Origin: Mycolicibacterium porcinum
GTDB taxonomy: Bacteria; Actinomycetota; Actinomycetes; Mycobacteriales; Mycobacteriaceae
Assembly: GCA_001942045.1 (NCBI GenBank)
Contig: MSTD01000011.1
Coordinates: 1 to 64,000 of the forward strand
Direction: 5' to 3'
DNA length: 64,000 nt
The notes under the pieces were generated by a model, which had not been told where the DNA came from, searched no databases, and saw only the letters and a program-made list of their open reading frames with translations. Position 1 is the first letter of the stretch; each line of letters begins with the position of its first letter. Positions 1-64,000 of the stretch are shown here, piece by piece. Made by a program: the position numbers and the translations under genes.

Positions 1-3000
1 ATTCGGCGGGCTCGGTCGGCAGCGCCGACAACAGGTGCGCGGCGTGGTCCAGGTGCACCAGGCTCAGCAGGCCCTCGACGACCGGGAATCCGGAGTCCGT
101 GGCGGCCGAACCGATCGCGGCGAACACCGCGGGCCAGCAGCGGCCGACGAGCGCGTCGGGGACGACGGTGAGCGTCGGCGCCAGCGGCGCACCGAATGTC
201 GCGGTGACGCCGGTGTGGTCGGCGACCTGCTCGGGGTTCCAGGCGACGGTGACCTTGGCCGTCCCGTCGACGACGGGAGGCAGTGCGTCGGGTCCGTCGA
301 CGCCGGCGGCGATGGCGAGCACCGACCGCATCGCGGTCGCCGCGTCCTCGACCTCGACCACCGGTGCGCCACCGCTGCGGATGGCGTCGGTCAGGGTGAA
401 CCGGATGTCGATCCAGGTTCCCGACAGCGGCACCGACAGCACCACATGGCGATCGTCGGCGACCTCAAGCCGGGCTCCGGTGGAAGGATGTGTGGCGGAA
501 CGGTTCTCAGACCCTTCACGCACCTGCCACTCAACCGCGGGGGCGATCCGATGCACCGGGTTGACCGAGGTGCGCCCAGCCCACAACACGTCGGGAGCGT
601 CCAGCAGCACGGCCAAGGGACCGGTCACATCGTCGCGGCCCTGACGGCGCGACAGCACCGCTTGCGGCTGCGCACCGGCGGCCAGCGCCTCGTCGACGGC
701 GGCCTGCTCGAAGCGGTCGAGCAGCTCACCGACAGGCTCATCGACCCGGGTAATGCCGGCGACGGCGGCGGTGCCGGGGATGACGCAGACCTGATCGGCG
801 TCGTAACGCGCGTCGTGGGCCTGCCACAGCGAATCGCTGCGCCACCAACGGCGCACGTCCTTGTCGATGACCGGGACGAAGTTGACCGGCTTGCCCAGCG
901 TCTTGCACAGCTCGACGAAGAACGGCACATCGGCCGGGTGCAGCTGCACGGACGCGGCATCCGGATAGGCCGAGACCAGCGCGGCCAGGGCACCCTTCGG
1001 GTCCTCGAGCAACTGCTCGTCATCGAAAAGGGTCTCGATCGGACCGAAATCCTGTGCATGCAAACGTGCTTCGGCCCGCTTGAGCATCTGCTCGAAGCGG
1101 TCGCGCCAGGTGATGTCCAGCCACGGCGAGTCGTCGCGCTTGGTGTCGGCGGTGCTGTTGCCCTCGCCGATCGCCAGCTCGATGTAGCGGCGCAGCCACT
1201 GCAGGTAGGTCATCTCGGCGACATCGCCGAAGTACGGCTTGGCCGTGTTGGCCATCGCGGCGATGATCTCGTCGCGGCGGGCCGCCACTGCTTCGGCGTC
1301 ACCGGCCACCTCGTCGAGCAGCCGGCCGCAACGCGACGCGGTGTTGTCGATCTCGTGGATATCGGCGCCGAGCTGGCTGCGGCCGGAGGCCATGCCGTTG
1401 GCAGCCTTGCCCGCACCCACCCAGGCCTCGGTGCCCTTGGTGTCCACCAGCAGCTGCTTGACCTGCGGGCTGGTGGTGGCCTCAAGGGTCGCCATGGCGG
1501 CGGTGCCGACCAGGATGCCGTCGATCGGCATCAGCGGGTAGCCGTGGGCGGCCGACCAGCGGCCGGACAGGTACTCGGCGGAGCGCTCGGGCGTGCCGAT
1601 GCCGCCGCCGACGCAGATGGTGATGTTGGACCGGCTGCGCAGCTCGGAGTAGGTGGCCAGCAGCAGGTCGTCGAGGTCCTCCCACGAGTGGTGGCCACCG
1701 GCGCGGCCGCCCTCGATGTGCACGATCACCGGCTTGGTGGGCACCTCGGCCGCGATCCGGATGACCGAGCGGATCTGCTCGACGGTGCCCGGCTTGAACA
1801 CCACGTGGCTGATGCCCAGGTCGTTCAGCTCGCCGATCAGCTCGACGGCCTCTTCCAGGTCCGGGATGCCGGCGCTGACGACGACGCCGTCGATCGGCGC
1901 ACCGGACTGACGGGCACGCTGCACCAGCCGCTTGCCACCGACCTGCAGCTTCCACAGATAGGGATCGAGGAACAAGGTGTTGAACTGGATGGCCCGGCCG
2001 GGCTCCAGCAGCTCACCCAACTCGGCGATGCGGTCGTTGAAGATCGGCTCGGTGACCTGCCCGCCGCCGGCGAGTTCGGCCCAGTGGCCGGCGTTTGCTG
2101 CGGCGGCGACGATCTTGGCGTCGACTGTGGTGGGGGTCATACCAGCCAGCAGGATCGGGGAGCGTCCGGTCAGCCGGGTGAACTTGGTCGAGAGCTTGAC
2201 CGATCCGTCGGGCAGGCTGACGACCGTCGGGGCGTAGCTGGACCACGGCCGGGCCACCTCGGGCACCGCGCCGATGGTGAACAGATTGCGCTGGCCACCG
2301 CGCGTCGCGGCGGGCACGATGCCGATGCCGAGCCCGCGCACGACGGGGGCGGTCAGGCGGGTCAGGATGTCGCCCGGCCCGAGGTCAAGGATCCAGCGGG
2401 CACCGGCCTCGCTGATCTCGGTGATCTCGTCGACCCAGTCGACCTGGCTGACCAGGATGGCCTCGGTCATCTCGCGGGCCAGCTCGACGTCGATGCCGAC
2501 GGCCTCGGCCCAGCGCGCGACGATCTCGATGCCGTCGGCCAGGCGCGGGGTGTGGAAACCGACCTCGACCTGCACCGGGTCGAAGACCGGGGCGAAGACC
2601 GCGCCGCCACGGACTTTGCTCTTGCGCTCGGCCTCTTCCTTCTCAGCGATCTGGTTGCAGTACAGCTCGAACCGCGACAATTGCTCAGGTGTGCCGGTGA
2701 TCACAACGGAGCGCCGGCCGTTGCGGATCGACAGCACCGGAGGCAGCACGGTGCGCACGTCTTGGCTGAACTCTTCGAGCAGCTCGTAGATGCGCTCGGG
2801 CTCGGCGTTGGTGACCGACACCATCGGCGGGCGGTCACCCAGCACGGTGATCCCGCGGCGACGGGCCACGAGGGTGCCCGCGGCGCCGATCAGCTGCGCC
2901 AGCGCCAGCAGCTGCACGTCCTTGGTGCCCTTGGCGGCCAGCGCCTCGACCGCCAGCACACCCTGGGAATGCCCGGCGACGGCGACCGGCGGGGTGGCGA

Positions 3001-3430
3001 CCAGGTCCATGCCCTGTCGGGCCAGTGCCCGCACCGCGGCGATCTGGGTGAGCAGCACACCCGGCACCGACACGGCCGCCGAGGTCAGCTGCTTGTCGGA
3101 CGGCACCGGCTCCTCGGCGGCCAGGGCGCGGACCCATTGCAGCGGCTCGAACCCGATGGGCCGCACCACGACGAGTTCGGCGGCAACCGGCTCGAGCAGC
3201 AGCTCGGCCTCGCCGGCCAGGGTCGCCAGTTCGGCCTCGATCCCCGCCGAGGACACCAGCTCCTCAAGAGTCTCCAGCCAGGCGCTGCCCTGGCCACCAA
3301 AGGCCACGGCGTAGGGCTCTCCGGCGCTCAGCCGGTCCACGAGGGCATGGGTGGAGTCAGCCTGCCGACCAACGGATCCTTCATCGTCGTTGCGACCGGC
3401 GGACACCCGGTCGTGTTCGTAGATCGTCAC
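1..3430 (-). CDS. fas: Type I fatty acid synthase (N-terminal part)
   Basis: The minus strand reads open from a GTG at 3430 (Shine-Dalgarno GGAG about 10 nt upstream) to the left edge, giving about 1,143 residues of a protein that is about 3,070 residues in mycobacteria. The translation follows mycobacterial Fas throughout: an early FGGQGSAWLETLEEL block, the acyltransferase nucleophile in GHSQG (Ser155), then the FMN-dependent enoyl reductase region (residues about 450-850, with the glycine-rich GGGIGTP segment) and the start of the dehydratase part. Known domain order in this family is AT-ER-DH-MPT-ACP-KR-KS, so MPT, ACP, KR and KS lie outside the window. It makes C16-C26 acyl-CoAs that feed mycolate synthesis in the cytosol. 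A large open frame on the opposite strand is only its shadow. Identification is very secure. Confidence 0.97.
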   Translation of the reverse strand, partial: MTIYEHDRVSAGRNDDEGSVGRQADSTHALVDRLSAGEPYAVAFGGQGSAWLETLEELVSSAGIEAELATLAGEAELLLEPVAAELVVVRPIGFEPLQWVRALAAEEPVPSDKQLTSAAVSVPGVLLTQIAAVRALARQGMDLVATPPVAVAGHSQGVLAVEALAAKGTKDVQLLALAQLIGAAGTLVARRRGITVLGDRPPMVSVTNAEPERIYELLEEFSQDVRTVLPPVLSIRNGRRSVVITGTPEQLSRFELYCNQIAEKEEAERKSKVRGGAVFAPVFDPVQVEVGFHTPRLADGIEIVARWAEAVGIDVELAREMTEAILVSQVDWVDEITEISEAGARWILDLGPGDILTRLTAPVVRGLGIGIVPAATRGGQRNLFTIGAVPEVARPWSSYAPTVVSLPDGSVKLSTKFTRLTGRSPILLAGMTPTTVDAKIVAAAANAGHWAELAGGGQVTEPIFNDRIAELGELLEPGRAIQFNTLFLDPYLWKLQVGGKRLVQRARQSGAPIDGVVVSAGIPDLEEAVELIGELNDLGISHVVFKPGTVEQIRSVIRIAAEVPTKPVIVHIEGGRAGGHHSWEDLDDLLLATYSELRSRSNITICVGGGIGTPERSAEYLSGRWSAAHGYPLMPIDGILVGTAAMATLEATTSPQVKQLLVDTKGTEAWVGAGKAANGMASGRSQLGADIHEIDNTASRCGRLLDEVAGDAEAVAARRDEIIAAMANTAKPYFGDVAEMTYLQWLRRYIELAIGEGNSTADTKRDDSPWLDITWRDRFEQMLKRAEARLHAQDFGPIETLFDDEQLLEDPKGALAALVSAYPDAASVQLHPADVPFFVELCKTLGKPVNFVPVIDKDVRRWWRSDSLWQAHDARYDADQVCVIPGTAAVAGITRVDEPVGELLDRFEQAAVDEALAAGAQPQAVLSRRQGRDDVTGPLAVLLDAPDVLWAGRTSVNPVHRIAPAVEWQVREGSENRSATHPSTGARLEVADDRHVVLSVPLSGTWIDIRFTLTDAIRSGGAPVVEVEDAATAMRSVLAIAAGVDGPDALPPVVDGTAKVTVAWNPEQVADHTGVTATFGAPLAPTLTVVPDALVGRCWPAVFAAIGSAATDSGFPVVEGLLSLVHLDHAAHLLSALPTEPAE

Positions 3431-3670
3431 TGGCGCTATCTCCTCGGTGCTGCTGTGGTTCTGCGGTGAATGGGGTCGCGTGTGGCTGTCGCGTGCGGTC
3501 TTCGGTGTCTGCATGTCTGGGGCGGTGTGGCTGCCCGGCGACAGGCCAACGGCGATTCAGCGTCGAATCAGGCTGGAACGCAGGCCGCCGGAGCTCTCCG
3601 GACGGTGTCACTCACATTCCCGCCGTACTAAGAGTGTCATAAGAAGGAGTGGGCGTTTTCCGCCCAGATT

Positions 3671-3710
3671 GGTTACTGGCGAGTTCTACGCATGGGTAAC
3701 CGCCGGTAAC
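3671..3710. promoter_or_regulatory. Candidate operator in the fas upstream region
   Basis: The 620 bases between fas (start 3430) and the MerR gene (end 4053) hold no convincing gene. Inside them GTTACTGGC (3672-3680) and GCCGGTAAC (3702-3710) form an inverted repeat with one mismatch, and a further GGTAACC copy lies at 3695-3701; another CCGGTAAC occurs near 3949-3956. Mycobacterial fas is known to be controlled by the TetR-type activator FasR acting upstream of fas, so these GGTTAC/GTAACC copies are reasonable candidate sites, but I cannot match them to a published FasR motif from memory. The + strand frame across 3447-4031 has composition and sequence unlike a protein and was not called. 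Confidence 0.35.
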
Positions 3711-4052
3711 GTAACGCGGCACCGACTGGCGGCCAAAGTCATTCGGGACAAACGTCCTGTTGGCAGGTGGTTACGGTCGAGTAGCCACAACTGCGCAGAT
3801 CAAGGCAGTATTGTTATCGAATCGTTATCTAAATTTTCCGCCACATCGACGGCCCCGAAGTGGCCGCGAACCAGCAGACAATCGGGCCGATTCTGTCTAG
3901 CGAATCCTGAGCATCCGAACAAAAAGTTTGCTGGATTATCTTACTCACCGGTAACAATTTCAGTCCACTGGCCGAATCGCGGCTTGAGGATGAGGTTGAC
4001 ATCCGCGGTCTCCGCCTTGCCGTACCGATAGCAGGACACGACCTTCAAACCC

Positions 4053-4667
4053 TCAATCAGCGGTGGCCAGGCGCGTCCGCACGGCCCGATCTACTCCGAC
4101 CGACACGACGGCCCGGGTCAGCTCGCTCAGGTCGGTGTCGGACGAGACGCTCCGGCATTCGGTCAGCGCCGCGACAGCGGACTCGGCTACCCGATCAATC
4201 ACGGCATCGGTCGACCGCGCGAGGTGGGCCATGATCCGGATGCAGCGCCGCTGGTCCTCCGAGTCGGTGAGCAGTGCGGCCAGTGCGGGGTCGGACATTT
4301 CCACGGCACCGTCGACGATGTGAAGCAATCCGAACTCCACGAGCGCACGGACATCGGCGTCGGCCGGATCCACATTCAGTGTCAGTGCCGTCGGTCGGCT
4401 CCAGTCCGAAGCGTCGATCCCCAGGGCACTGGGCAGGTCCTTGCCGCTGCGCAGGCCTGCGAAGAACTCGGCGATGTGCGCCGAGTTGAAACCCTTGGCC
4501 AGTAGCTGGCTGATCGCCGTCAACTGAGCCAGGTGCCGCTCGCCGTAGTACGCCGAGCGCCCGACCCGACGCGGCGAATCCAACAGTCCGCGCTCACGAT
4601 AAGCGCGGATATTGCGAGCGCTGACGCCGGAAATGCGCGCCAGGTCCTCAAGGCGATACTCAACCAA
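4053..4667 (-). CDS. MerR-family transcriptional regulator
   Basis: A 204-residue protein starting at a TTG (4667) with GGAGG 8 nt upstream. Residues 3-40 (EYRLEDLARISGVSARNIRAYRERGLL) are the winged-helix N-terminus of MerR proteins, followed by the usual Y-x-x-x-H-x-x-Q-L segment around residues 40-50. The C-terminal 130 residues are alpha-helical with no cysteine cluster, so a metal-sensing role is unlikely and a hydrophobic effector or a DUF-type sensor is more plausible (inference). It is divergent from the MFS transporter at 4986, which makes that transporter its natural candidate target. Its stop lies about 620 bases from fas, so no link to fas can be claimed. Confidence 0.85.
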   Translation of the reverse strand: MVEYRLEDLARISGVSARNIRAYRERGLLDSPRRVGRSAYYGERHLAQLTAISQLLAKGFNSAHIAEFFAGLRSGKDLPSALGIDASDWSRPTALTLNVDPADADVRALVEFGLLHIVDGAVEMSDPALAALLTDSEDQRRCIRIMAHLARSTDAVIDRVAESAVAALTECRSVSSDTDLSELTRAVVSVGVDRAVRTRLATAD

Positions 4668-4985
4668 GCCGACGTCCTCCGCGCCGGTTTGAACATCGAT
4701 TCATGCCGACACCCTACTCCCCCGTTAATGCCACGAGCGAATTTACACCCAGATGCATCGATCCTCCGCCGAGTTCGAAAGTACCCCGACGATCTGCGCA
4801 TATGTCGCACCACCCGTCTCAGTTTCCACGCGAGTATGCATTTTCAGCCAACTCTAATAATCGCCGCAAAGCCGGCCCCGAGACGAAATTCACAGCCACG
4901 ACAAAGAAGTCCGTTCGCTTCGACGGCTGCAGTGCGAGAGCATGTACGTCTGCCCCCACAAACACATTTGACGAAAGGTGCCCGC
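4668..4985. other. Divergent intergenic region, no gene seen
   Basis: These 318 bases separate the MerR gene from the divergent MFS gene. Base composition is less GC-rich than the flanks, as expected for promoters. Frames crossing it read into the MFS gene but show no protein-like sequence before the GTG at 4986. I see no clear MerR-type spaced dyad that I would call with confidence. Confidence 0.5.
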
Positions 4986-6254
4986 GTGCGCCCCTGGATC
5001 GTTTGGGCCGCCGGGCTACTCGCCTACATCATCGCGGTCCTCGACCGCACCACCCTCGGCGTCTCAGGCCTACAAGCCGCTGACAGGTTTGCCGCGAGCC
5101 CGGGAGTGCTGTCCACGTTCGTCGTGCTGCAGGTGATCGTCTACGCCGCGGCCCAGGTTCCGGCCGGATTGCTGCTGGACCGGTTCGGATCCCGAGCGCT
5201 CATCGTGTGCGGTGCGGCGCTGATGACCGGCGGGCAGCTCGTCCTGGCGCTGAGCGAGTCGCTTCCCGCTGCCATCGGTGCCCGGGCCGTCGTCGGCCTG
5301 GGCGACGCGTTGACCTTCATCTCGGTTCTCCGCCTGGTGCCGTACTGGTTCGAGCCGGCGCGTGTGCCGTTGGTGGCGCAGCTGACCGGAATCTGCGGAC
5401 AGCTGGGTCAGGTCCTGTCCGCGGTCCCGTTCCTTGCCATCCTCACCGGCTCCGGGTGGACGCCGGCCTACCTGTCGGTCGCGGCGTTCGGAATCGTGGT
5501 GATCGCGTTGGCGCTAGCCCTGATTCGCAACACACCACACGGTTCCGCGCTGACATCCGAGCCGATCTCTTTACACACCACCCTGTCCCGCATCAAGACC
5601 GTCTGGCTGCGGCCCGGGACCAGGCTCGGCTTCTTCACCCATATGGGCACCCAGTTCTCGGTCACGGTGTTCGCACTGATGTGGGGAGTGCCGTACCTGA
5701 CGGTGGCGCAGGGACTTTCGGCGACTGCAGCAGGTTCTCTGCTGACCATCTCGGTCGTCGCCGCGATCTCGGCCGGGATCATGATCGGGATATTCACCGG
5801 CCGTCATCCGCACCGCAGGTCACGGCTGGTGCTCTGGATCATCGCCAGCAACGCCCTGATCTGGACCGTGGTGCTGGCCTTGCCGGGCCCGGCGCCGGTG
5901 TGGCTGTTGGTGGTGCTCATCGTCGTCATCTCGGTGGGCGGTCCCGGTTCGATGGTCGGCTTCGACTTCGCCCGGACCTTCAATCCGAGCCATACGCTCG
6001 GCACCGCCCAGGGCATGGTCAACATGGGTGGCTTCCTGGCGGCGCTCCTGGTGATGCAAGCCATGGGCCTGATCTTGTCCGGCACCGACAGCTACTCGTT
6101 CGCGTCGTTCCGGCTGGCCTGGTCGGTGCAGTACGCGGTGTGGATCCTCGCCACGATCGGCATCCTGATCACCCGTACCAAGACCCGACGGCTGCTGGCG
6201 GCCGAGCAGGAACGAATGCTGTTGGAGAGCTTCGAGACTCACCCGGGGCGGTGA
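4986..6254 (+). CDS. Major facilitator superfamily transporter
   Basis: A 422-residue membrane protein. The frame is open from 4533, but the first protein-like residues begin at the GTG at 4986 (V-R-P-W-I-V-W-A-A-G-L-L-A-Y), preceded by GAAAGG about 8 nt upstream, so that start is chosen. About twelve hydrophobic segments follow, with the MFS loop signature D-R-F-G-S-R between segments 2 and 3 (about residue 70) and a second charged loop (T-G-R-H-P-H-R-R) mid-protein. Substrate is unknown; the fold resembles the sugar-phosphate/nitrate/organic-anion branch of the family. The gene ends 16 nt inside the convergent LtrA-like gene. The divergent MerR regulator may control it. Confidence 0.88.
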   Translation: MRPWIVWAAGLLAYIIAVLDRTTLGVSGLQAADRFAASPGVLSTFVVLQVIVYAAAQVPAGLLLDRFGSRALIVCGAALMTGGQLVLALSESLPAAIGARAVVGLGDALTFISVLRLVPYWFEPARVPLVAQLTGICGQLGQVLSAVPFLAILTGSGWTPAYLSVAAFGIVVIALALALIRNTPHGSALTSEPISLHTTLSRIKTVWLRPGTRLGFFTHMGTQFSVTVFALMWGVPYLTVAQGLSATAAGSLLTISVVAAISAGIMIGIFTGRHPHRRSRLVLWIIASNALIWTVVLALPGPAPVWLLVVLIVVISVGGPGSMVGFDFARTFNPSHTLGTAQGMVNMGGFLAALLVMQAMGLILSGTDSYSFASFRLAWSVQYAVWILATIGILITRTKTRRLLAAEQERMLLESFETHPGR

Positions 6255-7507
6255 ACCTCCAGGCGTCGGCCGACGATCTCGGCGGCGTGCCGATGCCCGA
6301 CCGCCTCGAACCCGACGACTACCATCACCGGTGCCGCGGTGACGATCAGCAGGCAGACCGCCATCGGTGTCCCATGTGCGGCCAGCACCACCGCCGCCAC
6401 AAGGGCCGCCGCGGCCAGCAACAGCAGAAGTGCGTGCAGCAGATCGAAATCCGCCACCAAGAACGAGTAGATGACGAACATCGCCACCAGGTAGACGCCC
6501 ACCGGGATCGCCACCGCCAGCACCGTGCCGACGGAATCCAGCTTCGATTCACCGTCGACGTAGTAGGCCGCCACGTGTAATCCCGCGCCGGTGGCCACGA
6601 TCGCCGCGAACACCGCCAGATGCAGGTACCCGTACCAGAACGACAGCGTGCGCTGGGCATGCAGCAGCGCACCGGCCGGAACCAGGAAATACACCCACCA
6701 CATCCCGAAGGTCAGCCCGATGCCGGAGGCGACAAGCAGGATCGCGTCGGTGGACCAGCCGTGCTCCCCCACCGCCGCGGTCAGGGATGCCACCGTTCCG
6801 ACCACGCCTTCACCCAACGCGATGATGGCGAGCAGTCCGTAGCGCTCGGCGACGTGATGGGCGTGCCACGGGGTGCCGCCCATCCGGCGCTCGGCCAGGA
6901 TCGGCCCGCCGATCTCCACGACCATCAGCAGCAAAGCGGTGACGAAGAAGACCGTGAGGGAGGTCTGGGCGAAGATCTGTACCACCCACCCGATCTGCGC
7001 GATGACGACGGCACACGCGTACGTCAGGCAAGCGGACCGGCGCGGTGGATCCTGCACGGCGGCCCGTATCCACTGCCCCACCAACGCGATTCGCATCACC
7101 ACATAACCGGCCACCATCACCACGTTGTCGACGTGCCCGCCGTGTTCGATGGAGGCGAAGACGGGCGGTATGCCCATCGCCAGGATGATGACGCCGACCA
7201 TCTGAAGCATCGTCATCACCCGGTAGATCCAGTCGTCGGTGTCGTAGGCGGACGCGAACCAGGTGAAGTTCATCCACGCCCACCAGATCGCGAACGCGGA
7301 GAACCCGAAACCCGCGAGCCCGGCCGACACGTGGCCCTCTGCCATCAGGTGCGCGAGCTGCGAGGCCGCCACCCCGAAGGCGATCACGAAGGTCAGGTCG
7401 AACAACAGTTCCAGCGGGGTCGCCACCCGGTGCTGCTCATGCGGGTCGCGTCCGGTCATCCGGCTCAACCTGTGGGTTTGAACCGGGCTCGGCCTCTCCT
7501 CGTTCAC
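6239..7507 (-). CDS. Low temperature requirement A (LtrA)-like membrane protein
   Basis: A protein of about 422 residues with the LtrA signature near the N-terminus: a short cytosolic lead followed by T-P-L-E-L-L-F-D-L-T-F-V-I-A-F-G-V-A and then about eleven further hydrophobic segments. I place the start at the GTG at 7507 because AGAAAGG lies about 10 nt upstream; a GTG at 7537 (10 residues longer) lacks a good ribosome site. LtrA was named for growth of Listeria at low temperature; the biochemical function is not established and mycobacteria carry several copies. It overlaps the end of the MFS gene tail to tail and is divergent from the SARP-type gene at 7662. Confidence 0.85.
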   Translation of the reverse strand: MNEERPSPVQTHRLSRMTGRDPHEQHRVATPLELLFDLTFVIAFGVAASQLAHLMAEGHVSAGLAGFGFSAFAIWWAWMNFTWFASAYDTDDWIYRVMTMLQMVGVIILAMGIPPVFASIEHGGHVDNVVMVAGYVVMRIALVGQWIRAAVQDPPRRSACLTYACAVVIAQIGWVVQIFAQTSLTVFFVTALLLMVVEIGGPILAERRMGGTPWHAHHVAERYGLLAIIALGEGVVGTVASLTAAVGEHGWSTDAILLVASGIGLTFGMWWVYFLVPAGALLHAQRTLSFWYGYLHLAVFAAIVATGAGLHVAAYYVDGESKLDSVGTVLAVAIPVGVYLVAMFVIYSFLVADFDLLHALLLLLAAAALVAAVVLAAHGTPMAVCLLIVTAAPVMVVVGFEAVGHRHAAEIVGRRLEVHRPG

Positions 7508-7661
7508 CCTGTATGCACCTTTCTCGCCAGATTTCACCGCAATTGCACCGCATCAGGGCAGCGGGCGACGGATTGGCTACGGCGTGGTGGCGGAATTGTG
7601 CGCCAAATATAGGTAGTGCACTACTGATGTCAGGATCGCGGCCAAGCTCGAGGATGATGGT

Positions 7662-8234
7662 GTGTCCAAGCAATTCACGCTGAACCTCCTCGGCGAGTTC
7701 GCCGTCTACCGAGACGTGGAGCCGGTGGTACTGCCGCCGTCGTGTCGCCGGTTGGTGGCGCTGGCTGCTGTGAAGCGCCGCGAGCTGCACCGCAGCTGGG
7801 TGTGCGACTTGTTGTGGCCGGGCAGCCCGCCGCAGAAGGCGGTGTCCTCGCTGCGCTCGGCCCTGTGGCGACTGCGGCCGCTGGGCGCCGACTGCCTGCT
7901 CGTGGTGCGGCACCAGTACGTCAGCCTGGCTCCTGAGGTGAAGGTCGACTGGCACGAGGCTCTGGCATTGCACGAGGCAATGGCAGTGATCGACGCACCC
8001 GCGGTCGTTCACCCGGTGCTGCGCCGGCTGGCCCGAAGCCGCGATCTGCTCGAAGGCTGGCCCGACTCCTGGTGTGCCGCCGAGCGCGATCGCTATCGGG
8101 CCATCAAGCGATCCGTCCTCGACGTACCCGACAGCTTCGCCCCGAGGCAGGTAACGCACTACCCGGCGCCAGGCTCCCGTCCCGGGTCGCATGGCGGGCG
8201 CCACCACGACGACAATGCGGGGTGTCGGCCATGA
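7662..8234 (+). CDS. Short SARP/BTAD-type transcriptional regulator
   Basis: A 190-residue protein from a GTG at 7662. Residues 4-95 (FTLNLLGEFAVYRD... PPSCRRLVALAAVKRRELHRSWVCDLLWPGSPPQKAVSSLRSALWRLR) are the OmpR-like winged-helix domain of SARP/AfsR activators, with the typical LW-P motif and the R-S-A-L-W-R-L-R recognition helix. The following 90 residues correspond to only the beginning of the bacterial transcriptional activation domain, which is normally about 150 residues, so the protein is at the short end for this family. No ATPase or TPR part is attached. It overlaps the next small gene by ATGA (8231-8234), indicating co-translation. The target is unknown; the divergent LtrA gene is a candidate. 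Confidence 0.8.
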   Translation: MSKQFTLNLLGEFAVYRDVEPVVLPPSCRRLVALAAVKRRELHRSWVCDLLWPGSPPQKAVSSLRSALWRLRPLGADCLLVVRHQYVSLAPEVKVDWHEALALHEAMAVIDAPAVVHPVLRRLARSRDLLEGWPDSWCAAERDRYRAIKRSVLDVPDSFAPRQVTHYPAPGSRPGSHGGRHHDDNAGCRP

Positions 8235-8347
8235 GTGCGCTACTGCTTGTCCTCGCCGGGGTCAGCGCGCTGATCACCGCGCTGGCCGTGCACGAACTAC
8301 AGACCTGGCTGGAGCGATGGGCGTACGAGCGCCACGCGCAGGACTGA
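8231..8347 (+). CDS. Small single-pass membrane protein (38 aa)
   Basis: An ATG overlapping the stop of the SARP-type gene opens a 38-codon frame. The product has one hydrophobic segment (residues 3-20, LLLVLAGVSALITALAV) followed by an amphipathic, charged tail (HELQTWLERWAYERHAQD). The ATGA overlap and the sensible transmembrane-plus-tail pattern argue that it is a real gene. I do not know a function; a membrane anchor or regulator working with the upstream SARP protein is only a guess. Confidence 0.55.
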   Translation: MSALLLVLAGVSALITALAVHELQTWLERWAYERHAQD

Positions 8348-8368
8348 CCCGCGCCACTACACCGGCCG

Positions 8369-9031
8369 CTACACCGGATCGAACGACGAGATCAACCAGT
8401 TGCCGTCGATCTTGCTCATCCCGACTTTGACGGCACTGGACGCGAAGCTCCCGTTGGGGTTCTCCGCGCTGGTGGTCGCCTGATTGACGAACACCAGCAC
8501 CGTCGCCGAATCGGGGTGGATCTCCGAGACGGCCGAGCGCACGACTGCCGCCGTCGTCTTGACGGACTTCTGCTTGGCCGCGGGCGCGACGATCTCCTGC
8601 GTGAATTGGGTGTAGTAGGACAGGAAGTCTCCGGTCAGATGCGACTTGGCGGCGGAGAAATCACGGTCGAGGCTGTCCGGCGCGTAGCTCAGCAATGCCG
8701 TGGTGCCTTCGTTGGCCGCCTTGAGCACCGTCGCCGACGCCGCCTCCCCGGTCTGCTGATCGGTGCGGAACTGGGCGAAGTACAGCCATCCGGCCAAAGC
8801 GCCCGACGCGATCAGTGCCGCCGCGAGCGCCAATGGGAACCACAGCTTCTTGAGCTTCTGCAGCCAACCTGCCGGGGGCTCGGGAGCAGCCGCATCGGTG
8901 TCGCCGGCCGTATCGGCGTCGGCCTGCTCCTCGCGCGTTCCTTCCGTCTCGGCGGTCGCCTCGGCGGCATTCTCGACCTCCGCCTCGGTGTCGGCGTTCT
9001 CGGTCTCTTTGATGTCCTGATCCAGGGTCAC
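8369..9031 (-). CDS. Mce-associated membrane protein (Mam), second of pair
   Basis: A 220-residue protein: an acidic, Glu/Ala/Thr-rich cytosolic N-terminus (residues 1-58), one transmembrane helix (about 70-92, FPLALAAALIASGALAGWLYF), then an extracytoplasmic domain ending in W-L-I-S-S-F-D-P-V, the pattern typical of Mce-associated (Mam) proteins that stabilise Mce transporters. The GTG start (9031) overlaps the stop of the upstream Mam gene, so the two are co-translated. Unlike the common arrangement, where mam genes directly follow mceF, this pair lies about 12 kb beyond the mce operon at 21.9-31.6 kb, with CoA-pathway genes between them. Assignment to that operon is an inference. Confidence 0.85.
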   Translation of the reverse strand: MTLDQDIKETENADTEAEVENAAEATAETEGTREEQADADTAGDTDAAAPEPPAGWLQKLKKLWFPLALAAALIASGALAGWLYFAQFRTDQQTGEAASATVLKAANEGTTALLSYAPDSLDRDFSAAKSHLTGDFLSYYTQFTQEIVAPAAKQKSVKTTAAVVRSAVSEIHPDSATVLVFVNQATTSAENPNGSFASSAVKVGMSKIDGNWLISSFDPV

Positions 9032-9894
9032 GGCACGAACTCGACTTTCGACAGCTTGATCTGGTCACCTTCGCGGACCATGTCGACCGCCACCCGCCAC
9101 GGGCGCGGTTGTTGGTTGGCCCCGGTGGTGTTGGTGACCTTGGTGTTGACCGCCACGAGGACGACCGCCTTGTCGTCACTCATCGTGTCCACCGCGGCGC
9201 CGGTGACGTTGGCCTCGGTCACCACCTTCGCGTCCTGGGCCAGCTTGACGAAGTCCTTGGACTGGGCCTCGAAGTCTTCCCGGAACTCACCGGTCGAGTT
9301 GTCGAGGATGTTCCTGACGGCATCTTGGGCGTGGTTGAAGTCCAGCGACATCAGGGTGACGACGGTCTGGCGGGCCGCGGCGGTGTACTCAGCCGCGAGC
9401 TGTTGACGGTGCACGGCCTCGCGGTGGTGCCAGATCATCCAGCCGCTGGCGCCGAGCAGTCCGGCGATGACGATGAGCGTCAGGCAGCTGGCCAGCACCT
9501 TCCAGAACAGTCGGGATACCCGTACCTTTGGCAGGCGCGATGACTTGGTCTCCGTATCCGCTTCGGCTTCCTCGACGGGCTGGACCTCGACGGCTTCCGA
9601 CTCCGCGTCTACCGCTGTCGTCTCGGTGATCTCCGGAGCCGGGGTGTCGGTGTCATCGGTCTCGCTGTCGTCGGCCTCGCGGTTCTCGACCTCTGCGGCT
9701 GCCGCGGCGTTATCCGCGGCAGCAGCCTCGTTACGCAACCGAATGGCGCGGGCCCGGGCGCGCGCGGCGGCCGCCACGGCCTCGGCCTCTGCCGCCTCGG
9801 CTTCGGCCTGTTCGGCCAGTTTCTGCGCGTCGCTCGGTGACGCGTCATCTTCGCTAGTATCGAGTACCGGCGACGAAGGCTTGCGGGACGGCAT
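9028..9894 (-). CDS. Mce-associated membrane protein (Mam), first of pair
   Basis: A 288-residue protein. Residues 20-65 are an Ala/Glu/Arg-rich helical stretch that is probably coiled coil, followed by an acidic Thr/Asp/Glu linker to about 120, one transmembrane helix (about 130-153, LFWKVLASCLTLIVIAGLLGASGWMIW), and an outside domain resembling the other Mam protein. It is the promoter-proximal gene of the pair. The 142 bases upstream (to 9,895-10,036) separate it from the acyl-CoA synthetase on the same strand and contain one GAGAAT half-site (about 9930), but no full box. Mam proteins are thought to act with the YrbE/Mce complex in the envelope. Confidence 0.85.
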   Translation of the reverse strand: MPSRKPSSPVLDTSEDDASPSDAQKLAEQAEAEAAEAEAVAAAARARARAIRLRNEAAAADNAAAAAEVENREADDSETDDTDTPAPEITETTAVDAESEAVEVQPVEEAEADTETKSSRLPKVRVSRLFWKVLASCLTLIVIAGLLGASGWMIWHHREAVHRQQLAAEYTAAARQTVVTLMSLDFNHAQDAVRNILDNSTGEFREDFEAQSKDFVKLAQDAKVVTEANVTGAAVDTMSDDKAVVLVAVNTKVTNTTGANQQPRPWRVAVDMVREGDQIKLSKVEFVP

Positions 9895-10036
9895 GCCGAC
9901 CTCCTGTCCGTTCAGCAGCCTGCTTAACGAGAATTACGTTATCAGTTTGCGGTAGTGACCCGAGAGTACATCATCGGCAGCAGGCACTTAAATGGCCATT
10001 TACCTGCGGAAATGATGTTTACGCGCTGTGCGCTCA

Positions 10037-11542
10037 CTAGCCGGGATTGGCCGCTACCTGCGCCTCAAGCTCATTCTTCATCACCTTGCCGGTGGCGTTG
10101 AGCGGTAGTTCGTCGAGGAACTCGACATATCGGGGCACTTTGTAGCCGGCCATTCGCTCGCGGCTCCAGGCGATCAATTCCTCGGCGCCGGTCGCCGAGA
10201 CACCAGGCTCGTCCCGCAGCACCACGAACGCCTTGCCGACCTGGCCCATCCGCTCGTCGGCGACACCTATGACGGCGACCTGCGCGATCGCCGGATGCTC
10301 GAGCAGGAACCCCTCGATCTCGGCCGGATAGGCGTTGAATCCGCCGACGATGAACATGTCTTTCTTACGTCCGACGATCCGCAACCGACCGGACTCGGTG
10401 AACTCGCCGAGGTCTCCGGTGTGCAGCCAGCCGTCGGCGTCGATCGCTTCGGCGGTGGCCGCCGGGTCATCCAGATAGCCCTGCATCACGTTGTACCCAC
10501 GCACCAGCACCTCGGTGTCGTCGGCGATACGGACATCGACCCCCTCACACGGCAGTCCGGCCGTGGTGGCCACGTCCTCGGCCGAGTCGCCGGGCCGGGA
10601 CAGCGTGACGTTGCCTGCCTCGGTGAGGCCGTAGCCGGTCATCAACGTCTGGAATGGCAACTCTTCTCGGATGCGACGCACCAGTTCCACGGGGATGTCG
10701 GCGGCACCGGTCACCCCGGCCCGCAGCGTCGACAGCCGGTCACGGTCCGCGACAGCCAGAAGTGAGTGGTACAGCGTGGGCGGGCCCGGCAGCATCGTGA
10801 TGCGTTCGCGCTCAATGAGTTCCACGACATTGTCGACGTCGAAAACGGCCACCGGAAGCATCGTCGCGCCTCGCAGGAAGGACGCCACCAACCCCGCCTT
10901 CAACCCGAAAGTGTGGAAGTACGGGTTTATCATCAGATAGCGGTCGCCCTCGCGCAGATCCGCCAGGGTGGCCCACTCCTCGTACGCCCGCAGCGTCTGG
11001 CGGTGGCTCATCATCGCGCCTTTGGGCCTGCCGGTGGTACCCGAGGTGAAGATGACGTCAGCGATGTCGGTGGGCGCCACGTCGCGCGTGACGGGCGTGC
11101 CACTGGCCAGGAAGTCCGACTTCAGGTCGATGACCGGGACTTCGAGATCGGTCTCGGCGAACGTGAATTCCTGTCCGAGGAAACCCTTTTGCACCATCAC
11201 CGCCTTGGCGCCACTACGTGCCACCACGTCGGCTGCCTCGTCGGGTTTGAACCGGGTGTTGACCGGGACCAGCACGCCGCCGGCGGCCATGATGCCGAAG
11301 GCCGCGATGATCCACTCAGCCGAGTTGGGCGCCCAGACCGCGACCCGGTCCCCCTTGGCGACGCCGAACTCGGCGAACGCACCCGAGGCTTTTCGGATGC
11401 GCTCGACGAGTTCGGTGAAGGATAAACGCAGCGGACCGTCGGCCCCGCCCGGCTTGTCGCCGTAGTCGACGACCGCCTCCGTATCGCCGAACCGGTCCGC
11501 TGCACTCAAGACCATCCCGGGGATGGTCTGCCAATTCGACAC
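10037..11542 (-). CDS. FadD-type acyl-CoA synthetase
   Basis: A 501-residue ANL-superfamily enzyme. The AMP/ATP loop FTSGTTGRPKG lies at 165-175, the G-Y-G-L-T-E motif at about 305, the hinge Y-R/G-R-K-K-D region at about 410, and the C-terminal catalytic lysine in N-A-T-G-K at about 489. It would ligate CoA to a carboxylic acid through an acyl-adenylate. The GTG start at 11542 lies 3 nt after the stop of the amidohydrolase gene, so both form one transcript under the box at 12759. The short length and medium binding pocket region fit the FadD3-like group that activates ring-derived or short acids, but I cannot assign the substrate. Glycosylation or AMP-only roles are unlikely because all motifs are intact. 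Confidence 0.92.
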   Translation of the reverse strand: MSNWQTIPGMVLSAADRFGDTEAVVDYGDKPGGADGPLRLSFTELVERIRKASGAFAEFGVAKGDRVAVWAPNSAEWIIAAFGIMAAGGVLVPVNTRFKPDEAADVVARSGAKAVMVQKGFLGQEFTFAETDLEVPVIDLKSDFLASGTPVTRDVAPTDIADVIFTSGTTGRPKGAMMSHRQTLRAYEEWATLADLREGDRYLMINPYFHTFGLKAGLVASFLRGATMLPVAVFDVDNVVELIERERITMLPGPPTLYHSLLAVADRDRLSTLRAGVTGAADIPVELVRRIREELPFQTLMTGYGLTEAGNVTLSRPGDSAEDVATTAGLPCEGVDVRIADDTEVLVRGYNVMQGYLDDPAATAEAIDADGWLHTGDLGEFTESGRLRIVGRKKDMFIVGGFNAYPAEIEGFLLEHPAIAQVAVIGVADERMGQVGKAFVVLRDEPGVSATGAEELIAWSRERMAGYKVPRYVEFLDELPLNATGKVMKNELEAQVAANPG

Positions 11543-11545
11543 CCG

Positions 11546-12736
11546 TTACGTGGTGACGAGGCGGCCCAGGTTTCCACCCATGATCTTGGCCTGGTCTTCG
11601 ACCGAGAGGTGCTCGAGGGCGGTCACGTAGTGGGTGGGCTCGGCCAGACCCTCCGGGTGGGGCCAGTCCGACCCGTACAGCACCTGATCGACACCGATCA
11701 GGTTGATCAGGTCGTCGATGCCCTCCTCGTAGAACGGGCTGACGTAGATGCGGTTCTTGATCTCTTCGATCGGGTTGCCCAGGAAGGCCTCGGGCGCCTT
11801 CTTGTATACCTCTGCCATCGAATCAAGAAGGGGGAACATCCATTTCGAGCCAGCCTCGACGATGCCCACCTTGAGCTTCGGATGCCGGAACAGCGCACCG
11901 TGGATCACCCAGGAGGCCACGGCGTCCTGGATCGGGCGCCACTCGTTGAGGATCGACATGGCGTTGGTCTGGAACGGCAGCATCTCCTGCACCGTGCCGT
12001 CCCATTCCGAGGTGTAGCGCGAGTAGCCGCTGTCCGAGGAGTGCATGCCGACGAACACGTCGTACTCGACGCAGCGCTCCCAGAAGGGGTCGAACTCGGG
12101 CAGCGCGAACGAGCGCGGGCCACGGAAGCCAGGTACCGGGGCGGGACGAACCAGAATGGCGCGGGCACCGCGCTTGACCGCCCACTCCAGCTCCTCGATC
12201 GCCTTCTCGACGATCGGCAAGGTGATGACCGGAGTGACGAAGATGCGGTTCTGGTAGTTGAAGCCCCAGACCTCGTCGAGCCACTGGTTGAGCGAGTGGA
12301 TGATGACGTGGATGGCGACCGGATTGTCGCGCAGCCGCTCCTCGATGAGACTGGCCAGCGTCGGGAACATCAGCGAGCGATCGACGCCCAGTTCGTTCAT
12401 CAGCTCCAGGCGGGGAGCCGGCTCGAAGAATGCCGGGATGGACCGCATCGGCTCACCGAACAGCTCGCGCTTGCTCTTGCCATCCGGGTTGCCGAACTTG
12501 AAGTACTCCTCCCAAGCACCCGGCTTGGCGACATGCGAGAAGGTCGGGTTCGGGATGTAGTTGCTGATGTGGCCGTCGATCGCGATCTTGGTGCGGCCGT
12601 TGACCTCCACGTACTGGACGATGTCCTTGTACTCCTTGGGGAGGTACTTGGTCATCGCCTCCGGCGGCTCGTAGAGATGGTTGTCCGCGTCGAACAGCGG
12701 AAACGGAATGTCGACCCTATGCGACAGTTGCCCCAT
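11546..12736 (-). CDS. Amidohydrolase family 2 (COG2159) metal-dependent hydrolase/decarboxylase
   Basis: A 396-residue TIM-barrel protein related to ACMSD-type decarboxylases. The N-terminal metal motif is intact (F-D-A-D-N-H, residues 15-20) and the C-terminal acid is present in G-S-D-W-P-H (about residues 353-358). The ATG at 12736 has AAGGAG 9 nt upstream. Such enzymes cleave C-C or C-N/O bonds in catabolism of ring compounds and are common in mycobacterial lipid and steroid clusters. It is followed by an acyl-CoA synthetase with only 3 nt between them, so it may produce or trim the acid that the ligase activates. Compare the two amidohydrolases at 56989 and 58124, of which one has lost its metal residues. 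Confidence 0.88.
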   Translation of the reverse strand: MGQLSHRVDIPFPLFDADNHLYEPPEAMTKYLPKEYKDIVQYVEVNGRTKIAIDGHISNYIPNPTFSHVAKPGAWEEYFKFGNPDGKSKRELFGEPMRSIPAFFEPAPRLELMNELGVDRSLMFPTLASLIEERLRDNPVAIHVIIHSLNQWLDEVWGFNYQNRIFVTPVITLPIVEKAIEELEWAVKRGARAILVRPAPVPGFRGPRSFALPEFDPFWERCVEYDVFVGMHSSDSGYSRYTSEWDGTVQEMLPFQTNAMSILNEWRPIQDAVASWVIHGALFRHPKLKVGIVEAGSKWMFPLLDSMAEVYKKAPEAFLGNPIEEIKNRIYVSPFYEEGIDDLINLIGVDQVLYGSDWPHPEGLAEPTHYVTALEHLSVEDQAKIMGGNLGRLVTT

Positions 12737-12758
12737 GGAAAACTCCTTTGCAATTCGA

Positions 12759-12773
12759 GAGAATCATATTCTC
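12759..12773. promoter_or_regulatory. TTCTC-family operator, everted form (box A)
   Basis: GAGAAT-CAT-ATTCTC is a perfect 6+3+6 palindrome ending 23 bp upstream of the amidohydrolase ATG. It uses the same half-site as the ATTCTC-N7-GAGAAT boxes elsewhere in the window but in the everted order. The same everted form occurs at 56744. Confidence 0.55.
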
Positions 12774-12815
12774 ACTTGATACCTGCCGCAATCCCCATCT
12801 CGGCCCGAGGGCTGC

Positions 12816-14357
12816 TCACCGGGCGATTGCAGCAATCTCCTGACGGATGACGAACTTCTGCACCTTCCCGCTGGCCGTGCGGGGAAAGTCTTGGGCCAGA
12901 TGTAGCTCTTCCGGCCACTTCTGCCGGGCTACGCCGTTGGACTCGAAATGCGACCGGACCTGATCGAGGGTGGGCATCGTGCCGCCCTCGCGCACCCGCA
13001 GCACCGCGGCCACCCGCTCCCCCAGGCGTGCATCAGGAGCGGCCACCACGATCGCCTCGATCACGTCCGGCAGGCCGAGTAGCACCTCCTCGACCTCCAG
13101 CGCGCTGATGTTCTCGCCGCCACGGATGATGAGATCGGTGGTGCGATCGGTGATGGTCAGGTACCCGTCCTCGTCCAGCACCCCGATGTCCCCGGTGCGG
13201 TACCAGCCGTCGGCGTCGAAATGCTTTGCGGTGAGCGCATCGTCGGTGTAGCCGAGGCACAGATCCGGTCCACGGCTGAAGATCTCGCCGTCCGGCCCGA
13301 GCCGGATCTCCACACCGGGCCGCACGTTCCCGTCGGTGTACAACCGCTTGGCCTCCGGAGCCCCGGCGCCCGATCCGGTGATCGACGGATGCTCGGTGCT
13401 GCCGTAGGAGCGGAAGACGAACAGGCCCAGATCGGCCAGCCGCCGCGTGACCGCCGCCGGTACCGTCGAGCCACCCAGGCCGACGGTGGTAAACCGGGCA
13501 AGATGACGTTCGTCGAACTTCGGATGGTCCATCAGGCTGGTGACGAAATACGGTGGCCCACCACCGATCGACAGCTCATCGCGCTCGATCAGCTCGAGGA
13601 CCTTGCCCGGGTCCCAGACGTCACACAGATCGATCGGCGCGCCCTCGAGCACCGGGATCAGGAAGGCGCCGAGCATCCCGATGAAGTGCCCGACGGGCGT
13701 GGCCGTGAGCTGACGACCGCGGTCCGGCGGGTAGTTCTCCAGGAGCTGGCGGGTTTCGAAGCCCAGTGTCTGATGACTGTGGATGACGCCCTTGGGCTCG
13801 CGCGTGGTCCCGGAGGTGAACGCGATCAGCGCCGGCGCCGCCGGGTCCGCGGTGAGCGTGCCGCTCATGGGCTCGTCGGCGAGGAGCTCGGTGAACGAAG
13901 ATTGACCGACCAGACCGACGATCGGGACCTCGGCACACAGATCGGGCTCGAACTTCATCCGGCCGAACTGCTCGGTGGTGATGAAGACCTTCGGATTGGC
14001 CGTGGCCATGATGTGGCCGAGTTCCTTGCGTCCGTAGAAGTGCACGATCGGAACCGTCACCGCACCCAGGAACGCCGAGGCCCAGAACGCGACCGCGGCC
14101 TCCATCCAGTTCGGCAGCTGCATGGCCACCACGTCGCTGGGCCCGACCCCACGGTCCCGCAGCCCGGCGGCCAGGCGTCGAGCGGTGTGCTCGACCTCGC
14201 CGAACGTGCCCTGGTACGGACGTGTCTCGGAGTGCACGTAGAACCCGGCATCGGGGCTGGCCGCCAGACCGTCGGCCAGCATCTGGCCCAGGGTTTCGGG
14301 CCGCCACCAGCCATTTTCGACGTACCGTTTGGTCAGCTCAACGGGGATGTCGCGCAC
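12816..14357 (-). CDS. FadD-type acyl-CoA synthetase
   Basis: The frame is open far upstream, but protein-like sequence begins at the GTG at 14357 (V-R-D-I-P-V-E-L-T-K-R-Y), giving 513 residues. Motifs are the nucleotide loop FTSGTTREPKG (about 185-195), the Y-G-S-T-E motif (about 315), the G-D-I-G / D-R-T-T-D-L-I-I-R-G-G-E-N-I hinge segment (about 415) and the catalytic lysine in R-T-A-S-G-K near the C-terminus. It resembles cyclohexanecarboxylate/long-chain CoA ligase types; substrate unknown. The start lies only 13 nt from box B (14370), so a leaderless or very short leader is expected. It is divergent from the enoyl-CoA hydratase at 14416, sharing one operator. Confidence 0.9.
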   Translation of the reverse strand: MRDIPVELTKRYVENGWWRPETLGQMLADGLAASPDAGFYVHSETRPYQGTFGEVEHTARRLAAGLRDRGVGPSDVVAMQLPNWMEAAVAFWASAFLGAVTVPIVHFYGRKELGHIMATANPKVFITTEQFGRMKFEPDLCAEVPIVGLVGQSSFTELLADEPMSGTLTADPAAPALIAFTSGTTREPKGVIHSHQTLGFETRQLLENYPPDRGRQLTATPVGHFIGMLGAFLIPVLEGAPIDLCDVWDPGKVLELIERDELSIGGGPPYFVTSLMDHPKFDERHLARFTTVGLGGSTVPAAVTRRLADLGLFVFRSYGSTEHPSITGSGAGAPEAKRLYTDGNVRPGVEIRLGPDGEIFSRGPDLCLGYTDDALTAKHFDADGWYRTGDIGVLDEDGYLTITDRTTDLIIRGGENISALEVEEVLLGLPDVIEAIVVAAPDARLGERVAAVLRVREGGTMPTLDQVRSHFESNGVARQKWPEELHLAQDFPRTASGKVQKFVIRQEIAAIAR

Positions 14358-14369
14358 ATCGGTGATGTT

Positions 14370-14388
14370 ATTCTCATCAAACGAGAAT
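14370..14388. promoter_or_regulatory. TTCTC-family operator (box B)
   Basis: ATTCTC (14370-14375), 7-nt spacer, GAGAAT (14383-14388): a perfect inverted repeat placed in the 58-bp gap between the divergent acyl-CoA synthetase (start 14357) and enoyl-CoA hydratase (start 14416). Position over both start regions suits a repressor that blocks both promoters. Confidence 0.6.
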
Positions 14389-14415
14389 GCCAATCCCGGA
14401 ACTGGAGAACGTTTG

Positions 14416-15132
14416 ATGGTCGACCTTGAAATCGACGGCGAACTGGCGGTCATCACGATCGACCGCCCGCAGGCGCGCAACGCCATCTCGCTTGACACCA
14501 TGGATGCGCTGAACAAGGCGCTGGACGGCGCGGTCGGTGCCCGCGCCCTGGTGATCACCGGCGGCGGCGACCGGGCCTTCGTCTCCGGGGGCGATCTCAA
14601 GGAACTGGCAGCCCTGCGCACCGAACTCGAGGCGTCTGAGATGGCCTGGCGGATGCGAACCATCTGCGACCGCCTCGCGGGTTTCGACGGACCGGTCGTC
14701 GCGGCACTCAACGGCCACGCCCTCGGCGGTGGGGCCGAAGTGGCGGTGGCGGCTGACATCAGAATCGCCGCCGATGACATCAAGATCGGGTTCAATCAGG
14801 TGGCGCTGGCCATCATGCCGGCCTGGGGTGGAGCCGAACGGCTCGCCAAACTCGTCGGCCCCAGTCGCGCGCTGCTGTTGGCCGGGACCGGCCGCATCCT
14901 GGGCGCCCGCGAAGCCGAGCAGGTCGGGCTGATCGACCAGGTGGTCCCCCGGGCCGAATTCGCCGAGACGTGGCGGACGACGGCGCAACTGCTGGCCCGG
15001 CGTCCGGCCGGCGAGGTCAAGCGCGTGATCAACGGAGTGTCGACGACCGAGGCGGTTGCCGCGTTCGCCCGGCTCTGGTGCTCCGACGAGCACTGGGCCG
15101 CCGCGGACAAGGTGATGAACAAGGGCAAGTAG
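14416..15132 (+). CDS. Enoyl-CoA hydratase/isomerase family protein
   Basis: A 238-residue crotonase-fold protein starting at ATG 14416 with GGAGA 9 nt upstream; an earlier ATG at 14329 lies beyond the operator and would overlap the divergent gene. Oxyanion-hole features are visible: A-F-V-S-G-G-D-L-K-E (about 57-66) and A-L-N-G-H-A-L-G-G-G-A-E (about 97-108). In place of the usual pair of catalytic glutamates, only some acidic positions are seen (G-G-A-E and the following loop N-Q-V-A-L-A-I-M-P-A-W-G-G), so hydratase, isomerase or hydrolase activity cannot be chosen. It probably acts in beta-oxidation with the CoA ligases next to it. Confidence 0.87.
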   Translation: MVDLEIDGELAVITIDRPQARNAISLDTMDALNKALDGAVGARALVITGGGDRAFVSGGDLKELAALRTELEASEMAWRMRTICDRLAGFDGPVVAALNGHALGGGAEVAVAADIRIAADDIKIGFNQVALAIMPAWGGAERLAKLVGPSRALLLAGTGRILGAREAEQVGLIDQVVPRAEFAETWRTTAQLLARRPAGEVKRVINGVSTTEAVAAFARLWCSDEHWAAADKVMNKGK

Positions 15133-15151
15133 CCCCTTCCCGCCGCCCCTT

Positions 15152-15218
15152 CCCGCCGAAATGGCATTCCGGCAGACAAAGTTCGACTACCGGCCTGCTG
15201 GAATGCCGTTTCGGCGGG
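15152..15218. terminator. Bidirectional stem-loop between convergent genes
   Basis: Two 24-nt arms (15152-15175 and 15195-15218, beginning CCCGCCGAAATGGC and ending GCCGTTTCGGCGGG) pair with two mismatches around a 19-nt loop. It lies between the convergent enoyl-CoA hydratase and VOC genes, and its distal arm ends 2 nt before the VOC stop. No T-run follows, as is usual in mycobacteria. Confidence 0.6.
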
Positions 15219-15220
15219 GG

Positions 15221-15739
15221 TCAGCCCAGCTCCCGGACCGGATCACTGCCGTCCCAGCCGATGGCCTGCTCACGGACGTAGGCCCCCATACCGGCGGAGG
15301 CCTCGGTCAACTCCATGATCTCGACGATCGCGGCCCCGGTCGGCGGTTCGAAGTAGGCGAAGCGCACCCCCTCCCCCTCGCCACCGGACCACACCTGGGG
15401 CCAGCCGGCCTCGGCCAGCTTGGCCATCGCCGCGTCGAAATCTTCTGCCCAGTAAGCAAGTTGGTGAAACCCACCGCCGGTCGCGGCCAGGAACTCGGTG
15501 AAGATGCTGGGCGTCTCGTCCAGCTGCTGGATCAACTCGACCTGGAGGTCACCGCTGTTGGACAACGCCATGGACAGTTTCACCTCGCACGGCGCATCCC
15601 GATAGGTCACCCGCTGCGGCAGGTTGCGGATCACGAACCACGGGCCGACGCCCATCTTGAGCCAGCCCGCTATGGCGTCGTCCAGGTCGGTCACCACGTA
15701 CCCGATCTGGCGGACCTCGCCCGGTAGAACCTCACCCAC
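15221..15739 (-). CDS. VOC (glyoxalase/bleomycin-resistance/dioxygenase) superfamily protein
   Basis: A 172-residue protein with the paired beta-alpha-beta-beta-beta units of the VOC fold: R-Q-I-G-Y-V-V-T-D-L-D-D-A-I starts the first half and F-H-Q-L-A-Y-W-A-E-D-F-D-A-A the second. Candidate metal ligands are H95/Q96 and a later Glu. The family contains epimerases, lyases and extradiol dioxygenases; in CoA-pathway neighbourhoods a methylmalonyl-CoA-epimerase-like or isomerase role is often proposed, but nothing here decides it. It is divergent from the DUF35/thiolase pair and shares box C with them. Confidence 0.8.
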   Translation of the reverse strand: MGEVLPGEVRQIGYVVTDLDDAIAGWLKMGVGPWFVIRNLPQRVTYRDAPCEVKLSMALSNSGDLQVELIQQLDETPSIFTEFLAATGGGFHQLAYWAEDFDAAMAKLAEAGWPQVWSGGEGEGVRFAYFEPPTGAAIVEIMELTEASAGMGAYVREQAIGWDGSDPVRELG

Positions 15740-15794
15740 GCCGACTCCTTCTGTCGCACTGCCTCAGCCGCGTTCACGAGCCTACCGAGAGTAG

Positions 15795-15813
15795 GTTCTC
15801 ACTAGACGAGAAT
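15795..15813. promoter_or_regulatory. TTCTC-family operator (box C)
   Basis: GTTCTC-N7-GAGAAT, one position away from a perfect repeat, lying in the 99-bp gap between the divergent VOC gene (start 15739) and DUF35 gene (start 15839). Confidence 0.6.
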
Positions 15814-15838
15814 TCCATTTCCAGTTATCGTCAGCGAC

Positions 15839-16270
15839 GTGTCAACTCAGATTGCTCTGGCGCCGGAGATCTCGACGTGGCCGGACGCCGAACCCCAGCT
15901 GATCGGCAGCCGCTGCACCGATTGCACGGCCGCCGCCTTCCCGGCCCAGGCCCGCTGCCCCAAGTGCTCCGGCGGCAACACCGAACAGGTGAAGCTCCCC
16001 CGCCGCGGCACCGTCATCGCCTGGACCACCCAGGGCTTCCCACCCGGCGCCCCCTACAAAGGCCCTACCGGCAAGAACTTCGTGCCGTTCGGCGTCGGCC
16101 TCGTCGAACTCACCGACGACACCGGACCCGTCCTCCGCGTCGAAGGGCGCCTCACCGAAAACGACCCCGCCAAACTGCGATTCGGCATGGACGTCGAGCT
16201 CACCATGATCCCGTTCACCACAGACGAAGAGGGCAACGAGATTGTCACCTTCGCCTTCCAGCCGGTGTAG
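15839..16270 (+). CDS. DUF35 OB-fold acyl-CoA-binding protein with zinc ribbon
   Basis: A 143-residue protein from a GTG at 15839. The N-terminal rubredoxin-like zinc ribbon has C26-x2-C29 and C40-x2-C43, followed by the OB-fold (R-G-T-V-I-A-W-T-T-Q... F-G-V-G-L-V-E-L) and an acidic C-terminal strand. DUF35 proteins act as obligate partners of thiolase-like enzymes, as with ChsH2 and Ltp2 in steroid side-chain cleavage. A thiolase gene follows after 12 nt, fitting a DUF35-thiolase complex. A second DUF35 domain is fused to a thiolase-like domain at 62727. Confidence 0.88.
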   Translation: MSTQIALAPEISTWPDAEPQLIGSRCTDCTAAAFPAQARCPKCSGGNTEQVKLPRRGTVIAWTTQGFPPGAPYKGPTGKNFVPFGVGLVELTDDTGPVLRVEGRLTENDPAKLRFGMDVELTMIPFTTDEEGNEIVTFAFQPV

Positions 16271-16282
16271 AGAGGCACAACC

Positions 16283-17428
16283 ATGACCAACGATGTAGCC
16301 ATCATCGGCGTCGGCCTGCACCCGTTCGGCCGCTTCGACAAAACCGCGATGCAAATGGGCGCCGAGGCAATCCAATTCGCCCTCGAGGATGCCGGACTTC
16401 AGTGGAAGGACATCCAGTTCGGCTTCGGCGGCAGCTACGAGGTGTCGAATCCCGATGCGGTGACCCGCCTGGTCGGGCTGACCGGCATCACGTTCACCAA
16501 CGTGTTCAATGCCTGCGCCACCGCCGCCAGTGCAATCCAGCAGACCGCCGACACGATCCGGTTGGGCAAGTACGACATCGGGATCGCGATCGGCCTGGAC
16601 AAGCACCCGCGCGGCGCATTCACCGACGATCCGGCCAAACTCGCCCTGCCGCAGTGGTATGCCGAGAACGGTCAGTTCGTCACCACCAAGTTCTTCGGCA
16701 TGAAGGCCAACCACTACATCCACAAGCACAACATCTCCGAGGAGACGTTGGCGCGGGTGGCCAACAAGAACTTCCGCAATGGCGAGAAGAACCCGAACGC
16801 GTTCCGGCGCAAGGAGATTTCCGTCGAAGAGATCATGGCCTCGCCGGTGCTGAACTACCCGTTGCGGCAGTACATGTTCTGCGCGCCCGACGAAGGCGCG
16901 GCCGCGGTGATCATGTGCCGTGCCGACATCGCGCACAAATACACCGACAAACCGGTGTACGTGCGGGCCAGCGAGATCCGGACCCGCACCTTCGGCGCAT
17001 ACGAGGTGCACGCCACCTCCGCGCCGCTCGACGAGGATCCCTCACCGACGGTGTTTGCGGCCAAGGCCGCCTACGAGGCCGCGGGCATCGGGCCCGAGGA
17101 CGTCGACATCGCCCAACTGCAGGACACCGACGCCGGCGCCGAGGTGATCCACATGGCCGAGACCGGGCTGTGTGCCGATGGCGAGCAGGAGAAGCTGCTG
17201 GCCGACGGCGCCACCGAGATCGGCGGGTCGATCCCGGTCAACACCGACGGCGGACTGATCGCCAACGGGGAGCCGATCGGCGCTTCGGGGCTGCGCCAGA
17301 TGCACGAGTTGGTCCGCCAGCTCCGCGGCGAGGCCGGCGAACGCCAGGTGCCGGGCAACCCGCGAGTCGGCCTGGCCCAGGTCTACGGCGCGCCAGGCAC
17401 AGCCTCGGCGACGATCCTGTCGCTCTAG
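16283..17428 (+). CDS. Thiolase-fold (SCP2/lipid-transfer type) acyltransferase
   Basis: A 381-residue thiolase-superfamily protein. The nucleophile cysteine is present (F-N-A-C-A-T-A, Cys78), which favours true thiolase activity over the Cys-less Ltp2-type aldolases. The C-terminal motif reads G-G-L-I-A-N-G-E-P-I-G-A-S-G (about residues 323-336), with Glu where classical thiolases have His in G-H-P; this GEP form is common among actinobacterial SCP2-type thiolases. It follows the DUF35 gene by 12 nt and probably forms a complex with it to cleave a beta-ketoacyl-CoA. Substrate unknown. Confidence 0.87.
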   Translation: MTNDVAIIGVGLHPFGRFDKTAMQMGAEAIQFALEDAGLQWKDIQFGFGGSYEVSNPDAVTRLVGLTGITFTNVFNACATAASAIQQTADTIRLGKYDIGIAIGLDKHPRGAFTDDPAKLALPQWYAENGQFVTTKFFGMKANHYIHKHNISEETLARVANKNFRNGEKNPNAFRRKEISVEEIMASPVLNYPLRQYMFCAPDEGAAAVIMCRADIAHKYTDKPVYVRASEIRTRTFGAYEVHATSAPLDEDPSPTVFAAKAAYEAAGIGPEDVDIAQLQDTDAGAEVIHMAETGLCADGEQEKLLADGATEIGGSIPVNTDGGLIANGEPIGASGLRQMHELVRQLRGEAGERQVPGNPRVGLAQVYGAPGTASATILSL

Positions 17429-17440
17429 CGGCGCCGCCGT

Positions 17441-17476
17441 GAATGTCCCCCGCAACCACTGGTTCGGGGGCCATTC
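17441..17476. terminator. Stem-loop between convergent genes
   Basis: GAATGTCCCCCG (17441-17452) pairs with CGGGGGCCATTC (17465-17476) with one mismatch and a 12-nt loop, between the stops of the thiolase gene (17428) and the convergent TetR gene (17502). Confidence 0.55.
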
Positions 17477-17501
17477 GCGACCGTTGACGCAGGGGCTGGC
17501 C

Positions 17502-18107
17502 TCAGGCCGGCAGTTCCAGTGGCTGCGGCTCGCCTTCGAGGCGCCGCAGCCAGTCCTCACAGAACTTCAGCACCTCGGCGTGCCCGGCGGTCATGCCGAG
17601 CGCCTGCTCCATCACCATCACCCGGGACACACTGGCCGCGATGAACGTCCACACGATCGGCGGCACGTCGGACGAGTCGACGCCGTAGCGCCGCAGCGCC
17701 CGGTCGATCGCCTTGGTTTCCGCTTCGCGGAACATCTCGGCGTAGCGGCCGATCTCGGCCCGCAGCGCCGGGCGGTGGTTGGCCAGCCCGGTCATCTCCA
17801 TCGTCAAGCGCGTGGCGCTCGGATCGGTGCCGAACCGCCACAGCGCCCACAGTGGCTGTGGCGAGTTGAGGGCTTCGGCCTGCGCCACCAACCCCTCCTC
17901 GGCACGCCGCACGAACACCGCCAGGAACAGGTCGTCCATGGTGCGGAAGTAGTAGTGCACCAGCTGGGGCTTGAGGCCGGCCCGCTCGGCCACCCGGCGC
18001 GACGTGACCGCGACGTACCCCTCCTCGATCATCAGCGCCTCGGCGGCGTCGAGCAGCACGATCCGGTTCTTCGCGTCGGGCGCCCCGATCCTTCGCGCCG
18101 ATGCCAT
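17502..18107 (-). CDS. TetR-family regulator, divergent from a P450
   Basis: A 201-residue protein with GAGGAGG 6 nt before its ATG. The N-terminal helix-turn-helix reads A-V-T-S-R-R-V-A-E-R-A-G-L-K-P-Q-L-V-H-Y-Y-F (residues about 33-54), then a ligand-binding all-helical domain. It is divergent from the P450 at 18296 across 188 bp that contain two copies of TGCTNAGCA (18196-18215), a natural operator for autoregulation and control of that P450. No TTCTC box lies in this gap, so this pair seems to be a sub-circuit of its own. Confidence 0.87.
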   Translation of the reverse strand: MASARRIGAPDAKNRIVLLDAAEALMIEEGYVAVTSRRVAERAGLKPQLVHYYFRTMDDLFLAVFVRRAEEGLVAQAEALNSPQPLWALWRFGTDPSATRLTMEMTGLANHRPALRAEIGRYAEMFREAETKAIDRALRRYGVDSSDVPPIVWTFIAASVSRVMVMEQALGMTAGHAEVLKFCEDWLRRLEGEPQPLELPA

Positions 18108-18195
18108 CGATCCTCCTCACGACATGTCCACGACAACGTCTGGCTGATCGTAACTTTCGCCCAGCCAGGTGACCTTGACCACGACTCTACCGCCA

Positions 18196-18215
18196 TGCTA
18201 AGCAGGTGCTCAGCA
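18196..18215. promoter_or_regulatory. Tandem TGCTNAGCA palindromes, candidate TetR operator
   Basis: TGCTAAGCA (18196-18204) and TGCTCAGCA (18207-18215) are two 9-bp palindromes one helical turn apart in the divergent region between the TetR gene and the P450 gene. Two in-phase dyads are the expected target of two TetR dimers or of one dimer with half-site redundancy. Confidence 0.55.
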
Positions 18216-18295
18216 ATTTTCGAAATTCCTTCGCGCGGAGCAGCCCGTCGCGAAACCACCGCAGCGCATATCGATTTCGGGAGGCAGCGCACACC

Positions 18296-19591
18296 ATGAC
18301 CGATCCCAGCACCACCGATTACGACACTGTCGACTACTTCACCGACCAGTCGCTGGTCCCCGATCCGCACCCGTACTTCGACCACCTGCGCAGCAAGTGT
18401 CCGGTCGTGACGGAGCCCAACTACGGCGTCATGGCGATCACCGGGTTCGAGGAAGCCACCACGGTCCTCAAGGACACCGACACATACTCGTCCTGCATCG
18501 CGGTGGCCGGGCCGTTCCCTCCACTGCCGTTCACGCCCGAGGGCGACGACATCACCGAGCAGATCGCCGCCCACCGCGCCCAGATGCCGATGTTCGAGCA
18601 CATGGTCACCATGGACCCGCCCGACCACACCAACGCCCGCTCCCTGCTCAACCGGCTGCTCACACCGCGCCGGCTGAAGGAGAACGAGGACTTCATGTGG
18701 CGCCTGGCCGACCAGTGCCTCGACGATTTCATCGCCGACGGCAAGTGCGAGTTCCTCAGCGCCTACGCAAAGCCGTTCTCCCTCTTGGTGATCGCCGACA
18801 TGCTCGGCGTGCCGGAAGAAGACCACGAGGAGTTCCGGACGGTCCTGGGCGCACCGCGGCCGGGCGCCAATGTCGGCTCACTGGATCACACCGACCTGGT
18901 CAGCGAGAACCCGCTGGAATGGCTGGACGAGAAGTTCATCGGCTACCTCGAGGACCGACGGAAGGAACCCCGTGACGACGTGCTGACGGCACTCGCCACG
19001 GCGAACTACCCGGACGGATCCGTGCCGCCCGTCATCGAGGTGGTCCGGTCGGCGACCTTCCTCTTCGCGGCCGGACAAGAGACCACCACCAAGCTGCTGT
19101 CGGCCTCACTGCGCGTGCTCGGCGACCGTCCCGACATCCAGCAGGCCCTTCGCGACGACCGTAGCCGCATCCCGACGTTCGTCGAGGAAGCCCTGCGGAT
19201 GGACGCCCCGGTCAAGAGCCAGTTCCGGCTGGCCAAGAAGAACACCAAGCTCGGCGACATCGACGTGCCGGCCGGCACCACCATGATGGTGTGTCCGGGC
19301 GCGGTGAACCGTGACCCGGTCCGCTTCGAAGACCCGCACACCTTCAGCCTGGATCGCAAGAACGTGCGGGAGCACATCGCGTTCGGCCGCGGCGTGCACA
19401 GCTGCCCGGGCGGCCCACTGGCCCGCGTCGAGGGCCGGGTGTCGTTGGAGCGAATCCTGGACCGGATGGCCGATATCGGTATCGACGAGGAGTTCCACGG
19501 CCCCGCCGACGACCGTCGCTACACCTACGAGCCGACGTTCATCCTGCGCGGGCTCACCGAACTCAACATCACGTTCAAGCCCGTGCGCTGA
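18296..19591 (+). CDS. Cytochrome P450
   Basis: A 431-residue soluble P450. The frame is open from 18206, but the ATG at 18296 (preceded by GGGAGG) begins the conserved D-Y-F-T-D...P-D-P-H-P-Y-F-D-H-L-R segment. Visible motifs: I-helix F-A-A-G-Q-E-T-T-T (about 265), E-x-x-R in E-E-A-L-R (about 300), and the heme loop F-G-R-G-V-H-S-C-P-G-G near residue 365. It is clearly a paralogue of the P450 at 40641 over the whole length, and both look like the mycobacterial CYP150-like group (tentative). It needs ferredoxin electrons; 3Fe-4S ferredoxins are encoded at 36726 and 62422. Control by the divergent TetR is likely. Confidence 0.93.
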   Translation: MTDPSTTDYDTVDYFTDQSLVPDPHPYFDHLRSKCPVVTEPNYGVMAITGFEEATTVLKDTDTYSSCIAVAGPFPPLPFTPEGDDITEQIAAHRAQMPMFEHMVTMDPPDHTNARSLLNRLLTPRRLKENEDFMWRLADQCLDDFIADGKCEFLSAYAKPFSLLVIADMLGVPEEDHEEFRTVLGAPRPGANVGSLDHTDLVSENPLEWLDEKFIGYLEDRRKEPRDDVLTALATANYPDGSVPPVIEVVRSATFLFAAGQETTTKLLSASLRVLGDRPDIQQALRDDRSRIPTFVEEALRMDAPVKSQFRLAKKNTKLGDIDVPAGTTMMVCPGAVNRDPVRFEDPHTFSLDRKNVREHIAFGRGVHSCPGGPLARVEGRVSLERILDRMADIGIDEEFHGPADDRRYTYEPTFILRGLTELNITFKPVR

Positions 19592-19641
19592 CGGACCCCA
19601 CGACAGACGATTCCCGGGATCTCGCCTTCGCCGTATTTGTT

Positions 19642-19660
19642 ATTCTCCGATCGCGAGAAT
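19642..19660. promoter_or_regulatory. TTCTC-family operator (box D)
   Basis: ATTCTC-CGATCGC-GAGAAT is a perfect repeat whose spacer is itself symmetric apart from its ends. It lies 51 bp after the P450 stop and about 100 bp before the secreted protein start at 19762. Confidence 0.6.
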
Positions 19661-19761
19661 CACAATCTCGCTGGCGAAGACGAGATTCCGGTTTCGGCAC
19701 GGTGGAGCCTGATCTCGTTCTATAGTCAGCCGACCAGTGCTCGATCCGTGGAGGTGTGCCT

Positions 19762-20235
19762 GTGAAGTCCAGCTTGATCCGCGTGGCGATGAGTGCCGCA
19801 CTCGGGTTGGGGACAGCGATCGCACTGGCACCGCCATCGCAGGCCATGTACTTCGGCAACTACGCCTTGAACATCCCGGACCGCAGGGATTTCCACACCT
19901 GGATCTGGTCGGCGATCACGCCGTGCCGCGACCCGGGGTCCGACGTGCGACAGACCGACTGCATCACCATCCAGACGATCCCGCAACCGGTGGCCAAGGC
20001 GGTCCCCAACAGCGGTAACGCGAAGCTGGTCGACGGCCGGTACACATTGACCATCGACGAGTTCTACGGTCTGCGGTGCGGCGACATCTACTACGGGCCC
20101 ACCATCCCGACCCACGACGTCTACACGTGGGATGCCAACACCCTCGCCGGCGAGATGGTCTCGTCGTTCGATGCCGGGTGCGACGGCGCTCCCGGTGGCT
20201 CGTTCACCTACCCGTTCACCCTGACGAGGATGTGA
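19762..20235 (+). CDS. Secreted protein of unknown function
   Basis: A 157-residue protein. Of two in-frame GTG codons the second (19762) is chosen because GTGGAGG ends 7 nt before it, whereas it would touch the first (19756). The N-terminus (K-S-S-L-I-R-V-A-M-S-A-A-L-G-L-G-T-A-I-A-L-A-P-P-S-Q-A) is a Sec signal peptide with a likely cut after A-Q-A/S-Q-A. The mature part has four or five cysteines (C-R, D-C-I, R-C-G, G-C-D) suggesting disulfides, and ends in a beta-rich stretch. I do not recognise a family. The next secreted-protein gene begins 3 nt after its stop, and box D lies upstream, so it appears to belong to the same regulon as the catabolic genes. Confidence 0.75.
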   Translation: MKSSLIRVAMSAALGLGTAIALAPPSQAMYFGNYALNIPDRRDFHTWIWSAITPCRDPGSDVRQTDCITIQTIPQPVAKAVPNSGNAKLVDGRYTLTIDEFYGLRCGDIYYGPTIPTHDVYTWDANTLAGEMVSSFDAGCDGAPGGSFTYPFTLTRM

Positions 20236-20238
20236 TCG

Positions 20239-20685
20239 ATGCGCCACCCGACGAGCCGCGCCCTGACCATCACGACGGCAACCGCCTTGGCAGCCGGCGC
20301 AATCGCCACGGCCGCACCGGCATTCGCCGACGACCCGGAACCGCCCGGCCCCCCGCTGCATCATGTGCAGTACACCGTGACCGCCGACGCGCCGTACTGG
20401 GTTCACATCTATTACCGCGACTCCGAACCGGTGCAGTTCTCGGACTACAGCCACAACCCCTACCAGTTCAGCCCACGGGCCGATGTGGACGTCGCACCGG
20501 ACCGGCCGTGGGTTTTCGACGCGATGCTGGCTGATCCTGACCTATGGGCCATGGTGCTGGTGCAGAGCGGTGAGTCGCCGAACTTTCCGACCCCCGGGTT
20601 CAACTGCAAGCTGGCAGTGGACGGCGTGGTGGTCAAGACCAACAGCGGCCCCAAAGGTGCGCTGTGTTCGATCCGGAACTGGTAG
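20239..20685 (+). CDS. Secreted protein of unknown function
   Basis: A 148-residue protein with a Sec signal peptide (R-A-L-T-I-T-T-A-T-A-L-A-A-G-A-I-A-T-A-A-P-A-F-A, cut after A-F-A near residue 30). The mature domain (about 118 residues) has two cysteines (F-N-C-K and L-C-S) and alternating aromatic/beta strands, such as V-Q-Y-T-V-T-A-D-A-P-Y-W-V-H-I-Y-Y-R-D. This layout recalls MmpS-like or other small extracytoplasmic beta-sandwich proteins, but I cannot assign it. It starts 3 nt after the preceding secreted-protein gene and is followed by a strong terminator. Confidence 0.72.
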   Translation: MRHPTSRALTITTATALAAGAIATAAPAFADDPEPPGPPLHHVQYTVTADAPYWVHIYYRDSEPVQFSDYSHNPYQFSPRADVDVAPDRPWVFDAMLADPDLWAMVLVQSGESPNFPTPGFNCKLAVDGVVVKTNSGPKGALCSIRNW

Positions 20686-20706
20686 GCCTGCGTTCAACCA
20701 AAATGC

Positions 20707-20737
20707 CTGGGGGCGACGCGATTCGCGTCGCCCCCAG
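20707..20737. terminator. Perfect hairpin terminator between convergent genes
   Basis: CTGGGGGCGACGCGA (20707-20721) and TCGCGTCGCCCCCAG (20723-20737) are perfect complements, giving a 14-bp GC-rich stem with a 3-nt ATT loop. It sits between the stops of the secreted-protein genes ending at 20685 (+) and 20758 (-). Confidence 0.8.
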
Positions 20738-20757
20738 TCACTTCTCAAGCGTCGAAC

Positions 20758-21144
20758 TCAGGCGTCGCCACGTAGCCAGCGTGTCTCGCCATTCATCGGC
20801 ACGCAGCTCAGAAACAGTCCGTCGGGAGCCTGGGCGACCGAGTTCTGTTCGTTGATGCACAGACTGTTCTCGTCCCGGATGCCCACCATCGGCGGGGACC
20901 GGAACCACCGCGGCTCGTAGCGCCGCGGCGAACCGCAAAACAAGAGCCGGCCCCAACCGTTGCGCGCATCCACTCCGAACACGTAGTAGGAGGTGTTGTC
21001 GCACGGCGCGCCGAGCACCGCATTGGGGTTGATGCCCGGCGTGCAAAACGCGTCGTTACATGTCTGCGGTCCCGCATTCGCCTGCGGAGCAGCCAGCATC
21101 CCGGCGACAATCACTGAAGCGGTCGCCATCACCGTCACACGCAC
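20758..21144 (-). CDS. Small secreted cysteine-containing protein
   Basis: A 128-residue protein with signal peptide (V-M-A-T-A-S-V-I-V-A-G-M-L-A-A-P-Q-A-N-A, cut after A-N-A near residue 24). The mature protein of about 104 residues has six cysteines (two in Q-T-C-N-D-A-F-C, then P-C-D, F-C-G, L-C-I and S-C-V), so it is probably disulfide-stabilised. The GTG at 21144 or the GTG two codons later could be the start. It is monocistronic with box F 30 bp upstream. No family recognised; it resembles other small secreted mycobacterial proteins found beside mce loci. Confidence 0.7.
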   Translation of the reverse strand: MRVTVMATASVIVAGMLAAPQANAGPQTCNDAFCTPGINPNAVLGAPCDNTSYYVFGVDARNGWGRLLFCGSPRRYEPRWFRSPPMVGIRDENSLCINEQNSVAQAPDGLFLSCVPMNGETRWLRGDA

Positions 21145-21173
21145 GTTGCTACTTTCGCATAGCTGGAAATCAA

Positions 21174-21192
21174 ACTCTCAGTTTTGGAGAAT
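21174..21192. promoter_or_regulatory. TTCTC-family operator (box F)
   Basis: ACTCTC-N7-GAGAAT (one change in the left half) lies 30 bp upstream of the minus-strand secreted-protein gene at 21144. Its spacer and surroundings resemble the reverse of box E about 100 bp away, so the two may bind the same regulator on both flanks of the divergent region. Confidence 0.5.
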
Positions 21193-21286
21193 ATTACTAC
21201 GAACAGTTCGCCGCAGCTCTACCCCAGATCGGTGAACGCACGGGTGGCACGGCTGAATCCAGCTTGAACCACGTCCTGACAGTGAT

Positions 21287-21305
21287 ATTCTCCCAAACTG
21301 AGAAC
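21287..21305. promoter_or_regulatory. TTCTC-family operator (box E)
   Basis: ATTCTC-CCAAACT-GAGAAC, 38 bp upstream of the secreted-protein ATG at 21344. One position differs from the perfect repeat. Confidence 0.58.
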
Positions 21306-21343
21306 ATGCCTACCGTGACCAGGTCGGCCAGAAGGAGCAGTTC

Positions 21344-21853
21344 ATGTCAGTCTCCCGGGTAAGTGCTGCTGCGGTGGCCATCGTCGCCGCGACTACTGTC
21401 GGCCTCGGCGGGGCCGCCCCAGCAGGTGCGGGCGAGCAGTGGGGCATCAACGGCACTTTCCTTACCTCCTCCAACGGCGCATGGGCCAAGGTCAACGACC
21501 GCTACGAGGACCAACCGGGAGTACGGAGCACCTGGACCATCTCGACCCAGTGCATCTCGCCGACAGAATGTTCCGGCACGGTGAACAGCGATGCCGGGTG
21601 GACCGCGCCCATCTACACGACGAGCGGCCTCTGGTACGTCAAGCGCGTGGTACCCAACTGGCGGTTCTGCGCCGACGGAACACCGATCGAGGGCATGCAG
21701 GTATACAAGCTCTATCCGGTGGGCTTCGACGGCCATATGGACATCAACTCGACCGAATACACCGGCGAGGATGTGACCAAAGGCCCCAGCGGTTCGTGTG
21801 GGCGTAATCAGTGGCCCGTCGTCCGGATGCCGTTCTACATGCGACCCGCCTAG
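21344..21853 (+). CDS. Secreted protein of unknown function
   Basis: A 169-residue protein with AAGGAG 7 nt before the ATG and a Sec signal peptide (V-S-A-A-A-V-A-I-V-A-A-T-T-V-G-L-G-G-A-A-P-A-G-A-G, cut near residue 29). The mature domain begins E-Q-W-G-I-N-G-T-F-L and contains W-T-I-S-T-Q-C, E-C-S-G-T-V, R-F-C-A-D-G-T and S-C-G-R-N-Q-W: four cysteines and several aromatic positions, a pattern I have seen in uncharacterised mycobacterial exported proteins. Monocistronic, under box E and ended by the hairpin at 21875. It is convergent with the mce operon. Confidence 0.75.
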   Translation: MSVSRVSAAAVAIVAATTVGLGGAAPAGAGEQWGINGTFLTSSNGAWAKVNDRYEDQPGVRSTWTISTQCISPTECSGTVNSDAGWTAPIYTTSGLWYVKRVVPNWRFCADGTPIEGMQVYKLYPVGFDGHMDINSTEYTGEDVTKGPSGSCGRNQWPVVRMPFYMRPA

Positions 21854-21874
21854 CCGAAAACCGAAGACAGGCAA

Positions 21875-21913
21875 AAGAACCGGCCCCGGAGCGATCGCCC
21901 GGGGCCGGTTCTT
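21875..21913. terminator. Hairpin terminator shared with the mce operon end
   Basis: AAGAACCGGCCCCGG (21875-21889) pairs perfectly with CCGGGGCCGGTTCTT (21899-21913) around a 9-nt loop. It lies between the convergent stops of the secreted-protein gene (21853) and mceF (21925), so it can terminate both. Confidence 0.8.
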
Positions 21914-21924
21914 GTCGCGTGGCG

Positions 21925-23664
21925 CTAGGTTGGCATCAGGTCCTGCCAGGTTTTCGGGGTGGACACCAGATCCGTCTGCTTGTACAGGTTGCCGTCGCTG
22001 CCCATGTACTCCCCCGTGCGCGGGTTGTATTTCGCGAAGGCCACCGACGGTCCTTTGCCGCCGCCGTCGAATGCGCTCGGCGCCGCACCTGGTTCCGCGG
22101 GCATCGGGAGCTCAGGAGAATCCGGGAACACCCCTTGTCCGTGTGGGACGGGCGGCAGCTCCGTTGCCTGTGGCTTGTCCGCGTCCGGCACCGGAACCGC
22201 TGCGGGATCACCTGGCGGTGGCGGTGGCACACCGGGCACCGGCGGCTCCAGGTACATCGGCTGTCCCGGCAGCAGCGGGCCAGGACCCGTGCCGGCGAAG
22301 CTTGGTGGCGGCACCGGTTCCGGTGCCGCACCCGGTGGCGGAGCCGTCACTCCCGGCGGCAACGGTGTGCCGCCCAGCGGGCCGAAGATCTTCTCATCGG
22401 GCAGCACTCGGGTGTCCGGGGGTATGCCCTGGGCGATCAGATTGGGGTCGAGCGGGTACGGCCCGAGCGCATGCTGGCGCTGCGCCAGCGGCTGGAATCC
22501 CTTCGGGTCGTTACACAATTTGACCGTCGGCGCCCGCTTACCCGGATGCCCCATGCACGGGTAATTTCGTGCGCCACGCACACCGATCGGGGAATCCTGG
22601 GGCAGCTTGCAGTAGATGTCGTCCGGGGTGTCGATCACCGTGGTGTCGGCGGGCGAACGCCACGCCGACGGCGGTAGGAATCCGACCGTACAGGTGGGCG
22701 GATCGCCCAGCCCCAGCGAGAAGTCGGCCATCGGCAGACCGCTCGTATTGTTGGTCGGCGCATACGTCTGGAGCTGAGCGACGTACGGCGGCAACAACAC
22801 CAGCAGCTGCTCGATCGACGGGTTATACGTGACCGCAATCTGACCAAAGGTGGTCAGATTCGCCAACAGGATCGGCAACGTCGGCTTGATCTGCTCGAGC
22901 AGCTTGGTGGTCTCCTGGGCGAAACCCGGACCGTTGCGCAGAAGAGACCTGACCTCGGGATCGTTCTCGGCGACCTGCCCGGTGATACCGGCCATGCTGG
23001 CGGCCCAGGTCCTGATCGAATCGGTGGTCTGGGCCTGCGCGTCGAGGAAGGGCTTGGAGTCGTCGATCAACGACCTGGTCTGGTCGGAAACCGCGTTGGA
23101 ATCCCGGGTGATCGTCGAAGCCGAGTCCAGCAATGAGCCGAAGTCGTAGCCCGTGCCGTTGAACGCGTCGTAGGACTCGTCGAGCAACTGGCTCAGCTTG
23201 TCCTTCGGGATGGTGTCGACGAGTGCACTGAGCTGATCGAGCATTGGACCGACCTGCTGCGGGATCTTCGTGTTCGACAACGCGATCACCGAGCCGTTGT
23301 CCAAATAGGGCCCAGAGTTCGTGCGCGGTAACAACTCGACGTACTGCTCACCGACCGCCGACATGCTCCGGACCTCGGCTGCCAGATCGGCGGGCACCTT
23401 CGGAGAGCGGTCGAGGGACAGCGTCGCCTCGGCACCCTTCTCGGTCAGCTCGACCGAGGTGACCTTGCCGATCTGGGATCCGCGGTAGGTGACGTTGCTG
23501 AACTGGTAGAGGCCACCGGTCGCCGGCAGCTCCATCTTCACCGTGATGCGACCGATGCCGAGGAGCGTTGGCACCTGCATATAGGCGAACAGCATGACGG
23601 CCACACCGACCACCGAGGCGACGGTGAAGAGAATCAGCTGAGTGCGGATGAAGCGGGTGAGCAT
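21925..23664 (-). CDS. mceF: MCE-family protein, F position
   Basis: A 579-residue last gene of the mce operon. One N-terminal transmembrane helix (residues about 10-30), then the MlaD/MCE beta-barrel domain (V-K-M-E-L-P-A-T-G-G-L-Y...V-T-Y-R-G-S-Q-I-G-K-V, about 40-115), the long helical needle-forming region (to about 290) and an extended Pro/Gly-rich tail (about 400-550) ending in a K-Y-N-P-R-T-G-E-Y motif. The ATG overlaps nothing but directly abuts the stop of mceE. In the Mce complex six different MCE subunits assemble as one hexamer that carries lipids across the periplasm. Which numbered mce operon this is cannot be stated. Confidence 0.93.
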   Translation of the reverse strand: MLTRFIRTQLILFTVASVVGVAVMLFAYMQVPTLLGIGRITVKMELPATGGLYQFSNVTYRGSQIGKVTSVELTEKGAEATLSLDRSPKVPADLAAEVRSMSAVGEQYVELLPRTNSGPYLDNGSVIALSNTKIPQQVGPMLDQLSALVDTIPKDKLSQLLDESYDAFNGTGYDFGSLLDSASTITRDSNAVSDQTRSLIDDSKPFLDAQAQTTDSIRTWAASMAGITGQVAENDPEVRSLLRNGPGFAQETTKLLEQIKPTLPILLANLTTFGQIAVTYNPSIEQLLVLLPPYVAQLQTYAPTNNTSGLPMADFSLGLGDPPTCTVGFLPPSAWRSPADTTVIDTPDDIYCKLPQDSPIGVRGARNYPCMGHPGKRAPTVKLCNDPKGFQPLAQRQHALGPYPLDPNLIAQGIPPDTRVLPDEKIFGPLGGTPLPPGVTAPPPGAAPEPVPPPSFAGTGPGPLLPGQPMYLEPPVPGVPPPPPGDPAAVPVPDADKPQATELPPVPHGQGVFPDSPELPMPAEPGAAPSAFDGGGKGPSVAFAKYNPRTGEYMGSDGNLYKQTDLVSTPKTWQDLMPT

Positions 23665-25053
23665 TTATCCGCCACCCCCTGTCGGTGGAGTAGGTGCGAT
23701 AGGCGCCGGCGGTTGATCGACTGGTGCCGAACCGCCTTGCTGCGCATACGGTCCCGCGAAGATCGATGTCGATGCGGCGGGCGGGTCCTCCGGTTGGGGC
23801 ATACCGCCGGGCATGGCCATGGGCGCCGGGGGCACCACTGGGAGCACCGGCCCGGAGTAGGTGGGGGCCGGCATATCCGCTGGAGGCGGCGCGTCCGGTG
23901 GAGGCGGCGCGTCCGGAGCCGGTGGGAAAGCATCCGGTGGCGGTGGGGCCACCCCGGTCTTGAGTGGGTCGTAGGTGTAGTTCAGATACCCCGGATCCCC
24001 AGGCACCGGCACATTTTGCGCGTCGCCCTGCTCCCAGCGAGTCCCCATCATCAGGCTGCGCTTCAAGTGCGGGATGGTCATGTCGAAGTACGCGAACAAG
24101 TTGTAGTAGTCGCCGCGGATGACCCGGTCCATGAAGTTCTGGGTGAACGGGAAATGCGGGGCGTACTCGAGCACCGACGTGAGTTGCGGCCCCACGTTGG
24201 CCAACGCCTTGAGCGCGGGCTCCAGGTTCTTGAGGTTCCTGACCAGATCGGCCTGCGACTCGTTGACGAACTGGTTGGCGGTGGCGCTGAAGGTACCCAG
24301 CTTCTGCAGCGCGGTGGTGAATCGCGGCCGCTCCTTGATCAGCACGTCGAGCGCGGGCGGGATCTTCTCCAGCGCACGGGTGATCACATCGCGTTGCCCG
24401 GCAAAGGTCGAGGCCAGTTGGTTCAGGCCCTGAATCGAGGCAACGATGTTGTCGCGCTGGGCATCCAGTGCACCCACGAACGTGTCCAGCCGGGTCAGCA
24501 GATCACGGAAATCGGTTTCCCGACCATTGATGGCGGCACTGAAGTTGTGGATGATGTCGCCCATCTGCCCCAGGCCGCCGCCGTTCACCACCGCGGCCAG
24601 CGAGGACAGCGTCTGCTCCGTCGTCGGATATGTCGACGAGTCGTTGAGCGCAATCGTCGCTCCCGGAGCGAGCTTGCCCTCGGGAGCCTGTCCCGCCGGC
24701 GGGTTGATCGCCAGATGCATCGAACCCAACAGGCTGGTCTGCCCGACGCTGGCCACCACGTTGGCCGGCACCACGACGCCCGGCTTCACCGAGAACTCGA
24801 CTTCCGCGTGCCAGTCCTTCACCGACAGGCTGCGCACACTACCGACCACGACATCATTCATCATCACCGGCGAATTCGGCTCCAGCGTCGCCACATTCGC
24901 AATCTCAACGTGGTAGACGCTGGAGTCCGCACCGCGACCCACCGCGCCCGGGAGCGGCAACGAGTTCACGCCCTGAAAGGCGCACCCGCTGGTGGTCAGC
25001 GCAACGCAGGATCCGACGGCGATCGCCAGCCGTACCGGCTTTCCCCTGGTCAT
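23665..25053 (-). CDS. mceE: MCE-family lipoprotein, E position
   Basis: A 462-residue protein with a lipoprotein signal peptide: R-L-A-I-A-V-G-S-C-V-A-L-T-T-S-G-C, lipobox L-T-T-S-G-C with the lipidated cysteine at residue 24. The MCE domain follows (V-Y-H-V-E-I-A-N-V-A-T-L...V-M-M-N-D-V-V-V-G-S-V), then the helical region and a Pro-rich tail (about residues 370-462) with repeated PPPPDA-like units. Only the E subunit of mce operons is a lipoprotein (LprK/LprN type), which fixes its position. Its start overlaps the stop of mceD by ATGA. Confidence 0.94.
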   Translation of the reverse strand: MTRGKPVRLAIAVGSCVALTTSGCAFQGVNSLPLPGAVGRGADSSVYHVEIANVATLEPNSPVMMNDVVVGSVRSLSVKDWHAEVEFSVKPGVVVPANVVASVGQTSLLGSMHLAINPPAGQAPEGKLAPGATIALNDSSTYPTTEQTLSSLAAVVNGGGLGQMGDIIHNFSAAINGRETDFRDLLTRLDTFVGALDAQRDNIVASIQGLNQLASTFAGQRDVITRALEKIPPALDVLIKERPRFTTALQKLGTFSATANQFVNESQADLVRNLKNLEPALKALANVGPQLTSVLEYAPHFPFTQNFMDRVIRGDYYNLFAYFDMTIPHLKRSLMMGTRWEQGDAQNVPVPGDPGYLNYTYDPLKTGVAPPPPDAFPPAPDAPPPPDAPPPADMPAPTYSGPVLPVVPPAPMAMPGGMPQPEDPPAASTSIFAGPYAQQGGSAPVDQPPAPIAPTPPTGGGG

Positions 25054-26525
25054 GCTGGTGGCGTCCCTTCTGCTGGTGGGGGTGCCGCAGGCGCCGGGGC
25101 TTCGGCGGCCAGCGGACCGGGTGCCGGACCCGGGGCCGGCCCAGGCGGCGGACCTGGTTGTCCCCCAGTCGGATTGAGCATGTCCGACACCGTGTTCGGC
25201 ATGTTGGGTGGGTAGTACTCGCCCCCCGGCAGCAGCTGCTGCGCGCCTGGTGGCGGCTCCCCTGGCGCCCTACCGGTGAACGGCGGCGGCGGTTCGGGGC
25301 CAGGGTTGTACGCCGAGATCGCCGGCGGGGTCTCGGGCGGCATGGGCGATCCACCCTCACCACCCGGTGCCAGCCCCGGCTCGGAGTACTCGATCTGCTC
25401 GGGGCTGGCCGACGGCATCAGGTACGGCGAGATCGGAAACGGCAGGTAGTTGAAGTTGAGCAGCCGCAGCGCCGGCCCGAGATACTGCGAGCAGAGCTTC
25501 GCGGTCTCCGGTGCCGTGGTGTTCTCCACGGCACCGATTGCGCCGCAAATGAACTCGACCGGGCTGGAGAAGTTGTTCATCACGAACTGGCCGACCGCAC
25601 TGCCTGAGTCCGGGTTGTAGATGTTGTAGCCGTTCATGAACGCATTGGGCGCGACGTGCAGCAGTTGCTCGATGTGCTCTCGGTTATCGACCAGGTTCTG
25701 GGTGACATTGGCCAGCCGCTGCACCTGCTCGGAGGTCTGATCCCGAGTTCCCGCCACGAATCGCTGCACCTCGACGACCGCCACCGACAAGTTGGTCAGC
25801 GCCGCATCGAGGTCCGACCGGCTGCCGTCGACCACGCTGGTCAGGGTCGCCAACCGATTCTGGAACTGCACCACCTGCTCGTTGCTGTCCCGCAACGCGG
25901 TGACGAATGTCTGCAGGTTCTTGATGATGTCCACGATGTTGCCGCTGCCCTCGGCCAGGACCCGGGCCACACCGGACAGCTGCGAAATCGTCTGGCGCAG
26001 TTTGTCACCGTTTCCGGCCATCGCATCAGCCGTGCTGTTGATGAACCGCGACACCGATGTCCCGTCGACACCGCTCTGCGGTCCCAGGTCGGTGGACAGC
26101 CGCATCAGCTGTTCCTTCACCTGGTCCCACTCCACGGGCACCGCGGTGCGGTCCAAACCGATCTCCGCGTTGTCAGGCAGCGTGGGGCCACTCGACCGGT
26201 AGGCGGGTGCGAGCTGCACATAGCGCGCGGCGACCAGGTTCTGGGCCACGATCACCGCTTTCGCATCAGCAGGGATTGGCACGTCGTGGTCGACCTTGAG
26301 GGTCACCCTGGTCTGGGTGCCCTCCGGCTTGATCGACTCGATGGTGCCGACCTTTACGCCGGAGACCCGAACATCGTCACCCGGGTAGACACCGGTCGCC
26401 GAGGTGAACAACGCGGAGATGGTCTTGGGACCGAAGAACTGCTGGCGCAACAGCACTGCCGCGCCGACGACCAGCAGCGCCACCAGGGCCACCGCAAGCC
26501 ACTTACCGAGACGACTGCGGTTCAT
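25050..26525 (-). CDS. mceD: MCE-family protein, D position
   Basis: A 491-residue protein: N-terminal transmembrane helix (about 9-28), MCE domain (I-S-A-L-F-T-S-A-T-G-V-Y-P-G-D-D-V-R-V-S-G-V-K-V-G, about 36-115), helical needle region to about 300, then a Pro/Gly-rich tail whose last 50 residues are almost only P, G, A and E. The ATG at 26525 shares its bases with the stop of mceC. Long disordered tails on C, D and F subunits are typical of the family. Confidence 0.93.
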   Translation of the reverse strand: MNRSRLGKWLAVALVALLVVGAAVLLRQQFFGPKTISALFTSATGVYPGDDVRVSGVKVGTIESIKPEGTQTRVTLKVDHDVPIPADAKAVIVAQNLVAARYVQLAPAYRSSGPTLPDNAEIGLDRTAVPVEWDQVKEQLMRLSTDLGPQSGVDGTSVSRFINSTADAMAGNGDKLRQTISQLSGVARVLAEGSGNIVDIIKNLQTFVTALRDSNEQVVQFQNRLATLTSVVDGSRSDLDAALTNLSVAVVEVQRFVAGTRDQTSEQVQRLANVTQNLVDNREHIEQLLHVAPNAFMNGYNIYNPDSGSAVGQFVMNNFSSPVEFICGAIGAVENTTAPETAKLCSQYLGPALRLLNFNYLPFPISPYLMPSASPEQIEYSEPGLAPGGEGGSPMPPETPPAISAYNPGPEPPPPFTGRAPGEPPPGAQQLLPGGEYYPPNMPNTVSDMLNPTGGQPGPPPGPAPGPAPGPLAAEAPAPAAPPPAEGTPPA

Positions 26526-27607
26526 CAGCGTGAACCTCCGGGAATTCCGTTGTAGGGCAGCGGCAATTCGGCCCGCGGGCCGGCATTGTCCGGCGGCTGA
26601 CCCGCATTCGTCCCGCGTCGGAACCCGAACGCGTAGTCGAAGAACGGCTGCAACAGCTGAGCGGGCTGGAGGTTCGGGACATAAGCGTTGTAATACGCAC
26701 CGTTCGCCAGGGTTTCCGCCTGGGACAACTGAAACTTGTTCATGTTGGGCAGCGCCTTGGTGATGTTGTCCCGGTTACGTTCCAGCATCGCGGTGACCGA
26801 ATTCAGCCGCTTCAGCGTCGGCGCCAGCTGCGCCTCGTTGTCGGCGACGAGTCCACTGAGCTGCTGCGAGACTGCCGCGGTGTTGGCCAACAGATCGACG
26901 ATGGCCTGACGCCGGTCGTTGAGCACACCGAGCAGATCATTGGCGTTGAGGATCAACGTGTTCAGCTGGTCACTGCGCTGCGACAACACCACGGTCACGT
27001 CGCTGGCGCTCTTGAGCAGGCTGGCCAGGCTTTCGTTGCGGCCGTTGATCGACTTCGACAACCGGCTCAGGCCGTCGAACGTTGGGCCGAGCTTCGGTGC
27101 GACCTGGTCGATCGTCGCCGACAGCGTGTCGAGAGACTGGTTCAACGAAGCCGTATCGGTCCCCGCCGAATTCGTGGTCAGGTCGCTGACCGCATCGGTC
27201 AGCGAGTACGGCGACGACGTACGCGACGTGGGGATCACGTCGGTGGTGCGCAGTGTGCCGGCGCCATCGGACTCCAGCGTCAGCACCCGCTCACCCAGCA
27301 GTGAACCGGTTCGAATATGAGCAGTGGTCAATGACCCGAGTGGGTACTTGCCCTCGGTGGTGAAAGTGACCAATGCGTCACCGTTCTCCAGCGAAACGTC
27401 GGTGACCGAACCGATCTTGATGCCGGACAACGTGACGTCATTGCCGACGGCGATGCCGCCGGCCTCGGTGAACAACGCCTGATGGCGCACCGAGGAGGCC
27501 CACTGCTGCAACCGTTCGGGCTGCAAGCCGACGGCGATGATGAGCATCATCAGTACGACGCCGATGAAACCCGCCTTGATCAGGTTTGATTCGCGGTACT
27601 TAAGCAT
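26525..27607 (-). CDS. mceC: MCE-family protein, C position
   Basis: A 360-residue protein. The frame opens 5 codons upstream, but the ATG at 27607 overlaps the mceB stop (TGATG) and has GGAG upstream, so it is chosen. One transmembrane helix (about 10-29), MCE domain (A-L-F-T-E-A-G-G-I-A-V-G-N-D-V-T-L-S-G-I-K-I-G-S-V) and helical region; the Pro-rich tail usual in C subunits is short here. Confidence 0.92.
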   Translation of the reverse strand: MLKYRESNLIKAGFIGVVLMMLIIAVGLQPERLQQWASSVRHQALFTEAGGIAVGNDVTLSGIKIGSVTDVSLENGDALVTFTTEGKYPLGSLTTAHIRTGSLLGERVLTLESDGAGTLRTTDVIPTSRTSSPYSLTDAVSDLTTNSAGTDTASLNQSLDTLSATIDQVAPKLGPTFDGLSRLSKSINGRNESLASLLKSASDVTVVLSQRSDQLNTLILNANDLLGVLNDRRQAIVDLLANTAAVSQQLSGLVADNEAQLAPTLKRLNSVTAMLERNRDNITKALPNMNKFQLSQAETLANGAYYNAYVPNLQPAQLLQPFFDYAFGFRRGTNAGQPPDNAGPRAELPLPYNGIPGGSR

Positions 27608-28632
27608 CAGGGCTCCGCGCACCTCCCGCCTTCTTGTTTGATCATCGGGAAGTGCGCAGTGCGTCCCTGCAGATCGGTGACACGGATGGAGAGTCCGCAG
27701 ATGTAGTACATGATCCAGCTCCCGTAGGAACCCAGCCGGGCCAGTTTGCGGAAGTTGTCGGGGGCCTTCTGCAGGCCCCGGTCGAGGACGATCTGGTGGT
27801 CGTCCAGCAATGGCGCCAGTCGATTCATCTGATCGACAGTGCCCTTCAATGGCGGCCGCGCCTCGGTGAGAAGACTTGCCAGCGAAGCGGTTCCGTTGTC
27901 CAGCTGCGTCACCGCGGTGCCCAGCGGGTCACGATCTTGCGACAGACCACTGATCAGCTGTTCGAGCCGGTCGACTGTTCCGTCGAACTTCTTGCCGTCC
28001 TTGGCCAGGGTGCCGACCACCGAATTCAGGTTGTCGATCAACTGCTGGATCACCTGGTCGTTGTTGGCCAACGTGTTCGAGAACGACGAGGTCTTGCTCA
28101 GCAGCGAATCCAGCGTGTCGCCCTGCCCTTGGAAGATCTGGATCAGCGACGAAGTCAACGCATTGACGTCCTGGGGGTTGAGCCCTTGGATCACCGGACG
28201 CAGACCGCCGAGCAGGAGGTCGAGGTCCAACGCACTTGCCGTGCGATCCTTGGGGATCTGCGATCCGGCCGGCAGGAGCTTCGTCGAGCCCGGGCTGTCG
28301 ATCAGTTCCAGGTAGCGGTCTCCGACCAGGTTCAGGTAGCGAATCGCGGCCTTGGTACTCGCGGTCAGCGCGACGCTGCGGTCGGTGTCGAAGTCCACCT
28401 TGACCGTTTTATCCGGTTGCAGCGAAACGCTTTTCACCGTGCCGACTCGGACGCCGGCCACCCGTACCGAGTCACCGGCCTCCAGCCGCGAGGCGTCACC
28501 GAACACCGCCGAGTATCCCGAGTAGGAACCGCCGCGGTACTCCGAGAAGGTCATGAACAGGAACGCCGTCAACACCGCCATCACGACAGCGAACGCCCCG
28601 AACTTGATGAATGTGCTTCTAGCGCGCGTCAT
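27607..28632 (-). CDS. mceB: MCE-family protein, B position
   Basis: A 341-residue protein from the ATG at 28632, which overlaps the mceA stop by ATGA; the open frame further upstream only shadows mceA. N-terminal transmembrane helix (about 8-28), MCE domain (Y-S-A-V-F-G-D-A-S-R-L-E-A-G-D-S-V-R-V-A-G-V-R-V-G-T-V), helical region with many Q/L/N heptad-like residues, and a short C-terminus with no Pro-rich tail, as expected for B. Confidence 0.93.
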   Translation of the reverse strand: MTRARSTFIKFGAFAVVMAVLTAFLFMTFSEYRGGSYSGYSAVFGDASRLEAGDSVRVAGVRVGTVKSVSLQPDKTVKVDFDTDRSVALTASTKAAIRYLNLVGDRYLELIDSPGSTKLLPAGSQIPKDRTASALDLDLLLGGLRPVIQGLNPQDVNALTSSLIQIFQGQGDTLDSLLSKTSSFSNTLANNDQVIQQLIDNLNSVVGTLAKDGKKFDGTVDRLEQLISGLSQDRDPLGTAVTQLDNGTASLASLLTEARPPLKGTVDQMNRLAPLLDDHQIVLDRGLQKAPDNFRKLARLGSYGSWIMYYICGLSIRVTDLQGRTAHFPMIKQEGGRCAEP

Positions 28633-29906
28633 CCCGGTTGTCCGATCTGCATGGTGTTGCGGGGCGGACCGTCCAACGGGCCGAACAAGATCTGCTTCAG
28701 GCCGTCGGAATTGAGCAGAATGCCCTGGTTGCCGTATTTGAACGGGTTGGCGTTGGTGTCGGTGACGAGATACTTGGCCTTTTTGCCGAATCCGATGTAA
28801 GGAAGGCCCATGCAGTGCGGACCGCCCTTGGCCGCCACCTTCGGCAGATTGGCCGGGTAGCGGTAGCGCTCGATGCCCAGCGTGAAGGCCACGTTGACCA
28901 CGACACCGGGTTCCATCTGCGGCGGCTGGTTGTAGAGGTACAGCATGCCCTTGAGCCCGCACTCGATGCCGGGGGCGTACTCGTTGAGCAGATCGGTGGT
29001 GGGCGCCAACAGGTTCAGCGTCGTGCTGAGTGCCTGCCGGTTGCCGCCGATGACATCGTTGCCGGCGTCGGCCAGGCCGATCGAGCTGACGAGGAAGGTG
29101 TCGAGGTTCTGCTGCTCGGCCACGATGCTGTCGCTCAACTTGTTGGTGTTGTCGACCGTCTTGAGCAGATTGGGTGCCGCGTCACCGTAGGCGCGCGATA
29201 CCGCCGCCATGCTCTCGATGTCGCCGGTCAGGTTGGGCAGGCTGGGCTCGATCTTCTTCAGCACCGCGTCGAAGTCGGACAGTGACTGCCCCATCGCTTC
29301 GCCGCGCCCGGAGAATGCCGAGGACAGCGCGCCGAGCGTCTCGTTGAGCTTCGCCGGGTCGATCTTGTTGAGTACGTTGGTGAGTTGCTGGAAGACCGTG
29401 TTCATCTCGACCGTGACATGGTCGCCCTGCAGGGTCTGGCCCGGGCGGAGCTTCTCGGACGACGGGTTGTCCGGCGCGACGAGTTGCACGTACTTGGCGC
29501 CGAACACGGTGGTGGAAGCGATGTCGGCTTGAACGTTGCCGGGGATCAGGCGCATCTGTGCCGGGTTCATCGCCAGATGCAGCACGGCCTTGCCGTCGGC
29601 GCGCTGCTCGATCGAGCTGACGGTGCCGACCTGCACGCCGCGCATCTTGACCTTGGCGTCCGGGTTCATCACCAGACCGGCCCGATCGGAGATCAGGGTG
29701 ATGGGCTCGGTCTTCGTGAAGCTGCCGCGGAACAGGGCGACAGCGAGGCCGAAGATCAGGCCTATCGCCACGACGGTGGCCAGCCCGGCCAGCGGCCGCG
29801 CGGAACCCCCGGCGCCGAAGCTGCGGCCGGGCCGTGCTGCCACCGGCGCGGCGCTACTTGTGGTTTCGGACCGGTGGGCTGGGCCCGGTCCAACGTTTCG
29901 TGTCAA
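28629..29906 (-). CDS. mceA: MCE-family protein, A position
   Basis: A 425-residue protein beginning at a TTG (29906) with GGGAG about 6 nt upstream. An unusually long N-terminal lead of about 38 residues precedes the transmembrane helix (L-A-G-L-A-T-V-V-A-I-G-L-I-F-G-L-A-V-A-L-F). The MCE domain reads I-T-L-I-S-D-R-A-G-L-V-M...V-K-M-R-G-V-Q-V-G-T-V, followed by helices and the C-terminal cholesterol-uptake-porter-like segment. mceA follows the permease gene yrbEB by 9 nt. The subunit probably takes part in substrate capture at the outside of the envelope. Confidence 0.93.
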   Translation of the reverse strand: MTRNVGPGPAHRSETTSSAAPVAARPGRSFGAGGSARPLAGLATVVAIGLIFGLAVALFRGSFTKTEPITLISDRAGLVMNPDAKVKMRGVQVGTVSSIEQRADGKAVLHLAMNPAQMRLIPGNVQADIASTTVFGAKYVQLVAPDNPSSEKLRPGQTLQGDHVTVEMNTVFQQLTNVLNKIDPAKLNETLGALSSAFSGRGEAMGQSLSDFDAVLKKIEPSLPNLTGDIESMAAVSRAYGDAAPNLLKTVDNTNKLSDSIVAEQQNLDTFLVSSIGLADAGNDVIGGNRQALSTTLNLLAPTTDLLNEYAPGIECGLKGMLYLYNQPPQMEPGVVVNVAFTLGIERYRYPANLPKVAAKGGPHCMGLPYIGFGKKAKYLVTDTNANPFKYGNQGILLNSDGLKQILFGPLDGPPRNTMQIGQPG

Positions 29907-29915
29907 CTCTTCTCC

Positions 29916-30773
29916 CTAACCCGACAGGTTGAAGTTTCCGTTGGAGCCGTAGACGGACAGTGACACCAGCAGGGTCACCGAGACCACGACGATCAGCGAC
30001 GTACGTACGGCGTTGCCGACGGCCACCCCGACCCCGGATGGCCCGCCGGAGGCGAAATAGCCGAAATAGGTGTGGATCAGCAGGATGGTGATGGCCATCA
30101 GGACGGCCTGCAGGAATGACCACAGCAGGTCGATCGGATTGAGGAACGTGTTGAAGTAGTGGTCATAGAGGCCGCCCGACTGCCCGAGCAGCACCACGGT
30201 GGTGAACTGGGAGGCCAGGAAGGACAGGATCACCGCGATCGCGTACAGCGGGGTGATGGCGATCATCCCGGCCACGATGCGGGTGGACACCAGATACTCG
30301 ACCGGGCGAATCGCCATGGATTCCAGGGCGTCGATCTCCTCGTTGATCCGCATGGCCCCGAGTTGGGCGGTCACACCGGCGCCAAACGTGGCGGCCAGGC
30401 CGATTCCGGCCACCACGGGCGCGGCGATGCGGACGTTGATGAAGGCCGCCAGGAAGCCCGTCAGGGCCTCGATGCCGATGTTCCCCAGCGACGAGTAACC
30501 CTGGATCGCGAGCACGCCACCGGTGGCCAGGGTCAGGAACCCGACGATCACCACCGTGCCGCCGATCATGGCCAATGTGCCCGCGCCCATGGAGATCTCG
30601 GCGATCAGCCGGACCAGTTCCTTGCGGTAGTGCATGGCCGCGTGCGGAGTGCCGGCCAGCGCCTTGAGATAGAACAGCGTGTGATCGCCGATCCGGCTCA
30701 GCGTCGAGACCGGCTTGTTGAACTGCCGGGTGACCCGCGGATAGGTCGACCGCAGGATCGTCATCGTTCCCAT
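29916..30773 (-). CDS. yrbEB: YrbE (MlaE-like) permease subunit B
   Basis: A 285-residue integral membrane protein of the MlaE family, with about five transmembrane helices and the E-E-I-D-A-L-E-S-M cytosolic coupling helix (about residue 150), which meets the ATPase Mkl/MceG. The ATPase is encoded elsewhere, as is usual. It starts 13 nt after yrbEA. Confidence 0.94.
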   Translation of the reverse strand: MGTMTILRSTYPRVTRQFNKPVSTLSRIGDHTLFYLKALAGTPHAAMHYRKELVRLIAEISMGAGTLAMIGGTVVIVGFLTLATGGVLAIQGYSSLGNIGIEALTGFLAAFINVRIAAPVVAGIGLAATFGAGVTAQLGAMRINEEIDALESMAIRPVEYLVSTRIVAGMIAITPLYAIAVILSFLASQFTTVVLLGQSGGLYDHYFNTFLNPIDLLWSFLQAVLMAITILLIHTYFGYFASGGPSGVGVAVGNAVRTSLIVVVSVTLLVSLSVYGSNGNFNLSG

Positions 30774-30786
30774 TGCGTCCCCTGCC

Positions 30787-31581
30787 TCAGTGCGCCGTCA
30801 TGCGGATACCGATGGCCGTGACGACCACGTTGATCACGAACAACGCCATGAATGCGTAGACCACGGTCTCGTTCACCGCATTGCCCACGGCCTTGGCACC
30901 ACCGCCGCTGATCGTGAGCCCGCGATAGCAGGCCACCAGCCCGGCGATCAAGCCGAACAGGGCCGCCTTGACACACGAGATGATCACCTCGGGCACCCCG
31001 GTCAGCAGCGTGATCCCGGCCGCGAACGCGCCGGGGTTGACGTCCTGGATGAACACCGAGAACACGTAGCCGCCCAAGATGCCGATGATCACCACGAGAC
31101 TGTTCAGCAGCAGCGCCACCAGACCCGAGGCCAACATCCGCGGAGTCACCAGACGCTGGATCGGGTTGATGCCCAGCACCTCCATCGCGTCGATCTCCTC
31201 GCGGATCGTGCGGGAGCCCAGATCGGCACACATCGCCGTCGCACCGGCGCCGGCCACGATCAGCACCGTCACCATCGGACCCAACTGGGTCACCGCACCG
31301 AAGGCCGCACCGGCGCCGGACAGGTCGGCCGCACCCAACTCCCGCAGCAGGATGTTCAGCGTGAAGCTCACCAGCACGGTGAACGGAATCGCCACCAGCA
31401 GCGTCGGTGCCATCGACACCCGTGCGACAAACCAGCACTGCTCCAGGAACTCCCTTCCCTGAAACGGCCGCTTGAAGATGAACCGGAAGGCATCCAGCGA
31501 CATCGCGAACAACGCCCCGACCGCCTGCATCGGACCCGAGAGGTTGCGTAGCGATACCCCGGTCGACCATTTATCCGCCAT
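30787..31581 (-). CDS. yrbEA: YrbE (MlaE-like) permease subunit A
   Basis: A 264-residue MlaE-family permease. The frame is open 30 codons upstream, but AGGAG lies 6 nt before the ATG at 31581 and the homologous sequence starts there. It carries the E-E-I-D-A-M-E-V-L-G-I-N-P coupling segment (about residues 130-142). It is the first gene of the eight-gene operon yrbEA-yrbEB-mceABCDEF, all with overlaps or gaps below 15 nt. No TTCTC box or 18-mer box was found upstream, so its control may differ from the surrounding catabolic genes. Confidence 0.94.
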   Translation of the reverse strand: MADKWSTGVSLRNLSGPMQAVGALFAMSLDAFRFIFKRPFQGREFLEQCWFVARVSMAPTLLVAIPFTVLVSFTLNILLRELGAADLSGAGAAFGAVTQLGPMVTVLIVAGAGATAMCADLGSRTIREEIDAMEVLGINPIQRLVTPRMLASGLVALLLNSLVVIIGILGGYVFSVFIQDVNPGAFAAGITLLTGVPEVIISCVKAALFGLIAGLVACYRGLTISGGGAKAVGNAVNETVVYAFMALFVINVVVTAIGIRMTAH

Positions 31582-32135
31582 GAGCGCTCCTGTCCCGGCT
31601 GGTGGCTGCCGACGCCGCAGTCGGTGCGCCGATGTTAGGTGCTTGACCGTGCGGACGCTCGGACAGCTCAACTACGTACGGTGCGGCCTGCAGCGACAGC
31701 GGGGTCATGCCGCAACCCCGGAACCGGCACCTGCCAACTGGCCGGTTGGGCGCTCGAGCTTTACCGAATCCATTTGGGGCACAAAGCCTTTCAAGTGCCT
31801 CTGCGAACACTCAAGGTCGACGGTAGGCGGCAATTGTGGGGTGCGCTCTGACATTTGGCGCACCTCCTGCTTTCCGCGGATCTCGTTGACTCCACCGGAC
31901 CTACCGATGAAGCCGGACAACCTCGCCCCCACGACCGCCCCCCGACTGCCTGATGCTATCGGACCCGCTATCTGTCGCGAGGGCAAATAACGCAGAACTT
32001 GCTCCGGTAGTTGACAATTCGGGCCGGCCCAGGGGGACGGTGGCACCGCACCACCGTCCGCGCCGTGGCCCGCGACCGCGGCCGACGACGACGGACGGAG
32101 TGCGCTGGAGACGAGCAATGGCATCGGACGGCAGC
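31582..32135. other. 554-base gap upstream of the mce operon, no gene recognised
   Basis: Several short frames cross this region on both strands but none shows protein-like sequence, ribosome sites or overlap with a neighbour. It should contain the mce operon promoter near 31582-31700 and the 3' end of the CoA-transferase transcript (which stops at 32136 and reads toward the mce operon). I see no strong hairpin, so read-through from the CoA-transferase gene into yrbEA is possible. Confidence 0.5.
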
Positions 32136-33347
32136 CTAGGTGACAGCGCCGGCGGTCTTGAGTTCGATGATGCGATCCCAGTCCAATCCCAGTTCACCCA
32201 GGATGTCATCGGTCTGTTCGGCGAATCCCGGTGCCGGCCCGGTGCTCGGCGCCGTGACGTCGAATTGCACTGGGTTGGCCACCAACTCGAGCTCGCCCGC
32301 CTGCACCAGGTACTCGTTGGCCCGGATCTGGGCATCCTGTCCCGCCTGCAGGGTGTCCTGCACCGGGGCCCAGGGACCGGCCAGCGTGGCGAATCGCTCG
32401 CTCCACTCGGGCAAAGTCCGTTTCTTCATCGCCTCAGTCAGGATCTCGACCGCATCGGGCGTGTTCTCGGCGAACGATTCCGCGGTGGCGAACCTCGGGT
32501 CGTCGATGTACTGCTCGAGGTCCATGTGCCGGCAGACGTCGGCCCAGAACTTGGTCGGCTGCATCATCACGAACGAGATGTATCGGTCGTCCGCTGTCCC
32601 GTAGAGACCGACCAGCGGGTTGATCGGCGAACCGTGCACGCCGGGCGGCGGTGTCACCATCAGTTCGTTCAGGTGTTGGGTCAGCGCCACGGTGTGGCCC
32701 ATCGACCACAAGCCGCTGCCCAACAGCGATACGTCCACGATCGACGGCTCACCGGTGCGTTCGCGCTTGAACAAGGCTGCGGCGATACCGCCGGCCAGGT
32801 TGGTGCCGGAGATCGTGTCACCGTAGGCGGGTCCCGGCGGCGCGATCATGCCTTCCATGCCGGCCGGCGTGATCGTCGCGGCGGTGCCGGCCCGGCACCA
32901 GAAGGCGGTCATGTCGTAGCCACCCTTGACCGACTCCTCGCCACGGGGGCCGAGGGCGCTGCCGCGGGCGTAGATGATCTTCGGGTTCACCGCGCGGATG
33001 TCGTCGACGTCGATGCCGAACTTCTGCCGGTGCCCGGGCAGGAAGCTGGTGAGGAACACATCGGCCCGCTTCGCCAGCTCGAGCAGCACCTCACGGCCTT
33101 CAGGAACCGACATGTCGAGCCCGATGCTCCGCTTGCCACGGTTGGCATGCTCGATGTTTGGGTTGGGATCACCCTCGACGCGCAGCGGCCCGGTCTGACG
33201 CAGACCACGCTGCGGGTCACCGGTGACGGCGTGCTCGACCTTGATGACGTCGGCACCCCACTCCCCCAGCACGGCTCCGGCCGAGGGGACGAATCCGTAC
33301 ATCGCGACCTCGAGGACGCGGATGCCTTGCAGCGGCCCGGCGGTCAT
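32136..33347 (-). CDS. Class III CoA-transferase (CaiB/BaiF family)
   Basis: A 403-residue protein. The ATG at 33347 overlaps the stop of the aldehyde dehydrogenase (ATGA) and starts the typical P-L-Q-G-I-R-V-L-E-V-A segment; open frame beyond it is a shadow. CaiB features: G-A-D-V-I-K-V-E-H (about 30-38), the N-R-G-K-R-S-I-G-L-D motif (about 69-78) and the catalytic-region Y-G-D-T-I-S-G (about 162). These enzymes move CoA from one acid to another through an aspartyl-CoA link. It probably activates the carboxylate made by the co-transcribed aldehyde dehydrogenase, or a related acid. Confidence 0.9.
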   Translation of the reverse strand: MTAGPLQGIRVLEVAMYGFVPSAGAVLGEWGADVIKVEHAVTGDPQRGLRQTGPLRVEGDPNPNIEHANRGKRSIGLDMSVPEGREVLLELAKRADVFLTSFLPGHRQKFGIDVDDIRAVNPKIIYARGSALGPRGEESVKGGYDMTAFWCRAGTAATITPAGMEGMIAPPGPAYGDTISGTNLAGGIAAALFKRERTGEPSIVDVSLLGSGLWSMGHTVALTQHLNELMVTPPPGVHGSPINPLVGLYGTADDRYISFVMMQPTKFWADVCRHMDLEQYIDDPRFATAESFAENTPDAVEILTEAMKKRTLPEWSERFATLAGPWAPVQDTLQAGQDAQIRANEYLVQAGELELVANPVQFDVTAPSTGPAPGFAEQTDDILGELGLDWDRIIELKTAGAVT

Positions 33348-34822
33348 GAGACGACTCGCGCGAAAGTCTTGGCCTCCATGAACTCTTCGAGTCCCGCGGT
33401 GCCCATCTCCCGGCCGATACCCGACTGCTTGTACCCGCCGAACGGACTGTCGGGACTGAAGTAGTTGCCGCCGTTGATGGAGAAGGTGCCGGTTCGGATC
33501 CGGCGGGCCACCGCCAGGGCACGGTCCTCGCTGCCGAACACCGCACCGGACAGACCGTAGATGGAGTTGTTGGCGATCCGCACGGCATCGTCGTCGTCCT
33601 CGTAGGCGATCACGGCCAGCACGGGGCCGAAGACCTCCTCCTGGGCGATTTCGCTGTCGGGATCGACATCGGCCAGCAGCGTCGGTGTGTAGAAGAAGCC
33701 GGGGTCGACCTTTTCGCCACCGGTGACCAGGGTGGCACCGGCCTCGACGGCGCGCTTGACCATGCCGTCGACCTTGTCGCGCTGCTTCTCGCTGATCAGC
33801 GGCCCCATGTAGGTCTTGGGATCGGTCGGGTCGCCGAACCGCACGTGCCCGAAGTTGGCCTTGATCAGCTCGACGATCTCGTCCTTGTGCTTGGCCGGCA
33901 CCAGCAGCCGTGAGGTCAGCGCGCAGCCCTGACCGGCGTGGGTGACCATGCTGAACGCCGAGAACACTGCCGCGGTGTTGAAGTCGGCGTCGTCGAGCAC
34001 GATCGCGGCGGACTTGCCGCCGAGCTCCAGGAACACCTTCTTCAACGTCTCGCTGGCCGCGGCCATGATGCGCCGGCCGGTCGGCGTGGAACCGGTGAAG
34101 GTGACCATATCGACATCGGGACTCGTGGTGAGCACCGCGCCCACCTCGGGATCGGCGCCCGACAGGACGTTCACGACGCCGGCCGGGATATCGGTGCGGT
34201 TGGCGATCAGCTCGCCGAGCGCCAACGTGATCAACGGGGTGTCCGGAGCGGCCTTCAGCACGACGGTGCAACCGGCGGCCAGGGCAGGCGCGAGCTTGGC
34301 CAGCGCCAGCTGGTTCGGATAGTTGTAGGCGATGATCGCGGCCACCACTCCGGCCGCTTCCTTCTCTACCCACCGATGGTGCTGCATCCCGCGGCTCTCG
34401 ATGTTTCCGAGGTCTTCGGTCAGCGGGTAGGCCTTGAGCAGCTCGGCGTAGTACCGCACGATGTCGATCGGACCGTCCAGCTGCGCGCCGGCGCACAGCG
34501 CCGCGGTGGCGCCCACCTCGGTGGTGGTCAGCGCGGCCAGCTCGTCTCGATGCTCGATCAGGGCCTGGTGCAGCTGCTCCAAACAGCGGATCCGCAGTTC
34601 TGTGTTGGTGGACCAGTCGGTGGTGTCGAATGCCTGCCGGGCCGCGGCCACGGCAGCCTGGGCGTCGGCGACCGTGGCGTCGGGTGCGTAACCGAACACC
34701 TCACCGGTAGCTGGATTGACGGAAGGAAACGTCCGCGGCGTCTCGCGCAGCTCTCCGCCGATCAACAACTTCCGGTCAGCCCGCTGTTCTTGCGCGATGG
34801 TCGGCGCTTCCTGCTGCATCAT
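33344..34822 (-). CDS. Aldehyde dehydrogenase (NAD(P)+)
   Basis: A 492-residue aldehyde dehydrogenase. The Rossmann-like binding motif F-T-G-S-T-P-T-G (about 240-247), catalytic glutamate motif L-E-L-G-G-K-S (about 262-268) and nucleophile G-Q-G-C (Cys about 296) are intact. GAGGAGG lies immediately before a doubled ATG (34822 and 34819); the second codon has better spacing. Box G lies 37 bp upstream. It would oxidise a hydrophobic aldehyde to an acid, which the downstream CoA-transferase can load with CoA. A second ALDH of the same type is at 43242. Confidence 0.93.
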   Translation of the reverse strand: MMQQEAPTIAQEQRADRKLLIGGELRETPRTFPSVNPATGEVFGYAPDATVADAQAAVAAARQAFDTTDWSTNTELRIRCLEQLHQALIEHRDELAALTTTEVGATAALCAGAQLDGPIDIVRYYAELLKAYPLTEDLGNIESRGMQHHRWVEKEAAGVVAAIIAYNYPNQLALAKLAPALAAGCTVVLKAAPDTPLITLALGELIANRTDIPAGVVNVLSGADPEVGAVLTTSPDVDMVTFTGSTPTGRRIMAAASETLKKVFLELGGKSAAIVLDDADFNTAAVFSAFSMVTHAGQGCALTSRLLVPAKHKDEIVELIKANFGHVRFGDPTDPKTYMGPLISEKQRDKVDGMVKRAVEAGATLVTGGEKVDPGFFYTPTLLADVDPDSEIAQEEVFGPVLAVIAYEDDDDAVRIANNSIYGLSGAVFGSEDRALAVARRIRTGTFSINGGNYFSPDSPFGGYKQSGIGREMGTAGLEEFMEAKTFARVVS

Positions 34823-34858
34823 CCTCCTCAGGCGATTCCCTACTGTGATGGAAACTGC

Positions 34859-34877
34859 ATTCTCATCACCGGCGAAT
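34859..34877. promoter_or_regulatory. TTCTC-family operator (box G)
   Basis: ATTCTC-N7-GCGAAT, with one change in the right half, 37 bp upstream of the aldehyde dehydrogenase. A further ATTCGC-N5-GAGAAC element follows at about 34882-34898. Confidence 0.45.
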
Positions 34878-35034
34878 CATACATTCGCTCGATGAGAACT
34901 CAAGTGAAAGCTAGATCAGCTAGTCATGCCCTGTTCGCTGCGGATCCACCATCCGCGCAGGCGGCATGCAGGTTACGCCCAGATCTTGCGGCGGCAGCCG
35001 ATCCGAGAGTACGGTTCTCATAATCGGAAGGATG

Positions 35035-35053
35035 ATTCTTGAGCCTTGAGAAA
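35035..35053. promoter_or_regulatory. TTCTC-family operator (box H)
   Basis: ATTCTT-N7-GAGAAA (one change per half, symmetric) ends 33 bp before the SDR ATG at 35086. A GTTCTC half-site at 35014-35019 lies 16 bp further upstream, so two dimers could load. Confidence 0.45.
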
Positions 35054-35085
35054 GCCCGGCTGCGCCCGGCGACCGGAGAACTGTC

Positions 35086-35787
35086 ATGAAGAACGCCGTT
35101 GTCACCGGAGGAGGTTCGGGCATCGGAGCGGCCATCGCCGCCCGGTTGCGCGCCGATGGCCTCAATGTCGCGATACTCGACCTGCAGCCCTCAGATGACA
35201 AATTCGCCCATGTCGCCGACGTGACCGACCGGGCCGCCGTCGATACCGCGCTCAACGCGGTTCGCGCCCAGCTCGGCCCGATCTCGGTACTGGTCAACGC
35301 CGCAGGCCTGGACTGCTTCAAGCGCTTCACCGACGTCTCGTTCGAGAAGTGGCAGCAGATCATCGACGTCAACCTCAACGGCGTATTCCACTGCATCCAG
35401 GCGGCATTGCCCGACATGCTCGAGGCCGGCTGGGGCCGCATCGTCAACATTTCGTCGTCGAGCACGCATTCGGGCCAGCCCTTCATGTCGCCCTATGTCG
35501 CGGCGAAGTCCGCGGTGAACGGCCTGACGAAGAGCCTGGCGTTGGAACTCGGCCCCAGCAGCATCACCGTGAACGCGGTCCCGCCGGGCTTCATCGACAC
35601 CCCCATGCTGCGCAAGGCCGAAGGCAAGGGCTTCCTCGGCGACACCGAAAGGCAGATCGAGCAGACCCCGGTGCGGCGGATGGGCAAGCCGGAGGACATC
35701 GCCGCCGCGTGCGCCTTCTTCGTCTCCGACGAGGCGAGCTACATCACCGGCCAGATCCTCGGCGTCAACGGCGGCCGGAACACCTGA
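35086..35787 (+). CDS. Short-chain dehydrogenase/reductase
   Basis: A 233-residue classical SDR: nucleotide loop T-G-G-G-S-G-I-G (residues 7-14), N-A-A-G (about 76), catalytic S (I-S-S-S-S) and Y-x-x-x-K in Y-V-A-A-K (about 141-145), and a C-terminal V-N-G-G. It begins the operon SDR, mycofactocin-type SDR, ferredoxin, P450 under box H. Likely oxidises an alcohol or reduces a ketone on the pathway intermediate; beta-ketoacyl reductase-like relatives exist, so acyl-CoA substrates are possible. Confidence 0.9.
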   Translation: MKNAVVTGGGSGIGAAIAARLRADGLNVAILDLQPSDDKFAHVADVTDRAAVDTALNAVRAQLGPISVLVNAAGLDCFKRFTDVSFEKWQQIIDVNLNGVFHCIQAALPDMLEAGWGRIVNISSSSTHSGQPFMSPYVAAKSAVNGLTKSLALELGPSSITVNAVPPGFIDTPMLRKAEGKGFLGDTERQIEQTPVRRMGKPEDIAAACAFFVSDEASYITGQILGVNGGRNT

Positions 35788-35831
35788 CCCGCAGGCGCAC
35801 CCGAACATCATTGAACGAAAGGACATATGCA

Positions 35832-36692
35832 GTGGGACGTGTAGAGGGCAAAGTCGCATTCATCACCGGCGCGGCACGGGGCCAGGGTCGCAGCCACGCG
35901 ATCCGGCTGGCCGAAGAGGGCGCCGACATCATCGCCGTCGACATCTGTAAGAACTACGACACCGTCGGCTATCCGATGGCCACGGCAGAGGATCTCGAAG
36001 AGACCAAGAACTACGTCGAGAAGACCGGCCGGCGCATCGTCACCGCCCATGCCGATGTCCGCAACGAGGCCGAATTGCGCGCCGCCCTGGAATCCGGGCT
36101 GGCCGAGTTCGGCAAGGTCGACATCGTTGTCGCGCAGGCCGGTATCGCGGCGATGAAGGGCCAGCCGGCGATGCAAGCCTGGACCGACGGCATCAACACC
36201 AACTTCGTCGGCACCATCAACGCCATCCAGGTCGCCCTGCCGCATCTCAAGGAGGGTGCTTCGATCATCGCGACCGCATCGGCCGCGGCACTGATGGACG
36301 CCCACAGCAAGCCCAACCCGGGCGCCGATCCGGGCGGCATGGGCTACATGATCTCCAAGCGGCTCATCTCCGAATACGTGCATGCGCTGGCCACCGAACT
36401 GGCGGTGCGCGGCATCCGCGCCAACGTCATCCACCCCACCAACTGCAATACCAACATGTTGCAGAGCGAGCCGATGTACCGCTCGTTCCGGCCGGACCTG
36501 GAGAACCCGACCCGCGCCGACGCCGAGCCGGTGTTCGGTGTGCAGCAGGCCATGAAGGTCAACTTCATCGAGCCCGAGGACATCAGCAACGCGGTGCTGT
36601 GGCTGGCCTCCGACGAGGCCCGTTACGTCACCGGGATGCAGCTGCGGGTCGACGCCGGCGGCTACCTCAAGTGGTACGACTACCACGTCTGA
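35832..36692 (+). CDS. Mycofactocin-coupled SDR family oxidoreductase
   Basis: A 286-residue SDR from a GTG at 35832 with AAAGGA about 9 nt upstream. It has T-G-A-A-R-G-Q-G (residues 11-18), then the A-V-D-I-C-K-N-Y-D-T-V-G-Y-P-M-A-T-A-E-D-L insertion after the second strand and a Y-M-I-S-K active site, features of the mycofactocin-associated SDR subfamily (TIGR03971), which holds a non-exchangeable NAD(H) reoxidised by the peptide-derived cofactor mycofactocin. Substrates in this family are primary or secondary alcohols, including terpene and steroid alcohols. A close paralogue is at 39737, and both carry the N-A-I/V-I-H-P-T-N-C-N-T motif. Confidence 0.92.
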   Translation: MGRVEGKVAFITGAARGQGRSHAIRLAEEGADIIAVDICKNYDTVGYPMATAEDLEETKNYVEKTGRRIVTAHADVRNEAELRAALESGLAEFGKVDIVVAQAGIAAMKGQPAMQAWTDGINTNFVGTINAIQVALPHLKEGASIIATASAAALMDAHSKPNPGADPGGMGYMISKRLISEYVHALATELAVRGIRANVIHPTNCNTNMLQSEPMYRSFRPDLENPTRADAEPVFGVQQAMKVNFIEPEDISNAVLWLASDEARYVTGMQLRVDAGGYLKWYDYHV

Positions 36693-36725
36693 TCCGCGTT
36701 CAGTGATTCGAAAGGAGTTGTCGTA

Positions 36726-36920
36726 GTGAAGGTTTCGGTCGATGCCAGCCGTTGCCAGGGCCACACCCTGTGCTCGATGATCGCGCCCGACTCGTTCGTC
36801 CTCGACGACGTCGATGGTCACGCGTCACCGGTTTCCGACGTGGTGCCCGCCGATCAGGAGGACGCGGTACGCGAGGCCGCGCACTCCTGCCCCGAGCAAG
36901 CCATCGTCATCGAAGATTGA
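36726..36920 (+). CDS. 3Fe-4S ferredoxin (mycobacterial type)
   Basis: A 64-residue ferredoxin: C10-Q-G-H-T-L-C16 and a distal C-P motif (S-C-P-E-Q-A, Cys about 55) give the three cysteines of a [3Fe-4S] cluster; the fourth position of a typical 4Fe ferredoxin is occupied by His13 (C-x2-H-x2-C). Mycobacterial P450 redox partners vary at this position. It ends 31 nt before the P450 start, so it is probably that enzyme's electron donor. AAAGGAG lies 6 nt upstream of the GTG/ATG region. Confidence 0.93.
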   Translation: MKVSVDASRCQGHTLCSMIAPDSFVLDDVDGHASPVSDVVPADQEDAVREAAHSCPEQAIVIED

Positions 36921-36951
36921 CACAGACCGAAAGGCCGAGGGAGACAACGCC

Positions 36952-38313
36952 GTGAGTATCGACGATGTCACGACCGAAGAAGACCGTAAGAAGAACAAGT
37001 ACCACTTCGACCGGCACACACCGGAATACCGGTTGCAGTTCGAGAAGATCACCGAAGAGATGCAGTCCCGCTGCCCCATGGCCTGGACCGACGTCTACGA
37101 CGGGCACTGGGTGGCCGCCGACAGCAAGCATGTCTTCGAGCTGGCCCGCTGCCCCGTCGTCTCGAATCATCACGACATCAGCGGGGAGACGCCGTACCAG
37201 GGCATCACCATCCCAAAGGCCAGCCGCGCCACCGTCGTGCGCGGCGGCATCCTCGAGATGGACGAACCCGAGCACAGCGCCTACCGCGGTGCACTGAACC
37301 CGTATCTGTCGCCGGCCGCGATCAAGCGGTGGGTGCCGTTCGTCGACGAGATCACCCGCGCCGCCCTCGATGAGCACATCGAGTCCGGCGAGATCGACTT
37401 CGTCGAGCATCTGGCCAACGTGGTGCCCGCGGTGTTCACCTTGGCCATGATGGGCATCGAGCTCAAGAAGTGGAACGTCTACAGCGAGCCCACCCATGCC
37501 TCGGTGTACACGCCCGAGCACTCCCCCGACCGCGAGAAGATCAACGAGCAACACCGCGAGATGGGGATCGACATCATCAACAACATGATGGAGATCCGGG
37601 AGAACCCGCGGCCGGGGCTCGTCAACGCGATGCTGCAGTTGCGCATCGACGGTGAGCCGGCACCGGACATGGAGATCCTCGGCAATCTCGGCTTGGTCAT
37701 CGGCGGCGGATTCGACACAACGACAGCACTCACCGCCCATGCCCTGGAATGGCTCGGCCAGCATCCCGATGAGCGCACGCGGCTCAGCGTCGAGCGGGCG
37801 ACGCTGCTCGACCCGGCCACCGAGGAATTTCTGCGCTTCTTCACCCCCGCACCCGGGGACGGACGCACGTTCTCCGAGGACGTCGAGGTCGAGGGTCAGC
37901 AGTTCAAACAGTACGAGCGGCTGTGGCTGTCCTGGGCGATGGCCAACCGGGACCCTTCGGTGTTCGAGAAGCCCAACGAGATCATCCTGGATCGGAAGGG
38001 CAACCGGCACTTCAGCTTCGGTATCGGCGTGCACCGGTGCGTGGGGTCGAACGTGGCTCGCACGGTCTTCAAGTCGATGCTCACTGCGGTGCTCGACCGG
38101 ATGCCGGACTACGTGTGCGATCCCGAGGGCACCGTGCACTACGACACGATCGGCGTCATCCAGGGCATGCGGAACCTTCCGGCACGGTTCACGCCGGGCA
38201 AGAAACAGGGCCCCGGGCTGGACGAGACCCTGGACAAGTTGCAGCGCATCTGCAATGAGCAGGAGCTGGCCCGGCCGATCACCGAGCGCAAGGAAGCCGC
38301 CGTCATCGACTGA
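36952..38313 (+). CDS. Cytochrome P450
   Basis: A 453-residue P450 from a GTG at 36952 (GAGGGAG 8 nt upstream); the frame is open earlier but overlaps the ferredoxin gene. Motifs: I-helix V-I-G-G-G-F-D-T-T-T (about 250), E-E-F-L-R (E-x-x-R, about 287), heme loop F-S-F-G-I-G-V-H-R-C-V-G-S (about 360-372). The I-helix G-G-G-F-D-T-T differs from the commoner A-G-x-E-T-T. A long C-terminal extension follows the heme region. It belongs to neither of the paralogous groups at 18296/40641 nor 42021. Its own ferredoxin is encoded next to it. Confidence 0.93.
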   Translation: MSIDDVTTEEDRKKNKYHFDRHTPEYRLQFEKITEEMQSRCPMAWTDVYDGHWVAADSKHVFELARCPVVSNHHDISGETPYQGITIPKASRATVVRGGILEMDEPEHSAYRGALNPYLSPAAIKRWVPFVDEITRAALDEHIESGEIDFVEHLANVVPAVFTLAMMGIELKKWNVYSEPTHASVYTPEHSPDREKINEQHREMGIDIINNMMEIRENPRPGLVNAMLQLRIDGEPAPDMEILGNLGLVIGGGFDTTTALTAHALEWLGQHPDERTRLSVERATLLDPATEEFLRFFTPAPGDGRTFSEDVEVEGQQFKQYERLWLSWAMANRDPSVFEKPNEIILDRKGNRHFSFGIGVHRCVGSNVARTVFKSMLTAVLDRMPDYVCDPEGTVHYDTIGVIQGMRNLPARFTPGKKQGPGLDETLDKLQRICNEQELARPITERKEAAVID

Positions 38314-38428
38314 GGCAGTTTTGCGAGGACGCCTTGTCCGTCTGCCGCCTGTTAACCTCGAATGAGGTCGGGTCCGGCAAACGTGCAAGGCGTCGCCTTT
38401 TGGGCGACCAATATGGGGGTTCCAACAG

Positions 38429-38767
38429 GTGATCAAGTCTTCTCTCAAATACGTCGCCGCCGCTATCGGCGGGCTGGCGCTGTCCGTTCCGCTGTCATCA
38501 GGGCTCGCGTCCGCTCAGCCCGATTTCAGCGGCGTGGTCAATACGACGTGTAGCTATGAGCAGGTGATGGCGGCGCTGAACGCACAGCGTCCCGACCTGG
38601 CTCAGCAGTTCAACGCTTCCCCGTTCGCCCAGGGCGCGTTGCGCAACTTCCTGGCCTCCGGCCCTGCCGAGCGTCAGCAGACGGTGGCCCAGCTGCAGGC
38701 CAGCCCGGCCGCTCAGGAGTACTTCGGGCCGATCAACTCGATCGCGGGCAGCTGCAACAACTACTGA
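38429..38767 (+). CDS. Hemophore-related secreted protein
   Basis: A 112-residue exported protein: signal peptide to about residue 28 (A-A-I-G-G-L-A-L-S-V-P-L-S-S-G-L-A-S-A), then a helical domain with V-N-T-T-C-S-Y-E-Q-V-M-A-A-L-N-A-Q and a C-terminal G-S-C-N-N-Y, the two cysteines and helix pattern of the mycobacterial hemophore (Rv0203-like) family. Members bind heme outside the cell. It starts 115 bp after the P450 and may be a separate transcript. A role in feeding heme to a P450-rich locus is attractive but speculative. Confidence 0.82.
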   Translation: MIKSSLKYVAAAIGGLALSVPLSSGLASAQPDFSGVVNTTCSYEQVMAALNAQRPDLAQQFNASPFAQGALRNFLASGPAERQQTVAQLQASPAAQEYFGPINSIAGSCNNY

Positions 38768-38779
38768 TCGCTTCGCATC

Positions 38780-38824
38780 GTCACGCTGGAGTGGCCTGGA
38801 CCTCGGCCTCCACTCCAGCGTGAC
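38780..38824. terminator. Hairpin between convergent genes
   Basis: GTCACGCTGGAGTGG (38780-38794) pairs perfectly with CCACTCCAGCGTGAC (38810-38824) over a 15-nt loop, between the hemophore-like gene stop (38767) and the AveC-like gene stop (38838). Confidence 0.78.
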
Positions 38825-38837
38825 CATCGCGGGCGGT

Positions 38838-39617
38838 CTATTTCGGCTGATTCGGCACGCCGGGGAACAACTGCTCGGTCGGTCCAACCGTCACCCAGCC
38901 ACCCAGTTTGGTGACCAGGTGCGGCGCGAAGACCGCGCCGTAGACCGCGTGCCCGACGAGGATCACCGTGACCACCGACAGCACCGCTGACTGCAGCCGG
39001 GTCCTGGAGACCTTGTCGGCCCACATCTCGATGACATTGCGGCCCTCGGAATCGGTGCGGCCCAGCAGGTAGGTGAACACCATCATCTGGATTCCCATCG
39101 CGATGGCGTCATAGATCGGGTACTGGTGTTTGGTCCCCTCCCACAGGCCGAGTCCCTCGATCACGTAGCCGTAGTAGAACAGGCCGAGCCGGGCGCCGAT
39201 GATCGCGTTGAAGAACAAGGCCCAGCAGAACCCGACGGCGAAGCCCACCAGCAACAGCGTCTGCGGTCGCCGCCAATTCCACTTCCCGCTCGCCCAACTT
39301 CCCAGCGCCGCACCGATGATGGCCGGCAACACGAAGTACCCCATGTAGCCGATGGGTACGGCCGAAGGGAGCCCACCCCAGGTCATGTCGAGTGGCCACC
39401 ACGACGGCATCCGCGGCAGGGCGGGCGGAAACTGCGCGTACATCGCCCAGTCGTACGGTGCCTCGATCCAGGAGAACGAGAGCGCCGAGATGCAGAGCAA
39501 CAGCAACGGATGCAGGCGCCCGCGCCGGTAGCTCAGGTAGATGCCGACGGCCAGGAATCCCAGGCCGGTGAGATACGCGAACGTGACACCGGCTTTGATC
39601 AGCAGATCGACGTTCAC
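38838..39617 (-). CDS. AveC-like (spirocyclase family) membrane protein
   Basis: A 259-residue polytopic membrane protein with about six hydrophobic segments. Recognisable family features are S-W-I-E-A-P-Y-D-W-A-M-Y (about 50-61), the P-S-W-W-P-L-D-M-T-W-G-G-L-P region and E-G-T-K-H-Q-Y-P-I-Y near residue 170. AveC of avermectin synthesis is a membrane protein with spirocyclase/dehydratase activity; mycobacterial relatives have no proven role. It starts on a GTG that overlaps the stop of a 33-residue peptide gene, at the end of a long operon that holds another AveC-like gene (45624). Confidence 0.72.
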   Translation of the reverse strand: MNVDLLIKAGVTFAYLTGLGFLAVGIYLSYRRGRLHPLLLLCISALSFSWIEAPYDWAMYAQFPPALPRMPSWWPLDMTWGGLPSAVPIGYMGYFVLPAIIGAALGSWASGKWNWRRPQTLLLVGFAVGFCWALFFNAIIGARLGLFYYGYVIEGLGLWEGTKHQYPIYDAIAMGIQMMVFTYLLGRTDSEGRNVIEMWADKVSRTRLQSAVLSVVTVILVGHAVYGAVFAPHLVTKLGGWVTVGPTEQLFPGVPNQPK

Positions 39618-39715
39618 TCCTCGGCCTCCCGGGCCGGCCGGCGTCGTGCTTCAGGATCGAAATGCAGCACCAGACCGACGATCAAGGCGATCAGGACGAA
39701 CAGGCTTCCGAGCAT
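39614..39715 (-). CDS. Small membrane peptide (33 aa) before AveC-like gene
   Basis: An ATG at 39715 opens a 33-codon frame: a hydrophobic segment (M-L-G-S-L-F-V-L-I-A-L-I-V-G-L-V-L-H-F) and a basic/acidic tail (D-P-E-A-R-R-R-P-A-R-E-A-E-E). It overlaps the following AveC-like start (GTGA) and fills the 119-bp gap after the SDR gene, which is why I believe it is translated. A GTG at 39730 would add five hydrophobic residues. No known family; a stabilising subunit of the AveC-like protein is a reasonable guess. Confidence 0.5.
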   Translation of the reverse strand: MLGSLFVLIALIVGLVLHFDPEARRRPAREAEE

Positions 39716-39736
39716 GATGATTACGCCCACTGTGCG

Positions 39737-40615
39737 TTACCGCCCAGGTCCGTTGGGCCACTTGAGCAATGAACCCGCATCCACGCGGATCTGCTGTCCG
39801 GTGATATAGCGGCTGTCGTCGCTGGCGAGGAACACGCCGAGGTTGGCCATGTCCTCGGGTTCGATGTACGGAATCGGCATGGCTTGGAAGATGGTGAACA
39901 GGGGCTCGGCATCCTCACGCGTAGCCTTCTTGCCCTGCTCGGTGAGATCGGGCCGGAACATGGAGTACATGCCGTCGTTCTGCAATAGATGCGTGTTGCA
40001 GTTGGTCGGGTGAATCGCGTTGACCCTGATCATCTTCGGGGCCAGATGCAGGCTCATCTCCTCGACGTACTCGATGACGACGCGCTTGCTCCACCCGTAC
40101 CCGGCCCCACCCGGGCCCATGTTGGGGTTGTCCGTGGTCCCCCGGATCATGCCGGCGGTCGAGCCGGTGACGATGATCGACGACCCGTCCGGCAGATGCG
40201 GGACGGTCACGGCCACCGTGTTCATCACGCCGACGAGGTCGACATCGGAGGCGTCGACGAACTGCATCGGGTCCGGCTTGCCCATCGCCATCGGCAGGAT
40301 GCCGGCATTGGCGACCACGATGTCGATCCTGCCGAGGTCGGCGATGCCGGCCTCGACCGCGTCGCGCAGTTCGTGGCGCTCGCGGACGTCGGCGACCCGC
40401 GCGACGACACGCCGGCCGAGTTCCTTGATCGCCCTTTCGGTTTCGGCGAGATCGTCGGGAGTGGCCAGCGGATAGGGGTTGGACGGAATGTCGCGGCAGA
40501 TGTCGACCGCGATGATGTCGGCGCCTTCGCGGGCCATCGCGATCGCGTGTGCCCGTCCTTGCCCGCGGGCGGCTCCGGTGATGAAAGCGACCTTGCCGTC
40601 AAGCTTTCCGGTCAT
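39737..40615 (-). CDS. Mycofactocin-coupled SDR family oxidoreductase
   Basis: A 292-residue paralogue of the SDR at 35832: T-G-A-A-R-G-Q-G (12-19), the D-I-C-R-D-I-P-S-N-P-Y-P-L-A-T-P-D-D-L insertion, Y-G-W-S-K active site and N-A-I-H-P-T-N-C-N-T-H. GGTAGGAG lies 8 nt upstream of the ATG. As in other mycofactocin-linked SDRs, its electrons should pass to mycofactocin rather than free NAD+. It follows the P450 at 40641 by 25 nt and precedes the small peptide and AveC-like genes. Confidence 0.92.
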   Translation of the reverse strand: MTGKLDGKVAFITGAARGQGRAHAIAMAREGADIIAVDICRDIPSNPYPLATPDDLAETERAIKELGRRVVARVADVRERHELRDAVEAGIADLGRIDIVVANAGILPMAMGKPDPMQFVDASDVDLVGVMNTVAVTVPHLPDGSSIIVTGSTAGMIRGTTDNPNMGPGGAGYGWSKRVVIEYVEEMSLHLAPKMIRVNAIHPTNCNTHLLQNDGMYSMFRPDLTEQGKKATREDAEPLFTIFQAMPIPYIEPEDMANLGVFLASDDSRYITGQQIRVDAGSLLKWPNGPGR

Positions 40616-40640
40616 GTGTGCTCCTACCTGTGCTGGCCGG

Positions 40641-41909
40641 TCAGGCGGCCGGTTTGAATTCGACGTGAAGCTCGCTCAGCCCGCGCATGATGAACGTCGG
40701 CTCATAGGTGTAACGACGGTCCTCGGCCGGTCCGTGGTGTTCGGTGGAGATCGTGATGTCGGACATCCGGTCCAGGATCCGGTTCAACGAGATCCGGCCT
40801 TCCGCGCGCGCCAATGGCGCGCCCGGACAGGAGTGCACCCCCCGGATGAAGGCGATCTGCTCGCGCACATTCGCACGGCCGGGCTGGAAGGTGTTGGGAT
40901 CGGGGAACTTACGTTCGTCGCGGTTGCATGCCCCGGGAAGCACCATGACCGTCGTTCCGGCGGGTACCTCGATGTCGCCGATGCTTGTGGTCCGGCTGGC
41001 CATCCTGAAGTGCGATTTGACCGGACTCTCCATTCGCAGTGTCTCCTCCAGGAACGACGGGATCTTGGACCGGTCGTCACGTAGCATCGTCTCGAATCCC
41101 GGGTTGTCCGCGATGAATCGGACCGCCGAGCTGACCAGTTTGGTCGTGGTCTCCGTGCCCGCCGCGAACAGGAACGTCGACAGGTTCATGACGTCCTCGA
41201 TGTCGGGGGTGGATCCGTCCTCGTACTTAGCCTGGGCCAACCCGGTCAGTACGTCGTCGCGCGGTACGCGCCTGCGGTCCTCGATGTAGGCATAGAACTT
41301 GTCGTTGAGCCACTGCAGGGGATTGTGCGTCGTCGGTGCTTCCTTGCCCAGCTCACCGACGGTCTCCAGCGCGAACGCCGCCTTGAACTCCTCGTGGTCC
41401 TCGCCCGGAACACCCAGTAGGTCGGCAATGACCAAGAGCGAGAAGGGCTTGGCGTAATCAGCCAGGAACTCGGCGGAGCCGCGGTCGACGAACGTGTCGA
41501 GTTGCTGATCGGCCAGCCGCCACATGAAGTCCTCGTTCTCCTTGAGGCGCTTCGGGGTGATCAGCTTGTTCATCAACCCGCGGGTGCGGGTATGCAGCGG
41601 AGGATCCTGCGACGTGATGTGCTCGCCCATCGGCACCGCGAGCCGGTGCTCCTCGATCAGGTCCGAGACGTCGTCGCTCTCCCCCGGTCCGAACGGCAGG
41701 CCGGAAAACGGCCCCGCCACCGAGACACACGACGAGAACGCCGGGTCCTTGTAGACGGCCAGCGCCTCGTCATAGCCGGTGACGGCCAGCACGTTGAACG
41801 GAGTCGCATGGGCGACAGGACACTTCGACCGCAGGTGATCGAAGTAGGGGTACGGGTCGGGTACCAGCGTCGGGTCGGTGAAGAAATCCACTGTCTCGAA
41901 GTCGGTCAC
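40641..41909 (-). CDS. Cytochrome P450 (paralogue of the one at 18296)
   Basis: A 422-residue P450 from a GTG at 41909 with AAGGAG 7 nt upstream; the upstream open frame is the repeat element at 41929-42012. Motifs: F-A-A-G-T-E-T-T-T (I-helix), E-E-T-L-R, and the heme loop I-R-G-V-H-S-C-P-G-A-P-L-A-R with Ile where most P450s have Phe-Gly. Start-to-end similarity to the P450 at 18296 is obvious, for example both share L-M-N-K-L-I-T-P-K-R-L-K-E-N-E-D-F-M-W-R-L-A-D-like segments. Both may belong to the CYP150-like group (tentative). Confidence 0.93.
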   Translation of the reverse strand: MTDFETVDFFTDPTLVPDPYPYFDHLRSKCPVAHATPFNVLAVTGYDEALAVYKDPAFSSCVSVAGPFSGLPFGPGESDDVSDLIEEHRLAVPMGEHITSQDPPLHTRTRGLMNKLITPKRLKENEDFMWRLADQQLDTFVDRGSAEFLADYAKPFSLLVIADLLGVPGEDHEEFKAAFALETVGELGKEAPTTHNPLQWLNDKFYAYIEDRRRVPRDDVLTGLAQAKYEDGSTPDIEDVMNLSTFLFAAGTETTTKLVSSAVRFIADNPGFETMLRDDRSKIPSFLEETLRMESPVKSHFRMASRTTSIGDIEVPAGTTVMVLPGACNRDERKFPDPNTFQPGRANVREQIAFIRGVHSCPGAPLARAEGRISLNRILDRMSDITISTEHHGPAEDRRYTYEPTFIMRGLSELHVEFKPAA

Positions 41910-41928
41910 ATCAGGCTCCTTTCTTCTC

Positions 41929-42012
41929 GCGAGCAGTCCCCCGCAAGCGGGAGGGGCCCCCAGCAAAATCGCGCAAACTCATGCCGTTCAGTGCGACTCT
42001 GTGTCTGCTCGC
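41929..42012. repeat. Palindromic intergenic element inside the P450 operon
   Basis: The 111-bp gap between two P450 genes has outer arms GCGAGCAG (41929-41936) and CTGCTCGC (42005-42012) and an inner CCCGC/GCGGG stem (about 41940-41952). The ends resemble those of the perfect palindrome at 54462 (CGAGCAGACGC...), so both may belong to one family of intergenic palindromes. It may act as an RNA-processing or attenuation element between the two P450 cistrons. Confidence 0.45.
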
Positions 42013-42020
42013 CAAAGGTG

Positions 42021-43229
42021 TCATCCGAACAGCACCGGCAGCGACGTCGGCGACCGGAAGACCTGCCCGCGGATGTGCGGATCGTCCCCGTCCGGGTCCA
42101 ACCGCAGGTTGGGCAACCGGTCCAGCAGCAGGTTGATGGCAGTGCGCATCTCGAGGCGCGCGAGGTGCATTCCCAGGCACACGTGCACCCCGTGGCCCCA
42201 GCCGAGATTGCCCTTGGCGGTGCGGAAGATGTCGAACTCGTCGGGGTTTTCCCACCGATCTTCCTGTCGATTCGCCGAACCGAGCATCGGCATCACCGAG
42301 CACCCCTCCGGGATGTGCACCCCACCCAGCTCGGTGGCACAGGTCGTGGTGCGGGTGATGGTCAGCAACGGCGGGTTCCAGCGCACCGCTTCCTCGATGG
42401 CCTGCGGCAGCAGCGATCGGTCGGCCCTGACCGCGTCCAGCTGCGTTGTGTCCGAGAGCAATCCGAACAGCAGGTTGCCCAGTGACCGGTATGTGGTCTC
42501 CACACCCGCGGGCAGCAGCAGTCGGAGGAACGAGAAGATCTCTTCGTCGGTGAGCTTCTCGCCGTCGATCTCCGCCTCGGCGAGCAGGCTGATCATGTCG
42601 TCCTTGGGCTCGGCACGACGGGCCTGCAGGATCGGTGCGAAGTACTCACACAGCGCAGCCGACGCCGCCAGCCCACGCTCCGGGTTCATGATCCAGCTCA
42701 GCAGCGAGATGGACCAGCGCTGGAACTGCGGATAGTCCTCCTCGGGCAGTCCCAGCAGCCCGGCGATGATGCGGCTCGGATAGTCGAATGTGAACTCCTT
42801 GACCAGGTCGACTTTGCCCTTGTCCGCGAAACTGTCGATCAGTTCGTTGGCGACGCGCCCGACGAGCTCGTCTTCCCAACGCGCCAACGCCTTTTGCGAG
42901 AACGCCTTCGATACCAGGGAACGCAGCCGGCCGTGCACCGGCTCGTCCATTCCCAGCATCACGCGGTCGCCGAGCACCGGGCCGAACGCCGCGATGACCC
43001 CCGACGACGAGAACGTCAGGTTGTCGCGCAGCATCTGCTGGGCGTCCTCGTAGCGGTACACGATGAAGACGGGTTTGCCTTCCTCCCCCGGCATCGCGGA
43101 CATGTCGATCCGTTGGATCGGTTCCTCGCGGCGAAGCCTGGCGAGTTCCGGGAACGGGTCCCGGACGTCACCGGAGACGGCGTCGTCGAACGAACCGAAG
43201 TCCTCGAGGTCGTCAAAAAGCTGTTCCAC
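42021..43229 (-). CDS. Cytochrome P450
   Basis: A 402-residue P450 with GAGGAGAAC before the GTG at 43229. I-helix L-L-L-P-A-G-V-E-T-T-Y (about 240), E-E-A-V-R (E-x-x-R, about 280) and heme loop L-G-W-G-H-G-V-H-V-C-L-G-M-H-L-A-R (about 335-350), with Trp instead of Phe at the start of the heme loop. The N-terminus and sequence differ from the other two P450 types in the window, so three P450 subfamilies are present. It follows the ALDH at 43242 by 12 nt. Confidence 0.93.
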   Translation of the reverse strand: MEQLFDDLEDFGSFDDAVSGDVRDPFPELARLRREEPIQRIDMSAMPGEEGKPVFIVYRYEDAQQMLRDNLTFSSSGVIAAFGPVLGDRVMLGMDEPVHGRLRSLVSKAFSQKALARWEDELVGRVANELIDSFADKGKVDLVKEFTFDYPSRIIAGLLGLPEEDYPQFQRWSISLLSWIMNPERGLAASAALCEYFAPILQARRAEPKDDMISLLAEAEIDGEKLTDEEIFSFLRLLLPAGVETTYRSLGNLLFGLLSDTTQLDAVRADRSLLPQAIEEAVRWNPPLLTITRTTTCATELGGVHIPEGCSVMPMLGSANRQEDRWENPDEFDIFRTAKGNLGWGHGVHVCLGMHLARLEMRTAINLLLDRLPNLRLDPDGDDPHIRGQVFRSPTSLPVLFG

Positions 43230-43241
43230 AGACGTTCTCCT

Positions 43242-44744
43242 CTACTGCGCCGGGTAGGCGACTGATTTCACTTCGGTGTACTGGCTGAAGCCCACGACCC
43301 CGTTCTGGCGCCCGACGCCGCTGTTCTTGTAGCCGCCGAATGGGGTGTCCGCGCCGTAGCCCGCGGTGCCGTTGAGCCCGATGAATCCCGCACGCAGCCG
43401 GCGTGCGACGGCCAGCGACCGCTCCAGCGAGCCGGACATGACGTTGCCGGCGAGTCCGTACGGACTGTCGTTGGCGATCCGGACGGCGTCGTCTTCGTCC
43501 TCGTAGGGAATGACAACGAGGACGGGTCCGAAGATCTCCTCCTGGGCGATGGTCATGGAGTTGTCCACATCGGCGAAAAGGGTTGGGTTGACCCAGAATC
43601 CCTTGGCATACAGATCCGATGCCGTCGGCGCTTCCGTACTGCCGACGAGCATGGTGGCGCCTTCGTCGACGCCGGTCCTGATGTAGCCAAGGATGCGGGA
43701 CTGCTGTTTGGCCGAGATGACCGGACCGCAGAGCGTTCCGGGATCCTGTGGATCGCCGGGGGCGATGTTCTCGTAGATGGCCTTCAGGATCGCGACGCCC
43801 TCGTCGTAGCGCGAGCGCGGCAACAGCATTCGGGTGGGAGCGGCGCAACCCTGCCCGGCGTGCAGCAACGGGCCGATACCGATCAGACATGCGGAGTTGA
43901 AGGCTGCGTCCTCCAAATCCTCCAACACGATCGTCGCCGACTTGCCGCCGAGTTCGAGGAACAACCGCTTCATCGTCGCGGCGCCTTTCTCCATGATCCG
44001 CTTGCCCACGGCCGTGGAGCCGGTGAAGGAGATCATGTCGACCTTCGGTGACAGGGTGAGTTCTTCGCCGACGAGGTGGTCCGACGCCGTCACGACATTC
44101 ACCACACCGGCTGGGATATCGGTGTTCTCGGCGATGAGCCGGCCGAGCCGCGTGGCGTTGAACGGTGTATCGGGCGCGGGTTTGAGCACCACCGTGTTGC
44201 CCGCCGCCAACGCCTGCCCAAGCTTGTTGACGGCCACCTCGAACGGGAAGTTCCACGGTACGATGGCACCGACCACACCGACCGGCTCGTGCCACACCTT
44301 GCGGGTGGTGTTCACCCCGGTGACGGATACCACCGTGTCGCCGAGATCGGTTTCCCACGGGAAGGTTTCGATCAGCCGGGCCGGGTATTTGAGGCCGTCG
44401 GCGAGCGGGGCGTCGAGTTGCGGTCCGTGCGTCACCGCACGCGGGGCACCGACTTCGCAGATGAGCTCCTCGCGCAGCTCCTCCACCTCGCGTTCGATGG
44501 CCTCGTGCAGTTGTTCGAGGCACCGCTTGCGGAACTGACGATCGGTGGACCAGCCGGTCTCGTCGAATGACCTTCGGGCCGCGTCGATGGCCCGATTCAT
44601 GTCGGCCTTCGACGCGTCGGCGACTTCTCCGAGCACGTCTTCGTTGGCCGGGTTGATGTTGACGAACGTGCCGGCCTCACCGTCGACGAGCTTGCCGTCG
44701 ATCAGCATTCTCGATTCGAAGTGGACTCTTGAGCGCTCAGCCAT
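43242..44744 (-). CDS. Aldehyde dehydrogenase (NAD(P)+)
   Basis: A 500-residue ALDH: F-T-G-S-T-A-V-G-K (about 247-255), E-L-G-G-K-S (about 270-275) and nucleophile in G-Q-G-C-A (Cys about 304). GGGGAG lies upstream of the ATG, which overlaps the stop of the SDR at 44737 by 8 nt. Related to but not a recent copy of the ALDH at 33344. In context it should oxidise an aldehyde produced by the P450/SDR steps to a carboxylate. Confidence 0.93.
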   Translation of the reverse strand: MAERSRVHFESRMLIDGKLVDGEAGTFVNINPANEDVLGEVADASKADMNRAIDAARRSFDETGWSTDRQFRKRCLEQLHEAIEREVEELREELICEVGAPRAVTHGPQLDAPLADGLKYPARLIETFPWETDLGDTVVSVTGVNTTRKVWHEPVGVVGAIVPWNFPFEVAVNKLGQALAAGNTVVLKPAPDTPFNATRLGRLIAENTDIPAGVVNVVTASDHLVGEELTLSPKVDMISFTGSTAVGKRIMEKGAATMKRLFLELGGKSATIVLEDLEDAAFNSACLIGIGPLLHAGQGCAAPTRMLLPRSRYDEGVAILKAIYENIAPGDPQDPGTLCGPVISAKQQSRILGYIRTGVDEGATMLVGSTEAPTASDLYAKGFWVNPTLFADVDNSMTIAQEEIFGPVLVVIPYEDEDDAVRIANDSPYGLAGNVMSGSLERSLAVARRLRAGFIGLNGTAGYGADTPFGGYKNSGVGRQNGVVGFSQYTEVKSVAYPAQ

Positions 44745-45627
44745 GGCCGGGGTTCTCCCCTCGTAGTGCGCCGAACCGCGGGATGCCCATCATCAGCCGG
44801 GTCATCTGGTGCAAGCCCGTTGTGGGTAGCAAGCGGTTGGCGATCAACAACATTCGTGCGTCCGGGCCGACGGCGGTCTTGACGAACGGTTTTCGGCTGT
44901 CGAGGGCTTTCGCCAGGCCCGCGGCGAATTTCTCGGGAGGCCGGGCCGCGCGCTTCATCATGGCCCGGCCCCGCTTGTCCATCGTTCGGTGGTGGCGAGC
45001 ATAGGGGCCGTCCAGGTCGCGGACATCTGTCGTACCCGCGTCGGTGATGATCTCCGTGTCATAGGTCCCGGTGACCAGAATCGTGACGCCGATCCCGAAC
45101 GGCGCGACCTCCCCCGCCATCGATTCGCCCCACCGTTCCAAGGCTCCCTTGACCGCGGAATACGGTGCGGTGGCCGGCATTCCACGAACACCGGCAGCAC
45201 TGGAGATCAGCACGATGCGGCCCCGCCCGGCCTCTCGCATCGACGGCAGCAACGCCTTGGTGAGCGTCACCGGGCCGAAGACGTTGGTCGCAAACATCCG
45301 CTCCCACAGGTCTGGCGGCGTCTCCTCGACCATTCCCACCGCCGAGATCCCGGCGTTGTGCACCACCGCATGTGGCGCGCCGACGGTTTCAGTGATGCCC
45401 TTGGCCGCCGCGGCGATCGACGCGGCGTCAGTGAGGTCGAGCTGGATACCGATCAGCCGGTCGTCGTCCTCGGCGGCTCCTGTCGCCTCCCGCAGCCGTG
45501 CTATTCCCTGATCTGGCGACCGCATCGCAGCGACGACGCGCCACCCCTCGTGATAAAGGCGCGTGGCCGATGCGAAGCCGAGCCCACGGGACGCGCCCGT
45601 GATCAGGACTGTCCGGAGCTCACTCAC
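44737..45627 (-). CDS. Short-chain dehydrogenase/reductase
   Basis: A 296-residue SDR from the GTG at 45627, which overlaps the AveC-like gene stop (AAGTGAG). T-G-A-S-R-G-L-G (residues 9-16), N-A-G-I, S-S-A-A-G and Y-S-A-V-K (about 165-169) are intact; the C-terminal half continues with K-F-A-A-G-L-A-K-A-L, typical of the large retinol-dehydrogenase-like SDRs. It probably handles a hydrophobic alcohol/ketone. It lies in the middle of a run of genes with start/stop overlaps, so the operon is continuous. Confidence 0.9.
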   Translation of the reverse strand: MSELRTVLITGASRGLGFASATRLYHEGWRVVAAMRSPDQGIARLREATGAAEDDDRLIGIQLDLTDAASIAAAAKGITETVGAPHAVVHNAGISAVGMVEETPPDLWERMFATNVFGPVTLTKALLPSMREAGRGRIVLISSAAGVRGMPATAPYSAVKGALERWGESMAGEVAPFGIGVTILVTGTYDTEIITDAGTTDVRDLDGPYARHHRTMDKRGRAMMKRAARPPEKFAAGLAKALDSRKPFVKTAVGPDARMLLIANRLLPTTGLHQMTRLMMGIPRFGALRGENPGHG

Positions 45628-46751
45628 TTCTGGTTCCCCGTCGCGCATCGATCGCTCTTCGAACCCAACTCGACGTCGGGGTTGCGGGCCGGGCCCTGCT
45701 GCCAGGTGGACCACTTGCCCACCGAGTACGGCCCCTCGGCTCCGTTCGCCCGGTAATAGCCCTGCGGGTCATAAATCTTCGCCTCCGGATATGGCCACGG
45801 GCACGCCACCGAGGTGGCCAGACCGCTGGCCTTGATCGCCCAGAACCAGCCGCCGTAGGCGAAGTACGACACGTTGATGATCGCGAACATCACCAGGAAG
45901 GTGCCGAGCACAGGCTTCGACGGGAAGAGTCTCGCCTTGGCAGCGAGCTTCTCCGCCACCGACTTTCCCGTGTCGTCCCGGTACACCAGGATCGCCGCCG
46001 GGACCATCACGAAGGTCACCGACAATGACTCCCAGATGAGTGGGAACTGAAAGGTGCTGCCGGGGAACAACGTTCCGAAGGGTATCGCCTGCGAGTAGAT
46101 GTACAGCCCGGTGCGCACCAGGCTGACCTCGAGAATGGCGTCGAAGATGAAGCCGATGACCAGGACCAGGGCGCCCAGGCTGATCAGCGGGTGCCGGGTG
46201 ACGAACGCCTCCGGACCGTATTTGGCCTGCAGCTTGCGCAGGATCCAGATTCCCGGGAAGTACGGCCCGAAGTAGAACAGTACGTAGCCGAAGACGATGA
46301 ACGGTTCCACCGTCGGCGACATCATGATCAGGTACCAATTCACCGGCCAGTGCAGCAGCATGGGGTTGTAGACCGCGTACGGCGACCAGTTCATGATCGG
46401 GTCCTGCCAGACGATCAGCGTCGTGCACAGCACCATGAGCAGCACCGGGCTTCCGGGGTTCTTACGCCAGCCGACGATGAACATCACGGTGAACACCACG
46501 ACGATGATCACGGCGCCCACCTGGGGAATGATCTGCCAGTGATCGAACGCGGTCAGGAACGCGACGGGACGTGGCCGCCCCTCGACGTTCGGATTCGCCA
46601 CCCGCGGGTCGACGTCCGTGCGGCCGACGGCGACGAACAGGCCGAGAAAGCCGAGCCAGGCCAGCAGTGCGATCACCCGGCCCCAGTTCGGGCCCTTGCG
46701 CACCGGCCGCTTCACATGTGTCTCGGGTGGCAGCGATTCCTGTGTGGTCAT
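45624..46751 (-). CDS. AveC-like (spirocyclase family) membrane protein
   Basis: A 375-residue protein starting at the ATG at 46751 (GGAG 8 nt upstream); the open frame upstream overlaps the binding-protein gene. About seven hydrophobic segments are seen, with the family features W-Q-D-P-I-M-N-W-S-P-Y-A-V-Y-N-P (about 112-127), H-W-P-V-N-W-Y, E-P-F-I-V-F-G-Y and F-D-A-I-L-E-V-S. AveC-type proteins are the only named relatives; whether the mycobacterial proteins form spiroketals, dehydrate or merely bind a lipid is unknown. Its neighbours (SDR, ALDH, two P450s) suit chemistry on a hydroxylated lipid at the membrane. Confidence 0.75.
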   Translation of the reverse strand: MTTQESLPPETHVKRPVRKGPNWGRVIALLAWLGFLGLFVAVGRTDVDPRVANPNVEGRPRPVAFLTAFDHWQIIPQVGAVIIVVVFTVMFIVGWRKNPGSPVLLMVLCTTLIVWQDPIMNWSPYAVYNPMLLHWPVNWYLIMMSPTVEPFIVFGYVLFYFGPYFPGIWILRKLQAKYGPEAFVTRHPLISLGALVLVIGFIFDAILEVSLVRTGLYIYSQAIPFGTLFPGSTFQFPLIWESLSVTFVMVPAAILVYRDDTGKSVAEKLAAKARLFPSKPVLGTFLVMFAIINVSYFAYGGWFWAIKASGLATSVACPWPYPEAKIYDPQGYYRANGAEGPYSVGKWSTWQQGPARNPDVELGSKSDRCATGNQK

Positions 46752-46752
46752 G

Positions 46753-47868
46753 TCACTCCGCCCCGAAGCGATCAACCAGGTGCGAGTTGATGCCGTCCGC
46801 ATCGAGAGTCCGGGCGACCAGGTAACCCGGCCCCATCCATGCCCTCCGGGTCCACTTCCCGAGGGACACCCGGGTTCCGGGCGCACCGGAAGCGGCCGGC
46901 ATCATCTTCACGCGCTCGAGCGCCTCCTTGACCCCGCGCGGACTCAGCGGATGCGCATCGGTGAAGGCACGCACCAGCGTCGCGGCGACGTCGTGGTTGA
47001 CCACCGTCACGCAGTACTCGGGACGACTTCCGTTGTACCGCTTGGCGTATCTATCCATCCAGGCCTGTCCGACGGGGTTGCCCTCGTCGTACTGATCGAC
47101 CCCGATCCAGCCGAGGAACGCGTTCCACATGATCGGGTTCACCCAGGCGTTCTGGAACGCGGTGGTGGTGAAGCGCGGCGGATCCCAGTTGACGGCCTCA
47201 AGCGCCGGGTTGATGAACACGATGCCGAAACCGAATCCGAGATGGACGATCGCCTCGGCCTTGGCTTCGTGCAGCGTGCTGACCGCGGCGTTGATGTCCT
47301 GAGCGGTCTGCGCGATCGCCGCTTCGGCGACGATCCGAATACCCTTGCGGGCACATGCGGTTCGCAGATTCTTCAGATAGCTGTCGCCGATGAGGTTCTG
47401 CTCCACGAGCACACCGATGTCGGTCAGCCCTCGCTTCGCGACCAGATCCGCCAGAAAGATGGGCTCGTCCGTCATCGATCCCTGCGGGAAGGCGAACGTC
47501 CACTCGCCGAGCCAATCGTCGGTTCCGGTGACGCTGATCGCCGGAACCTTGAAGCGCTCTTCGATCGCCTCCCGCAGCGGCACGCAGTTGTCGGTGATGT
47601 TCGGCCCGAACACCACCAGGCAGCCCTGGTCGACGAGTTCGCCGTAGGCGTCGATCACGGCCTTCACCGAACCCTTCGGCAGCCCTTCCACCTCGCGGTA
47701 GATCATCTGCACCGGCCGATCCATCAGCCCCTGCTGGACGGCCTCTTCGAACATCAGGTCAAAGGTCCGGGTGAAGGACGCCTTCAGTTCTTCCGGGAAC
47801 CCGGGCGGCAACGTGAAGTCCATCAGGTAGCCGACCTTGATGGGCTCCGCAGTGCTCTCGTACGACAT
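46753..47868 (-). CDS. Periplasmic-binding-fold protein (LivJ-like) without signal peptide
   Basis: A 371-residue protein of the Leu/Ile/Val-binding (type I PBP) fold: I-K-V-G-Y-L-M-D-F (residues 10-18), V-F-G-P-N-I-T-D-N (about 85) and the hinge regions of this family. GGAGG directly precedes the ATG, and there is no N-terminal hydrophobic stretch or lipobox, so it should remain in the cytosol unless it is exported by another route. No ABC permease or ATPase genes lie nearby. In mycobacterial catabolic clusters such orphan binding proteins may act as cytosolic sensors or lipid binders. First gene of the operon behind the 18-mer box at 47912. Confidence 0.75.
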   Translation of the reverse strand: MSYESTAEPIKVGYLMDFTLPPGFPEELKASFTRTFDLMFEEAVQQGLMDRPVQMIYREVEGLPKGSVKAVIDAYGELVDQGCLVVFGPNITDNCVPLREAIEERFKVPAISVTGTDDWLGEWTFAFPQGSMTDEPIFLADLVAKRGLTDIGVLVEQNLIGDSYLKNLRTACARKGIRIVAEAAIAQTAQDINAAVSTLHEAKAEAIVHLGFGFGIVFINPALEAVNWDPPRFTTTAFQNAWVNPIMWNAFLGWIGVDQYDEGNPVGQAWMDRYAKRYNGSRPEYCVTVVNHDVAATLVRAFTDAHPLSPRGVKEALERVKMMPAASGAPGTRVSLGKWTRRAWMGPGYLVARTLDADGINSHLVDRFGAE

Positions 47869-47911
47869 CTGACCTCCATGATGCGGTGTCCATCGCGGGG
47901 ACCACCGGGGA

Positions 47912-47929
47912 GTGACCTAATATTTGTTC
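47912..47929 (+). promoter_or_regulatory. Shared 18-mer box, site 3
   Basis: GTGACCTAATATTTGTTC, 44 bp upstream of the binding-protein gene. It agrees with site 1 (50651) at 13 of 18 positions. Confidence 0.6.
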
Positions 47930-47956
47930 TGAACGTAACGGGGCTGTGGCACCCCG

Positions 47957-48805
47957 TCAATCACCGGCTGCCGATTCGCCAAGGTAGACATCGATCAACT
48001 CGTGGAGACCGCGGCTGACCGCAACGTCATCGGTCAACGGCCCCGCGATCGCCACTCGGGCCGCCACGGGGACGGGCAGTCCTTCGGCGATCAGCCGGCC
48101 GGCTGCGATCAACACCCGCGTCGACGCGACTTCCCGCAGGCCACCGGTCTCCAGCCGCCGGATGGCCTGCCCAAATCGCACCAGCTCGCTGGCGGTGCGC
48201 TGATCCACCCCCGCCTCGTGGGCGATGATGCCCTCTTCGACATCGGGGGCCGGGAATCCGAACTCGATGGCCACCATTCGCTGACGGGTCGAGTCCTTGA
48301 GGTCTTTGAGGACACTTTGGTAGCCCGGGTTGTACGACATCACCAGGCCGAATCCGGGCGCCGCGTCCAGCGTGATGCCGAGGCGCTCGATCGGCAGCTG
48401 GCGGCGGTAGTCGGCGAGGGGGTGCAATACCACCGTGGTGTCCTGGCGGGCTTCGACCACCTCGTCCAGGTAACAGATCGCACCCTCGCGCACCGCCCGG
48501 GTGAGCGGACCGTCCACCCAGACCGTCTCGTCGCCCCGCAACAGGTACCGCCCGACCAGGTCGGCGGTGGTGAGGTCGTCATGACAGGCGACGGTGATCA
48601 GCGGCCGGCCGAGGTCGTGTGCCATCGCCTCGACAAAGCGCGTCTTGCCGCACCCGGTCGGACCCTTGAGGACAAGCGAAAGACCTTGGCGATACGCCGC
48701 CTTGAAGACTGTCTCTTCATTGCCGACCGGCTTGTAGTAGGGGCGCTCACTCAACGCCTGCGAACTGGCACCGTTCTGGTGAGCGAGCCCGGACTCGTTG
48801 ACCAT
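47957..48805 (-). CDS. MoxR-family AAA+ ATPase (NorQ/CbbQ-like)
   Basis: A 282-residue AAA+ protein. The ATG at 48805 is chosen over the GTG at 48811 because AAAGG lies 7 nt before it. Walker A G-P-T-G-C-G-K-T (about residues 47-54), Walker B A-I-C-Y-L-D-E (about 110), sensor 1 in M-S-Y-N-P-G-Y (about 160) and an arginine-rich C-terminal sensor-2 part. NorQ/CbbQ proteins work with VWA proteins (NorD/CbbO) as chaperone or activase pairs for metal enzymes or Rubisco. Its VWA partner gene lies upstream (48938). The target enzyme in this cluster is unknown. Confidence 0.9.
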   Translation of the reverse strand: MVNESGLAHQNGASSQALSERPYYKPVGNEETVFKAAYRQGLSLVLKGPTGCGKTRFVEAMAHDLGRPLITVACHDDLTTADLVGRYLLRGDETVWVDGPLTRAVREGAICYLDEVVEARQDTTVVLHPLADYRRQLPIERLGITLDAAPGFGLVMSYNPGYQSVLKDLKDSTRQRMVAIEFGFPAPDVEEGIIAHEAGVDQRTASELVRFGQAIRRLETGGLREVASTRVLIAAGRLIAEGLPVPVAARVAIAGPLTDDVAVSRGLHELIDVYLGESAAGD

Positions 48806-48859
48806 CGACACACCTTTCGTCGTATCCGCAACGCTGCGGTACCCAGCGAGCGTAACGCG

Positions 48860-48877
48860 GAACAGATGTTTGTTTCA
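48860..48877 (-). promoter_or_regulatory. Shared 18-mer box, site 2
   Basis: The minus strand reads TGAAACAAACATCTGTTC, matching site 1 at 14 of 18 positions, in the 132-bp gap between the VWA and MoxR genes. It is the most divergent copy in its left half. Confidence 0.45.
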
Positions 48878-48937
48878 ACTGTTCGTTACCAGCTTCCGCC
48901 CACGACACTGGCTCGAATCGCATTCTGCGACTTGCCA

Positions 48938-50623
48938 TCACGACACCCGGCGCCGGACCTCGCCAGAGCGGATCGCCGAGCGAAACATCGGACCGATGAC
49001 ACCGGCGAGCTGATCGGGGCCGGAGATGGTGGCGTGGGCGGCACTCCCGAACACGCGTCGCAGCGACTCCACGTCGGTACTGGCACCGATGGTCAGGCAC
49101 ACGGCGCCGGTGCCTCGGCGCCGCGCCTCGGCCAGAGCGCGTCGGGCATCGGCAGCGCCGTAGGCCCGCTCGTATCCGTGGTCGTAAGCCAGGCCGTCGG
49201 ACAGCACCACCAGTAGTCGCCGAGAGGTGCCGCCGCGCTCCTCCAGGACCGCCGCGCCATGCCGGATCGCCGCCCCGAGTCTCGAATATGAGCCGGGCTC
49301 AAGGCTGTTCAGCCGTCGGATCACCTGCGCGTCCAGATGGTCGTTGAACCGCTTGACCGGCACCATGGTCACCGCCGACCGGCCCTGGGAGTAGTAGGCG
49401 TACAACGACACCCGGTCGCCCAGATCGTGCAACGACACCATCAGATGGGCCACCGCCGTGCGCTGCTGCTGGTGCACGGTACGGCCGACCGTGCCTGGCT
49501 CCGCGGTCGAACCAGAGACGTCCAGCAACAGCAACACCGACAGATCCCGCCGGCGCCGCAGACTGTCCAGGTACACGGCCTCGTCAGGGACCGATCCGGC
49601 CCGGACTTCGACGCGGGCCTCCAGCGCGGCGTCGATGTCGATGTCGTCACCCTGCGGTTGGCGGTGACGCCGGTGCAGCCCCATACCGAGGCGGGCCAGC
49701 GGACGCCGGACGCTGATCGCATCCTCGATCTGCTGGGTGGCGGATGGCTTGATCTGCGCATCAGCCTCGCGAACCGTGCACCAGTCCAACCGGTACACCT
49801 TGCGCTCGGCGTTCCATTCCGGGTACTTCACCCCTTCGGTCTTGATGTCGACCACTTCCTCCGACGGCGTGGTGGCCAACGACGAGACTGCGTGCACGCC
49901 ACGCTTTGTCGAGTTGGTGCGGTGGGTTGGCGAGTCGGCACCGGGCGGTCCCCCGCCGTTGCCACCGGTCTTGCGCGCTGAGGACAACAGCTTCTTGAGC
50001 CATTTTCCGATCGCCCCGCCGCCGCCGACCGGGCTCGAGAACAGATCAGGGTCATCCGAATCGTCGAAGTCGCTGTCGTCGAGTTCCTCAAGCTCCCGGT
50101 TACCCTGCCGCCGCGGGATATGGCCAATTGAGTGTTCATCCACCGGATTGGCCGCCGCGCATGCCGCCAGTACCTTCTTGGCGCGAATCACACCGAAGGC
50201 GGTCGGCGGGTCGTTCGGCACATACCCCCCGCGGGCCAGCTCCAGCGACTTCGTTGGCGAATCAGTGCGCTCACCGATGCTCTGGTCAGCCAGCGCAGCA
50301 AGGGAATTCGGCAACAGGGCGTGATTGGCCAACAACGCGCGATGGCCTTCGATCGCCAGGTAGCGCTTGGCCAGGCGACGACGCCGGACCAGGGCGCCGA
50401 TCACCTCGGGGTCCAGGCTTCCCGCTGCGATCAGCGACGCCTGCACTGCCACCGATTCAAGCTGTGTGCGGACCGGCGCAGTCGGATCGACGAACACCAT
50501 CTCGCCATCGGTCCACGGTCCGGTACCCACATCGGCAGCGGCCACGGCGACCGGGCGGGCTGCGAGCGCCGAGGCCAGCAGACCCAACCCGGAGAATCGG
50601 TCATCGCCACCGCCGTCCGACAC
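48938..50623 (-). CDS. VWA-domain protein (NorD/CbbO-like) partner of MoxR ATPase
   Basis: A 561-residue protein starting at the GTG at 50623, which has GGAGG 6 nt upstream; a TTG frame start at 50698 would place the 18-mer box inside the coding sequence and was rejected. The N-terminal half is variable with an acidic E-E-L-D-D-S-D-F-D-D-S-D-D-P-D stretch (about 200) and a glycine-rich linker; the C-terminal half has the VWA domain with an intact MIDAS motif D-V-S-G-S-T (about 392). NorD/CbbO-type proteins bridge the MoxR hexamer and its client. It is the first gene of a block running to 38838. Confidence 0.88.
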   Translation of the reverse strand: MSDGGGDDRFSGLGLLASALAARPVAVAAADVGTGPWTDGEMVFVDPTAPVRTQLESVAVQASLIAAGSLDPEVIGALVRRRRLAKRYLAIEGHRALLANHALLPNSLAALADQSIGERTDSPTKSLELARGGYVPNDPPTAFGVIRAKKVLAACAAANPVDEHSIGHIPRRQGNRELEELDDSDFDDSDDPDLFSSPVGGGGAIGKWLKKLLSSARKTGGNGGGPPGADSPTHRTNSTKRGVHAVSSLATTPSEEVVDIKTEGVKYPEWNAERKVYRLDWCTVREADAQIKPSATQQIEDAISVRRPLARLGMGLHRRHRQPQGDDIDIDAALEARVEVRAGSVPDEAVYLDSLRRRRDLSVLLLLDVSGSTAEPGTVGRTVHQQQRTAVAHLMVSLHDLGDRVSLYAYYSQGRSAVTMVPVKRFNDHLDAQVIRRLNSLEPGSYSRLGAAIRHGAAVLEERGGTSRRLLVVLSDGLAYDHGYERAYGAADARRALAEARRRGTGAVCLTIGASTDVESLRRVFGSAAHATISGPDQLAGVIGPMFRSAIRSGEVRRRVS

Positions 50624-50650
50624 CCGATACCTCCGCACCACTCGCCGCCG

Positions 50651-50668
50651 TTGACCAAATATCTGTTC
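50651..50668 (+). promoter_or_regulatory. Shared 18-mer box, site 1
   Basis: TTGACCAAATATCTGTTC, 28 bp upstream of the VWA gene start and 70 bp upstream of the divergent SDR gene, so it can serve both promoters. Confidence 0.6.
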
Positions 50669-50737
50669 CACCGTAGAGTTCGGCCCCACCGGAGTCAATC
50701 GAACGAGCGGGAAACATCAACTACTAAGGGCGGCAAA

Positions 50738-51667
50738 GTGATCGACTTCAACCACCAGGTGGCGGTCGTGACCGGGGCCGGGCGCGGCCTCGGCCGGGTG
50801 TACGCGCTCGAACTGGCACGGCGCGGGGCCGCGGTCGTGGTCAACGACCTGGGCGGCACAATGGCGGGCCAGGGCTCGGACGCCGCGGTGGCCGACCAGG
50901 TGGTGGAGGAGATCACGGCGGCCGGCGGGACCGCGGTAGCGTCCTACGCCTCGGTCGATACCCCAGCGGGCGGTGCGGCGATCGTTCGCACCGCTGTCGA
51001 ACGGTTCGGCCGGCTCGACGCTGTGATCAGCAATGCGGGCATCTTCAACAGCATCCCGTTCGACGAGCTGACCCCCGAGGATTGGCGACGCATGTTGAGC
51101 GTCCACCTCGACGGCGGCTTCTACCTGGCCCAGCCCGCGTACCGGGTGATGAAGAGCCAGGGCTACGGCCGGTTCGTCTTCATCGCGTCCTCGGCGGGGA
51201 TGTTCGGTCAGCATCTGGAGGCGCACTACGCGGCAGCCAAAGCCGGCCTGGTCGGGCTCAGCAACGTGATCGCCCTCGAGGGCGCTCCGTACGGCATCCT
51301 CGCCAACACGGTCCTGCCCTTTGGCATCTCACGCATGGTCACCGAGACCCTCGCTGACCCGAAAGTGCTTGCAGACAACGAATTTTTCGACGCGATCCGG
51401 CCGGAATTAGTCGCACCGCTGGTGGTGTACCTGGCGAGCCGCGATTGCACGCTCAGCCACCAGAGCTTCTCAGCCTGCGCCGGTCGGTTCGCCCGCGTGT
51501 TCGTCGGGCTGAGCGAGGGCTGGATGACACAGTCGGGCAGCACCCCCAGCCCTGACGACATCGCCGCGCGCCTCTCGGAAATCACTGCGACAGAGCCGTT
51601 CACGATCCCCGGGTCGATCTACGACGAAGTGTTCGCAGTGTCCGAACGGCTCGGGGTCACCGCATGA
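50738..51667 (+). CDS. SDR, multifunctional-enzyme-2 type (3-hydroxyacyl-CoA dehydrogenase-like)
   Basis: A 309-residue SDR from a GTG at 50738 (AAGGGCGG upstream); longer frame readings overlap the VWA gene. V-T-G-A-G-R-G-L-G-R (13-22), V-V-N-D-L-G-G (38-44, diagnostic of the MFE-2/17beta-HSD4 dehydrogenase type), N-A-G-I, S-S-A-G-M and Y-A-A-A-K (about 166-170). These proteins oxidise (3R)-hydroxyacyl-CoA intermediates in beta-oxidation of branched or ring-derived acyl-CoAs. It is divergent from the VWA gene and adjacent to the double-TetR gene. Confidence 0.9.
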   Translation: MIDFNHQVAVVTGAGRGLGRVYALELARRGAAVVVNDLGGTMAGQGSDAAVADQVVEEITAAGGTAVASYASVDTPAGGAAIVRTAVERFGRLDAVISNAGIFNSIPFDELTPEDWRRMLSVHLDGGFYLAQPAYRVMKSQGYGRFVFIASSAGMFGQHLEAHYAAAKAGLVGLSNVIALEGAPYGILANTVLPFGISRMVTETLADPKVLADNEFFDAIRPELVAPLVVYLASRDCTLSHQSFSACAGRFARVFVGLSEGWMTQSGSTPSPDDIAARLSEITATEPFTIPGSIYDEVFAVSERLGVTA

Positions 51668-51770
51668 CGCCGGCCCGGCGTGACGAGCAACCGGCGCTCG
51701 GATGCAGGTGATCTACCGGCGCCTTTGGCTCCACGGGATCCCCGGCGCACCAGCACTGTTCTGGTAGCCT

Positions 51771-51788
51771 CTAACCAAATATTGGGTC
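51771..51788 (+). promoter_or_regulatory. Shared 18-mer box, site 5
   Basis: CTAACCAAATATTGGGTC, 16 bp before the double-TetR start codon, consistent with autoregulation. The centre (CCAAATATTGG) is more palindromic than in the other copies. Confidence 0.55.
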
Positions 51789-51803
51789 GGAGACCCAAGT
51801 CGT

Positions 51804-53156
51804 ATGACGGGAGCCAGCAATCATCGTGGAGCCGCTGTGGGCCGTCCCCAGGTAACGCCTGGGGAGCGCAAGACGCTCAAGCGCACCCCAGGTCGCGCAG
51901 CTGATGTCGGTCCCGCAGCGGAGGATCGGACACGCCGGACCGAGATCCTCGAGACGGCTGCCACGTTGATCGCGACGTCGGGCCTGCGCACGTCGCTCCA
52001 TGAGATCGCGGATGCGGCCGGCATCCTGCCGGGCAGTCTGTATCACCATTTCGAATCCAAGGAAGCGATCCTGGTCGAGCTCCTCGAGCGTTATCACGAG
52101 GATCTCGACCGTATCGCCGAGCACGCCCAGAGCCGGCTGGACGGGCCCGATCCGGCGTCGCCGTTCGACCGCATCGCCGCACTCGGCTCGGACATCGCGC
52201 GGTGCGCCGTCGCGCACCGCGCCGCCCTGCAGATGTCCTTCTACGAGAGCCCGAGCTCCAACCCCGACCTCGTCGCACTGGCGCAGCGCCGTCCGACGGC
52301 AATGCTGGACGCCATGCAGCAGACCCTGCGGGCCGCCCGCTGGGCCGGCTATCTGCGCTCCGACGTCGATCTGGCCGTACTGGCCGACCGGATCTGCCAG
52401 TCCATGCTGCAGGTAGGCCTCGACGTGATGCGTCACAACGCCGCGCCGGAGAAGGTCGCCACCCTGCTGTGCCGGATTCTGCTGGAAGGCTTGTCGTCCG
52501 GTCACCCCACCGACGCCGAACTCGACAGGTCTCTGCCTTTCGGGGCGGCCGACGCCGTGGTGCGGAGCTGGATCGAGGAAGGCCGGGCCGAGACAGACGA
52601 CAAGACCGCTCACATCCGGGCCGTGGCGCGGGCCGAGTTCGGCCGCCGCGGCTACGAGAGCACGACCGTGCGGGACATCGCGTCCGCGGCGGGCATGGGA
52701 ACCGGCACGGTCTACCGGCTCATCGGGTCGAAGGACGAACTGCTCGCGGCGATCATGCAGTCGTTCGGCGAGAAGATCGCCGTCGGCTGGACAGAGGTCC
52801 TCGGGTCCCGGGGCACGACGGTCGAGAAACTCGATGCACTCAGCTGGATCCACACCAACGCGCTCGACCAGTTCGGAGATGAGTTCCGGATCCAACTGGC
52901 CTGGATGCGTCAGTCACCCCCGGACACCCCGAACCCGGGCTGGTTGTTCACCAAGCGTGTCAGGCAGGTGAAATCGCTTCTCGCCGATGGGATCAAGGCT
53001 GGTGAGATCAGCATCGACAGCCCGTCGAACGAGATGCTGGCCCGGTCGGTGATCGGCGTGGGCTGGATACCCGAGAACATCCTGCGAGAGTTGGGCACCC
53101 GCGCATCACAGATTCACGTCCGCGACACCAGCCTGCGCGGCGTGGTCGCGCGCTAG
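51804..53156 (+). CDS. Tandem double-TetR regulator (Mce3R-like architecture)
   Basis: A 450-residue protein containing two complete TetR domains in one chain. The first helix-turn-helix is I-L-E-T-A-A-T-L-I-A-T-S-G-L-R-T-S-L-H-E-I-A-D-A-A-G-I-L-P-G-S-L-Y-H-H-F (about 48-84) and the second A-V-A-R-A-E-F-G-R-R-G-Y-E-S-T-T-V-R-D-I-A-S-A-A-G-M-G-T-G-T-V-Y-R-L (about 272-310). Normal TetR proteins have about 200 residues. Mce3R of M. tuberculosis has the same fused architecture and binds a non-palindromic site; here the sequence differs, so I claim only the architecture. ATG at 51804 is used; a GTG at 51837 with GGAG 5 nt upstream is an equally good start. It is most likely the factor that binds the non-palindromic 18-mer boxes. 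Confidence 0.9.
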   Translation: MTGASNHRGAAVGRPQVTPGERKTLKRTPGRAADVGPAAEDRTRRTEILETAATLIATSGLRTSLHEIADAAGILPGSLYHHFESKEAILVELLERYHEDLDRIAEHAQSRLDGPDPASPFDRIAALGSDIARCAVAHRAALQMSFYESPSSNPDLVALAQRRPTAMLDAMQQTLRAARWAGYLRSDVDLAVLADRICQSMLQVGLDVMRHNAAPEKVATLLCRILLEGLSSGHPTDAELDRSLPFGAADAVVRSWIEEGRAETDDKTAHIRAVARAEFGRRGYESTTVRDIASAAGMGTGTVYRLIGSKDELLAAIMQSFGEKIAVGWTEVLGSRGTTVEKLDALSWIHTNALDQFGDEFRIQLAWMRQSPPDTPNPGWLFTKRVRQVKSLLADGIKAGEISIDSPSNEMLARSVIGVGWIPENILRELGTRASQIHVRDTSLRGVVAR

Positions 53157-54226
53157 TCGAAAACGTACCGCGGCAACGTATTCGGGATATCGAGTGAGCT
53201 CAACAAGCCTGCCGGTGCATCGACAACGTAGGGAATCGCGTTGACCACCCGCATCGCGGTGGCGGCCATCGCGGCCCGCCCGGCACCGTGGCCTTCGTCC
53301 TCCCCCAGGTTCATCGCGCAGTGGATGTCTGGGTCACCCTCGATGTCCACCCGGTAGGTGGCGTCGAATTCCGATGCCGGCCAGTCGGGTGCGACGTCGC
53401 GCGACATCCGGATGATGTGCTCGATCACGATGGCCTCGCGGCCGTTCACCACGCCGGCCGCGCGCGTGCAGACGGCACCGCACGTCCCCGCGGCGATGGT
53501 GCCGAACGCCACCTCGATGTCACGCTCGGTGATCCGCCGGTCCAGGGAGCCGTGGATCTCGGACACCTCGGCGCCCAGCGCGTCGGCCATCAGATGAATA
53601 GGAGCCTTCCAGGCCATCTCGATGAATCCCGGTGTCTTGAGCATCGGTTCGAATTCGAGCTCGCGGCCGAATCCCATCCCGTCCATCATCACGTCGGCCA
53701 CCGGATAGTGGTCATTGAGGGACACCTCGGTGACCGTGAGGCGGTCGATCTTCTTGGACTGTGTCGCCAGCATGAGCGCCAGCTGATCTGAACCGAACCC
53801 GGGAAAGACTCCCGACGCGTAGAACGAGGAATCGCCCGCCTTCGCCGCCGCCCCCAGTTGGTCGCGCCACTCAACTGAGTAGTAGGCGGGCGGGTACACA
53901 AGCCCGGTCGATGTCGTTGACACCACGTTGATCCCGGCGTTCAGCAGACGCAGATAGTCCGGCACTGCGCCGGCGTCACGGTCTGGCCCACTCGCCGCGT
54001 ACACCACGCAGTCGGGGGCCGATTCGATCAGGACGTCGGCGTCGTTGGTCGCTTGGACGCCGAGCGCGGCGCGCCCGGCCAACACGCCCGCGTCCTGTCC
54101 CACCTTCGCCGCCGAGTGCACCCAGACGCCGGCCAGTTCGAGATCCGGTCGCCCGGCGATCGCGTCGATCGCCATCGATCCGACGCCGCCTGTCGACCAG
54201 ACGACGATTCGCAAAGGTCTCGGCAC
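53153..54226 (-). CDS. NAD(P)-dependent dihydrodipicolinate-reductase-like dehydrogenase
   Basis: A 357-residue protein starting at the GTG at 54226 (GAGGAG 6 nt upstream). The Rossmann start R-I-V-V-W-S-T-G-G-V-G-S-M-A (residues 5-18) and the C-terminal dimerisation fold resemble dihydrodipicolinate reductase and 2,4-diaminopentanoate dehydrogenase, a group that occurs in many mycobacterial lipid clusters without a proven substrate. It has no lysine-synthesis context. Its stop overlaps the double-TetR stop by 4 nt (convergent). The nearest box (site 4) lies 201 bp upstream, beyond the LLM remnant. Confidence 0.82.
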   Translation of the reverse strand: MPRPLRIVVWSTGGVGSMAIDAIAGRPDLELAGVWVHSAAKVGQDAGVLAGRAALGVQATNDADVLIESAPDCVVYAASGPDRDAGAVPDYLRLLNAGINVVSTTSTGLVYPPAYYSVEWRDQLGAAAKAGDSSFYASGVFPGFGSDQLALMLATQSKKIDRLTVTEVSLNDHYPVADVMMDGMGFGRELEFEPMLKTPGFIEMAWKAPIHLMADALGAEVSEIHGSLDRRITERDIEVAFGTIAAGTCGAVCTRAAGVVNGREAIVIEHIIRMSRDVAPDWPASEFDATYRVDIEGDPDIHCAMNLGEDEGHGAGRAAMAATAMRVVNAIPYVVDAPAGLLSSLDIPNTLPRYVFD

Positions 54227-54236
54227 CGAGTACTCC

Positions 54237-54416
54237 TCACTGTGCTGTTCGAGCAGGTCCGCCCGCATGCTCGGCCGCCACCCCAGAGCAGCAGTGCCAG
54301 CCGCTCATCGGCCGACTGGCCGTGCGTGCCCTTCTCCACACCGGAGGCGTATGGGCGCTGCAGAGGTCAGACGTCGGGATGTGCGGCGCACGCATGTCGA
54401 ATCGCAGCGCGAACAT
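54237..54416 (-). pseudogene. Possible remnant of an LLM flavin-dependent oxidoreductase
   Basis: The minus strand from ATG 54416 reads M-F-A-L-R-F-D-M-R-A-P-H-I-P-T-S-D-L, very like the first 18 residues of LLM-class (luciferase-like, F420 or FMN) oxidoreductases, but after about residue 18 the sequence stops resembling the family and a stop follows at about residue 60. A frameshift plus large internal deletion would explain it. It begins 11 bp after box site 4, so that box may originally have driven an LLM gene; the reductase at 53153 now follows it. Confidence 0.4.
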
Positions 54417-54426
54417 CACGCCGACC

Positions 54427-54444
54427 CTAACCTAAGTTTTGTTC
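54427..54444 (+). promoter_or_regulatory. Shared 18-mer box, site 4
   Basis: CTAACCTAAGTTTTGTTC, matching site 3 at 14 of 18 positions. It precedes the LLM remnant by 11 bp and the reductase at 53153-54226 by 201 bp. Confidence 0.5.
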
Positions 54445-54461
54445 CGCGTCACCGAAAGGCG

Positions 54462-54519
54462 CGAGCAGACGCAAAACTGCCCAACTTCCGTGGAAATTGG
54501 GCAGTTTTGCGTCTGCTCG
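54462..54519. repeat. Perfect 23-bp inverted repeat, terminator or intergenic palindrome
   Basis: Arms at 54462-54484 (starting CGAGCAGACGCAAAACTGCC) and 54497-54519 are perfectly complementary over 23 bp with a 12-nt loop. It lies 10 nt after the stop of the acyl-CoA dehydrogenase at 54530 and ahead of box site 4, so it could terminate that operon. The perfect conservation of both arms and the similar ends at 41929 suggest a repeat family. Confidence 0.65.
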
Positions 54520-54529
54520 GCGGAAGAAC

Positions 54530-55705
54530 TCAGCGCCGCGGCAAGCCGAGCACCTGGGTGGCGATGATGTTGCGCTGGATCTCCGAAGTCCCACCGGCGA
54601 TGGTGCCACCGAAGCTTCTGGCGTAGCGCTCGAACCAGCTCGCGAAGTAGTGGTCGAGGTTCATGTGCTCGTACGGGCCGGTGGTTGTGGGATGGGTCAA
54701 TCCGTCCGGGCCGGCCGCGGTCAGCGCGTTCTCGAACGCGTTGCGCTCGGCTTCGGAGCCGAACAGCTTGAGCACCGACACCGACGCGGTGTCCGCCTCG
54801 CCGCGCGACGCCTTCGCCAGCGCCGCAGATCCCATGGCGCGCAAGGCCTGGTAGTCCATGATGGTGGTGGCGTACTGGTCGCGCTCCAACTCGGTCTTGG
54901 GGTGGAAGTCGGCGAGCATGTTGTCGATTCGGTCGGCGAAACCGAGCCACATCATGGTGCGTTCGTGCCCGAGCGAGCCGTTGGCCACTCCCCAGCCGCC
55001 GTTGAGCGGACCGACCAGGTTCTCGGCCGACACCCGGGCGTCGGTGAAGAAGACCTCATTGAAGTCGAGATTCTCCTCACCCGTCATGTCGGCGAACGGT
55101 CGGCACACCACACCGGGTGTGTCGGTCGGGACGATCAGCACGCTGATTCCCTTGTGCTTCGGCGCATCCGGGTCGGTGCGCACGAAGGTCAGCAGGAAGT
55201 CGGCGTCGTGGGCTCCCGAGGTCCACACCTTCTGGCCGTTGACGACGAAGTGATCGCCGTCCAGCACAGCACGGGTCCGCAGCGACGCAAGGTCCGAGCC
55301 CGCACTCGGCTCACTCATCCCGAGCGACGCGGTCTTCTCACCGCGCAGCACCGGTACCGCCCAGCGGTGCTTCTGCTCGTCGGAACCGAACGTAAGCAGT
55401 GATGCCGCAATGATGTTGACGCCCTGGGGGTTGAAGCTGTGGTAGATCCGCCGCCGGCACAGTTCATCGAGGTGGACGAAGGTCTGCACCACGGTGGCGT
55501 TGCGTCCGCCGAACTCGGGCGGCTGGGCCGGTAGCAGCCAGCCGTTGTCGAACAGCAAGCGCTGCCAGTCGCGGGCCCACTGCGGCATGTGCGACACCGA
55601 TCGGGGCCGCTCCAGCGTCTGCGCCTCCGACGGCAGGTTGGCATCGAGGAACGCGGAGAACTCGGCGCGGAACTCCTCGACGTCGGAATCGTATGTGAGC
55701 TGCAT
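54530..55705 (-). CDS. Acyl-CoA dehydrogenase (large partner of a pair)
   Basis: A 391-residue FadE-type flavoprotein: S-L-G-M-S-E-P-S-A-G-S-D (about 127-138, FAD/substrate loop), W-T-S-G-A (about 161) and C-terminal F-G-G-T-I-A-G-G-T-S-E-I-Q-R-N-I-I. Glu248 in G-H-E-R-T-M sits where the catalytic base of the ChsE-like heteromeric ACADs lies. The ATG directly follows the stop of the partner gene with no gap. Paired ACADs of this kind form alpha2beta2 enzymes acting on bulky ring-bearing acyl-CoAs, for example steroid side chains. Confidence 0.92.
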   Translation of the reverse strand: MQLTYDSDVEEFRAEFSAFLDANLPSEAQTLERPRSVSHMPQWARDWQRLLFDNGWLLPAQPPEFGGRNATVVQTFVHLDELCRRRIYHSFNPQGVNIIAASLLTFGSDEQKHRWAVPVLRGEKTASLGMSEPSAGSDLASLRTRAVLDGDHFVVNGQKVWTSGAHDADFLLTFVRTDPDAPKHKGISVLIVPTDTPGVVCRPFADMTGEENLDFNEVFFTDARVSAENLVGPLNGGWGVANGSLGHERTMMWLGFADRIDNMLADFHPKTELERDQYATTIMDYQALRAMGSAALAKASRGEADTASVSVLKLFGSEAERNAFENALTAAGPDGLTHPTTTGPYEHMNLDHYFASWFERYARSFGGTIAGGTSEIQRNIIATQVLGLPRR

Positions 55706-56710
55706 TTACAGTCCCCTGTAGGTCGTGCGGTACTCGGCGGCGATCAGCGCGCGGTGCTCGGCGGCACCGCCCAGCAGCAGCTCGCCGGCCTTGGCCCGCT
55801 TGAGGGCGAACTGCACGTCGTTCTCCCAGGTGAATCCCATGGCTCCGAACAACTGCAGCCCGTGGCGGAACACCACCGCCTGGCACTCCCCGGCGGCGGC
55901 CTTGGCCATCGCCGACGCCAGCCGCCGGCGCGGGTCATCAGCGGCGATCGTCAGCGCAGCGAAATACGAAAGGGCCCGGGCTCTTTCGATGGCGACGTGC
56001 ATGTCGACGGCCTTGTGCTGCACGGCCTGGAACGACCCGATCGCCACGCCGAACTGCTGGCGCTGTTTGACGTGTTCGAGGGCCAGATCGAGAACCCGTT
56101 GGCAGGCACCGACCATCGTGATAGCCATCCCGGTCAGGGCCAGGTGGCGCGCCTTCTCGGTATCGACGTGAATACGGTCCGTGTCATCGACGTGGACGTT
56201 GTCGAACGACACCTCAGCGACGTGCAGCACCGGATCGAACACCGCACTGCGCTTGACGGCAACCTTCGTCGCGTCAACGAGGAACACGCCGCCGTCGGCC
56301 ACCACCGCCAGGTTCTGCGCGCGGTCGCCGTCCAGGACGTGATGGGCGGTTCCGGACAGCACCCAGCCGGTGGCATCGCGGTTGGCGGTCACACCGCTGT
56401 ACACCGCAGTGCCGGCGTTGGCCGGGTCGAAGCGGTCTCCGGCCAGCGGTGCGTACTGCGTCATGGTCGCCAGGTACGGCGTCAGGTCCGTGGCCCTGCC
56501 GAGTTCCTCGAGCACGATGGCCAGTTCCACCGCATTCTCCGATTCGGTGAGCTCCGTCCAGCCCTGGTCGATGTAGCTCTGCCACAGGGGTGTCGGATCG
56601 ACACCCTGCTCGGCCACTTCGCGGACCAGCGTGGCCGGGCATTGTTTGGTCACCGCGTCGCGCACGGTTTCCTGCCATAGCCGCTGATCGGCATCGAATT
56701 CGAGTAGCAA
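55706..56710 (-). CDS. Acyl-CoA dehydrogenase (small partner of a pair)
   Basis: A 334-residue ACAD starting on a TTG (56710) with AGGAGG 6 nt upstream. It is shorter than classical ACADs and lacks a clear catalytic Glu at the usual place, as expected for the non-catalytic subunit of a heteromeric enzyme. R-R-L-A-S-A-M-A-K-A-A-A-G-E and L-Q-L-F-G-A-M-G-F-T-W-E (about 290-305) are the FAD-binding region of this subfamily. Box I lies 34 bp upstream. Confidence 0.9.
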   Translation of the reverse strand: MLLEFDADQRLWQETVRDAVTKQCPATLVREVAEQGVDPTPLWQSYIDQGWTELTESENAVELAIVLEELGRATDLTPYLATMTQYAPLAGDRFDPANAGTAVYSGVTANRDATGWVLSGTAHHVLDGDRAQNLAVVADGGVFLVDATKVAVKRSAVFDPVLHVAEVSFDNVHVDDTDRIHVDTEKARHLALTGMAITMVGACQRVLDLALEHVKQRQQFGVAIGSFQAVQHKAVDMHVAIERARALSYFAALTIAADDPRRRLASAMAKAAAGECQAVVFRHGLQLFGAMGFTWENDVQFALKRAKAGELLLGGAAEHRALIAAEYRTTYRGL

Positions 56711-56743
56711 CCGCCGCCTCCTGCCGCACTGTCACGTTCGGAA

Positions 56744-56758
56744 GGAGAATAGCATTCT
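56744..56758. promoter_or_regulatory. TTCTC-family operator, everted form (box I)
   Basis: GAGAAT-AGC-ATTCTC, a perfect 6+3+6 palindrome like box A, 34 bp upstream of the acyl-CoA dehydrogenase operon. Confidence 0.55.
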
Positions 56759-56876
56759 CTTTCCGTGGTGCACCCTTCTCCTTTAGCAAGTACCTGTTCT
56801 CGGCCGCGATCCGCTGTGCAGGTGACCAGCACCGGCACTTACCTGCGACAAAGCACCGCAACGTTCTGAGAACTAT

Positions 56877-56895
56877 GTTCTTGCCATAGAAGAAT
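56877..56895. promoter_or_regulatory. TTCTC-family operator (box J)
   Basis: GTTCTT-N7-AAGAAT, about 94 bp upstream of the amidohydrolase at 56989. An additional perfect palindrome GTTCTGAGAAC lies at 56863-56873. With box I these sit in the 278-bp divergent region between the ACAD and amidohydrolase operons, so the region carries at least two sites. Confidence 0.48.
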
Positions 56896-56988
56896 ATGGA
56901 TCTAGACTGGCTATAAGATCCGGCGTGGCAGGCACGTCGCCATAGGCGTGCGCACGGCTCGTGTCCGGACGAACATCGGAGGACTGTC

Positions 56989-58101
56989 TTGGCCATGGAG
57001 CAAGCAGACGGGACGCAAGTGCCCCTCATTGACGCGAGCGTGCACGTCTTCTTCGGTTCGAACAAGGACCTGCGGCAGAACTTCCTGAAGGAACCGTTCG
57101 CCAGCCGCGGCTTCCCCGATTACGAGATGAACTGGTACGGCGCCCCGGGCGGCGAGTACGCCAACGGCACAAAGGGTCCCGACCGCCAGTACCCCGGCTC
57201 GGACCCCGACATCGCCGCGCAGCACCTGTTCACCGACCGCGGCGTGGACATCGCGATCCTGCACCCGATGACCCGCGGCATCATGCCCGACCGCCACCTC
57301 GGCACCGCGCTGGCCGCCGCGCACAACGAGATGATGGTGACCCGCTGGCTCCAACACGACGACCACGGTGAGCGGTTCCGCGGCACCATCCGGGTGAATC
57401 CGGACGACATCGCCGGCGCCCTGCGCGAGATCGACAAGTACAAGGACCATCCGCGCGTGGTGCAGATCGGCATCCCGATGCAGTCGCGCGAACTCTATGG
57501 CAAGCCCCAGTTCTGGCCGTTGTGGGACGCCGCCGCCGAGGCGGGCCTGCCGGTTGCCGTGCACATCGAGGGTGGCGCAGGCATCCAGTTCGCCCCGACG
57601 CCGTCCGGCAAGGCCCGGACCTACGAGCAGTACCTCGGATTCATGGCGATGAACTACCTGTATCACCTGATGAACATGATCGCGGAGGGAGTGTTCGAAC
57701 GGACTCCCACCCTCAAGTTCGTCTGGGCCGACGGTGCCGCGGATCTGTTGACCCCGTTCATGTGGCGGATGGACTGCTTCGGCCGCCCGCACCTGGAACA
57801 GACCCCGTGGGCACCGAAGATGCCCAGCGACTATCTGCCCGGCCACGTGTATTTCGTGCAAGGCGCGCTCGACGGCCCCGGCGACACCGAGTTCGCCGGC
57901 GAGTGGATGAGCTTCACCGGCAAGGAAGACATGGTGATGTTCGGTTCCAGCTACCCGCACTGGCAGCTGAACGAACCGAGGATCCCGAGCGCGTTCAGCA
58001 CCGAGCAACGCGACAAGTTGTTGTGGCGCAATGCCGCAGAGCTCTACGGGCTCGAGGGTGCGCTCGCATCCCGTTCAACGTCCGCGGTTGCGGCACAGTA
58101 G
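56989..58101 (+). CDS. Amidohydrolase family 2 (COG2159) protein, metal site lost
   Basis: A 370-residue barrel protein starting on TTG 56989 (GGAGG 6 nt upstream; the ATG at 56995 is 12 nt from it). It is a clear relative of the following gene, but the metal motif reads I-D-A-S-V-H instead of D-x-D-x-H, and the C-terminal acid motif reads G-S-S-Y-P-H instead of S/G-S-D-Y/W-P-H. Both changes remove metal ligands. It is therefore probably a non-catalytic partner of the protein at 58124, or has a different activity. Start of the operon amidohydrolase, amidohydrolase, Rieske ferredoxin, alpha/beta hydrolase. Confidence 0.87.
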   Translation: MAMEQADGTQVPLIDASVHVFFGSNKDLRQNFLKEPFASRGFPDYEMNWYGAPGGEYANGTKGPDRQYPGSDPDIAAQHLFTDRGVDIAILHPMTRGIMPDRHLGTALAAAHNEMMVTRWLQHDDHGERFRGTIRVNPDDIAGALREIDKYKDHPRVVQIGIPMQSRELYGKPQFWPLWDAAAEAGLPVAVHIEGGAGIQFAPTPSGKARTYEQYLGFMAMNYLYHLMNMIAEGVFERTPTLKFVWADGAADLLTPFMWRMDCFGRPHLEQTPWAPKMPSDYLPGHVYFVQGALDGPGDTEFAGEWMSFTGKEDMVMFGSSYPHWQLNEPRIPSAFSTEQRDKLLWRNAAELYGLEGALASRSTSAVAAQ

Positions 58102-58123
58102 AGGCACGTGAGGGAGGCCCTGA

Positions 58124-59278
58124 ATGTCAACCAACCAGCCGATCACGACGAATCCGCGAGTGCCCGCGGCCGAGCGGATAGCAGTGCGCTGCGTCGACTC
58201 CGACGTCCACCCCATGCCCAAGCGCGGACAGCTCCTCGAATACATCCCGGAGCCGTGGCGCAGCAAGTTCTTCATGAGCCATCCGGTCGGTGACCAGATC
58301 TACTACGACGCACCCGATTACGCGCACTCGTATGCGATGCGGGTGGACGCTTTCCCGCCTGACGGCGAGTTCGCCTGCAGCGACCCAGACATGGCGCTGC
58401 GCCAACTCATCATGGAGGCCGGGTCCGACATCGCGATCCTGGAGCCGACACACAGTGAGAGCCGCCTGGGCGAGGCCACCGCCGCCTACTGCACCGCCAC
58501 CAACTCCTGGCTCGCCGACAACTGGCTGGACCCGCACAACAACTGGCATCAGCGCTGGCGCGGTTCCATCTGCGTCGCCATCGAGGAACCGCAACTGGCG
58601 GTTGCCGAGATCGAGAAATGGGCCGAACACCCGTACATGTCCCAGGTCCTGATCAAGGCCGAGCCGCGGCCGTCATGGGGTGACCCGAAGTACGACCCGG
58701 TCTGGGCCGCGGCCACCAAGCACGACATCACCGTGAGCTGCCACCTGTCCCGCGGCGAGTTCGAGAATCTGCCACTGCCCCCGGTCGGATTACCCAGCTA
58801 CAACCACGATTTCATGGTCACGTACTCACTGCTGGCGGCCAACCAGGTGATGAGCCTGATCTTCGACGGGGTCTTCGACCGGTTCCCGACGCTGCGCATC
58901 GTATTCATCGAACATGCCTTCACCTGGATCCTGCCGCTGATGTGGCGCATGGACGCCATCTACGAGGCCCGCAAGAGCTGGATGGACATCAAGCGCAAGC
59001 CATCCGAATACGTCAAGGACCACATCAAGTTCTCGACGCAGCCGCTGGACTACCCGGAGGACAAGACCGAGCTGTCCCGGGCGTTCGAGTGGATGGAGTG
59101 CGAGAAGATCCTGCTGTACTCCAGCGACTATCCGCACTGGACCTTCGACGACCCGCGCTGGCTGGTCAAGCACCTGCCCGAACATGCCCGTGAGGCCATC
59201 ATGTTCCGCAACGGCATCGAGACCTACAAGCTGCCCGAGACCGTGCCGGTCCTCGAGGGACAGGTCCGAGTCTTCTGA
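58124..59278 (+). CDS. Amidohydrolase family 2 (COG2159) metal-dependent enzyme
   Basis: A 384-residue protein, GGGAGG 7 nt before the ATG. The metal motif C-V-D-S-D-V-H-P (about residues 24-31) and Y-S-S-D-Y-P-H-W (about 333-340) are intact, unlike in the gene before it. It ends exactly where the Rieske gene begins (ATGA overlap). ACMSD-like members decarboxylate or hydrolyse ring-derived acids; a complex of the two amidohydrolases is my inference from pairing and complementary motif loss. Confidence 0.88.
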   Translation: MSTNQPITTNPRVPAAERIAVRCVDSDVHPMPKRGQLLEYIPEPWRSKFFMSHPVGDQIYYDAPDYAHSYAMRVDAFPPDGEFACSDPDMALRQLIMEAGSDIAILEPTHSESRLGEATAAYCTATNSWLADNWLDPHNNWHQRWRGSICVAIEEPQLAVAEIEKWAEHPYMSQVLIKAEPRPSWGDPKYDPVWAAATKHDITVSCHLSRGEFENLPLPPVGLPSYNHDFMVTYSLLAANQVMSLIFDGVFDRFPTLRIVFIEHAFTWILPLMWRMDAIYEARKSWMDIKRKPSEYVKDHIKFSTQPLDYPEDKTELSRAFEWMECEKILLYSSDYPHWTFDDPRWLVKHLPEHAREAIMFRNGIETYKLPETVPVLEGQVRVF

Positions 59279-59670
59279 TGACCGAACCGGAGAAGCGCCC
59301 CCGGCTCGCACAGGGGCGCGAGCATGTCATCGGTACTGTCGACGAGATCCCGCCCGGCACACACAAACTCGTGCCGATCGGCCGCCATGGTGTCGGTGTG
59401 TACAACGTCAACGGCACGTTCTACGCGATCGCCAACTACTGCCCTCACGAGGGTGGTCCGCTGTGCTCTGGCCGCGCCCGGGGGCGCACAGTCGTCGACG
59501 ACGACGTCCCTGGCGACGCGGTGATGGTGCGTGACAAGGAGTTCATCTACTGCCCCTGGCACCAATGGGGTTTCGAGTTGGCAACCGGCACCACTGCGGT
59601 GAAGCCGGAATGGAGTATCCGTACCTACCCGGTCCGTGTGGTTGGAGATGATGTGTTGGTGATGGCATGA
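59278..59670 (+). CDS. Rieske [2Fe-2S] ferredoxin
   Basis: A 130-residue Rieske protein with C55-P-H57 and C92-P-W-H95 (C-x-H...C-x2-H) binding the cluster, flanked by Y-A-I-A-N-Y and W-G-F-E-L. It is a free-standing ferredoxin-type domain rather than an oxygenase alpha subunit; no oxygenase large subunit follows. The long 35-residue loop between the two ligand pairs (residues 58-91) is unusually charged. It shares ATGA overlap with both neighbours' ends. Confidence 0.93.
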   Translation: MTEPEKRPRLAQGREHVIGTVDEIPPGTHKLVPIGRHGVGVYNVNGTFYAIANYCPHEGGPLCSGRARGRTVVDDDVPGDAVMVRDKEFIYCPWHQWGFELATGTTAVKPEWSIRTYPVRVVGDDVLVMA

Positions 59671-60611
59671 GCGAGCTTGCGAACGAAGCGGTACTCCCCC
59701 TGGGAACCCCGGAGCTCAAGCGGGGCGAGAAGACCATCGAGATCAACGGCGGCAACGTCGTCTACGAGATCCTGGGAAAAGAGGGCGATTTCATCGCGCT
59801 TACCCCCGGCGGCCGGTTCAGCAAGGACATTCCGGGTCTGCGTCCGCTGGCCCAGGCGCTGGTCAAGGGCGGCTACCGGGTACTGCTGTGGGACCGGCCC
59901 AATTGCGGCCGCTCCGATGTCCAGTTCTACGGCCAGAGCGAGTCGCACATGCGCGCCGAGACACTCTCGGCGCTGATCACCAAGCTGGGCATCGGTCCGT
60001 GCATCCTGGCCGGCGGTTCCGGCGGGGCCCGCGATTCGATGCTCACCGCGATGCTCTACCCCGAGGTCGTCACCAAGCTCGTGGTGTGGAACATCGTCGG
60101 CGGTGTGTACGGATCGTTCGTGCTGGGCTCCTACTACATTGTGCCGAGCATCCTGGCCGTCCGCGGAGCAGGCATGAAAGCCGTTGCTGCCATTGATGAG
60201 TGGAAGGAACGCTCCGCCGAGAACCCGGCGAACCGCGAGCGCATCCTGGCCCAGGATCCCGATGATTTCCTCAAGCTGATGCTGCGCTGGCTCAACGCGT
60301 TCGTGCCGAAGCCCGGTCAGACCATCCCGGGCGTGGAGGACGAGATGTTCGACAACATCACCGTGCCGACACTCATCATCCGTGGCGGCGAGAACGATCT
60401 CGACCACCCCAAGCGCACCTCGCTCGAGGTCAGCTGCCTGATCAAGGGTTCCAAGCTGATCGACCCGCCGTGGCCCGAGGATGCCTGGGAGCGCGCAGGC
60501 GAAGCCCGGGCCTCCGGAAAGGTAAAGCGGTTCAACATGTTCGACACCTGGGTGCAGGCCGCCCCGGCGATCATCGAGTTCCTGGGGTCTACCTCGTCGG
60601 AGCCCAGGTGA
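59667..60611 (+). CDS. Alpha/beta hydrolase
   Basis: A 314-residue alpha/beta-fold hydrolase: the nucleophile elbow is G-G-S-G-G-A-R (Ser about 118), preceded by the oxyanion-side W-D-R-P-N-C-G-R-S (about 75-83) typical of C-C hydrolase and epoxide-hydrolase-like members; the acid is probably in R-G-G-E-N-D (about 232-237). A C-terminal His near F-N-M-F-D-T-W is not obvious. Overlaps the Rieske gene by 4 nt, completing the four-gene operon. Substrate unknown. Confidence 0.88.
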   Translation: MSELANEAVLPLGTPELKRGEKTIEINGGNVVYEILGKEGDFIALTPGGRFSKDIPGLRPLAQALVKGGYRVLLWDRPNCGRSDVQFYGQSESHMRAETLSALITKLGIGPCILAGGSGGARDSMLTAMLYPEVVTKLVVWNIVGGVYGSFVLGSYYIVPSILAVRGAGMKAVAAIDEWKERSAENPANRERILAQDPDDFLKLMLRWLNAFVPKPGQTIPGVEDEMFDNITVPTLIIRGGENDLDHPKRTSLEVSCLIKGSKLIDPPWPEDAWERAGEARASGKVKRFNMFDTWVQAAPAIIEFLGSTSSEPR

Positions 60612-60628
60612 GCGCAGTGACGCCGACC

Positions 60629-61102
60629 TCACACCGTCCGGATGTGCACCTCGCAGTTCAGCGAAGCCTCCAGGGCAGTGTGGATGCGGCTTTCCGGGAT
60701 ACGTGTCAGGTCGGCCTTGTCCAGGGTCACCGTCACCACATCCCAGCCTTCGGCGTCGACGGACCGAACAATGTCACCCGAAACGCCGAACCCGGCCAGC
60801 ACACCATGGGCGTCCTCGTCGGTGCCGCGGCTGACGAAGGTGACCACACCGGCCGTGGGCGTGGCGCCGAAAGCCTTGGCGCACAGTTCCATCACGATGG
60901 ACTGCAGCTCTGGTGCGTCGTCGCCGGCGATCAGCACCTCGACCTCGCGGCGATGCGCGGGCAGTCCGGCGAGCTGGTTGTCCAGCACCTCGGCGCCGCG
61001 TTCGGCCAGCAAACCACGAAGTGTTGCCATGCCGTCGGATAACTCCTGCGCCCCCAGCTCACCAGCCGGGTCGACTCCGACGCGCACCACCGCAGTTCTC
61101 AT
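60629..61102 (-). CDS. Conserved mycobacterial protein of unknown function
   Basis: A 157-residue soluble protein without signal or membrane segment. It is divergent from the NuoF-like gene with only 33 bp between starts and convergent with the hydrolase gene (17 bp). The sequence M-R-T-A-V-V-R-V-G-V-D-P-A-G-E-L and the ending T-A-L-E-A-S-L-N-C-E-V-H-I-R-T-V look protein-like and codon use is normal for the window. I have no family assignment. Tight packing between the two electron-transfer genes suggests a linked role. Confidence 0.7.
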   Translation of the reverse strand: MRTAVVRVGVDPAGELGAQELSDGMATLRGLLAERGAEVLDNQLAGLPAHRREVEVLIAGDDAPELQSIVMELCAKAFGATPTAGVVTFVSRGTDEDAHGVLAGFGVSGDIVRSVDAEGWDVVTVTLDKADLTRIPESRIHTALEASLNCEVHIRTV

Positions 61103-61135
61103 GCCGGTAAGCCTAGCCGGGAACGAGGAGTGACC

Positions 61136-62425
61136 ATGACAGCCGAACTGACGGTCGCGGCATGGCCGGGTATCACCCCGCGCCTCCTACGTGAAGAATC
61201 AGCAGGCCTCGACGCCTACCGACACGCCGGAGGCTATGCGTCCCTTGCCGATCCGGAACATCTCCTGAACGAGGTCGAGGCCAGCGGGTTGCTCGGCCGG
61301 GGTGGCGCGGCGTTCCCGATGGCCGTGAAGCTTCGCACGGTGCGCGACAACGGCAGGGACGCCGCAGGCGCCGTGGTGATCGCCAACGGCGAAGAGGGAG
61401 AGCCGGCCTCGGTCAAGGACCGCTGGTTGCTACGCAATCGCCCACATGCGGTGTTGGACAGTCTGCGGCTGGCCGCCGGGATCGTGGGGGCCGACCGCGC
61501 AGTGGTGTACGTGTCGGATCCTCAGGCCGCCGAGAGCGCTGGGCGCGCGATCGCCGAACTGTCGGGTGATCTGGACGGGGTGGCAGTCGAATTGCTCACC
61601 GTGACTCCGGGTTACGTCGCGGGTGAGGAAACCGCGGCGGTACATGTGGTCAACGGCGGACCGGCCAAACCCACCGACAAGCCGCCGCGCCCGTTCGAGG
61701 AGGGGGTGGCCGGGAAACCGACGCTGATCAGCAATGTCGAGACGCTGACGCAGCTGGCCTACGTGCATCAGCACGGCGCACAGGCGTTCCGGGAGCTGGG
61801 CACCGAGTCCTCCCCCGGCACCTTCCTCGCCACTGTCACCGGGGCCGGTCGCGCTCCCGCACTGTACGAACTGCCGCACGGCACCGCGTTCGCCGATCTG
61901 CTGACCCTGCACGGCGTGTCCCCCGACAGCGTCCGCGGGGCGCTGATGGGCGGCTACTTCGCCGGATTGGTCAACCGCGACATCGTCGAGGTCACACTGG
62001 ATCACGAGTCCATCCGGGCCCTCGGCAGCGGGCTGGGCTGCGGCGCGATCGGCATCCTGACCGATGACTGCCCAGTGGCGGTCGCGGCGTCGGTGCTGGC
62101 GTACTTCGACCGGGAGAACGCCGGACAGTGCGGCTCGTGCTTCAACGGGACCGCCGCGATGGCGGCGGTCGCCGTCGGTCTGCGCGACGGCAACGCCGGC
62201 CAGGAGGATCTGGACCGGCTCAGACGCTGGTCGGTGGTACTGCGCGGCCGCGGCGCCTGCGCCACGCTCGACGGCGCGGCGAACATAGCGGCGAGCCTGC
62301 TGGCCCAGTTCCCTGATCTGGTGCAGCGCCACCTCGAAAATGGCTGTCAGACGTGCCGTTCCGGTGCTTTCACTGCCGCACGGCCGTACGAAGTGGAGTC
62401 GCTGGAGGCGGTGGTGGCGGTATGA
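61136..62425 (+). CDS. NuoF-like flavin/iron-sulfur NADH oxidoreductase
   Basis: A 429-residue protein from the ATG at 61136 (AGGAG 5 nt upstream; a GTG two codons earlier touches the ribosome site). It resembles complex I subunit F: G-R-G-G-A-A-F-P (about 57-64, FMN region), N-G-E-E-G-E-P (about 85-91), the SLBB-like middle domain, and cysteines C-G-S-C (about 335) and G-A-C-A (about 378) plus G-C-Q-T-C for the 4Fe-4S cluster. Complex I is encoded elsewhere, so this is a stand-alone NADH-ferredoxin reductase. It overlaps the following 3Fe-4S ferredoxin gene by 4 nt and so probably feeds the P450s of this region. Confidence 0.85.
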   Translation: MTAELTVAAWPGITPRLLREESAGLDAYRHAGGYASLADPEHLLNEVEASGLLGRGGAAFPMAVKLRTVRDNGRDAAGAVVIANGEEGEPASVKDRWLLRNRPHAVLDSLRLAAGIVGADRAVVYVSDPQAAESAGRAIAELSGDLDGVAVELLTVTPGYVAGEETAAVHVVNGGPAKPTDKPPRPFEEGVAGKPTLISNVETLTQLAYVHQHGAQAFRELGTESSPGTFLATVTGAGRAPALYELPHGTAFADLLTLHGVSPDSVRGALMGGYFAGLVNRDIVEVTLDHESIRALGSGLGCGAIGILTDDCPVAVAASVLAYFDRENAGQCGSCFNGTAAMAAVAVGLRDGNAGQEDLDRLRRWSVVLRGRGACATLDGAANIAASLLAQFPDLVQRHLENGCQTCRSGAFTAARPYEVESLEAVVAV

Positions 62426-62643
62426 AGGTCAAGCTCGATCGCACGTTGTGCGATGGCTTCGGGTTGTGCGCCAAGCACGCACCGGAGTACTTCCCGCTGG
62501 ACGACTGGGGCTACGCCTCGCTTCAGGGTGACGGCAACATCCCTGCGGCCGACGAGGACGCGGTGCGGCGCGCCCTGCTGGACTGCCCGGTGCACGCGAT
62601 CATCGAGCTCAAGGAGGCGCGCACCCATCAGGAGGCCGGCTGA
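62422..62643 (+). CDS. 3Fe-4S ferredoxin
   Basis: A 73-residue ferredoxin overlapping the NuoF-like gene (ATGA). C10-D-G-F-G-L-C16 and D-C-P-V-H (Cys about 55) hold a [3Fe-4S] cluster; the variable position is Phe13, whereas the ferredoxin at 36726 has His13. The variable residue tunes redox potential in this family. It may link the NuoF-like reductase to P450s or to a Rieske component. Confidence 0.92.
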   Translation: MKVKLDRTLCDGFGLCAKHAPEYFPLDDWGYASLQGDGNIPAADEDAVRRALLDCPVHAIIELKEARTHQEAG

Positions 62644-62726
62644 CGCCGCTAGGGCTGGATCACCGATCCCGGAAACTGGTAACGTGATTCTCCACACAGA
62701 ATAACCCGCTTACCACCGGAGTCGAG

Positions 62727-64000
62727 TTGTCACAGATACCGGGACGTCCGCTCCCGTCGGTCACCACGCTCAACGAGTACTTCTGGACCGCGGGCGCCGA
62801 CGGGGTGCTGCGAATCCAGGAGTGCCAGGACTGCAGCGCCCTCATCCATCCGCCGCAGCCGATCTGCCGCTACTGCCGCAGCCACAACATGGGTGTGCGC
62901 GACGTGTCCGGGCGAGCATCGCTGGCCGGATTCACGGTCAACCACCGGTTCGGATTTCCCGACCTGCCGCCGCCGTATGTGGTGGCCGAGGTGGCGATCG
63001 CCGAGGATCCACGCGTCCGGTTGACCACCAACATCGTCGACTGCGATTTCGACGACCTCAAGCTCGGGATGCCGGTCGAGGTCGACTTCCAGCACATCGA
63101 GGACGTCTGGCTGCCGGTGTTCAAGCCGTCGGCCGACACCACCGCCACCCCTTCAGTTGCCGAACCCCTCGCGCCCCAGGACGTCGCCAAGTACGTCCGG
63201 CCGATGCTGACCAAGCAGAAGTTCGAAGAACACTCGGCCATCACGGGCATCGGGATGTCCAAGATCGGGCGTCGCCAGATGGTGCCGCCGCTGGCACTGA
63301 CCATCGATGCGGCCGAAAAGGCGGTAGCCGACGCCGGTTTGACGTTCGACGACATCGACGGTCTGTCCACCTACCCAGGTCTGGCCATTGCCGGCATGGG
63401 CGAGGGCGGGGTGTCCGCGCTGGAGGGTGCGCTCGGGCTCCGCCCCACGTGGATCAACGGCGGCATGGACACGTTCGGCCCGGGCGGCTCCGTGATCGCG
63501 GCGATGATGGCCGTGGCCACCGGCATGGCGCGGCACGTGCTGTGCTTCCGCACGCTGTGGGAAGCGACGTTCGGCCAACTCGTCAAGGAGGGCAAAATGT
63601 CCCCTCCGATGGGTGGCCGCAGTGACAACTGGCAGCACCCGTTCGGGGCCACCTCGGCGGCACACACGTTGGCGCAGAACGCCGGCCGGCATTTCGACCG
63701 ATACGGCACCACGCGGGAAACCCTCGGCTGGATCGCCCTCAACCAGCGCGCCAACGCCGCGCTGAATCCGACTGCGATCTACCGCGATCCGCTGACCATG
63801 GACGACTACCTGTCGGCCCGCATGATCACGACGCCGTTCGGTCTGTACGACTGCGATGTGCCGTGCGACGGCGCGGTGGCCGTCATCGTCTCGGCTGTCG
63901 ACGCCGCCCGCGATCTGGCCAAACCGCCGATCCTGTTCGAGGCCGTCGGCACCCAGATCATCGAACGGCTCGACTGGGACCAGACCACCCTCACCCACGA
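62727..64000 (+). CDS. DUF35 OB-fold fused to thiolase-like (Ltp2-type) domain, partial
   Basis: The frame from a TTG at 62727 (GGAG 5 nt upstream) is open to the right edge (424 codons). The N-terminal 155 residues are a DUF35 protein with zinc ribbon C33-x2-C36 and C47-x2-C50. From about residue 165 (H-S-A-I-T-G-I-G-M-S-K-I-G-R-R) the chain continues as a thiolase fold. At the site where thiolases carry the nucleophile Cys it has D-T-F-G-P-G-G-S, so it lacks that residue, as do Ltp2-type steroid side-chain aldolases, which act with DUF35 partners. A fused retro-aldolase is therefore likely. Confidence 0.85.
   Translation, partial: MSQIPGRPLPSVTTLNEYFWTAGADGVLRIQECQDCSALIHPPQPICRYCRSHNMGVRDVSGRASLAGFTVNHRFGFPDLPPPYVVAEVAIAEDPRVRLTTNIVDCDFDDLKLGMPVEVDFQHIEDVWLPVFKPSADTTATPSVAEPLAPQDVAKYVRPMLTKQKFEEHSAITGIGMSKIGRRQMVPPLALTIDAAEKAVADAGLTFDDIDGLSTYPGLAIAGMGEGGVSALEGALGLRPTWINGGMDTFGPGGSVIAAMMAVATGMARHVLCFRTLWEATFGQLVKEGKMSPPMGGRSDNWQHPFGATSAAHTLAQNAGRHFDRYGTTRETLGWIALNQRANAALNPTAIYRDPLTMDDYLSARMITTPFGLYDCDVPCDGAVAVIVSAVDAARDLAKPPILFEAVGTQIIERLDWDQTTLTH

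What the first reader, a model, noticed from the sequence alone, without database searches (positions are those of the whole stretch)
47912..54444. A non-palindromic 18-mer shared by five promoters next to a double-TetR regulator
Seen: sites at 50651, 48860, 47912, 54427 and 51771 align to about YTRACCWAATATYTGTTC. They sit 28, 55, 44, 11 and 16 bp before the VWA gene, MoxR gene, binding-protein operon, LLM remnant and the double-TetR gene. Known: the fused double-TetR protein Mce3R binds a non-palindromic site. Inference: this protein is the regulator and controls NorD/MoxR, AveC, ALDH, three SDRs and two P450s as well as itself.
Basis: partly seen in the sequence, partly recalled or inferred. 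Interest (0 to 1): 0.8.

Follow-up and report, generated by a model that had tools for sequence, protein, structure and literature searches.

The report
Shared switch sites for double-TetR repressor
Five promoters around an oxidative-metabolism gene cluster in a mycobacterium carry the same short, almost palindromic DNA site, which tracks a two-in-one TetR protein in related genomes and is very probably the switch that this protein binds, though the binding itself was not tested here.

The parts
51804..53156 (+). double-TetR regulator (450 aa, two TetR_N domains; M1 HTH about residues 42-90, M2 HTH about 268-318)
50651..50668 (+). operator TTGACCAAATATCTGTTC between VWA (-) and SDR1 (+); overlaps the SDR1 -35 (TTGACC-N17-TAGAGT)
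   Evidence: 0 mismatches; the one promoter-like match in 47800-54500, where shuffles give 0.7; same 18-mer in 39 of 39 hits of the SDR1/VWA class
48860..48877 (-). operator TGAAACAAACATCTGTTC before MoxR; overlaps a TTGAAA -35 (by eye); right-right half-sites
   Evidence: 3 mismatches; MoxR class in 55 of 81 sources, 55 of 55 in the same orientation
47912..47929 (+). operator GTGACCTAATATTTGTTC before the BP operon, just after a TACGTT -10 on the - strand (by eye)
   Evidence: 1 mismatch; BP class 53 hits in 52 of 81 sources, 53 of 53 in one orientation; context
51771..51788 (+). operator CTAACCAAATATTGGGTC before the regulator itself, directly after an extended -10 (TGGTAGCCT); left-left half-sites
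   Evidence: 2 mismatches; own-promoter site in 74 of 84 regulator upstream regions, 67 of the 74 with TGnTAnnnT abutting
54427..54444 (+). operator CTAACCTAAGTTTTGTTC before an LLM gene remnant (- strand)
   Evidence: 2 mismatches; 158 bp upstream of the DAP-DH-like gene start; intact LLM at the same place in L040
54237..54419 (-). remnant of a luciferase-like monooxygenase gene (60-codon frame)
   Evidence: compare L040:14177-15142
48938..50623 (-). VWA (NorD/CoxE-like) gene
   Evidence: PF13519, PF05762; start codon inferred at 50623
47957..48805 (-). MoxR/NorQ/CbbQ-type AAA+ ATPase gene
   Evidence: PF07728 and CbbQ_C PF08406; start inferred
50739..51667 (+). SDR1, divergent from VWA, downstream of the 50651 operator
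   Evidence: PF00106 on the enclosing ORF 50132-51667; start inferred
46753..47868 (-). BP: Peripla_BP_6 protein, first gene of the long operon
   Evidence: PF13458 E 8.8e-24
38838..46886 (-). rest of the presumed operon: AveC1, SDR2, ALDH, CYPa, CYPb, SDR3, AveC2
   Evidence: Pfam hits; same strand, gaps of at most about 120 bp between listed ORFs; operon membership inferred
53153..54268 (-). DapB/DAP-dehydrogenase-like gene downstream of the 54427 site
   Evidence: PF19328; that it is co-controlled is inferred

Best explanation
The five sites are operators of the double-TetR protein encoded at 51804-53156, an autoregulated repressor of the surrounding cluster. One chain probably folds into an M1-M2 pseudo-dimer like Mce3R and puts its two different HTHs on the two halves of a 16-bp imperfect palindrome, RACCWAAT|ATYTGTTC. 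Bound there it blocks the -35/spacer of SDR1 and MoxR and the start region of the BP operon and of its own gene; a ligand from the pathway, perhaps an acyl-CoA, releases it. Shown by sequence: the sites, their conservation, co-occurrence and promoter overlap, and a predicted fold. Inferred: binding, repression, ligand, and the asymmetric reading of the two halves.
For: Sites confirmed. 313 hits against 0 for the reversed pattern in 80 related loci. Co-occurrence in 198 genus genomes: 108 both, 3 motif only, 13 regulator only, 74 neither. In 249 order genomes the exact core is in 21, all among the 27 with the regulator; in 151 family genomes the VWA site is in 9, all among the 15 with the regulator. 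Of the 13 regulator-only genomes 12 have at least one hit of 17 bits or more in the fetched stretch around the regulator. A matrix trained without the regulator's upstream regions finds an own-promoter site in 74 of 84, against a mean of 0.41 and a maximum of 7 for 200 column-shuffled matrices. Two regulator genes with no cluster nearby (L045, L061; their genomes G113 and G326 give no BP match) keep an own-promoter site. Extended -10 abutting 67 of 74 own sites, against 49 of 924 upstream tiles. Operators overlap promoters. Fold matches Mce3R over both halves. Among 19 ORFs scanned between 36.8 and 59.3 kb only the regulator has an HTH family hit.
Against: No binding or expression data. Regulator and cluster nearly always occur together, so co-occurrence alone cannot tell which the motif follows; genomes are related and the samples overlap, so the Fisher p of 1.4e-36 is overstated. 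G329 has a regulator gene with no site in 10 kb (L114). 10 of 84 regulator upstream regions lack a site of 10 bits (two of them, L044 and L052, have weaker ones of 7.6 and 9.5). G155 and G290 have cluster and sites without a found regulator (fragmented assemblies; in G290 the contig ends near where the gene is expected), and G214 has one site and neither gene. In G001 one site outside the locus scores as well as the weaker locus sites. Relatives of 30-32% identity (L169-L171) show no site. The half-site asymmetry fails at MoxR (36 of 55 right-right) and at 28 of 65 own promoters (left-left).
Confidence: 0.86

Rival explanations
1. The same protein is the regulator, but it binds the near-palindrome as an ordinary symmetric dimer (M1 with M1, or M2 with M2, from two chains), and the one-position asymmetry is drift.
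For: 12 of 16 core positions of the VWA site are symmetric. Symmetric variants are common at some promoters: MoxR 36 of 55 right-right, own promoter 28 of 65 left-left; of 130 distinct sites 91 are LR, 17 LL, 4 RR, 1 RL, 17 undecided, and the matrix was trained on sites near the LR pattern, which favours LR. A diverged relative has a 14-bp perfect palindrome AACAGAATTCTGTT (L116).
Against: The asymmetry recurs at unrelated target promoters (SDR1/VWA class 39 of 39, BP 51 of 53) and orientation is fixed per promoter at BP and MoxR. The predicted fold matches the intra-chain M1-M2 arrangement of Mce3R.
Confidence: 0.18
2. The motif is the operator of some other regulator, and the double-TetR gene is only one of its targets.
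For: Regulator and cluster travel together, so linkage does not separate them; G329 keeps the regulator without a site.
Against: Two regulator genes without the cluster nearby keep a site. No other HTH family was hit in the 19 ORFs scanned. Autoregulation is typical of TetR regulators (general knowledge).
Confidence: 0.08
3. The motif is a promoter element for an alternative sigma factor.
For: The left end of the site doubles as a -35 (TTGACC, TTGAAA) at SDR1 and MoxR.
Against: Orientation relative to the gene differs by promoter (BP 53 of 53 with the L half nearer the gene, MoxR 55 of 55 with the R half nearer), and at BP and at the regulator the site lies after the -10. A sigma element would keep one orientation and spacing.
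Confidence: 0.02
4. Chance similarity among AT-rich stretches.
For: The consensus was fitted to the five sites.
Confidence: 0.005

Closest known systems
Mce3R (Rv1963c) of Mycobacterium tuberculosis, a double-TFR repressor (PMC11667970; passages seen)
   Different: 16-18% identity; sequence search matches Mce3R only in the first half; operator here is one 16-18-bp imperfect palindrome per promoter rather than two 25-bp asymmetric sites 53 bp apart; no mce gene among the 19 ORFs scanned
KstR2 (PMC3068626; passages seen)
   Same: The M1 half is close to KstR2 and RHA5900 with a nearly identical recognition-helix region in the alignment; the KstR2 motif AnCAAGnnCTTGnT starts with AnCA, as both half-sites here can
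   Different: Single-unit protein; symmetric 14-bp site; different regulon
NorQ/NorD MoxR-VWA pairs (PMC9976466; abstract and outline seen)
   Same: The two target genes MoxR and VWA look like such a pair
   Different: No nitric oxide reductase among the 19 ORFs scanned; client unknown

Membership tests
TetR family regulators | TetR_N helix-turn-helix domain | tested here: met
   PF00440, two stretches, E 4.8e-28
Double-TFR proteins (Mce3R type) | two TetR units fused in one chain | tested here: met
   450-aa open frame; 35-sequence alignment with both HTHs conserved
Double-TFR proteins (Mce3R type) | intra-chain M1-M2 fold with two different HTHs | tested here: met
Double-TFR proteins (Mce3R type) | DNA binding needs both HTHs on one asymmetric site | not testable with these tools
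   needs binding assays with HTH mutants
Mce3R orthologues | sequence orthology to Mce3R | tested here: not met
   profile matches 9b7y only at positions 22-151 and more weakly than KstR2; 16-18% identity by structure
Mce3R orthologues | operator of two 25-bp asymmetric sites 53 bp apart | tested here: not met
   in the window one 18-bp match per promoter, itself an imperfect palindrome
KstR2 family | single-unit protein with symmetric AnCAAGnnCTTGnT operator | tested here: not met
   fused protein and different motif; KstR2 motif from PMC3068626

The most novel reading that the evidence does not exclude
A hybrid-operator code: one double-TetR chain reads two different half-sites, L (RACCWAAT) and R (GAACARAT). 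Most target promoters carry one of each, MoxR is often right-right, and the regulator's own promoter is left-left in this window's group but right-left in most slow growers and in two Nocardia loci, so that half-site composition would tune how tightly each promoter is held.
Probability: 0.28. Interest if true: 0.65.

Novelty: new member of a known kind. Interest (0 to 1): 0.48.

Why it matters
Double-TetR regulators are a known but little-studied group: the Mce3R paper (passages) cites a prediction of 204 in actinomycetes and calls its own structure the first for a duplicated TFR. This gives a second member with a defined operator, target promoters and 80 natural loci to compare; the regulator is found in 121 of 198 sampled genomes of the genus. 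A near-palindrome with a recurrent asymmetric position makes the question of how two unlike HTHs in one chain read DNA directly testable. It also names the likely switch of an uncharacterised P450/AveC/SDR/MoxR-VWA cluster.

Tried and rejected
In G001 17 places with up to 3 mismatches stand against 6 for the reversed pattern. Scored by the matrix, five of the six best of these lie in the orthologous locus and one does not (L016, 21.1 bits, above the own-promoter site at 20.4); that one and the weaker outside sites were not followed.

I tried to assign M1 and M2 to the R and L halves from diverged relatives. L116 has a right-right site and a changed M2 helix, but other relatives with changed M2 helices (L105, L117) keep left-right sites, and L116 itself also has a left-right site. 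I dropped the assignment. One of the 103 rows (L077) gave only gaps in the HTH columns and was ignored.

Literature: full-text searches for double, tandem or fused TetR proteins, for Mce3R (30 of 64 papers listed), for AveC/MoxR/P450 clusters and for TetR with P450 clusters in Mycolicibacterium listed no paper that by title or abstract treats this regulator or operator; the lists are capped. PMC4482099 (passages) tabulates motifs for 30 mycobacterial TetR regulators by Rv number; the logos are not in the text, so an overlap cannot be excluded. GplR1 (PMC12455991, passages) is called unusual, but the passages shown do not describe a double TetR.

The exact 16-mer in viral contigs gave 19 stretches, which I take as chance by a rough estimate of my own; the protein gave no plasmid match at E 1e-30.

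Limits of the counts: the 80 loci are the best 80 of 382 relatives, so they favour close relatives. One search used 84 upstream regions (80 loci, the window, and second copies in L024, L041 and L059). L104 and L113 are the same contigs as L045 and L061 (equal contig lengths and positions), so regulator genes without the cluster that keep a site count as two, not four. Positions 1-2 of the 18-mer partly reflect the -35 box. Gene classes use only homologues of window genes; 49 of 354 hits fell near no such gene. The genus, family and order samples overlap.

Full report
Observation. Read against the sequence the distances to the VWA, MoxR, BP and LLM-remnant starts are 28, 55, 44 and 11 bp as stated; for the double TetR it is 15. 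The window is from a mycobacterium: the regulator is 94% identical to that of M. porcinum and 97% to that of G001.

Is it more than a fitted consensus? The double-TetR gene was used to fetch 80 loci of Mycobacterium, Mycolicibacterium and Nocardia (best 80 of 382). They hold 313 pattern hits and no hit of the reversed pattern in 1.6 Mb. A matrix from 48 distinct 18-mers gives 390 hits at 13 bits or more (264 at 20 or more); the reversed matrix gives 8 and 0, three column-shuffled ones 3, 4, 7 and 0, 0, 0. Among distinct contexts the site is more conserved than its flanks: SDR1/VWA 1.00 against 0.35 and 0.64, MoxR 0.93 against 0.33 and 0.41, BP 0.86 against 0.28 and 0.49, own promoter 0.72 against 0.30 and 0.35 (the sites were picked by score, which flatters them).

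Does the motif follow the regulator? With TTGACCAAATATCTGTTC (up to 1 mismatch) and the protein (E to 1e-40), 198 genus genomes split into 108 both, 3 motif only, 13 regulator only, 74 neither. Of the 13, the fetched stretches hold at least one hit of 17 bits or more in 12; G329 has none. Of the 3, G155 and G290 are fragmented assemblies, and the G290 contig ends near where the gene is expected; G214 has one site and neither gene. In 151 family genomes 9 have the motif, all among 15 with the regulator; in 249 order genomes the exact core is in 21, all among 27 with the regulator and in none of the 222 others. These samples overlap and the genomes are related, so the p-value is only indicative. 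The BP gene is present in nearly the same genomes (123 of 198, five of these only by weak matches of E 1e-81 to 1e-89), so co-occurrence does not separate regulator from cluster.

What speaks for the regulator is its own promoter. The matrix was trained without the 350 bp upstream of regulator genes and still finds a site of 10 bits or more in 74 of 84 such regions; 200 column-shuffled matrices give 0.41 on average and 7 at most. In two species the regulator has no cluster genes beside it in the fetched flanks and keeps the site (L045 and L061; no BP match in the same genomes). An extended -10, TGnTAnnnT, abuts 67 of the 74 sites; among all 22-nt tiles upstream of these genes 49 of 924 hold one. 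More diverged relatives in other families also have sites nearby, for example L157 (54% identity, 17.9 bits) and L161 (41%, 22.1 bits); L160 (44%) and the 30-32% relatives L169-L171 have none at 8 bits, and L159 (45%) only a weak one.

Anatomy of the site. The core GACCAAAT|ATCTGTTC read on the other strand is GAACAGAT|ATTTGGTC; 12 of 16 positions agree. The recurrent difference is at positions 5 and 16 of the 18-mer: ACC in the left half, AAC in the right half. Of 130 distinct sites 91 are left-right, 17 left-left, 4 right-right, 1 right-left and 17 undecided; by class, SDR1/VWA is left-right in 39 of 39 and BP in 51 of 53, but MoxR is right-right in 36 of 55 and the own promoter left-left in 28 of 65. 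In the window VWA, BP and LLM are left-right, MoxR right-right and the regulator's own site left-left. In most slow growers shown the own site reads TAACAAA..TTTGGTT, thus right-left. So 'non-palindromic' is too strong; 'pseudo-palindrome with a recurrent asymmetry' is accurate, and the exceptions weaken the case that the asymmetry is functional.

Where it sits. At the divergent SDR1 promoter TTGACC-N17-TAGAGT is the one promoter-like match in 47.8-54.5 kb (0.7 expected in shuffles), and its -35 is the left end of the operator; the -10 is kept in relatives. At MoxR the operator overlaps a TTGAAA -35, with TAGGCT-like -10 sequences downstream. At BP and at the regulator's gene it lies just after the -10. 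Orientation relative to the gene is fixed at BP (53 of 53 one way) and at MoxR (55 of 55 the other way), which speaks against a sigma-factor element and for an operator.

Regulon. In the window the operators serve VWA and SDR1 (one site, divergent), MoxR, the BP-AveC-SDR-ALDH-P450-P450-SDR-AveC operon, the regulator, and a decayed LLM gene. Where parts of the cluster lie elsewhere in relatives they can carry their own site, for example before CYPb in L105 and L167. The MoxR/VWA pair resembles NorQ/NorD chaperone pairs (PMC9976466, abstract); its client here is unknown.

Verdict. Observation confirmed; interpretation supported but unproven at the bench; a second double-TetR regulon with a defined operator, and a corrected description of that operator.

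Noticed in passing
window 54462-54519: 28-nt inverted repeat, 96% complementary with 2 nt between the arms, between the LLM remnant and an acyl-CoA dehydrogenase gene; possibly a bidirectional terminator or a small repeat element.
   Followed up: partly
window 54237-54444: The LLM gene has decayed to a 60-codon frame but its operator is still a good match (27.9 bits); an intact gene exists in L040.
   Followed up: partly
window 18302-19585, 33359-34777, 35835-36674: Paralogues of the cluster's P450, ALDH and SDR (61, 48 and 52% identity) in the left part of the window, with no site of 13 bits or more there.
   Followed up: no
window 46753-47868: The Peripla_BP_6 protein starts without an evident signal peptide (by eye), so it may be a cytoplasmic ligand binder.
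   Followed up: no
L024, L041, L059: Two double-TetR genes in one locus; the 61-62% copies follow SDR1 and have no own-promoter site.
   Followed up: partly
L116 642-659: At the VWA/ACAD1 promoter of a 48% relative the site contains a 14-bp perfect palindrome AACAGAATTCTGTT.
   Followed up: partly
window 51782-51798: An extra GACCCAA half-site forms a small inverted repeat with the right half of the regulator's own operator.
   Followed up: no
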